From positions 1-32,422 of the IMG/VR virus record IMGVR_UViG_3300032311_000392: a DNA stretch of 32,422 bases; one strand, 5' to 3'. This document shows positions 1-32,422 of this stretch, in pieces. The position numbers were made by a program, and so were the translations under genes. The first letter of the stretch is position 1; each line of letters begins with the position of its first letter. The notes beneath the pieces are model-generated. The model was not told where the DNA came from. It saw nothing but the letters and a program-made list of their open reading frames with translations, and ran no database searches. Origin of the DNA: a virus.

Positions 1-615
1 ATTAGTTAGATCGCCAATACCAGTTGCATAAGTTCCGGAAGCGAACTGTGCTACAAAGTCATCAGTATCTTCGTTTGCTACTGGGACACGGAATGTCTTA
101 GCATCAACCTGAATACGATCGAACATTGGAGCAATTACTAGCTGCTGTTCCATTTCTTCATAGATGTTAGTTGAGAAGTTCTGTAGGAACTGGTCAACTG
201 ATGTGATTGCCTTAATCTGATTACCAATGTTGGTATCAAATGGGTCACGACGTCCCATAGCCTTAGCTAGTAGGTAGGCATTTGCCATCTGCTTAGCAGA
301 GAAGCGTGAGGTATTACGAGCCTGCTCCTGATAAACATTCTTGCTCTCAGAGATAGCCTTGATTTCATTTCTATACTTTGAAATCTGTGACTTTAGTTCT
401 TCTAGCTCTTCGCGAGTCTGGCGAGATACTTCACCCTTACGGTCAACTTCGTCAGCCTCTTTCATTACAGTCTCGCCAGCCTTCTGGACTAGCTTCTCTG
501 CTCTATTCTCGCCAACTACTACTGAGACTTCAGACTTCTCTACCACTGTTTCAGTTGTAGTAGCCTTCTTTTGAGTCTCTAGTACAATTGGTTCACCAAT
601 ATTTTCGGTTGCCAT
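1..615 (-). CDS. Major capsid protein, HK97-type, internal start (3' end outside window)
   Basis: This is the C-terminal part of the fused frame read from an internal ATG at 615, preceded by AAGGAG nine bases upstream, so the capsid protein can probably also be made alone. The 205 visible residues begin with about 100 charged, helical, coiled-coil-like residues resembling the HK97 delta (scaffold) domain. After that comes a segment with NIYEEMEQQLVIAPMF and a TFRVPVANED strand, as expected for the start of the HK97 fold (N-arm and spine helix region). Delta domains are removed by the prohead protease after assembly, so a cleavage near residues 100-106 is plausible but not shown. The remainder of the protein is outside the window. 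Whether the separate or the fused product dominates cannot be told from sequence. Confidence 0.82.
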   Translation of the reverse strand, partial: MATENIGEPIVLETQKKATTTETVVEKSEVSVVVGENRAEKLVQKAGETVMKEADEVDRKGEVSRQTREELEELKSQISKYRNEIKAISESKNVYQEQARNTSRFSAKQMANAYLLAKAMGRRDPFDTNIGNQIKAITSVDQFLQNFSTNIYEEMEQQLVIAPMFDRIQVDAKTFRVPVANEDTDDFVAQFASGTYATGIGDLTN

Positions 616-2178
616 TGTTTCTTTCTCCTTTATAGTCTTAGTAGTTTTATGACCGTTTACGAGTAAAGCTAGATTCTTGGAAGTCTCTTCGCTATTTCCG
701 CAGTCAATACTCTTAAGCTTTTCAATATTTTTAAGCATTATATTTGCTATATGGTAACTTGTGTCATTCCATTCTGATGATGGTGTAGTTTTTAGATTAA
801 GTGTTTTATTAAGCTTTTCTTGTAAAAGTTCACTATTTTTAACAGTATCTTTATCTTTTACTGCATAAAGCTCTTGTTCTGATATATTTACTAGCGATTT
901 AAAACGCTCTTTAATATTTAAACGCTCAGAGTCAGTTAAACTCTTAAAATCAGTAGATATTATTTCAAGGTCATACTGTGACCCAATATCCCAAAAATTC
1001 ACTACTGATAAATTTTCAGCAGAAATTGTAACTGTATTATCTAATGATTTACCGTTTAAGTCAACTTCTAAAAATTGAAAAATAGGGTTTTGGGCAGTAG
1101 CAATTTTTGTTACTTGATATCTTTTGCCTTCGTGTTTGGCAAAAGTACCGTTTTTAACATAAGATGTTTCCGTACTTAATAAGTTTATAAAAGGAATTAA
1201 ATCGTATGGGTTAGAAGATACAGTACTTTCTTCTTCTAATTTATCCTCTAAATCCTTTGAAACATCAAGTTCCTTATTAATATCATCTTCTGTAACTTCT
1301 CTTGTTTTTTTCATTAGGCTCTCCTCTGTCTCAGAATATAATGTAACTGAAGAATAATTTGGATTTCTACTAGCAGCTACCTCACTTGGTGACATTGGAC
1401 GCTCGTCATCATCCTCAACTTCCTGACATCCAGTAGATGCAGAAGGTTGTACTAGGAATACTACTTCATGGGTATGACCCTGAGACTGTTCCATTTTATA
1501 ATTAGTTATTTTATGGTAATGGTCTTGACCGTGTGAAGAATATGTAGTAACTCCGTTACCGCTATCATCCATTTCTAAAGTATGATAGTGATTATTTACA
1601 TTATTACTAATACCTATATAGATACGAGCCATAGCCTTAGTCTCATCAGAGAGACTAGCATCTTTTAAACTCTTTTTAAAATTATCATAATCAGCATTAG
1701 ACTCAAAACTTTTTCTAACACTGAATAAACTCTCTTGGTTACAAGGTACGCTTACTACACTAATCTCATGTAGTTCAACATCTGTAATCATAGTAGTATC
1801 ACTAGACCTATCATAGCGACCATCTTTAACTTTAAAACCTACAGAAAAGCTCTTTAAAGCACCATCTTCAATAAGAGTTTGAACTCCGTGTAGCTTCTCA
1901 GCTGCATCACTTACATAAGCTTCAACAAAGATACCTTTACGGTCTACAGAAATTTTTTCAACACGTCCAATAGGCTTACTATGGTCATGCTGATATAATA
2001 AAACAGGGTTTTTACGGTAGTAATCTACACCTTTAGCCCAAGCTTGAGCAGTAATGATATCACCAGCACGATCTTTATCTGTGGTATTAGCATATCCTGC
2101 AATTTTTAAGCCTTTTTTCTTACCTTTTGCAGTTTTTTCAACTGTTAAAGGGCTATATACATGAAATATTTTATCCAT
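1..2178 (-). CDS. Prohead protease fused in frame to major capsid protein (partial)
   Basis: The frame is open without a stop from the ATG at 2178 to the window edge (726 codons); I checked every triplet. Residues 1-155 look like an HK97 gp4-type S78 prohead protease: a YQHDHS segment (His64/His66), LKSFSVGF (Ser112) and an ELHEISVVSVP segment (Glu135/Glu138) match the expected His, Ser and acidic positions. Residues 195-240 form a His-rich stretch with HYH, HYH and HTH motifs. Residues 289-521 are a charged linker of unknown fold, and residue 522 onward is the capsid protein. The protease normally trims scaffold and capsid delta domains inside the prohead. The start overlaps the portal stop by 8 nt and has GGGGA upstream. 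Separate protease and capsid genes are the usual arrangement; a fusion is uncommon. Internal starts at 1314 and 615 suggest nested products. The missing C-terminus lies beyond the left edge. Confidence 0.9.
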   Translation of the reverse strand, partial: MDKIFHVYSPLTVEKTAKGKKKGLKIAGYANTTDKDRAGDIITAQAWAKGVDYYRKNPVLLYQHDHSKPIGRVEKISVDRKGIFVEAYVSDAAEKLHGVQTLIEDGALKSFSVGFKVKDGRYDRSSDTTMITDVELHEISVVSVPCNQESLFSVRKSFESNADYDNFKKSLKDASLSDETKAMARIYIGISNNVNNHYHTLEMDDSGNGVTTYSSHGQDHYHKITNYKMEQSQGHTHEVVFLVQPSASTGCQEVEDDDERPMSPSEVAASRNPNYSSVTLYSETEESLMKKTREVTEDDINKELDVSKDLEDKLEEESTVSSNPYDLIPFINLLSTETSYVKNGTFAKHEGKRYQVTKIATAQNPIFQFLEVDLNGKSLDNTVTISAENLSVVNFWDIGSQYDLEIISTDFKSLTDSERLNIKERFKSLVNISEQELYAVKDKDTVKNSELLQEKLNKTLNLKTTPSSEWNDTSYHIANIMLKNIEKLKSIDCGNSEETSKNLALLVNGHKTTKTIKEKETMATENIGEPIVLETQKKATTTETVVEKSEVSVVVGENRAEKLVQKAGETVMKEADEVDRKGEVSRQTREELEELKSQISKYRNEIKAISESKNVYQEQARNTSRFSAKQMANAYLLAKAMGRRDPFDTNIGNQIKAITSVDQFLQNFSTNIYEEMEQQLVIAPMFDRIQVDAKTFRVPVANEDTDDFVAQFASGTYATGIGDLTN
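625..630 (-). promoter_or_regulatory. Internal ribosome binding site for capsid start
   Basis: AAGGAG on the minus strand, nine bases before the ATG at 615, inside the fused protease-capsid frame. It is as good as the sites of ordinary genes in this window and is the main evidence for independent capsid translation. Confidence 0.75.
1321..1327 (-). promoter_or_regulatory. Internal ribosome binding site before Met289 of the fusion
   Basis: AGAGGAG on the minus strand, with GGAG six bases before an in-frame ATG at 1314 (residue 289). Initiation here would give a product lacking the protease, made of the 233-residue linker plus the capsid protein. This resembles nested scaffold starts such as lambda Nu3 within C. 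Confidence 0.5.
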
Positions 2179-3430
2179 TTTGTGTATCCCCTGGTGCGCT
2201 AGTTTGGTCTCCCTCAGAGGGTCTTCCTCCTTGTGAGGAATCTACAGCACTACCTGTTATATTTTGTGGTATTCTAATATCATTATGACCTTCTAAGGGA
2301 CCATATCTTAAACCTTCTCTAGCTTCATTAGGTGTTAAGATTCCAGTATTAACTAAGGTACTATAGTATAGAGCTTGAACTTTTTCATCTGCACGAAGAG
2401 AGGAAACTGCTGTTCTATCTGGTCTAATAATCATATCTGGACCAAAGAAATGAGCAAAAGAACTACAAAACTGCTCTAATATAGGCATAATAGTATGATT
2501 ATAGAATAGAACTTGATTGGCATGGATATTAGCATTATTACCACTCTTTAAGAGAACATAAGGAACTCCTAGAGCTTTAGCTATATCTTGTTGAACACGC
2601 TCAACAGATGCTTCAAAATCTAATTCAGAAAACTTTACTTGACCAAAAGGACTTATTTGTAATCCACCGTCTAAAATAGCAGGAGACCTAGCACCACCAA
2701 AAATAGTAGAATAGTTCTGTCTCCACTGCTCAAGGACACGTTCTTTAACTTTAGGACTCAACACAGAATCAGTTTGTAGCACGATTCCTGGAACACCATT
2801 ATTTTTAAAGAATTGACGTTGAAAGTTAATTAAATAGTAGTAAAGCTCTATTAAACGCTTAATAGATTTAAGTCTAGGAGCACCTCTATAAATACTATCC
2901 TCATTATCAGCTTTAATATGAATTATTTCTTCTGGTTCAAACTTTAGATGAGTATCTTGGCGAGTAGTTTGTCTATTATAACTATAGACAGAGGATTGTT
3001 GTATATTTCTAAGTAAGAAGTTATAGTGATTGATAAATGTTTTTCTATCAGGAATTACTTCCATATCATTAGCTGGTATTACATAGATATTAGTTTTGTC
3101 ATAATAAAAGAAAGCATTACCATCTATTAAATAGTCTAAAAAAGCACGCCTAAAAAGTTTTACTCTATCTTCAAAAGGATTTGGTGCTCTATTTAAAAGC
3201 TTATCTACTTTTTTAACAGCGCCACCACCCTCAACAATAATAGGAATCTCAATTAACCCATTAATAATAAGTTCTATTGACCTATTAACAACTTCGACTT
3301 CTCTATAAGCTTGCTTATAATCAGCAACAACTTCAGGACTTACATAAGGCTGCGCGGCAGCTAGTGATGGCTGAGCTGGATTAAGTTTTTCTGAAATCCA
3401 TTGTCTCCAAGCTGGAACTTCGTTAGCCAT
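2171..3430 (-). CDS. Portal protein, HK97 family
   Basis: A 419-aa protein matching the HK97-type portal family in length and pattern. The helical region with EVEVVNRSIELIINGL, the FLDYLIDGNAFFYY segment, EEIIHIKADN, the GVPGIVLQTDSVLS segment and the C-terminal LVNTGILTPNEAREGL are typical of these portals. The portal is the dodecameric ring at one head vertex through which DNA enters and leaves, and it binds the terminase and the head-tail connector. The ATG at 3430 follows AGGGAGAAAA and overlaps the HNH gene by 8 nt; its stop overlaps the protease-capsid start by 8 nt, so translation is probably coupled. The C-terminus (about residues 395-419) is a polar Gly/Ser/Asp-rich tail, likely disordered. 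Confidence 0.93.
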   Translation of the reverse strand: MANEVPAWRQWISEKLNPAQPSLAAAQPYVSPEVVADYKQAYREVEVVNRSIELIINGLIEIPIIVEGGGAVKKVDKLLNRAPNPFEDRVKLFRRAFLDYLIDGNAFFYYDKTNIYVIPANDMEVIPDRKTFINHYNFLLRNIQQSSVYSYNRQTTRQDTHLKFEPEEIIHIKADNEDSIYRGAPRLKSIKRLIELYYYLINFQRQFFKNNGVPGIVLQTDSVLSPKVKERVLEQWRQNYSTIFGGARSPAILDGGLQISPFGQVKFSELDFEASVERVQQDIAKALGVPYVLLKSGNNANIHANQVLFYNHTIMPILEQFCSSFAHFFGPDMIIRPDRTAVSSLRADEKVQALYYSTLVNTGILTPNEAREGLRYGPLEGHNDIRIPQNITGSAVDSSQGGRPSEGDQTSAPGDTQNG

Positions 3431-3797
3431 TTTTCTCCCTTTGCAATTCTAACCATTTTATAATCTTTGATGCCATATTATTAGTATATCTTTGACCATA
3501 GATGTTATGGAGTCTTTCGTGATGAACCTTACAAAGAGTATAAAGATTTTCGTTACTTAGCTTACTAAATTCATCGTTATAAAATTTAACTCTTATATCT
3601 TTTATTGCATCTACAGAATCAACTTCACTAATGCCATTAGCTGAACACCAAACTTCAAATAACTGTGAAATTGAATACATGTGATGAAGCTCTAGCTTGT
3701 CTTTACATTTACAAACATAACATTCATCTCGTGGTTTATAATCTTTTTTAATATAATCCCTAATATATTTAATAGGAATTCTTCTCAAATTACTCAT
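3423..3797 (-). CDS. HNH endonuclease
   Basis: A 124-aa protein with a complete HNH core. A CxxC pair (Cys26, Cys29) precedes the LELHH element (His38/His39), followed by ENLYTLCKVHHERLH (Asn84, Cys89, His92/His93, His97), giving likely zinc ligands and the metal-binding catalytic His-Asn-His set. HNH enzymes next to terminase and portal genes in HK97-like phages can help the terminase cut packaged DNA; free-standing HNH genes can also be homing endonucleases. Both remain possible here. The gene lies between the large terminase and the portal, has an 81-bp gap before it, lacks a Shine-Dalgarno sequence, and carries its own possible leaderless promoter. This partly autonomous look would suit a mobile gene, whereas the 8-nt overlap with the portal suits a settled packaging gene. 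Confidence 0.9.
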   Translation of the reverse strand: MSNLRRIPIKYIRDYIKKDYKPRDECYVCKCKDKLELHHMYSISQLFEVWCSANGISEVDSVDAIKDIRVKFYNDEFSKLSNENLYTLCKVHHERLHNIYGQRYTNNMASKIIKWLELQREKNG

Positions 3798-3804
3798 TTA
3801 AATA

Positions 3805-3834
3805 ACTTTAACAAAAGCTGTGCTTTGTGTCCAA
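3805..3834 (-). promoter_or_regulatory. Possible leaderless promoter of HNH gene
   Basis: Minus strand TTGGAC (3829-3834), 18-bp spacer, TAAAGT (3805-3810), then seven bases to the ATG at 3797, so transcription would start at or beside the start codon. No Shine-Dalgarno sequence is present. It has the same arrangement as the sites at 31251-31280, 15557-15585 and 32013-32041. Confidence 0.45.
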
Positions 3835-3863
3835 TCTTTAATTTTTATAAGCCGTAAAAGGGG

Positions 3864-3879
3864 AACTAAAATTTTAGTT
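3864..3879. repeat. Perfect 16-bp A+T-rich palindrome between terL and HNH gene
   Basis: AACTAAAATTTTAGTT is self-complementary over 16 bp and sits directly at the stop codon of the large terminase, followed on the minus strand by CCCC and TTTT. It could be a weak terminator-like hairpin or a protein-binding site. The 81-bp gap 3798-3878 otherwise holds only the possible HNH promoter. Confidence 0.5.
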
Positions 3880-5147
3880 TAAGCATATATAGAAGCTGAT
3901 TTTTTAACATAAGTATATATAGCATAACGTACAGCGTCAGAAGCGTGTGAGCTATCATCATGAATAGTAGTTGGGTTATCAGTTTTAGGATTCCATTTAT
4001 AAGTTGATAGAGCCATAAAAGTTTGAAAACCAGCATCTCTATCAAAGATAAGTCTATTATGGTCTACTAAAGAACATATATAGTTAATACCATCATTTAC
4101 AGATTTAATTGCATTTTCACAATATATATCATAGTCACCAGCAAAGTCAGCACGTAGTTGCTGAGCGGCAGAATCAATATATATCATATCAATTTCCCAC
4201 TTCTCTTCTAGTTCTTTAATATGTGTTGCAAGTTCGGATGTTGTTATTTCTTCGGAAATATACTCATCAACAACATAAAAGTTAGTACCATCGGTAGCTA
4301 TAACAACAAAAGCATTTTTATCTCTATAACCAACGTCAAAACCAGCTATAATTTCATAACGATTTAGATTAGATTTAATATAACTTAAGTCCTTAACATG
4401 CTTATCTTGTATAAGATTATAGACTTGTAGCTCCGTAGTAGTCCAATCACACTCATATTCTTGAGCAAAGAGTTTATGAGAAGTAGACTTACGAGCTTCT
4501 TCAATATCTTTCATGTTAAGTAGTGGGTTAGCTCTCCAAGTATACAGCGCACTACCCCATTCTTCATAATCCTCAGTCTGCCCACGTAAGTAGTACTCAT
4601 GTAAATAGTTTGCTTTACCGCGAGGAGTAGAAATAAAGAGGGCACGAGAATTTGGATATGTAGAAAGGGCAGGACGTAAATCACGAGTGAAGTATTCATC
4701 ATCAGGGATAATTGCAGCTTCGTCTACAATTATAAGATGAGCAGCGCGTCCTACGAGAGAATCTCTATTATTGGCAGAAAGAAGCCTAAAAGTAGAACCA
4801 TTAATAAGTTTAACAATTTTATCTTTTTGATTGAAACGGTCTACTTCGAGCTGTAGATTACGAATCATATCGGTTACATAGTCCCAAATGATTGAAGATA
4901 GAGTGAAGTTAGGAGCTACAACCATAACCTGTGTTCCAGGTTCAAGAAGCTTTGCTAGTGCAAGAATACCGGCGGCAAGGGACTTGCCTGTACGGCGGGC
5001 AGATATATGAGTCCAGAAACGATAGTTTTCTAGACCATCTACCATTCCCCATTGACTTTCATTAAAGGTTATGCCTTTACTTTGCCCAACAGCAATTCTC
5101 TCAAGCAACTTTTCAACAGGAATTTTAAAAAATTTTTCTTCTTTCAT
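3879..5147 (-). CDS. terL: Terminase large subunit
   Basis: A 422-aa packaging motor and nuclease. The N-terminal ATPase has Walker A SARRTGKS (residues 49-56), Walker B LIIVDEAA (138-145, Asp142 and Glu143) and the coupling motif FISTPRG (171-177). The C-terminal RNase H-like nuclease has GFDVGYRD (Asp271), IDSAAQQ (Asp325) and HDDSSHASDAVRY (Asp397/Asp398 and Asp404). The length is normal for the family and all key residues are present, so it should be active. It docks on the portal, pumps DNA into the prohead and cuts the concatemer. The start at 5147 has AAGGT upstream and is separated from the stop of the holin-like gene by one base. A small terminase candidate lies about 26 kb away at 30801-31244 instead of next door. 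Confidence 0.96.
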   Translation of the reverse strand: MKEEKFFKIPVEKLLERIAVGQSKGITFNESQWGMVDGLENYRFWTHISARRTGKSLAAGILALAKLLEPGTQVMVVAPNFTLSSIIWDYVTDMIRNLQLEVDRFNQKDKIVKLINGSTFRLLSANNRDSLVGRAAHLIIVDEAAIIPDDEYFTRDLRPALSTYPNSRALFISTPRGKANYLHEYYLRGQTEDYEEWGSALYTWRANPLLNMKDIEEARKSTSHKLFAQEYECDWTTTELQVYNLIQDKHVKDLSYIKSNLNRYEIIAGFDVGYRDKNAFVVIATDGTNFYVVDEYISEEITTSELATHIKELEEKWEIDMIYIDSAAQQLRADFAGDYDIYCENAIKSVNDGINYICSLVDHNRLIFDRDAGFQTFMALSTYKWNPKTDNPTTIHDDSSHASDAVRYAIYTYVKKSASIYA

Positions 5148-5148
5148 T

Positions 5149-5430
5149 CTATACCTTAAAATATTTTAATAGTGACATAACAAGAGCGACGGCTCCACCA
5201 GTTGCAGAACCTACCCAAAGTAGTGTTCTTAGGCTAACTCTGCCTGTTAGAGCCATCTCTCTTAAATCTTTAACTTCACGCTGCATTAAGTCAAGTCGTA
5301 TATCCATCTTCTCAAGTGTCTTAAGTAGCTGGGTATATCTCTCTTCGCATACAGCCTCATGAGTAGAGATGTCTAGTCTCAATTTCTGTGTACGTTCGTG
5401 CAAAGTATCAACACTAGACTCTATATCCAT
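5149..5430 (-). CDS. Small coiled-coil/membrane protein, possible holin (XhlA-like)
   Basis: A 93-aa protein. Residues 1-62 are charged and heptad-like, predicting a coiled coil; residues 68-88 form a single hydrophobic segment rich in Leu, Val, Ala and Gly; the tail is short and basic (KYFKV). This layout is that of XhlA/haemolysin-like phage proteins and some holins, which sit in the inner membrane and help start lysis. No endolysin is seen next to it. It is also compatible with an envelope-anchoring accessory protein. The start at 5430 has AAGGA upstream. It lies between the outer-membrane protein gene and terL in one tightly packed run. I see the topology directly; the lysis role is inferred. 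Confidence 0.6.
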   Translation of the reverse strand: MDIESSVDTLHERTQKLRLDISTHEAVCEERYTQLLKTLEKMDIRLDLMQREVKDLREMALTGRVSLRTLLWVGSATGGAVALVMSLLKYFKV

Positions 5431-5440
5431 GATAATTTCC

Positions 5441-7459
5441 TTAGAAGTTAATTTTTAGACCAATCATACCAACTGCGGCAGTATAATTTTTACTTTTATC
5501 AAACCCAGCACTTAAGTCGATAGAAGCATTAGAAAAGATTTCTTTTTTAACAGATAGGCGAGATTGCCCAACTGTACCAAAATCTTTAGATTGGATAGCG
5601 CGTAATTCAACTCCTAACCAATCAATATCATATCTAATACCAGCGTAGGGTCTTGCTTCAAAACTACCACCCTTTTCTGGGAGGGTAGATAGAAGAGAAG
5701 ACCCTGATTCAACAGCTGAGGATACCACTGACTTGTCTAATATTACACCAATTAGAGGTCTTAGTCCATTATATTCTTTACCAGAATAAAATGTAAGGTC
5801 AGCATAATAATTTTTAACTTTAACCTTGCTGCTATTTGAAAGAGCAAAGATTGGAAGAGATACGCTTGTATTAAAGTCTGTTACCCCAAAACCAACTGAT
5901 GCTTTTGTCCAAAGGTACGCTTGTTTATTAAGGATATAAGTAGTCGCCCCATAACTATCTGAGCTAGAAGAAGTATTTAAATAGTCATGGCTAGTTCCTT
6001 TATTAAAAGTACCAGCAATACCTAGAGTATTATTCTCAAAGCTTTTTTGAACTCCAAAACCAATAGCACTAGTACGTATTGTACCACCGGCCTTAACATA
6101 GCTCATTGAAGGAGTTGCCCAAGCACCATCTTTTGTTGAAAGAGCATCTACTAAAAATGGGTTAAATCTATGAACTGCGATAGCATCCTTTAATCCAAGA
6201 GCTGAGATAGAAGCACTCTCGTTAGAAGAAGATGACTGAAGTACGATATCATTTACAGTTGTTACAATAACTTCGTTAGTAGTTGCGCTTGTAGGTGTAG
6301 CAGTAGAAGTAGTGGTAGTTGTTACTACAGGAGTTCCATCTGTAGATTCTACAGAACCGTCACTATAGGTTGTAACTGTTACAGGGATAGTAGTGGTAGT
6401 TACGGTAGTTGGAACTGTAGCTATAGTAGTAGTTGTAATTGGGGTAGTAGCTGTTCTAATAGTTACTCGTGGAGTTGCACCTACTACTGTTGTAGTTCTT
6501 GTTACATCAATAGTTTTAGCACTTTTTACAGCAGCGTCGCGTGCTGTAGCAGTATAAGTAGTTACTCCTGTAGTTACAGCAGTTGTAGTTACGGTAGAAC
6601 CTCTTGTTGATGTGGAAGTTGTAGTAGTAGCTCCATTAGATGAGCTAGATGATACTTTTGGAGTACCTGGAGCAGTAGATACTACAGTTTTAGGAGGAGG
6701 AGCTCCACCACCATTAGAGGCAGCAGCGCCATTTCCATTAGCACTAATAGTCCCACCTACGGTTCCAGCAACAATACCCTTAATAATATCATCAAGAGCA
6801 GTTACGTTTTGTTTTTGTGCGACAGTACCTGAAACATTAAAACGAGAAGCATCAAGCCAGTTAGTATCAGCAACAGTAACAATAGTTCCTGTTACACCTG
6901 AACCAAGATTACCAGCACGTCCAATCCAACTCATAGCAGAAACAGCACCATTTCCGTCTGAAATTAGAGGAATACCTTGAGAGTTAACGATGGCAGAAAC
7001 TGCCGCATAGTTTACAGTAATACCAGATGTCATATACTTTGTATTAACATTACTAGAGACATTATTAGTCATTGCAGAGTTTGCACCAATAGTAGTTGTA
7101 CCACCACCGAGTGCAGTAATAAGCGCCGCAACGGAGTTGTTTCGCGACTGGCAGCAACCAGGATTTTCAGTTATGAAGAAAGCAAAACCGCCATTTGTAA
7201 CATATGTATTATAGGTTGTTTGCTCGCCAGATGTAAGAACAGCGCTATATCTTAAGTCCCATACCTGCTGATAGGTAGTTGTAGCAGTTGGTATGAGAGC
7301 TAGATTAGTAGTGACGGTCACTGTGTGACCCTCCGCCTCTAGTCTACCTTTAACATTGTTAGTAACTTGGTCGTATTGAGCATCGATAACAAGTACATTA
7401 TCGGCATAGGCAATAGTAGAAAATAATAAAGTAAATAGTATAGTTAAACGTTTAAGCAT
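5441..7459 (-). CDS. Secreted outer-membrane beta-barrel protein with N-terminal passenger domain
   Basis: A 672-aa protein. Residues 1-19 are a clear Sec signal peptide (basic MLKR, hydrophobic core, AYA cleavage motif before Asp20). Residues 21-240 look like a folded alpha/beta domain (NVLVIDAQYD start, GFAFFITENPGCC). Residues about 260-400 are a Thr/Ser/Val-rich low-complexity linker. From about residue 430 to the end, alternating amphipathic strands finish in GLKINF, with the terminal Phe typical of barrels inserted by the BAM machinery. The order resembles an autotransporter or OmpA-type protein. The start has the strongest Shine-Dalgarno in the window (AAGGAGG), implying high expression. 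In a late phage operon it could alter the host surface (superinfection exclusion, as proposed for Lom-like proteins) or act at lysis; a virion role is less likely because of the signal peptide. Topology is visible; function is inferred. Confidence 0.8.
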   Translation of the reverse strand: MLKRLTILFTLLFSTIAYADNVLVIDAQYDQVTNNVKGRLEAEGHTVTVTTNLALIPTATTTYQQVWDLRYSAVLTSGEQTTYNTYVTNGGFAFFITENPGCCQSRNNSVAALITALGGGTTTIGANSAMTNNVSSNVNTKYMTSGITVNYAAVSAIVNSQGIPLISDGNGAVSAMSWIGRAGNLGSGVTGTIVTVADTNWLDASRFNVSGTVAQKQNVTALDDIIKGIVAGTVGGTISANGNGAAASNGGGAPPPKTVVSTAPGTPKVSSSSSNGATTTTSTSTRGSTVTTTAVTTGVTTYTATARDAAVKSAKTIDVTRTTTVVGATPRVTIRTATTPITTTTIATVPTTVTTTTIPVTVTTYSDGSVESTDGTPVVTTTTTSTATPTSATTNEVIVTTVNDIVLQSSSSNESASISALGLKDAIAVHRFNPFLVDALSTKDGAWATPSMSYVKAGGTIRTSAIGFGVQKSFENNTLGIAGTFNKGTSHDYLNTSSSSDSYGATTYILNKQAYLWTKASVGFGVTDFNTSVSLPIFALSNSSKVKVKNYYADLTFYSGKEYNGLRPLIGVILDKSVVSSAVESGSSLLSTLPEKGGSFEARPYAGIRYDIDWLGVELRAIQSKDFGTVGQSRLSVKKEIFSNASIDLSAGFDKSKNYTAAVGMIGLKINF

Positions 7460-7470
7460 AATAGTCCTCC

Positions 7471-10400
7471 TTAGAAAAATAAGAAAAAGTTAGAGTTAGA
7501 TGATGAATAAGAAGGTATAGTACCATCCATTAGATACGCCCCCGAAAAAGTTCCTTTAGAATTTGTTCCAATTTTCCAATATAAATCTGGAACATAGAAT
7601 GATATATCAGTAGCAGTTATATAGTCAACAGACGTAGTATCAGAAGTTCCTGTATAAATTAAAGAAGCAGGACCAGTCGGAGCGCTACCAGAAATAGTTA
7701 AAACCTTACCTACTGTACCGGTCGCAGTGAACTGCGATACTGTTTGGGTAGTAGTTCCTAATATTATTGAGGAGGCTCCTGTGGAGCCATAGCTGTTGGT
7801 AATATTTTTGAAGATGTTATTTCCAGTAATAGTTAAATTTCCAAGACCTCCTCCTCCTTGGTCGATAGTAATACCGCTATAGTTAACTCCCCCTCCTGTA
7901 AAAGTTTTGGGGGATGCACTAGTTAGTTTAATAGTTCCAGTGCCAGTTACGGTAAGATTTGTTGGAGTAAAAACAGTCCACGCCGCAGTAAAAGAAAGAG
8001 TCCAAAGCCCAGACCCCATCGCCAATGTTCGAACGTTTGAGTTATTAGTATCTACACCGCCAATTGTAACATTTTTATCATTAGCATTAAAAGTTCCGTA
8101 GATTAAGCTTATGAAATTACCCACTATCGCATCAGCGAGAGTAACAGAGCCTCCAGGTGCGGTGATATTTATAGTTCCCGTAAAAGGACCGGCTCCTGCG
8201 CTTCTAATGGTCTGCGATCCGCGACCTGAAAAATATATATTACCTGTGCCGCTAATAATAACTCCGGAACCATTAATCCAATCTCCATAGATTTGAGGTG
8301 TTGTTGCTCCTATATCTAGCGTCATTGTATTGGTTGTGCGGCCTGACATGTTGATGGTGCCAATATTCCAAGCCCAATCCATTATAATAGTTGCACCTGA
8401 ATTTAAGTTTGCTGACTCAATCCAAGCAGTATCTTGAGCTAAAGGAAAATTATTTAAGTCAGCTGTACCACCACTTGTAGTGGTCCATGCAGTATCCCCC
8501 CAATATCCGCCAGCAGCAAGATTCCAGTATTTATTTGTCCCTGCGTTAAATGTGATGCCACTATTTCCTTTGCAATCGCCAAAGCGTGTCCCACTAATAG
8601 GAGCGGCAGCGCCCACTATGGCGATATCCCTGAAGTCAATATCAGCTGAGCCAGCGGCGAATGCACCGACTGTCATTGTGCGTGTTGTTCCAATGGTGTC
8701 AGACCTCAGAAAATTGCGATAAGTTGCACCGTCACCCGCTGAAAGTGTTAGAGTTCCTGTAATAGTTTGATTGGCGGAAAAGGTTATAAAGGAAATTCCA
8801 AAGCCACCTGCACCAACTTTCCCAGCAATGGAAAGATTAGCAAAGGTATTTGCGCCTCCTATGTTAATTATACCGTTATAAATTGAGGTGAGAGATACAT
8901 TGTTATATGAAAGGCCTCCCAATTGATAGTCGCTACTAGATGATGAGAGAAGAAGGGTTGATGTCCCAGCGTTAAAAGTCAGGTTCGTTGTAGAAGAAAA
9001 ATTACTATTACAATCTACTGTGCTGGAGCCAAAATTAACAACACGAGTGGCTGTCCCTACAAAGGTAAAGAGCGCGGCGTAAAATGTATAATTTCCAGTA
9101 TCAAATGTTCCGGCGGTAATTCTCCAGAAAAAACCAATTTCCGTAGACCCCAAGGTCCACCCGCTGCCAACTCCGTTGACTTCAATGGTGTTGCCTGTTG
9201 GACAATATGCGCCATTGGGGGTGTAGACTTTCCCAGTTGAAGAGCCAGAAAGAGTTATCGTGCCATTCCATGTATATAATTGTGTCATTCCAGTTGTAGG
9301 GAAGGTTAGATTTCCATGAACCGCCAGCGGGGCAGTTCCTGCAAAAGAAACGTTTCCAGAATTAGGACCAGTAACGGTCAAAGACCCGCAACGAAGTTGC
9401 GTAGCGGTAAGGGTAACTGTGTAGGCGGTGGCGTTGGACGCAGAGTTAAAAATCACAGCATCAGCAGACGTAGGCACAGACGCGCCGCCAGAACCGCCAG
9501 ACGTTGCAGACCAGTTCGTGGTAGTCGTGGCATCCCAAGTACCATTTCCACCACGCCAATAGCGAGTAACAGGGGTAGGAGCGGCAGTCAATATAGCGTT
9601 AGTTCCGCCAGTGCTATTTACCCCGGCATAGAACTCCCCTGGAGATGTAGCGCTGATTGTGATAGTTCCAAGCGCAAGATAATCTACCCCTGAGACGCGA
9701 GCGCCGGCAATAGTTAGCAAGGCGGTGCCCGTGACAGTGACTACGTTGCCAGCTGTGCCTGTGACTGTCCATGCTCCAAAGGTTTGTGTTGTAGTACCCA
9801 GCGCAATAGTATGAGCAACTGTTTTAGTCGAAGCAATTTCGCTAAAATTATTATTACCAGAGATAGTTAGAGTAGAAGAACTACCTCCTGCACCACCAAT
9901 AGTGAGCTTATTATAAGAAAGACCAGCCCCGGCAAAGGTACGAGAGACAGCAGAGTTATCAGTTAAGATTATATTTGCTGTACCCATATATAAAGTTAAA
10001 CCTCCAGCTGGAGCGAAAAAAATACTTCCAGTACCTGTGAGAGTCCAGGTTCCTGAACCCATATATAAAGTAGCAGTTCCAGTACTAAACCCTGAAACTG
10101 TAACATTATTACTGCCAACGATAAAAGTACCAGAAGATAGTACTAATGTACTAGAAGAAGTAAAGGAGCCAGAAAGTTGAACTGTTCCTGTCACAGGATT
10201 AAAATTAATAGGGAAATTAAAAGTTACCCCATTACTAGTAATAGTTTGTGTGCTTGCAGCACCAAAATTAAGAGTACCTGTAGTAGTACTTGTGCTAACT
10301 CCTGTACCGAATAACCAGTCTCCGTGAACATAAGGAAGGTTAGTACTTATAGATAAAGTCATAGCAGTAGTACGAGTAGAAGCATTAAAAGTACCTATAT

Positions 10401-12696
10401 TCCAAGCTTTATCAATAGTAATAAGACCAGTCACGCTACCTGTATTATTAAATCTTGCTGTATCTTGGGCTAGAGGAAAATTGTTAATGTTTGGTGATTC
10501 GAGAGTTACACCGTTATCATTAGCTAAATTAGTACACCAACCAATAGCAGACCAGTTTTGAGCTCCGGCTAAGTTCCAGTATACCGTTTTTGGGGATGGA
10601 AAAGTAATACCACTATTATTACCACAATTACCAGCACGAGTAGGGGCTGTTCCAGCAGCTGTACCTGCGATTGCAATATATTTGAAGTCACAATCCTGTG
10701 CTGATAGAGTGCCAACAGTTAAGATACGCTGAACTGCTCCAGTACTAATAGAGTTTGTTTGTACAGAGATGCGTCGTACAGCAGTAGCTCCAGCACATGT
10801 GAAGGTACCTGTTATAGTTTGGTTAGCCGCAAAAGTAAGTAGTGTAAGACCTACTGCTGCAGGAGGTGTAACTGATAAGTTAGCAAAGGTATTTGCTCCA
10901 GTTATATTATAAGTAGTCCCTGCGGTTGATGTAATATTCACGTTATTAAAAGTTTTACCTCCACCTACAAAAGCACTAGTAGTAGAAGTTATATTAATAG
11001 TAGAGGAACCTGCATTAAATGATAGGTTTGGATTTCCAAAGCTAACTGCGGTTGACCCTAATAGAGAAAGAGTACTCGAACCAAGGTTAATGGCACATGG
11101 GTAAGCAGTACTAGTTTGAATACGGGCAGCACTTACTGCTTGGCCATTAGTATTAAAGGTACCATGGTCGACAGTAATAATTGAGCTACCTATATTTAAA
11201 GCATCTGCAAGTTGAACAACGCCTCCAATACTTGAAATAGTTATAGCACTAGCAAAAGTTTTTCCTGCTGAAGTAATAGTTTGATTATTACGCCCTGAAA
11301 AAGTAATAATAGCAGAACCTGATAGTGTAGTAAGAGAGCCATTTTTCCAATCACCATATATAGTAACTGCAGCAGCAGTTGAAGCAGTCATAGAGGTTGT
11401 ACGAGAGGACATATCGACCGTAGGGAGCCATCCATAAACAGAATTAAATGTAATTACAGAAAGTGAGCCTCCTACACCACTACTATTATCAAATTTTGCA
11501 ATATCTTGAGGAAGAGGGAATGCAGCATAAGTAGCAGCACCTCCAGAAGTTAGAGACCAGCCAAGAGAGTTCCAAGCACCGGTACTTAGAGAGCTACCCC
11601 AATATACAGTCTTCTGTGCATCGAAAGTAATACCTTTACAACCACCCAAGTTTCCTATTCTAGTTCCGCTAATTGGAGCGGCAGTTCCGTTTACATATAC
11701 ATTCTTAAAGTCTATATTAGTTAAGTTTGTTGTACCATTACAAGTAACAATTCCCGCTACTAATGAAGTCGATCCATAATATAAAAATTGAACACGAGAC
11801 ATTGCAAGATACGTAGGGTCTGTTGTAGTATAAAACTGTCCATTAATTGTTAAAGGTGATGTATTAAATGTAATAGACCTATAAATAGTATTATTACTAG
11901 ATGTTAGTATTCTAAGGTCATTAAAGGTGAGTAGATTTAACAAGGATGCATTTGAAGTACCGCCGTAAAGATATACATTATAAAAAGTAGTATTTATAGT
12001 CGAGCTTACCCCAGTTATACTTCCAGTATAAATAGTAGAGGTATTTGGGGTAAAGGTAAAATTTGTAGTTCCATTGAAAATTATATTATCTGTATAATGA
12101 GTTGTGCTGTTTAAAGTTAAAGATTTAACAAGTGCTCCGCTCACTGATATACTAGCGCAAAATAAATAACCGCTACTAATAGTTACCGCACCTGCGGTTA
12201 TTGTTATAGCAGGACTTCCATAGAAATAAGCACCAAATAGTGACCAAGCACCTCCTACGCCATTAAAGTTTATGAGTGTATAGTCAGTAGCAATAGTATC
12301 TGGGTGATATATGTAGTTACCAGTTGTTGTTGCAGATAAATTTACATTACTAGGAGCAATAGCCCAGATCATAGACTCGGATATTATATAATTGCCGTAG
12401 ACAGTTAGGGCAGTACCTCCAGTAAGTGTGCCAGCATACCAAGATGGACTTGTCGGATATCCAGTAGAAGCATTAATTGCTCCAGAGCCTGCAAAAGAAA
12501 GATTAAAACAAGATAGAGACCCTGACATTGTGCAGGTTCCTGTACCAGAGTTAGCATCAAAGTAAACATTATCAGCCGCAGTAGGCGCAGAAAACCCGCC
12601 AGCACCCCCACTGGAGTTAGACCAGTTTGCAGTGTTAGTTGTATCCCAAGTACCTGTACCACCGTTGACTGCGCCTGTCCAATATCTATCGGCCAT
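7471..12696 (-). CDS. Giant five-module fibre/adhesin-like structural protein
   Basis: A 1741-aa protein rich in Gly, Ser, Thr and Asn with regular beta-strand-like patterns and no signal peptide, cysteine framework or enzyme motif. It is built from five modules of about 340 residues, starting near residues 1, 362, 702, 1042 and 1385, each opening with a YW...W motif. Modules 1 and 4 begin with RYW..G..GTWD and NWS; modules 2, 3 and 5 begin with a K.YW or N.YW form followed by FPL.QD. Before modules 2, 3 and 5 runs a linker like ISGTR.G..KG..GITF. Such proteins are typically long beta-helical tail appendages or virion surface proteins. It starts by a TAATG overlap with the 101-aa gene and ends in FFLFF. 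Modules 4 and 5 are visibly richer in G+C, suggesting separate origin. The exact role is unknown. Confidence 0.8.
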   Translation of the reverse strand: MADRYWTGAVNGGTGTWDTTNTANWSNSSGGAGGFSAPTAADNVYFDANSGTGTCTMSGSLSCFNLSFAGSGAINASTGYPTSPSWYAGTLTGGTALTVYGNYIISESMIWAIAPSNVNLSATTTGNYIYHPDTIATDYTLINFNGVGGAWSLFGAYFYGSPAITITAGAVTISSGYLFCASISVSGALVKSLTLNSTTHYTDNIIFNGTTNFTFTPNTSTIYTGSITGVSSTINTTFYNVYLYGGTSNASLLNLLTFNDLRILTSSNNTIYRSITFNTSPLTINGQFYTTTDPTYLAMSRVQFLYYGSTSLVAGIVTCNGTTNLTNIDFKNVYVNGTAAPISGTRIGNLGGCKGITFDAQKTVYWGSSLSTGAWNSLGWSLTSGGAATYAAFPLPQDIAKFDNSSGVGGSLSVITFNSVYGWLPTVDMSSRTTSMTASTAAAVTIYGDWKNGSLTTLSGSAIITFSGRNNQTITSAGKTFASAITISSIGGVVQLADALNIGSSIITVDHGTFNTNGQAVSAARIQTSTAYPCAINLGSSTLSLLGSTAVSFGNPNLSFNAGSSTINITSTTSAFVGGGKTFNNVNITSTAGTTYNITGANTFANLSVTPPAAVGLTLLTFAANQTITGTFTCAGATAVRRISVQTNSISTGAVQRILTVGTLSAQDCDFKYIAIAGTAAGTAPTRAGNCGNNSGITFPSPKTVYWNLAGAQNWSAIGWCTNLANDNGVTLESPNINNFPLAQDTARFNNTGSVTGLITIDKAWNIGTFNASTRTTAMTLSISTNLPYVHGDWLFGTGVSTSTTTGTLNFGAASTQTITSNGVTFNFPINFNPVTGTVQLSGSFTSSSTLVLSSGTFIVGSNNVTVSGFSTGTATLYMGSGTWTLTGTGSIFFAPAGGLTLYMGTANIILTDNSAVSRTFAGAGLSYNKLTIGGAGGSSSTLTISGNNNFSEIASTKTVAHTIALGTTTQTFGAWTVTGTAGNVVTVTGTALLTIAGARVSGVDYLALGTITISATSPGEFYAGVNSTGGTNAILTAAPTPVTRYWRGGNGTWDATTTTNWSATSGGSGGASVPTSADAVIFNSASNATAYTVTLTATQLRCGSLTVTGPNSGNVSFAGTAPLAVHGNLTFPTTGMTQLYTWNGTITLSGSSTGKVYTPNGAYCPTGNTIEVNGVGSGWTLGSTEIGFFWRITAGTFDTGNYTFYAALFTFVGTATRVVNFGSSTVDCNSNFSSTTNLTFNAGTSTLLLSSSSSDYQLGGLSYNNVSLTSIYNGIINIGGANTFANLSIAGKVGAGGFGISFITFSANQTITGTLTLSAGDGATYRNFLRSDTIGTTRTMTVGAFAAGSADIDFRDIAIVGAAAPISGTRFGDCKGNSGITFNAGTNKYWNLAAGGYWGDTAWTTTSGGTADLNNFPLAQDTAWIESANLNSGATIIMDWAWNIGTINMSGRTTNTMTLDIGATTPQIYGDWINGSGVIISGTGNIYFSGRGSQTIRSAGAGPFTGTINITAPGGSVTLADAIVGNFISLIYGTFNANDKNVTIGGVDTNNSNVRTLAMGSGLWTLSFTAAWTVFTPTNLTVTGTGTIKLTSASPKTFTGGGVNYSGITIDQGGGGLGNLTITGNNIFKNITNSYGSTGASSIILGTTTQTVSQFTATGTVGKVLTISGSAPTGPASLIYTGTSDTTSVDYITATDISFYVPDLYWKIGTNSKGTFSGAYLMDGTIPSYSSSNSNFFLFF

Positions 12697-13001
12697 TAAT
12701 CTACTCTATAATACCATGTATTATTTACTTCAATTAGTTTAGCTCCAGAAGCAGGAACTCCCTGTAGTATTCTATAAGTCTCTCCTGCAATAACTAGCTC
12801 GTCTTTAGGTGAGTTATCTATAGCAGGCTCAGTGCTTACTGGAGGATTAGTTACATATTCATACCACCTATTATAACGTTCATCTTTCATCTCTTCTATT
12901 TGCTCTTGTGTTAGAGCATCGAATTGCTCTAATGTAAAATATAGAGCATCTCTATAAAGATAAGGGTCAGTACCTCTTTCAAAATCTATCTTAATATCCA
13001 T
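12696..13001 (-). CDS. Small acidic phage protein, unknown function
   Basis: A 101-aa protein that I do not recognise with confidence. Residues 20-50 are helical and charged (LEQFDALTQEQIEEMKDERYNRWYEYV is the readable core, split here as LEQFDALTQEQIEEM and KDERYNRWYEYV). Residues 68-101 form a small beta-like domain with GETYRILQGVPASG and NNTWYYRVD. AGGAG precedes the ATG at 13001, and its stop overlaps the start of the 1741-aa gene as TAATG, so it is likely co-translated with it. Lying between two fibre genes, it may be a fibre accessory, assembly factor or connector, but that is inference from position only. Confidence 0.75.
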   Translation of the reverse strand: MDIKIDFERGTDPYLYRDALYFTLEQFDALTQEQIEEMKDERYNRWYEYVTNPPVSTEPAIDNSPKDELVIAGETYRILQGVPASGAKLIEVNNTWYYRVD

Positions 13002-13010
13002 TTAAAGCTC

Positions 13011-14705
13011 CTATGCTGAGGCGACACAGCGCCATTTTGATGTAGTTGAATTATAAACAAAACCAATATCTAATCTATTGGTTGTTACTGTTGTAGTTGG
13101 TAGTGCTACTGTTGAAGCTTCAAAGTTAGCACCTCCAGAAATTCCTGTTAAGGCGATAGCCCCAGTTCCTGTTATTGCAAGCCAAAGTTTTTGTCCATTG
13201 ACAGGGGTACCAGTAGTTGTAAAAGATGTAATAGCTACAGACTGTCCTGTAATAACCATCATGTCATATAAATCTGTATTCAAAGAGGGTGTACCACTAT
13301 TTGCAGTACTAGTAAGAACTCTAGGTTGTAAAGGAGAGGTCCAAGAAAGATTACCACTTCCATCTGTTCTTATAGAAGAATTAGCAGACCCCCCTGTTAA
13401 TATAACATTAGTATTACTACCAAGAGTTACGGTTCCTGAAAAAGTAGGAGAGGCTTTATTGGCCTTAGCACTATCTAGAGTACTATAAGTGGAGTAGTCG
13501 TTAGAACGAGCTGATGTCAGTGTTACTCCATCATTAGCGCTATAGTTAGTTGTTAGAGTAGTATAAGTGGTATAATCATTTGAACGTGCTGAAAGTAAAG
13601 TAGCGCTATCATTAGCTACTAGAGTAGTATAAGTAGTATAATCATTTGAACGTGCTGAAAGTAAAGTAGCGCTATCATTAGCTACTAGAGTAGTATAAGT
13701 AGTATAATCATTAGAGCGAGCACTAAGAAGGGTAGAACCATCATTAGAATATGCGGAAGTTAGTGTTACTCCATCATTAGCACTATAGTTAGTTGTTAAG
13801 GTAGAGTAAGTGGTGTAGTCATTAGCGCGAAGTTCAACGCCATTAGAGTATACAGATATAGCATTAGCTATATTTAATCTTAAATTAGCATATCCAAAAC
13901 TAGGAGAAGCTATATTAACAGTATTATTACCTTCTAAATCAATAGTATAATTACCAAATAACATCCAGTCTTTTGAAACTGCAGAACGTACAAGCCCCGC
14001 ATGGCTATTTGCAGTCCCATTCCAGTAATGACCATATACACCTATATCTATCGCATCATTAAGAGTATTATTAGCAGCTAAAGATAGTAGGGAGTCTCCA
14101 AGACTAACTGTATTAGATACAAGTAGTGTATTACTACCAGTTAAGTATAAATTACCTCGTATAGTTACGTCAGATTGAAAAGTAACCGGATTATTTGTAA
14201 TAGCATTTATACTATTAGATAAAGTAGTATAAGTGGTGTAGTCGTTAGAACGAGCTGAAGCTAAGGTTACTCCGTCATTAGCGCTATAATTAGCTGTTAG
14301 AGTAGTATAAGTAGAATAGTCGTTAGAACGTGCTGAAAGAAGAGTAGTAGCGTCGTTTGAGTAGGCAGAAGTTAACGTTACTCCATCATTAGCTGTTAGA
14401 GTAGTATAAGTGGTGTAGTCATTAGCGCTATAATTAGCTGTTAGAGTAGTATAAGTGGTGTAGTCGTTAGAACGAGCTGAAGCTAAGGTTACTCCGTCAT
14501 TAGCGCTATAAGCACTTAATAGGGTAATATAAGTGCTATAGTCATTAGCACGTAATTCAACACCATTAGAATATATAGTTCCTGATACTACATTACCCGT
14601 AGATAATCCATCACCGACTGTAATAGTGGCGTTAGAAGCAATCTCAAACTTACCAGTAGCGTCAATACCAAGACCGCCTAGGTATTTATCTACGCGAGTT
14701 ACCAT
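13011..14705 (-). CDS. Tail fibre protein with hendecad stalk and C-terminal head domain
   Basis: A 564-aa fibre. After a 48-residue N-terminus come 11-residue repeats (NDYTTYTTLTA, NDGVTLTSAYS and relatives) at about 49-167 and again at 290-412, consistent with a trimeric coiled-coil-like stalk. Between them, residues 171-290 hold a module (SDVTIRGNLYLTG, GDSLLSLAANN, DIGVYGHYWNG, SKDWMLFG, VYSNGVELRA) that also occurs twice in the 1665-aa fibre and resembles modules of marine phage structural proteins. Then ANKASPTFSGTV, a classic tail-fibre motif, leads to a C-terminal beta domain ending in KWRCVASA, likely the tip. There is AAGGAAGGG upstream and a TAATG overlap with the preceding small gene. 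A 66-bp unit is tandemly duplicated inside the stalk. No chaperone or intramolecular protease domain is seen. Confidence 0.85.
   Translation of the reverse strand: MVTRVDKYLGGLGIDATGKFEIASNATITVGDGLSTGNVVSGTIYSNGVELRANDYSTYITLLSAYSANDGVTLASARSNDYTTYTTLTANYSANDYTTYTTLTANDGVTLTSAYSNDATTLLSARSNDYSTYTTLTANYSANDGVTLASARSNDYTTYTTLSNSINAITNNPVTFQSDVTIRGNLYLTGSNTLLVSNTVSLGDSLLSLAANNTLNDAIDIGVYGHYWNGTANSHAGLVRSAVSKDWMLFGNYTIDLEGNNTVNIASPSFGYANLRLNIANAISVYSNGVELRANDYTTYSTLTTNYSANDGVTLTSAYSNDGSTLLSARSNDYTTYTTLVANDSATLLSARSNDYTTYTTLVANDSATLLSARSNDYTTYTTLTTNYSANDGVTLTSARSNDYSTYSTLDSAKANKASPTFSGTVTLGSNTNVILTGGSANSSIRTDGSGNLSWTSPLQPRVLTSTANSGTPSLNTDLYDMMVITGQSVAITSFTTTGTPVNGQKLWLAITGTGAIALTGISGGANFEASTVALPTTTVTTNRLDIGFVYNSTTSKWRCVASA
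13556..13687 (-). repeat. Two tandem copies of a 66-bp unit in fibre stalk
   Basis: Units begin at 13556 and 13622, differ at about one base, and a third partial copy begins at 13688. Each unit encodes 22 residues, or two hendecads. The near identity points to a very recent duplication. Confidence 0.85.
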
Positions 14706-15022
14706 TATTTACCCTTCCTTTTAGAAGAAGCACCTGTTGGTACAAAAACAGGAGAACCACTACCTTCACCTTTTTTAGAAGCTCCGGCCTCCGCTTGAGC
14801 AGCTCTTTTGCGACGAACAAAAGATGCTATACCTTCTTTTCCTAGTTTACGAGCTTTATCTCTAGAAAGGCATGCAGCATATGGGTCTCCGGGTTCTCCT
14901 TCTCCACATTTGCCAATACGATTACCCGCAGAGTTGTAACGGTCCCAACCACCGCCACCAACTCCACCAGTCTTACCAGTCCCAAACCAAGCTTGTAATC
15001 CGCTACGAGGTTTCTTAGACAT
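14705..15022 (-). CDS. Small basic protein, probable marine-phage conserved family
   Basis: A 105-aa, strongly basic protein. A Gly-rich N-terminus with the motif GGGGWDRYNSAGNRIGKCG is followed by PYAACLSRDKARKLGKEG and FVRRKRAAQAEAG, with a Lys/Ser/Gly tail. I recall similar small basic proteins (a GW-type segment, IGKCG, then a K.A..LGK..IASFVRRKR helix) in aquatic phages and large viruses, but I cannot name a function. Two cysteines (in GKCGE and AACLS) could bind metal. It overlaps both neighbours as TAATG (15022 and 14705), so it belongs to the tiny-gene cassette 14705-15551. DNA binding or virion association is inferred from charge only. Confidence 0.8.
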   Translation of the reverse strand: MSKKPRSGLQAWFGTGKTGGVGGGGWDRYNSAGNRIGKCGEGEPGDPYAACLSRDKARKLGKEGIASFVRRKRAAQAEAGASKKGEGSGSPVFVPTGASSKRKGK

Positions 15023-15231
15023 TATTTTTTCTTACGAGCCTTAATGCCTTTATACATTGCAGCTGCTGCAACAGCGGCCCCTGCTTCAGCACTTCCATAT
15101 TGCTCAGCAGCTTTTGCAGCTACCTTTTCAAAAGCCTTACCTTTTTTGCCAATATCTTTACCAGCAATAGCTTTCTTGGCTATACTTGATTTTTCTTTTT
15201 TAGTTAATCCTGATGAAGGTGTCTTAGCCAT
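15022..15231 (-). CDS. Tiny Lys/Ala-rich basic protein
   Basis: A 69-aa protein, MAKTPSSGLTKKEKSS at the start and IKARKKK at the end, with an Ala-rich helix (EAGAAVAAAAMYKG) in the middle. The frame can be extended upstream to 15276, but the ATG at 15231 is chosen because AAAGGA lies just before it and the upstream gene ends at 15236. The SSGLTKKEKS start resembles the PSGLTAAQKK stretch of its neighbour, suggesting related peptides. Function is unknown; the charge pattern suggests nucleic-acid binding. Confidence 0.75.
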   Translation of the reverse strand: MAKTPSSGLTKKEKSSIAKKAIAGKDIGKKGKAFEKVAAKAAEQYGSAEAGAAVAAAAMYKGIKARKKK

Positions 15232-15235
15232 GTTC

Positions 15236-15382
15236 TTACTTTCCTTTTTTAGACATAATTGCTTTCTGCAATCCAAGAGGTAGTTTCTTCTGTGCAGCTG
15301 TTAGCCCTGATGGTTCTTTCTTCATCCCAGGCATTTTACCTTCTTTTTTAGTTTTACCAGAGCCGGATTTCATTTTAGCCAT
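15236..15382 (-). CDS. 48-aa Lys-rich peptide
   Basis: ATG at 15382 with AAGGAG upstream, stop TAA at 15236. The product reads MAKMKSGSGKTKKEGK, then PSGLTAAQKKLPLGLQKAI, ending MSKKGK. It has a good ribosome site, a one-base gap to the gene before it (15384) and a four-base gap to the next ATG (15231), so it fills the space perfectly. I recall similar LTAAQKKLP..LQ.AI peptides in aquatic phages, without a known function. Too short for standard gene finders, but well supported by context. Confidence 0.72.
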   Translation of the reverse strand: MAKMKSGSGKTKKEGKMPGMKKEPSGLTAAQKKLPLGLQKAIMSKKGK

Positions 15383-15383
15383 A

Positions 15384-15551
15384 TTATTTATCTCCTTTTT
15401 TAGCAGTACGATATGTACCGCCTCTACGTTTATATTCTTTAACTAGCCAACCATTAGCATAAGCTGACGGATATACATCAAACTTTTGTTTGGCTTCGGA
15501 TTTAACTCTAGAATAAAGAGCTTTATCAGTAGGAATAGCTTTTTGGGTCAT
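15384..15551 (-). CDS. 55-aa basic protein, DUF5872-like
   Basis: ATG at 15551, stop TAA at 15384. The product begins MTQKAIPTDKALYSRVK and has the core KFDVYPSAYANGWLVKEYKR followed by RGGTYRTAKKGDK. The YPSAYANG..VKEYK.RGG pattern is, from memory, that of a small domain (DUF5872-like) shared by aquatic phages and algal giant viruses; its biochemical role is unknown. There is no Shine-Dalgarno sequence, but a good -35/-10 pair ends five bases before the ATG, suggesting a leaderless mRNA. It opens the cassette of four basic micro-genes. Confidence 0.75.
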   Translation of the reverse strand: MTQKAIPTDKALYSRVKSEAKQKFDVYPSAYANGWLVKEYKRRGGTYRTAKKGDK

Positions 15552-15556
15552 ACTAT

Positions 15557-15585
15557 ACTTTACAGATTATTTTCTACGCAGTCAA
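15557..15585 (-). promoter_or_regulatory. Probable leaderless promoter of basic-protein cassette
   Basis: Minus strand TTGACT (15580-15585), exactly 17 bp, TAAAGT (15557-15562), then five bases to the ATG at 15551. It fills the 49-bp gap 15552-15600 and matches the geometry of the site at 32013-32041. The downstream gene has no Shine-Dalgarno sequence. Confidence 0.6.
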
Positions 15586-15600
15586 ATTAAAATTTTGATT

Positions 15601-15930
15601 TTACTCCCAAGGTAGTTTAGGATTAATTATAGAGGGTGGCTTAGCAGCTTCTTCAATTCTTGAGGTTATTAAAGCTTTTGCATCTTCTAATACTGTAGAA
15701 TCTGTATACTGTTCGACCCAACCTATCACTTGTTCTTCTGTAAGATTTTCATAAGGAATATATTCTGAATTTGGGCTGTAGGGTATGTCTGTACGTCCTA
15801 AGATATTAGAACTATATGTCCCGTCTGTCCCCGTATAGTCCCATAAAACTGAAAATATAAGATTTTCTAACGTTTCATAAGTTGGGTAGCAATAAATATT
15901 AGTTATTCTAAATGAGTAATTAATTTCCAT
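15601..15930 (-). CDS. Conserved phage protein of about 109 aa (DUF7936-like)
   Basis: A 109-aa protein. The N-terminal half is beta-rich (SFRITNIYCYPTYETLENL, VLWDYTGTDGTYSSNI), followed by IPYENLTEEQVIGWVEQY, a helix, and a Pro-rich end NPKLPWE. I recall this order (I...CYP.Y....N....W...TGTDGTY, then PYE.LTEEQV.GW, ending PLPW) as a family common in cyanophages and other aquatic phages, beside tail-fibre genes; its role is unknown. AAAGGA lies nine bases before the ATG at 15930. It follows the glycine-rich adhesin genes directly. Confidence 0.82.
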   Translation of the reverse strand: MEINYSFRITNIYCYPTYETLENLIFSVLWDYTGTDGTYSSNILGRTDIPYSPNSEYIPYENLTEEQVIGWVEQYTDSTVLEDAKALITSRIEEAAKPPSIINPKLPWE

Positions 15931-15943
15931 TTTAATTTTTCCT

Positions 15944-16657
15944 TTAATATTGAAGTATTATTAAGCCGCCTAAAAAAGTTCCATTACCAGATCTTGCGGT
16001 TGCTAAAGAGCCGTTTCTTGGCCCAGAAGCACCAGAGCCATATCCTGTACCTCCTAATCCAATTGAACCTGTACCATCATAACCACCGCTGCCACCGTCA
16101 GCAGACCTACCACCCTTACCATACCCTAAAGGTGTATCTCCACCATTACCTACAGCATTATTATTTGAGGCATTAGTACCTGAAGGAGCACCTGAAAAAC
16201 CGGGGATTGCAAAGGCATTTAAAGTAGTTCCATTGGTTATACCAGTAAAGGAACCACCAGTAGTCGCAGCAGCTCCTCCACCTGCTGAGTATGTAACACC
16301 GTTATAAACTACAGAAGACAAATTTCCTGTTCCTCCTACAGCAGCAATAGCTCCTACTGTATATGTAATAGTATATAGTCCGGAAACAACTGATAATATA
16401 ATAGTACCTACAGCTCCGGCTCCGGCACCTGCTCCTACTAAACCAACTGTAGCAGCAGTAGTAGAAGAACCGCCTCCCCCACCAATAATAGTAAGCTTAA
16501 ATTTTGCTCCATGAACCTGTAGAGAAGGAGGTAATGTATATACTACAGCTGTTCCGGTGGTAAATATAATCATATTTTGAAAACCAGTATTACCGATAAT
16601 AGCCTTATCTACTGATAAAGAACCATAAACTCTAGTTTTATCTAATAATTTTGCCAT
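15944..16657 (-). CDS. Glycine-rich tail-tip adhesin, paralogue 3
   Basis: A 237-aa protein. The N-terminal part (DKTRVYGSLSVD, GFQNMIIFTTGT, GAKFKLTIIGGGG) is a beta region shared by all three tandem paralogues. The C-terminal two thirds are Gly/Ser/Ala-rich with GGDTPLGYGKGG and a terminal IILQY. Such Gly-rich domains fit phage adhesins with polyglycine-II-like cores (the T-even gp38 type is the known example), where surface loops contact the receptor. AAAGGTG precedes the ATG. It lies in tandem behind a large LamG fibre whose C-terminus carries the same kind of Gly-rich domain, so all may attach alternately or together at fibre tips. Receptor binding is inferred. Confidence 0.8.
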   Translation of the reverse strand: MAKLLDKTRVYGSLSVDKAIIGNTGFQNMIIFTTGTAVVYTLPPSLQVHGAKFKLTIIGGGGGSSTTAATVGLVGAGAGAGAVGTIILSVVSGLYTITYTVGAIAAVGGTGNLSSVVYNGVTYSAGGGAAATTGGSFTGITNGTTLNAFAIPGFSGAPSGTNASNNNAVGNGGDTPLGYGKGGRSADGGSGGYDGTGSIGLGGTGYGSGASGPRNGSLATARSGNGTFLGGLIILQY

Positions 16658-16667
16658 TTTTTCACCT

Positions 16668-17381
16668 TTAAAATTCTAAGAGTATTAAACCAGCAGTACC
16701 AGCTGCTCCTGCAAATCCTGTAGTAGAGGGTGAGTAGCCACCCCCACCTCCAGCACCATATCCTTCTCCTGCAAAACCTGCACCAGTGGTTCCACCATGC
16801 CCACCACTTCCATAACCTAGAGGAGTACTGCCTCCATACCCATAGTATAATCTAGAAGTACGATCAGCTGTCCCACTAGAACCTCCAGGAGTTCCAACTA
16901 AATTTAGAGTACCGCCAGTTGCTGTACCACCAGCAGCTACGCTAATTGTACTATAAATAGTACCGCCGGAGCCACCACCAGCTGTATAAGTGTTACTATT
17001 ATATACTATAGAGGATGAGCCTCCAGCAGTTCCAACAGTATTGATTGCTCCTGCAGCTCCTAGTGCTCCTACTGTATATGTAAATCCATAGGCTCCGTCA
17101 ACTACAGATAAGTAAGCAAGTATAACACCTCCAGAACCACCTCCTCCGCCACAAGCTCCGGTAACAGCTGCTGTAGAACCCGCTCCACCACCTCCACCAC
17201 CAACAATAGTTACTCTAAATTTAGCTCCTATTACTCTAAGCTCATTAGGAAATTGATATTGTAAGTTTGTTCCAGTTGTAAATACTACTAGATTTTGAAA
17301 ACCGGCTCCAGCGCCAGCAATAATAGCCGCATCTACTGTCAATGACCCATAAATTCTTGTTCCACTATTTAATTTTGCCAT
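16668..17381 (-). CDS. Glycine-rich tail-tip adhesin, paralogue 2
   Basis: A 237-aa paralogue of its two neighbours. It shares NSGTRIYGSLTVD, GFQNLVVFTTGT, GAKFRVTIVGGGGG, then a Gly-rich region with STPLGYGSGGHGG and a terminal LILLEF. The N-terminal third is well conserved between copies, whereas the Gly-rich loops differ, which is the pattern expected if the loops are under selection for receptor variety. AAAGGCG lies before the ATG at 17381. The spacing to both neighbours is only about ten bases, consistent with tandem duplication within one transcript. Confidence 0.8.
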   Translation of the reverse strand: MAKLNSGTRIYGSLTVDAAIIAGAGAGFQNLVVFTTGTNLQYQFPNELRVIGAKFRVTIVGGGGGGAGSTAAVTGACGGGGGSGGVILAYLSVVDGAYGFTYTVGALGAAGAINTVGTAGGSSSIVYNSNTYTAGGGSGGTIYSTISVAAGGTATGGTLNLVGTPGGSSGTADRTSRLYYGYGGSTPLGYGSGGHGGTTGAGFAGEGYGAGGGGGYSPSTTGFAGAAGTAGLILLEF

Positions 17382-17392
17382 TTTTTTCGCCT

Positions 17393-18103
17393 TTAATATT
17401 CTAAAATTATTACCCCTGGCTGACCTGCTGCCCCGTTTGAAGCAGCTGCTCGATAGGCTCCGGCCCCTCCACCAGACCCATAGTTTGTGCCTGATTGACC
17501 AACTCCTGAATTACTAGGTATACCACCCCCTGAGCCATAACCTAAAGGAGTATAACCACCTCTAATAATTTGAACGTTGTTAGTATTACAGACCGCCCAC
17601 TGATTTCCAGGATTACCTGTAATATTTAATACCCCATTTCCATTGCTAGCTGAACCACCAAAAGCTCCAGTAGCTGTAGTGGTGTAGGGACGTCCATAAT
17701 CACCACCGCCAGCAATATAAAGTATAGAGTTATAACTAACTAACGTATCTCCACCAGCTCCTGCAGAAATTTCTCCTGATGCTATTCCTGCAGTACCTCC
17801 AGCACCTATAGTATAAATAAACGAATAAAGACCTTCAACTACTGTTATTATAGCAATAACAAGTGCTCCAGAACTACCACTACCATTTATATATCCAGTA
17901 GCACTTGCAGCAGAACCACCGCCACCAGCTCCAATAATAGTTACTTTAAATTTTGCGCCGGGTATTTTAATAACGTCTGGTAAAGTATACGTCGCTAATG
18001 TTCCAGTTGTTAATACTACCATATTTTGAAATCCACAACCAGATGTTATAGAAGTATCAACTATTATTGTTCCGTTGACTTTTGTATCGTATAAATTAGC
18101 CAT
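17393..18103 (-). CDS. Glycine-rich tail-tip adhesin, paralogue 1
   Basis: A 236-aa paralogue with a diverged N-terminus (DTKVNGTIIVD), then GFQNMVVLTTGT, GAKFKVTIIGAGGGG, a Gly-rich region containing YTPLGYGSGGG, and a terminal VIILEY. It begins one base after the stop of the 2373-aa LamG fibre, with GGAG upstream, so it is probably translationally coupled to that fibre. The domain resembles the Gly-rich C-terminus of that fibre (WTCPAGVTSVSVVCVGGGG). A role as a fibre-tip adhesin is inferred from composition and position. Confidence 0.8.
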   Translation of the reverse strand: MANLYDTKVNGTIIVDTSITSGCGFQNMVVLTTGTLATYTLPDVIKIPGAKFKVTIIGAGGGGSAASATGYINGSGSSGALVIAIITVVEGLYSFIYTIGAGGTAGIASGEISAGAGGDTLVSYNSILYIAGGGDYGRPYTTTATGAFGGSASNGNGVLNITGNPGNQWAVCNTNNVQIIRGGYTPLGYGSGGGIPSNSGVGQSGTNYGSGGGAGAYRAAASNGAAGQPGVIILEY

Positions 18104-18104
18104 A

Positions 18105-21100
18105 TTACATATCTCCAGTATTAGTAGATGGGAAGGATCTTCCTAGTCCCCAAATAATTCTTACAGCTCCAGGACCTCCATTACCGCCAAAATATGATGA
18201 ACCATCAGAGCCACCCCCTCCGCCTCCATAGGAACCTGCTATAGTTGCTACAGATAGGCTTGCACCTCCATTTGGACCAGAGGTTCCATTACTGCCTGCA
18301 CCTCCACCACCTCCTGGAACTCTAGTGTTGATAACTGTATTTTGGGTAGTTCCTCCCGCACCATTTATCCCAGCTCCAAGTAGTCCAACTCCACCTCCAT
18401 TACCGCCAGTACCATTAGCAGAAGTTCCGCCACCTCCAGAACCACCACCAGCACCGCCACCAGACCCTATAAGACCGTCAGTTGCTGGATTTGGAGTTTT
18501 TCCAATACCACCAACTCCACCGGAGCCGTAGTAACCACCAGCTCCACCGCCACCACCGCCTGAATTTGCAGCGGCACCTGCTCCACCAGCGCCTCCAGCA
18601 CCACCCGTACCGGCAATTACTAAACCACCAGTACCAGCAGCAGTAAAGCCCCCAACATTGGTACCACCTCCGCCACTTCCTCCACCAGCTTGTACTGTTG
18701 AAACGCTATTAAAATAACTATTACCTCCCGTACTCCCAGTTGCACCATTACCAGTTCCTTGAGTACCTCCAACACCTACAACAACTGGATATACGTTACC
18801 AGGAACAACAGTATAATTGTTTATATAAGCAAGTCCGCCACCGCCGCCGCCGCCTCCACCATTTCCACCACCTCCGCCGCCTCCACCAACGCATACGACA
18901 CTTACACTTGTTACTCCAGCTGGACATGTCCAGTTGAATGTTCCAGTACCTATATTAACCATACCAGTACCAGAAACTGTTGTTGGATAGGCAGCAACTG
19001 CTTGACCAGAATAGTTATCATTCACAATAATAGTTGATGATGTTGCAACAACTGGACCAGATATAGAACCTGTACGTAGTTGAATTATAACTGTTTCAAC
19101 ACTCTCAGAAGATGCATCATTAGCTATAGTTTTTGATAGAGTTCCTACACCGCTTGTTATAGTTATAGACCCAGAATTTATTGAATCACTGAAATCTGCT
19201 CCAACTGTTGTTCCTGAGTTAGTCCAGTATAAAGTACCAGAACCAAATTGTGGACAGATAATAGAGAATGTAACTGTACTACCCTCATTTAGTGAGAGTC
19301 TATCAGGAATTATTGAGAATTTTATAGCGTATTCATCAATATAATTAAGAACCTTTAATTCTCCTGTTCTATATTGTTTCATTAAAGTTGTATTTGGTAC
19401 TATTGTTGGTGAAGTAGTTGAAGGTAGAAATAAGGCTAAGGGGGGGTCAGTAGCGTCTACAGCTATTGTACCGCTATTTGCAAGAGAGACAGAGCCAGAA
19501 GTATCAGTTGTTATAGATGAAGTAGTAAATGCTAATAATTTAGTTTGTCCAGCAGTAATTGCATTAATATGACCGTTAGTAGATTGAGTTGTTTGTAATG
19601 TAGAAGTAGGTAAAATAAAGGGTCCAGTATAAACTCCAGTACCAACCACTACACGAAGATTAGAAATATATCCTGGGAAGAAGGCAGCAGCAAGTGATAG
19701 GTCAGCGCCAAATACAGGCCTAGCTGCAGTTGTTAAATAGCTATTAGAATCGGCATATGCGGCTCCAACTTGTACTCCGTCAACATACATTTTAGTAACA
19801 GAAGAAATTCTAACAATCGCAATATGATACCATCTATTTGTATTTAAAGCTGTACCTGTAATTCTAGCTGCGTTAGATACAAAATATATAGGTAAATTAG
19901 CAGTACTTATATATAAGTTTGGATAAACAGAGTTGGTTGACCCAGAAGGTCTTCCATCATATATAGAACGGTTAGCAGCAGAAGTAGCTGTAATATAGAT
20001 AAAACATTCAATAGTAAAGTCTGAAGTACCAATAGCAGTTGGAGTAGTACTTACATTAACATAATTATTTGTTCCATTAAATTTTGCACTATAATATGCA
20101 GTAGATGAGGGAGAAATAAAAGGTGACCTATAAGAAGAAGTTGGGTACCCAGCAGCTAGAGTACCATTTTTCTGAAGTATATGTCTATTATTACTTATAT
20201 CTTCAAACCCGTCTTTTGAAGTATTTAATAAAAAGGCAGTTTCAGCATTTATTGCAGAAATATTTGTTTGAGCGGGTTGAACAGGTAATAATCCATTTGT
20301 TGGAGGAGTAAAGTTTCCACCAGAAAAAGTATCGCTATAAACTGAAACACCTTTAACAATACGAAGATTAGATATATAACCCTGAAAATAACCATCTGCT
20401 GCGACTAAAGGATTATACCCTATTCTACAAGTCATAGCATGAGCAGTATTAGCCCACCCACCATGGTCATATGTACTAACTATTTTACATACTAAAGTCC
20501 CATTATAATATAGGTTTGTTGAAGTTCCGACTCTTACTAATGCAAGATGAGACCAGGTATTTAAGGGGAGTGTTTGTGCTGATGCAGTAGTGTTATAACC
20601 AGCATATTGAGTTATATCTGTAGCACCTCCATTAGGTATTAAAATTCCATAACCTAAGCCTGCTACATTTTGTAATATTTTTATTTGATTTCCAGGTTGT
20701 TCTGAGAGATTAAGAGGGTTAAGTACCAGTATCGGTGTATTAGAAGTAGCTGCAGCTACTGTTGGGTACACCCATAGTTCAATAGTAAAATCATCAGTAC
20801 CCATAATAAAATCATCTACATAGGCATCTCCTGCAGAATTTAATCCTGAAACATTTAAATATGCAGAGCCATTAAAATAATAACTATATGTTCCAGCAAA
20901 AGGAATAATAGAATTATTAACCTGTACTGCACCTCCTGGATTAGTAAGAGCAAATCCTCTAGGAGAATTATCAATAATAGTAGCAGATTGAGCAGTCAAT
21001 AATTTTGTAGGATTCGTAGTTGTTATTTCTGTTAAAGCTGCTGTTGGAGGAGTAAATGCGCTTGTATAAAGTGCTTGTCCTTTAATAAATCTAATATTAC

Positions 21101-24100
21101 TTAAATAACCATTGAAATAGTCAGCGCCATTAGCGCCACCAGTATCCCATCTTCTACCAATATAAAAACCTATATCTGCAGAAGTGCCCGCACCAGCATA
21201 CGGCATAGAAGCAACAGCTACTGATGCTTTTAAAACACCATTAATAAATAATCTTGTTGTTAATCTATCAAAGGTAACTGCAAAATGATACCAAGTATTT
21301 ATTACACAAGGGTCTGGGCTTACTAGGCCATACCAAGTTGTACCATTATAGTATCCAAAAAATGGGTATGTTCCTGCTAATGTATTAGTATTTAAGTTTA
21401 TTCCACCCGTGTTGAATCCTGCTGCAAACGCGATATGATTTACAATTTTAGTAGTTATAACAGAAGAAGCATTAAAAGAATTATTATATACCCAAAATTC
21501 CAAAGTAAATGGTTGAGCCCCATTTGAGTGCCCATCAATGAAACTTGGTAAATATAAATATTGAGAACTAGAAGAATTAAATTGATAACTATATGTTCCA
21601 GCAAAAGGAATAATAGAGTTTGTAGTAGTTACCCCATTGACATTACTTATAGAGTTTGTATCTTTTTGAACAGTATCTTCAATAATTGAAGACTTAGCAG
21701 TTAATAATTTAGTTATACTTGGAGTTGATGTTATTAAAGGTAGTGCGCTAGTTGGAGTAGTAAATTTATTTTTAAGAATAGTCATAGATTTTGAATAAAC
21801 AGCTTTTGATTTTACAATACGGAGATTAGAGATAAATCCCTTCCATAGGAATGTGGTAGAAGTATATCCACCAATTGTTAAATATCTACTAGAATATATT
21901 GTATAATCATCCACAGAATATTGTAATATTCCATCAATAAATAGCTGAAGAATATTATTTTTCCTAGATAAGGCAATATGATACCACCTACCGACATAAG
22001 GAGTTCCAGCATAGTATTGAGTACTAGCTCCGTCAGAAAATACGTGTTGACTATTTTTTACGCCAAAAGACTGACCTAATATAACAGCACTTAACACGTT
22101 ATTAAAAGAGGCTTGAAAAGCCCCTCTTTCAGTAGCAATAGTAGCTTCTGAGTTATATAACCAAGCCTCTATAGTAAAATCTGTATTTTTACCAAATAGC
22201 GCAGAGTCATTTGTAACAGGAATAGATAAGTACTGAGATGTTCCGCTTAATAAAACACTGCCTCGATTATAATAATTAGAATTTAAGGTTACTTCATCTA
22301 TATTATTAGTAGTTTTAAATATTCCATCTCTATATTGTTTACTAACAGTAACATTAGTAGAATCATTAAAAGGTGAAAAAGCAGAAACTACTGGAACATC
22401 AGTAGCAGGATAAGTAAAATTAGCAGATAATAATCTGCCTGTAGTATCTTTTATACCAGTCTCTGATTGAGCTGTTAAAAGTGAGGTTCCTGGAACTATT
22501 TGTAATGGAGTAGTTGAAGGAGTAAAATTTGAATTATATAAGGTTCTACCCTTAATAGATCGGAAATTAGATATGTAACCCGTAAAAGCATATTTTATTC
22601 CATTCTGATACGAAGCACCAAGAGCTGCACCAGCTAGAGCATAATTTGTTACAGCAGTATTACCATTGATAGAGGCTTCAACACCATTAATAAATCCTCT
22701 AAATATCATCCCAGATCTTGTAACAGCGACATGGTACCAAGTATTATATTGAAAATACTGTGTTCCTAAAGCACCCCCAGAAGGCACAAATGAAACATCG
22801 GCTCCAGAACCAGGTCTTCCAAAACTAAACGTATCATTAGATAATGCTATATAAAACCCAGTAGCACCCGAAGCATTAGTATCTCCTATAAAGTACCCTT
22901 CATCGTTAGCAGCAGATAATAAATTTCTTCCATTATCATTTGTTAGGTAAATCCAAGCTTCGACAGTAAGATCAGCTGTACCAAAATCAAAAGCGTTTGC
23001 TGTACCAAGGGTAAATCTAGCAGGTAAGCCACTGAAATAAATACTTCCATTATTATATGAGTTTGTAGCATCATAAGAATTAAATGGAGTCTTTATTCTA
23101 TAATTTAAAGAGGGTGGTGTAGAGCCAGATTTTACTATTGCTAGATTATTAACACTCATATCATCATACGTCTGTAGCAATAATCCAACTTTAGAAGAGT
23201 CAGTAATAGCGGCTATATTTGTTGAAGAGGATTGAGTAATTTGTAATTGATTTGAAGGAGGTGTAAAAACATAAAAATTAGTTGGATATAGTGCTACATT
23301 TTTAACAACTCGAACATTAGAAATATACCCATTAAAATATGTTTGAGATGTGACAAATCCATTATTTAAATAACCTATGGAACAGCATATTTGTGTAGCA
23401 TTTAATGCTACTACCGTACCATAAGCTGATGTATATCCATTTAAGTAAAGAGTAGCTCTTCCATTAAGAACAGAAACTGCAACATGAGTCCATTGATTTA
23501 AAGGGACAACGGTAGTAGTAGTTAGCGTAACAAGAGTACCACCAGTAGAAGGTTTAACTTCAAATCTTATTTGACCATTTGCATATAACTCAAGATTTAA
23601 GTTACCAAAGTTAGTTACATTTAAATTAGATACTTGAAATAGTGAGCAATAGTTTGTTGAAGTAGGATATGCGGATGGTCTTATCCACATCTCTATTGTA
23701 TAAGTATTATAGTTATTTGATTCTAAAAATACAGAAGTTGGAAGTTCTAAGTATTGAGATGAGCCATTAAAAGATAAACTATATGTTCCAGTAAAAGGAA
23801 TTACAGAATTTGAAGATGTTATACCACCAATATTTTCTATATAAGAACTACTAGTAAGTGAATTATCTGTAGTTATAGAAGTCGACTGTAAACAGAGTAA
23901 TGCTGTAGATACACCAGTAATAGCATTAATGTTAGTACCAGATGATTGAGTAGTAGTCAATGGTGTTGTAGGTGAAGTAAATGCTCCAGTATATACTGCA
24001 ACACCTTTAACAACACGAAGATTAGAGATATAACCATTAAAATAAGTGGTAGGAGTTGTAGCATTAGCACCAATTTTTATATTTTCAAAACTATCATATA

Positions 24101-25226
24101 TGACTGTACCAGCTGCAATTGCCGTACTATTAATATATTGAGTCCCATTAACATATGTTTGTATATTGTTTCCATTACGAACTACGGCAATATGATACCA
24201 AGTATTGATTGTCATTACTGGCATTGTTGTTGTATCGTTTATAGTCCAGGCAGTACCAAGATTATTTGAAACTGCTATATTCAACCTACCTGTTGCTTGC
24301 ATTGCAATAAAACAACTAGCAAACCCAGCTGCCGTTGCTTTTTTTGCAAATATACCTTGTGCTGCAAGTACGGATGGTCTTATCCACATTTCTATAGTAA
24401 AATCACCTGTCGTTAATCTTAGTCTAGGCTTATTTGTTGCAGTTATATAGTTTGGTGATGTCCCTGGAAATAAAGTACTATATGTTGAAGAAAAAGGAAT
24501 TACAGTATTTTGAGGAACTAAGGTTCCTGAACTATTATCAACTATTGGAATAAGAGGTATTGATGCAACATTATCTAAAACTGGAGAAGATGTTTGAGCA
24601 ACAAGTGTTAATGTATTTGCTATAGAAGTCAGAGCAACGTTATCAGGATAAATAGCTTGATTCTCTACAACACGAAGATTTGACATATAACCAGAGTAAT
24701 ATGTCTGAGCACTAGTATTTCCATTATTTAAATAACCGACCGAACAATATGCTTGTGTACCATCTAAGGCAACTACGCTATCTACTCCTGACTGAACACC
24801 ATTTATATAGATGATAGCATATCCATTATTAACAACAACTGCTACATGAGTCCACACATTTAATGGTATTACAGATAGAGAAGTTATAATTACGTTTGTC
24901 CCACCAGTGCTAGGTCTACACTGAAATCTTATATTACCAGTTCCGTATAGTGATAAAGATAGACCACCATAGTTTGTAATATTTGCGTTACTTATTTGAT
25001 ATAAGGCAGCAGAGTTTGTAGATGTTGGATATGCTAGAGGGTGTATAAACATTTCTATTGTATAAGTATTAGTTGCAGGTAAAAAGCTTGATGTTGGTAC
25101 AGTTAAATAGGAACTTGTTCCGTTAAAGTATACACATCCTTGATTTGATGAATCTAATGTAACTTCATCAAACTCACCTGCAGTTTGTAATACACCAGTA
25201 TTTAATAATTTAGTTGTTGTTGCCAT
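18105..25226 (-). CDS. Giant LamG-repeat tail fibre with Calx-beta and Gly-rich domains
   Basis: A 2373-aa protein. It carries eight concanavalin/LamG-like domains with the recurring pattern F.G..Y...., FTIE.W..., W.H.A..., GYISN.R..K; the GYISNLR-type motifs fall near residues 180, 398, 633, 882, 1129, 1374, 1615 and 1852, about 240 apart. A Calx-beta-like domain follows at about 1975-2070 (LSLNEGSTVTFSI to IIVNDN), then a Gly-rich adhesin-like domain to the end. LamG folds usually bind carbohydrate, so this is likely a glycan-binding host-recognition fibre. The ATG at 25226 is used rather than an in-frame TTG at 25241, because it forms a TAATG overlap with the preceding fibre. Domains 1 and 3 are closest to each other. 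A linker like TG.LK..N.IDEVTL recurs at residue 10 and before domain 5 and the Calx-beta region. Confidence 0.85.
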   Translation of the reverse strand: MATTTKLLNTGVLQTAGEFDEVTLDSSNQGCVYFNGTSSYLTVPTSSFLPATNTYTIEMFIHPLAYPTSTNSAALYQISNANITNYGGLSLSLYGTGNIRFQCRPSTGGTNVIITSLSVIPLNVWTHVAVVVNNGYAIIYINGVQSGVDSVVALDGTQAYCSVGYLNNGNTSAQTYYSGYMSNLRVVENQAIYPDNVALTSIANTLTLVAQTSSPVLDNVASIPLIPIVDNSSGTLVPQNTVIPFSSTYSTLFPGTSPNYITATNKPRLRLTTGDFTIEMWIRPSVLAAQGIFAKKATAAGFASCFIAMQATGRLNIAVSNNLGTAWTINDTTTMPVMTINTWYHIAVVRNGNNIQTYVNGTQYINSTAIAAGTVIYDSFENIKIGANATTPTTYFNGYISNLRVVKGVAVYTGAFTSPTTPLTTTQSSGTNINAITGVSTALLCLQSTSITTDNSLTSSSYIENIGGITSSNSVIPFTGTYSLSFNGSSQYLELPTSVFLESNNYNTYTIEMWIRPSAYPTSTNYCSLFQVSNLNVTNFGNLNLELYANGQIRFEVKPSTGGTLVTLTTTTVVPLNQWTHVAVSVLNGRATLYLNGYTSAYGTVVALNATQICCSIGYLNNGFVTSQTYFNGYISNVRVVKNVALYPTNFYVFTPPSNQLQITQSSSTNIAAITDSSKVGLLLQTYDDMSVNNLAIVKSGSTPPSLNYRIKTPFNSYDATNSYNNGSIYFSGLPARFTLGTANAFDFGTADLTVEAWIYLTNDNGRNLLSAANDEGYFIGDTNASGATGFYIALSNDTFSFGRPGSGADVSFVPSGGALGTQYFQYNTWYHVAVTRSGMIFRGFINGVEASINGNTAVTNYALAGAALGASYQNGIKYAFTGYISNFRSIKGRTLYNSNFTPSTTPLQIVPGTSLLTAQSETGIKDTTGRLLSANFTYPATDVPVVSAFSPFNDSTNVTVSKQYRDGIFKTTNNIDEVTLNSNYYNRGSVLLSGTSQYLSIPVTNDSALFGKNTDFTIEAWLYNSEATIATERGAFQASFNNVLSAVILGQSFGVKNSQHVFSDGASTQYYAGTPYVGRWYHIALSRKNNILQLFIDGILQYSVDDYTIYSSRYLTIGGYTSTTFLWKGFISNLRIVKSKAVYSKSMTILKNKFTTPTSALPLITSTPSITKLLTAKSSIIEDTVQKDTNSISNVNGVTTTNSIIPFAGTYSYQFNSSSSQYLYLPSFIDGHSNGAQPFTLEFWVYNNSFNASSVITTKIVNHIAFAAGFNTGGINLNTNTLAGTYPFFGYYNGTTWYGLVSPDPCVINTWYHFAVTFDRLTTRLFINGVLKASVAVASMPYAGAGTSADIGFYIGRRWDTGGANGADYFNGYLSNIRFIKGQALYTSAFTPPTAALTEITTTNPTKLLTAQSATIIDNSPRGFALTNPGGAVQVNNSIIPFAGTYSYYFNGSAYLNVSGLNSAGDAYVDDFIMGTDDFTIELWVYPTVAAATSNTPILVLNPLNLSEQPGNQIKILQNVAGLGYGILIPNGGATDITQYAGYNTTASAQTLPLNTWSHLALVRVGTSTNLYYNGTLVCKIVSTYDHGGWANTAHAMTCRIGYNPLVAADGYFQGYISNLRIVKGVSVYSDTFSGGNFTPPTNGLLPVQPAQTNISAINAETAFLLNTSKDGFEDISNNRHILQKNGTLAAGYPTSSYRSPFISPSSTAYYSAKFNGTNNYVNVSTTPTAIGTSDFTIECFIYITATSAANRSIYDGRPSGSTNSVYPNLYISTANLPIYFVSNAARITGTALNTNRWYHIAIVRISSVTKMYVDGVQVGAAYADSNSYLTTAARPVFGADLSLAAAFFPGYISNLRVVVGTGVYTGPFILPTSTLQTTQSTNGHINAITAGQTKLLAFTTSSITTDTSGSVSLANSGTIAVDATDPPLALFLPSTTSPTIVPNTTLMKQYRTGELKVLNYIDEYAIKFSIIPDRLSLNEGSTVTFSIICPQFGSGTLYWTNSGTTVGADFSDSINSGSITITSGVGTLSKTIANDASSESVETVIIQLRTGSISGPVVATSSTIIVNDNYSGQAVAAYPTTVSGTGMVNIGTGTFNWTCPAGVTSVSVVCVGGGGGGGGNGGGGGGGGGLAYINNYTVVPGNVYPVVVGVGGTQGTGNGATGSTGGNSYFNSVSTVQAGGGSGGGGTNVGGFTAAGTGGLVIAGTGGAGGAGGAGAAANSGGGGGGAGGYYGSGGVGGIGKTPNPATDGLIGSGGGAGGGSGGGGTSANGTGGNGGGVGLLGAGINGAGGTTQNTVINTRVPGGGGGAGSNGTSGPNGGASLSVATIAGSYGGGGGGSDGSSYFGGNGGPGAVRIIWGLGRSFPSTNTGDM

Positions 25227-28200
25227 TATACAAAAATCCAATCCATACTAGAAGTTGAAGTATTATAATATATGTATGCTGAAACAGCACTTGAAGTATT
25301 AGAAAATGAAAGATTTGAAACAGCTATAGATTGATTATTAGAGAAGCCACCGCCCCCACCGCCACCACTAAAAGTAGAGTTAGCATAGACTGCATAAGCT
25401 GTTAAGTTAGCTTGAACTGAATCTACATTACCAGATACAGCAACCGTAACATTACCTTGTACGTTACTCGCTAAAATTCCTGAACCTACAAAATTAAGGC
25501 TAGTGAGGGCTGAAGTTAAAGAAACACCTTCTTCATATACTGTAATAGCGCTACCACTACCTGAAGATATATTAACTGTAACGTTACCTTGTACGTTACT
25601 TGCCACAACTCCTGAACCTACAAAGTTAAGGCTAGTAAGATTAGTAGTTAGTGAGCTACCCTCATCATATACAGTAATAGAATTACCGGTACTTCCGGCT
25701 ATAGTAACTGTAACATTACCTTGTACATTACTTGCGACAACCCCTGAACCTACAAAGTTAAGTCCTGTAAGAGCTGAAGTTATTGTGCTGCCTTCGTCAC
25801 TAACAGCAATGGAATTAGCACTGTTTCCTGGTATAGTAATTGTAACGTTACCTTGTACGTTACTTGCCACAACTCCTGAACCTACAAAGTTAAGACTAGT
25901 AAGAGCAGTAGTTAAAGAAGTTCCTTCATCATATACAATAATAGCTCCACTAGAAGAAATATTACTTTGTACAGTATTAATTCTTGTATTTAAAGTAGTA
26001 TAGGTACTATAATCATTAGAACGAGCGCTAAGAAGTGTTACTCCATCGTTAGAGTAAGCTGAATTTAAAGTTACTCCGTCATTAGAGTAAGCTGAAGATA
26101 ATGTTACTCCATCATTAGCGTAAGCTGAATTTAAAGTTACTCCATCATTAGCTGTTAGAGTAGTATAAGTGGTGTAGTCGTTAGAACGAGCGCTAAGAAG
26201 AGTTACTCCATCATTAGCACTATAAGCTGTAGTTATAGTAGAATAAGTGCTATAGTCGTTAGCACGAAGTTCTACTCCATTAGAGTAAACGGCAGTAGCA
26301 TTAGCTACTGCTAGTCTTAAGTTAGCATAGCCAAAGCTTGGGTCAGCTATATTTATAGTTGAATTGCCCTCTAAATCTATAGTATAGTTACTAAATAGCA
26401 TCCAATCCTTAGATACATAAGATCTAACTAATCCTGTATGACTATTAGCGCTACCATTCCAGTAATGCCCGTATAAACCAATATCTATTACGTCACTAAC
26501 AGTATTATTAGCTGCTAAAGATATTAATGAGTCACCAAAGTTAACTGTATTAGAAGTAATACTTATAGTATTACCTCTTAAATATAAGTTACCTTGTACA
26601 GTTACGTCTGATTGGAAAGTAGCTGGAAGAGCGGTAATATTAGATACTGTATAACTTAATGCAGTAACATTAGTTTGCACGCTATTAATACTAGAAACCA
26701 CATTAGAAGCGAATAATGTTAAATTAGTCTGTACACTATTGACGTTAGAGGCAACATTAGTAGCAAATAACGATAAATTAGAGGCTGCATTAGAAGAGTA
26801 TAGTGTTAAGTTAGTCTGTACACTATTGACGTTAGAAGCTACATTAGTAGCAAATAACGATAAATTAGAGGCTGCATTAGAAGAGTATAAAGTTAAGTTA
26901 CTTTGTACCGCATTAACATTTGCAGCAGTATTAATATTTAAATTAGATACTATAGAACTTAAAGCAGAGACATTATTCTGTACACTATTAATATTAGAAG
27001 AGACGTTAATAGCATATAGAGATAAATTAGAGGCTGCGTTAGAAGAGTATAGAGCTAAATTAGTTTGTACACTATTAATATTAGAAGAGACGTTAATAGA
27101 GTATAGAGATAAATTAGATGCTGCGTTAGAAGCGTATAGAGTTAGATTAGTCTGCACACTATTGACGTTAGAGGCAACATTAATAGAGTATAGCGCTAAA
27201 TTAGACGCTGCGTTAGAGGCGTATAGTGTTAAGTTATTTTGTACTGCATTAACATTTGAAGTAGTATTAGTATCTAAGCTAGAGATTAATAAACTCAAAG
27301 TAGCAACGTTACTCTGCACACTATTAATATTAGAGGCCGCGTTAGAAGCGTATAGAGATAAATTAGTTTGTACACTATTGACGTTAGACGCTACATTAAT
27401 AGAGTATAGTGCTAGGTTAGAAGCTGCGTTAGAAGCGTATAGAGTTAAGTTAGTCTGTACGGCATTGACGTTAGAAGCAACATTAGTAGCAAATAGTGCT
27501 AAATTAGACGCTGCGTTAGAGGCGTATAGTGTTAAGTTACTTTGTACAGCATTAACATTACCTGCTTCAGTAGTTATTCCTCCGCTAGTATAAGAAACTG
27601 TACCACCAGAAGCACTTATAGTTACTGGGTTATTGGCAGGTCCGATAGTAATAGTAGCTACTGACATTCCTACAAGATTACCAGAAGCAGTAAAGGATAC
27701 CGCACCATTAGCATCTGAAGAAATAGCTGTATCACCTAAATTAAGAGTATTGCCACTTAAGTATAGAGTTTTAAACTTAGCAGTAGGAGAACCTAAGTTT
27801 TGTAAACTATTTGTAGCAGGAAGAATATTATAACCAGCAGAAAGAGTTATTGTGTTAGAATTATTACTTACTATGCCTAAGATAGAACTACTTGCAGAAG
27901 CAATATTAGCAGTAATATTACTCATATCAGATGTATAACGGTCTTCACCAATACCGCCTACAACTGCCGTTAATTTTATTGTTTCTATGTTAAGCTCTTT
28001 ACCACTAGCTAATGAAGAGTCCTTAAACTGAATATTACTAGAAGAGTTAGATAGTACATAAGAAGACTTATTCTGGTATACACCATCTATATGGACGCTA
28101 ACTCTATTAACATCAGAAACTGTTCCACCAATATAATAAGAGTTAGAGGTTGTAGTAGTATAATTTGAAAATACATATGATATAGTAGAATTACCTCCAC

Positions 28201-30223
28201 CATAAGCAGAGTTAGCATAAGCAGCATAAATAGCTAAGTTATTCTGTACGGAGTTAACATTAGAAGAAACATTATAAGCAAACTGTGTTAAATTATCTTG
28301 AACAAGTCCTGCAGCTCCTGATGATGCAGCAGCAAAGGTAGAATTAGCATAAGTCGCAAAAGCTGCTAAGTTACCTTGTACAGAATTAATATTAGAGTAT
28401 AGTACAGCATAAGTGCTATAATCGTTAGAACGTGCTGAAAGAAGCGTGGTAGCGTCGTTTGAGTATGCAGAAGCTAGGGTAACACCATCATTTGCGCTAT
28501 AAGAAGTTAGTAAAGTGTTATAGGTGCTATAATCATTTGATAAGGCAGACGCTAGGGTAGCACTATCATTAGCTGCTAAAGTAGTATAAGTGGAGTAGTC
28601 GTTAGAACGTGCACTAAGTAAGGTAACGCCATCATTAGCGCTATAAGCAGTTGTTAAAGTACTATAGGTTGAATAATCATTAGCGCTATAAGCAGCTGTT
28701 AGAGTAGTATAAGTGGCGTAGTCGTTAGCGCGAAGTTCAACGCCGTTAGAATATACAGATACTGCATTAGCTATATTAAGTCTTAAGTTTGCATATCTAA
28801 AACTAGAGTCACTAAAATCTATAGAAGAATTAGTCTGTAAATCAATAGTATAGTCGCCAAATAGCATCCAATCTTTGGAAACTGCAGAACGTATAAGACC
28901 GGCATGGCTATTAGCACTACCATTATAGAAGTGCCCATAAATACCTATATCTACAATATCACCTACAATATTATTAGAAGCTAGAGATATTAGCGAATCA
29001 CCAATAGCAATAGTGTTACCAACAACCAAAGTTGAATTACCTACGAGAGATATATTTCCTCGTATTGTAACATCTGATTCAAAAGTGACAGGAAGATTTG
29101 TGATATTATAGATAGCTAAGTTAGCACCTACTAGACCACCTTGAAGAGCGGATATAGAAGAATTAGCGCCTGTTAGACCGCCCTGTAAGGCTGATATAGC
29201 GCTATTAGCTCCAGTTAAGCCGCCTTGTAGAGAGACAATAGAAGAGTTAGCATTTGATAAAGCACTCGCAACATTAACAACATAACTTTGTGTAAAAGCA
29301 TTACCTTGTATTCCACCAGTTGGAAAGCTAATAGTGCCATCAGTTTTAAATGACCAACTAGCAGTATTAGCTACGATATCGACAGCTCCAGTATTATTGG
29401 AGTTGAAGTTAATAGATGCTAGTGAGTTAGTAATACTACCATCTAAAAACCAACCAACAGACTTAGAGACGTTAGAGCCAATAGTTCTAAGATAATCTGA
29501 ATTATAACTATCAATATAGTTATTAGTGCTACCAGAATCTATAACAAGATTATTATATGGAAAGTATAGCACTCCATCACTACCACTGAACTTCCAAATA
29601 GTAGCATTACTCTCAACTAAGAAATGGTCTTCAGTAACTTTGACATATGTATTACCAGAATTATCTTTTAAATATACATTATCACCTTCAAGAGATATAT
29701 ACCCAGCTCCAGCAACAACATTCCCAGTTGGGAAACTAACGTTTCCATTTGGAGCAACTCGAAGAGTATAAATACCATTGCTAATACTAGACTTTAAAGC
29801 AATAGCGTTAGATAAAAGGGAGTAGGTGGCGTATACGTTTGCGACGCTATCTTTAGTGGCGATAGCGCTCGCTAGAGATACACTATTTGAATAGAGAGTT
29901 ATATAGGTGTTATAGACATTTGCAACAGTATCTTTGCTAGCGAGTTCAGCTTGAGTACTAACTATAGCAGCATTAGTACCTACTATACCAGCTTGTAGCG
30001 CAACTACATTTGCTTGAGTATTAGAAGCGGCAATCTGTAAGTTGGCGATAGTATTAGATAGACCGGGTGGAACAGCTCCAGCGCCTCCAACAGCGATAAC
30101 AAGATTTGCGAAGTCTATCTTCTTAGTTTCATCGTTTGCAACGTCTACAACGACAAATACGTCTGCAGCAACCGGAGATGGAAGAGCATTTAAATCAGTA
30201 ATTTTAATAGCTGTATTTGCCAT
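25226..30223 (-). CDS. Long tail fibre/stalk protein with coiled-coil-like repeat arrays
   Basis: A 1665-aa protein. The N-terminus (IKITDLNALPSPVAADVFVV, then KKIDFANL) is typical of the virion-attachment end of phage fibres. After that, by residue: coiled-coil region 55-170; beta region 170-310; short LQGGLTGANS repeats near 330-370; a conserved SDVTIRGN...SKDWMLFG module at about 375-500; hendecads 500-615; a mixed region including NLGSPTAKFKTLYLSG near 800; 29-residue repeats 889-1195; a second copy of the module 1199-1318; hendecads 1318-1413; four 44-residue repeats 1422-1598; and a short C-terminal end. AAGGAAG precedes the ATG. The repeats suggest a very long trimeric shaft. It lies next to the LamG fibre, which is co-translated through TAATG and may attach to its end. 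Confidence 0.85.
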   Translation of the reverse strand: MANTAIKITDLNALPSPVAADVFVVVDVANDETKKIDFANLVIAVGGAGAVPPGLSNTIANLQIAASNTQANVVALQAGIVGTNAAIVSTQAELASKDTVANVYNTYITLYSNSVSLASAIATKDSVANVYATYSLLSNAIALKSSISNGIYTLRVAPNGNVSFPTGNVVAGAGYISLEGDNVYLKDNSGNTYVKVTEDHFLVESNATIWKFSGSDGVLYFPYNNLVIDSGSTNNYIDSYNSDYLRTIGSNVSKSVGWFLDGSITNSLASINFNSNNTGAVDIVANTASWSFKTDGTISFPTGGIQGNAFTQSYVVNVASALSNANSSIVSLQGGLTGANSAISALQGGLTGANSSISALQGGLVGANLAIYNITNLPVTFESDVTIRGNISLVGNSTLVVGNTIAIGDSLISLASNNIVGDIVDIGIYGHFYNGSANSHAGLIRSAVSKDWMLFGDYTIDLQTNSSIDFSDSSFRYANLRLNIANAVSVYSNGVELRANDYATYTTLTAAYSANDYSTYSTLTTAYSANDGVTLLSARSNDYSTYTTLAANDSATLASALSNDYSTYNTLLTSYSANDGVTLASAYSNDATTLLSARSNDYSTYAVLYSNINSVQGNLAAFATYANSTFAAASSGAAGLVQDNLTQFAYNVSSNVNSVQNNLAIYAAYANSAYGGGNSTISYVFSNYTTTTSNSYYIGGTVSDVNRVSVHIDGVYQNKSSYVLSNSSSNIQFKDSSLASGKELNIETIKLTAVVGGIGEDRYTSDMSNITANIASASSSILGIVSNNSNTITLSAGYNILPATNSLQNLGSPTAKFKTLYLSGNTLNLGDTAISSDANGAVSFTASGNLVGMSVATITIGPANNPVTISASGGTVSYTSGGITTEAGNVNAVQSNLTLYASNAASNLALFATNVASNVNAVQTNLTLYASNAASNLALYSINVASNVNSVQTNLSLYASNAASNINSVQSNVATLSLLISSLDTNTTSNVNAVQNNLTLYASNAASNLALYSINVASNVNSVQTNLTLYASNAASNLSLYSINVSSNINSVQTNLALYSSNAASNLSLYAINVSSNINSVQNNVSALSSIVSNLNINTAANVNAVQSNLTLYSSNAASNLSLFATNVASNVNSVQTNLTLYSSNAASNLSLFATNVASNVNSVQTNLTLFASNVVSSINSVQTNVTALSYTVSNITALPATFQSDVTVQGNLYLRGNTISITSNTVNFGDSLISLAANNTVSDVIDIGLYGHYWNGSANSHTGLVRSYVSKDWMLFSNYTIDLEGNSTINIADPSFGYANLRLAVANATAVYSNGVELRANDYSTYSTITTAYSANDGVTLLSARSNDYTTYTTLTANDGVTLNSAYANDGVTLSSAYSNDGVTLNSAYSNDGVTLLSARSNDYSTYTTLNTRINTVQSNISSSGAIIVYDEGTSLTTALTSLNFVGSGVVASNVQGNVTITIPGNSANSIAVSDEGSTITSALTGLNFVGSGVVASNVQGNVTVTIAGSTGNSITVYDEGSSLTTNLTSLNFVGSGVVASNVQGNVTVNISSGSGSAITVYEEGVSLTSALTSLNFVGSGILASNVQGNVTVAVSGNVDSVQANLTAYAVYANSTFSGGGGGGGFSNNQSIAVSNLSFSNTSSAVSAYIYYNTSTSSMDWIFV
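25443..25970 (-). repeat. Four 132-bp tandem repeats (44 aa each)
   Basis: Copies are spaced exactly 132 bp apart (matching points 25443, 25575, 25707, 25839). Each encodes a unit like DEGSSLTTNLTSLNFVGSG followed by VVASNVQGNVTV. The motif occurs widely, as I recall, in aquatic phage structural proteins. Confidence 0.88.
25985..26270 (-). repeat. 33-bp (11-residue) repeat array
   Basis: Tandem hendecads such as NDGVTLNSAYA, NDGVTLSSAYS and NDGVTLLSARS in the C-terminal part of the 1665-aa fibre. A second such array lies at about 28380-28730, and two more in the 564-aa fibre. Confidence 0.8.
26640..27560 (-). repeat. 87-bp (29-residue) repeat array, coiled-coil-like
   Basis: Units like NVNSVQTNLTLYASNAAS plus NLALYSINVAS repeat every 87 bp (for example at 26727 and 26814), interrupted at intervals by a slightly shorter variant with VSALSSIVSNLN. 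The hydrophobic spacing suits 11+11+7 coiled-coil packing in a trimeric shaft. Confidence 0.8.
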
Positions 30224-30233
30224 TGTCGCTTCC

Positions 30234-30458
30234 TTAAATTATAATAATATTGCCAGCTTGAGTAAGAAGAGTTCTATTATCTTGTGTGCGTAGTGCAGTG
30301 CCTCTAACTAGAATATAGTGGTCATCTTGAGTCACCAATGATAGTCCATTTTGAGTTAGTAGATAAGCTCCACCAAGATTGACAGCAGGAGGAGCTATAG
30401 TAACTCGCTTGTAGGCGAGTCCGGTAACATTTAAAAGTCTAAGAGACGTAATCCTCAA
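30234..30458 (-). CDS. Small phage protein with LLTQ-type repeats, TTG start
   Basis: A 74-aa protein. An N-terminal RITSLRLLNVTGLAYKRVTI strand region is followed by short degenerate repeats (LLTQNGLSLVTQ, ALRTQDNRTLLTQ, AGNIIII). Such repeated LLxxxGxxLL phrases are common in small phage structural proteins. No ATG exists in the frame; a TTG at 30458, three bases after the stop of the preceding gene, is the only usual start after the upstream in-frame stop. It is probably translated by coupling. The function is unknown, perhaps a virion accessory. Confidence 0.68.
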   Translation of the reverse strand: MRITSLRLLNVTGLAYKRVTIAPPAVNLGGAYLLTQNGLSLVTQDDHYILVRGTALRTQDNRTLLTQAGNIIII

Positions 30459-30460
30459 TG

Positions 30461-30808
30461 TTATTCTCTCTCAGAGATATGCGCTACTCCAGTTCCAGTA
30501 ACTGAGATTACAGAAATATAGTTATGATAAGCATCTATTGTAGATAAATCAGAACCTAGTGACATATCATACGGAACTCCGGCTGGAATAAAGTGTGAAG
30601 AGGCTGAAGCTACTACAGTTTCTCTACCAGTCTCAAAATAGGCGTCTACTGTGCAAACTAGAGTTATCACACGTGCTCCAGCTGGAAAGACTGCCGAAAG
30701 AGTAGGAGTGCTAGAATTGATACTTAAATGCTGAGACCCTCCAGTACGAAAACGTAGCAGGGGTATGCTCTGAGAGTTATCGTCACGAGGCATACGGGTT
30801 TTAGCCAT
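30461..30808 (-). CDS. Small beta-sandwich structural protein, possible decoration protein
   Basis: A 115-aa protein with a beta-rich pattern: FRTGGSQHLSINSSTPTLSA, FPAGARVITLVCTVDAYFET, SHFIPAGVPYDMSLG and ISVISVTGTGVAHISERE. I recall similar 110-120 aa phage proteins with a FP.GA.V..L..T.DA....G core and an FIPAGVP loop, near head or tail genes; they are usually called hypothetical or structural. A virion decoration or connector role is inference. AAGGAT lies upstream of the ATG, which overlaps the end of the preceding small-terminase-like gene by 8 nt (ATGGCTAA). Confidence 0.75.
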   Translation of the reverse strand: MAKTRMPRDDNSQSIPLLRFRTGGSQHLSINSSTPTLSAVFPAGARVITLVCTVDAYFETGRETVVASASSHFIPAGVPYDMSLGSDLSTIDAYHNYISVISVTGTGVAHISERE

Positions 30809-31244
30809 TTACTAAATCCTTCATAAGCTTTTCATAGTTATTAACTTGAATAGCTACAGCAGGACCAGTCTGCTTAGGCTTCGCAGTATTCTCCATATCA
30901 TTCAGTAGTTTCATCCAGTCTAGAAGGTCTTTCTTAGAAAGCACTCCTGTCTCTAGAGCGTCTGCCATTTTTTGCTCGATTACCTGGTTGATTATGTCTA
31001 TACGCTTTATTCGGTTTAAATAACCTTGTGTAGCATATACACTATCAATATAAGATTTCACCTCTTTCTTTTCAATTACTGCGGTTATACGGTCTGCAGG
31101 CAGCGCATAATCGTCAGCGATGCTAGAAATACTCTTTCCAGCGAGGTAATCGTTAGCAATACTCAAGAAGACGGGGTCTAGAGCAGGAGTATCTAGGGAA
31201 CGGTTTATAGCATCTTTGCTAGTAATTATAATTTCTTTACCCAT
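30801..31244 (-). CDS. terS: Probable terminase small subunit
   Basis: A 147-aa protein. Residues 26-60 form a helix-turn-helix-like segment (FLSIANDYLAGKSISSIADD, then ALPADRITAVIEKKEVKSYI). A long helical central part follows (residues 75-120, LNRIKRIDIINQVIEQKMAD), then a short C-terminal tail ending EKLMKDLVNG. HTH plus helical oligomerisation segment plus terminase-binding tail is the usual small-terminase order, and the length fits. It would bind the packaging site and hand DNA to TerL. The ATG at 31244 is chosen over an in-frame TTG at 31280 because it follows a good promoter. No Shine-Dalgarno sequence is visible. The large subunit lies about 26 kb downstream, unlike the usual adjacent arrangement. 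The assignment rests on pattern, so moderate certainty. Confidence 0.7.
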   Translation of the reverse strand: MGKEIIITSKDAINRSLDTPALDPVFLSIANDYLAGKSISSIADDYALPADRITAVIEKKEVKSYIDSVYATQGYLNRIKRIDIINQVIEQKMADALETGVLSKKDLLDWMKLLNDMENTAKPKQTGPAVAIQVNNYEKLMKDLVNG

Positions 31245-31250
31245 TTTGAT

Positions 31251-31280
31251 ACTATAACTATTTTTGTGGTGTTTGTCCAA
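31251..31280 (-). promoter_or_regulatory. Probable leaderless promoter of terS-like gene
   Basis: Minus strand TTGGAC (31275-31280), 18-bp spacer, TATAGT (31251-31256), then six bases to the ATG at 31244. It lies in the short gap after the stop of the preceding gene. No Shine-Dalgarno sequence precedes the ATG. Confidence 0.55.
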
Positions 31281-31289
31281 ATATAAATA

Positions 31290-31721
31290 TTAGAGGCTAG
31301 AATTTTGCTGGTATAAGATGATAAGTCTCATATCAGTTACACCATAAGGGGTCATTAATCCCTCATCGCTATTTACAGATTCTACACGAGCGTCTACAAT
31401 TTCCAGGGAAGGGTCTGCGTTGGCGGAGAAGGTTATAATTCTATCTTCTAGGTGTACCATCATATCATCTAATTGTGCCTGCGCATTCTCAGACTTCACA
31501 TACGCACGGAGTGCGATAGACATTATATAATAACGGATGTTAGAACTTATATGCACGAGCGAGCTATCTTGTACATTATAACTGATATGAGGAAAATCAT
31601 TGAGAGAATCTAGCCAAGTAAATCCTCGCGTCACACCGCGTGGCGGCAACGATATACCACCATAATCTCCACTCTGCAACCAGGCGGTAAACGCTGCTAG
31701 TATGTCTACTCTTCTACTCAT
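31290..31721 (-). CDS. Tail terminator/tail completion-like protein
   Basis: A 143-aa protein. It starts with a short helix (RRVDILAAFTAWLQSG), then beta strands and helices including FPHISYNVQDSS, YYIMSIALRAYV, AQAQLDDMMVHLEDRIITF and a final VTDMRLIILYQ strand. The ALRAYV...A...LDD...LED.I pattern with a late strand is that of small tail-terminator or neck proteins (lambda gpU-like fold), which cap the tail tube and join it to the head. AAAGGAG precedes the ATG at 31721, which overlaps the preceding gene by 8 nt (ATGAGTAG). The position ahead of the packaging and fibre genes rather than next to the capsid is unusual. Confidence 0.55.
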   Translation of the reverse strand: MSRRVDILAAFTAWLQSGDYGGISLPPRGVTRGFTWLDSLNDFPHISYNVQDSSLVHISSNIRYYIMSIALRAYVKSENAQAQLDDMMVHLEDRIITFSANADPSLEIVDARVESVNSDEGLMTPYGVTDMRLIILYQQNSSL

Positions 31722-32007
31722 AGCTGTCTCCTTTATATAGCGTGGCGGCTACGATTTCTAGCACCCAAAATTTTTCCGGCTGATTTATAATAAAATCAAG
31801 GAGGGCTCCCCTAATAATAGACATAGAAATGATGTCTACTAATAGTTTGTGGTGTGGACTTAGCGTGACGACGAAGTCGTCCACTAGAGCTTCACGTAGG
31901 CAAAATCGAAAAGATTCTCCATCACACTGAATAGCGATTGCGGAAGCGTTAGAAGATATGCACAGCAACTGTAATTTGGCAATCGAGGTTTCGGTAAGTG
32001 AAATCAT
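31714..32007 (-). CDS. IscA/HesB-like small protein lacking the usual cysteines
   Basis: A 97-aa protein, first of the leftward operon. MISLTETSIAKLQLL resembles the start of A-type iron-sulfur carriers, and HKLLVDIISMSIIRGALLDF resembles their V.VD..S...L.G..LDF strand-helix-strand. The fold therefore looks IscA/HesB-like, a family known in marine phages. However, the C-terminal CxC pair is absent and only Cys16, Cys28 and Cys36 occur, so normal cluster binding is doubtful. It may have been reused in tail assembly. There is no Shine-Dalgarno sequence; a strong promoter ends five bases before the ATG, pointing to a leaderless message. The gene call is firm, the family assignment tentative. 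Confidence 0.6.
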   Translation of the reverse strand: MISLTETSIAKLQLLCISSNASAIAIQCDGESFRFCLREALVDDFVVTLSPHHKLLVDIISMSIIRGALLDFIINQPEKFWVLEIVAATLYKGDSYE

Positions 32008-32012
32008 AATTT

Positions 32013-32041
32013 ATAATAGTATAGGAGTAGCATAAAGTCAA
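32013..32041 (-). promoter_or_regulatory. Probable leftward operon promoter, leaderless
   Basis: Minus strand TTGACT (32036-32041), exactly 17 bp, TATTAT (32013-32018), then five bases to the ATG at 32007. It is a near-consensus sigma-70 promoter, and transcription would start at or within a few bases of the start codon. It probably drives the leftward structural block. Confidence 0.68.
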
Positions 32042-32071
32042 ATACTTTTTTTATGGAATAAAATAGCGGAT

Positions 32072-32095
32072 GAGACGTTCTAAAAATAGCGTCTC
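32072..32095. repeat. Inverted repeat, 8-bp stem with 8-base loop
   Basis: GAGACGTT pairs with AGCGTCTC (one G-T pair). It is not followed by a T run on either strand, so it is more likely an operator or structural element than a terminator. Confidence 0.5.
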
Positions 32096-32222
32096 GATAG
32101 TCAGTAGCGGTCCTCCCTAGGTAGGCCCCCCTGTCTAGTCCTAATAACCGCCCTAGTCAAGCATAAAATCTATTTTCTATTCGATTTATTTTTTTATTTA
32201 TTTATAGGGTTGACATGCGATA

Positions 32223-32246
32223 GGGGAGGGGGTAGGGGGAGGGGGG
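32223..32246 (+). other. G-quadruplex-capable G-run cluster
   Basis: Four runs of 4, 5, 5 and 6 G separated by A, TA and A on the plus strand, directly followed by TACCCCC so that GGGGGTACCCCC (32242-32253) is a perfect palindrome. Within an A+T-rich phage this is a striking composition change. It fits the standard G-quadruplex pattern with very short loops. Confidence 0.75.
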
Positions 32247-32333
32247 TACCCCCTAGGTGCCCTCGACTAGAGCTTGGCCTTAGCGGAGAACAAAACGTGA
32301 ACGAAATTATTTTTATTATTTTCGATTATGCGA

Positions 32334-32362
32334 TTGACACGCTAGGCGGATACGCGTATTGT
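32334..32362 (+). promoter_or_regulatory. Rightward promoter
   Basis: TTGACA (32334-32339), 17 bp, TATTGT (32357-32362), with the ATG 25 bases after the -10 and a Shine-Dalgarno AGGAGA at 32375-32380. Unlike the leftward promoters it makes a normal leader. Confidence 0.65.
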
Positions 32363-32387
32363 ATATTCATAGACAGGAGATAGAGAC

Positions 32388-32422
32388 ATGACGAAGCGCA
32401 ACGAATTCACCAACGCCACCAA
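32388..32422 (+). CDS. Start of a rightward gene, partial
   Basis: ATG at 32388 follows AGGAGA by seven bases and a promoter by 25 bases. Only 11 codons are visible (MTKRNEFTNAT). They are too few to identify the product. It is the only plus-strand gene in the window and marks the switch of transcription direction; codons look richer in G+C than in the leftward block. Confidence 0.65.
   Translation, partial: MTKRNEFTNAT

Follow-up and report, generated by a model that had tools for sequence, protein, structure and literature searches.

The window analysed here is a viral contig taken at its full length of 32,422 nucleotides (IMG/VR record IMGVR_UViG_3300032311_000392), and near its first position it carries, on the minus strand, genes in the order TerL, HNH, portal, protease and major capsid protein (MCP), an order of homologous proteins common to T5, the Demerecviridae and this virus (Table 1). 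The protease and the MCP are encoded together: as the first-pass annotation had read it, the frame that opens with the ATG at 2178 reaches position 1 without a stop under the standard code, where the contig end cuts it after 726 translated amino acids. The complete protein, 981 aa in length, is known from a second IMG/VR contig (L002) that is 99.6% identical over the part within the window and continues in the same frame to residue 981, with a Pfam match to Phage_capsid at residues 666–957 (E 2e-15).

Table 1. Features of the fused locus and of its neighbours, in window coordinates
Feature	Position	Strand	Basis
Terminase large subunit	3879..5147	-	profile match
HNH-type endonuclease-like gene, in place of the T5 nicking endonuclease	3423..3797	-	profile match
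Portal protein (Phage_portal)	2171..3430	-	profile match
ATGGATAA overlap, protease start / portal stop	2171..2178	-	sequence, ORF ends
Fused ORF: prohead protease, linker, delta domain and MCP start	1..2178	-	726 aa in window
Peptidase_S78 (HK97-type prohead protease) domain, residues 20–156	1711..2121	-	Pfam E 6e-20
Linker module 1, His-rich (HYHT...SHGQDHYH...GHTH), residues 180–245	1444..1641	-	alignment
Linker module 2, acidic, variable, predicted disordered, residues 246–320	1219..1443	-	alignment, AlphaFold2
Candidate second internal start: GAGGAG 1321–1326, ATG 1312–1314 (M289)	1312..1326	-	sequence
Linker module 3, predicted SH3-like small barrel, about residues 336–408	955..1173	-	AlphaFold2 pLDDT about 80–90
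Linker module 4, predicted helical bundle, about residues 416–507	658..933	-	alignment, AlphaFold2
Strongest synonymous constraint, codons 486–535	574..723	-	codon alignment, 17 sequences
Internal Shine-Dalgarno AAGGAG	625..630	-	sequence; conserved in relatives
Internal ATG (M522), start of nested MCP	613..615	-	sequence; aligned in relatives
Delta (scaffold-like) domain of MCP, about residues 522–640	259..615	-	boundary inferred
HK97-fold Phage_capsid domain start, residue 666 onward, cut by contig end	1..183	-	L002 match

One uninterrupted ORF therefore holds an S78 protease and an HK97-type capsid domain, and is a protease-MCP fusion. The protease scores above the TIGR01543 cut-off, as a member of the HK97-type (S78) family does, and the motif residues named in the first reading (His64, His66, Ser112 and Glu138) lie where they had been placed and are invariant across 29 diverse relatives, as is the capsid core. 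The proposed capsid start at residue 522 likewise proved to be in the same frame. At the other end of the ORF, the ATGGATAA overlap of the protease start with the portal stop suggests translational coupling at the level of the portal, and thus a low, coupled translation of the fusion. The cleavage site of the delta domain was not located, T5-like MCPs aligning too weakly in that region, and a full-length AlphaFold2 model built from 17 close sequences had a pLDDT of 35.

Conservation of the fused frame

Six scans of viral contigs, with the best 80 matches taken from each, gave 291 usable loci, many of them overlapping, which reduce to 124 distinct sequences. Among the matches listed, relatives extend down to about 44–60% identity, and the frame from protease to MCP is open in 122 of the 124. 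Linker length ranges from 232 to 403 aa across these relatives, whole modules having been lost or gained, always in frame, which excludes an indel and argues for selection for continuity. The concern that an indel in assembly or sequencing had removed a stop between the two genes could appeal to the window being a fragment and to nothing more; it is already refuted, because upwards of 120 distinct sequences, drawn from many metagenomes, carry the same frame, and we assign it a negligible probability. Two sequences have a lone stop, at codon 20 of the fused frame in one (L005) and, as a TGA at 7123, within the linker in the other (L080). These may be sequencing errors or broken copies; if they are real, readthrough may not strictly be needed. 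A scan of bacterial genomes with the MCP as query found no relative.

The general expectation of the first-pass annotation, that HK97-like phages keep the two genes apart, holds for the T5-like relatives and fails elsewhere. T5 and other Demerecviridae have proteases (pb11) about 40–51% identical and MCPs (pb8) about 25% identical to those of this virus, and in the T5-like phages checked the two genes are separate, with a stop between them and no long linker, whereas here they are fused. This virus thus has the gene order of the T5-like phages without their separate protease and MCP genes. In three T5-like outgroups a TAA stands 6–15 nt before the separate MCP ATG, in the same frame in two of the three, and Slocum, PR1 and Pylo, T5-like isolates with separate genes, branch outside the fused sequences in the protease tree and in the MCP tree alike (midpoint rooted, with long branches). 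Protease-capsid fusions have, on the other hand, been published for Arthrobacter clusters AM, AU and AN (PMC5513430; PMC11953736) and cluster AW (PMC12760985), and our search for other cases found them annotated in Rhodococcus RRH1, Rhodobacter RcMeacham, Pseudomonas PPpW-3, phiHAP-1/ECO1230-10/MQ-4-like phages and others. Those of the Arthrobacter, Rhodococcus, Rhodobacter and phiHAP-1-like phages resemble the present one in joining an N-terminal prohead protease to a C-terminal HK97-type capsid domain in one ORF. The known fusions that we checked are about 600–680 aa long with short linkers, in contrast to 850–1040 aa and a modular linker of 232–403 aa in this clade. Both the long modular linker in a protease-MCP fusion and the T5-like clade as its carrier are new.

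The embedded start signal at the capsid protein

M522 is aligned in all 29 representative proteins, and in 124 of 124 sequences an AAGGAG, AGGAGG or GAGGAG shortly precedes an ATG-GCN that is in frame and coincides with the MCP start, where synonymous codon shuffling predicts 11.3 of 124, a comparison that is not a formal p-value since the sequences are related. With its own start codon and initiation signal, the same frame and a shared C-terminus, the MCP is arranged as a nested co-terminal gene. Synonymous sites tell the same story: in a 17-sequence codon alignment, no 19-column window among the 981 is under stronger synonymous constraint than codons 505–524, with none of 2000 permutations as low, and the synonymous difference in 9-codon windows is 0.004–0.02 at the MCP start as against about 0.3–0.36 in the MCP and the protease. 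Codons 486–496, part of the constrained stretch at window 574–723 (codons 486–535), and codons 358–380 (window 1039–1107) are also constrained, and the Shine-Dalgarno sequence (SD) does not account for them.

For that reason part of the constraint could be due to an RNA element or a promoter. No Rfam family matched at the junction, and a structured junction RNA was rejected at fold z-scores of -0.2 to -1.2 in four 146-nt stretches, with -1.5 and -2.1 reached only in short 81-nt pieces. A possible stem near CUUAAGAGU/ACUACUAAG has an energy that is not significant. A sigma-70 promoter within the ORF was rejected as well, the count of sites being equal to that in shuffled sequences.

The first reading had offered a self-cleaving polyprotein or nested products as alternatives, and the nested products are now much better supported, by the start signal and by the constraint. 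A pure polyprotein, with the full-length fusion as its sole translation product and all MCP freed by proteolysis at a protease:MCP ratio of 1:1, would agree with a single conserved frame that embeds a protease followed by a flexible acidic linker. We nevertheless regard it as very unlikely: it leaves unexplained an internal SD and ATG in 124 sequences where 11 are expected, and the synonymous constraint at that very site, and it would require equal numbers of proteases and capsid subunits in one procapsid, when T5 prohead I contains 775 MCP copies, from which the protease removes the N-terminal scaffold domain (PMC5292684). The related suggestion that a polyprotein fixes the protease-to-capsid ratio does not stand, since, with a conserved internal start and the strongest synonymous constraint there, the sequence fixes no 1:1 ratio; two start sites would set it instead.

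If the internal start frees the MCP from the fusion, two functional genes may merely share a frame, with the MCP initiated at its internal ATG and the fusion a functionless consequence of there being no selection for a stop after the protease. The stops in L005 and L080 fit such an arrangement, as does the sufficiency of separate genes in T5-like relatives. Without selection, however, stops and frame changes in the linker should be common, and linkers of 232–403 codons instead stay open and in frame despite the turnover of modules, even in the variable codons before the SD, so that we consider the arrangement unlikely, though less so than the polyprotein.

In the known fusions checked the embedded start is not, as it is in this clade, near-perfect and universal. 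In about 6 of 11 known fusion ORFs, a raw count made with a loose motif, something resembling an SD precedes an in-frame start codon close to where the capsid part begins. Such a motif with an in-frame ATG was seen in annotated protease-capsid fusions of other, unrelated isolates, among them RcRhea, RcMeacham, phiHAP-1, CRP-406 and ECO1230-10. The strongly conserved embedded MCP start is new, and we found no description of an MCP nested inside a protease-MCP fusion in the literature, of which our coverage was partial. Phage lambda makes an in-frame nested product, Nu3, from an internal start inside its protease gene (gpC); Nu3 acts as a scaffold, gpC belongs to a different protease family, and the MCP (gpE) has a gene of its own. 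The scaffold-protease fusion of lambda is mentioned in PMC5513430. The herpesvirus UL26/UL26.5 pair is similar in design, an internal start in the protease ORF giving a co-terminal assembly protein (PMC12474303), but its nested product is a scaffold and not a capsid protein, and we claim no homology.

The linker and a candidate second start

The linker has no match in Pfam or PHROG, a PDB fold search with it gave no significant match, and a domain in it, here called X, was not found among isolated phages. Modelled alone from 29 sequences, it reached a pLDDT of 72 with AlphaFold2. The His-rich module 1, a possible metal site, is missing from two relatives (L092 and L096), and the helical bundle is absent from several. 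The predicted SH3-like barrel resembles the barrels of EF-P, eIF5A, CarD and MscS weakly, at Z 4–5 (VIA-align, about 5 or less). The single viral structure matched below 1e-3 was the separate prohead protease of the archaeal virus HSTV-2 (E 7e-4), and on the strength of that predicted likeness part of the linker may derive from an ancient protease tail. Our guess is that the linker acts as a flexible tether and that its barrel binds a metal or nucleic acid.

In the stretch that separates the His-rich module from the predicted SH3-like barrel, 78 of 123 sequences also have a strict SD with an in-frame ATG, against 15.7 expected; the same scan of the 123 sequences gave none in the protease and X regions. 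Synonymous constraint around M289 is not significant (p 0.10). We think it doubtful that the gene yields three co-terminal proteins (protease-linker-MCP, an SH3-like/helical-MCP form from M289, and the MCP) and that embedded MCP starts are general in phage protease-capsid fusions. Were there three starts, ribosome binding sites would set the proportions in which one gene supplies protease, shell and a minor internal component of the capsid.

Proposed co-terminal products and procapsid assembly

We consider it likely that one frame gives two co-terminal proteins, a fusion at low level and an abundant MCP, which assemble together, bring the protease inside the procapsid and are then cleaved. That both products are made, and in what ratio, and that they co-assemble and are cut, we infer from the arrangement of the gene. 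Initiation at the 2178 ATG, which is probably weak, would give a protease-linker-delta-MCP fusion of ~981 aa, and the embedded SD and ATG (613–630) would give an abundant MCP precursor of 460 aa. An excess of the nested product is indirectly suggested by its stronger SD and by GC3, which climbs from linker to MCP (0.22 to 0.35 in L002, and in the same direction in 17 of 17 sequences). The MCP part of the fusion would co-assemble with free MCP. As the delta domain would face the procapsid interior, the protease, fused to the N-terminal side of this scaffold domain, would be carried inside, in a proportion governed by the two start sites; it would then trim away the delta domains along with the disordered linker to which it is attached, so that ordinary MCP remains.

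How a few copies of the maturation protease enter each procapsid is a general question of assembly, to which a gene that links the protease covalently to only a small share of the shell subunits, and encodes their proportion in two ribosome binding sites, would be a direct and testable answer. In these uncultured bacterial viruses related to T5, which form a large group, a single gene can probably give rise to a small number of protease-shell fusions together with plentiful unfused shell protein. Where a 'major capsid' annotation covers such a fusion, an internal start should be searched for before virion proteins are assigned.

Elsewhere in the window, two very large ORFs (1741 aa at 7471–12696 and 1665 aa at 25226–30223) have no PHROG match. 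Between them, three adjoining genes of 236–237 aa (15944–18103), all matching phrog_863 (tail fibre assembly), are apparently tandem paralogues, and a 2378-aa protein (18105–25241) has up to 8 repeated matches to baseplate wedge and virion structural families and likely contains internal repeats.
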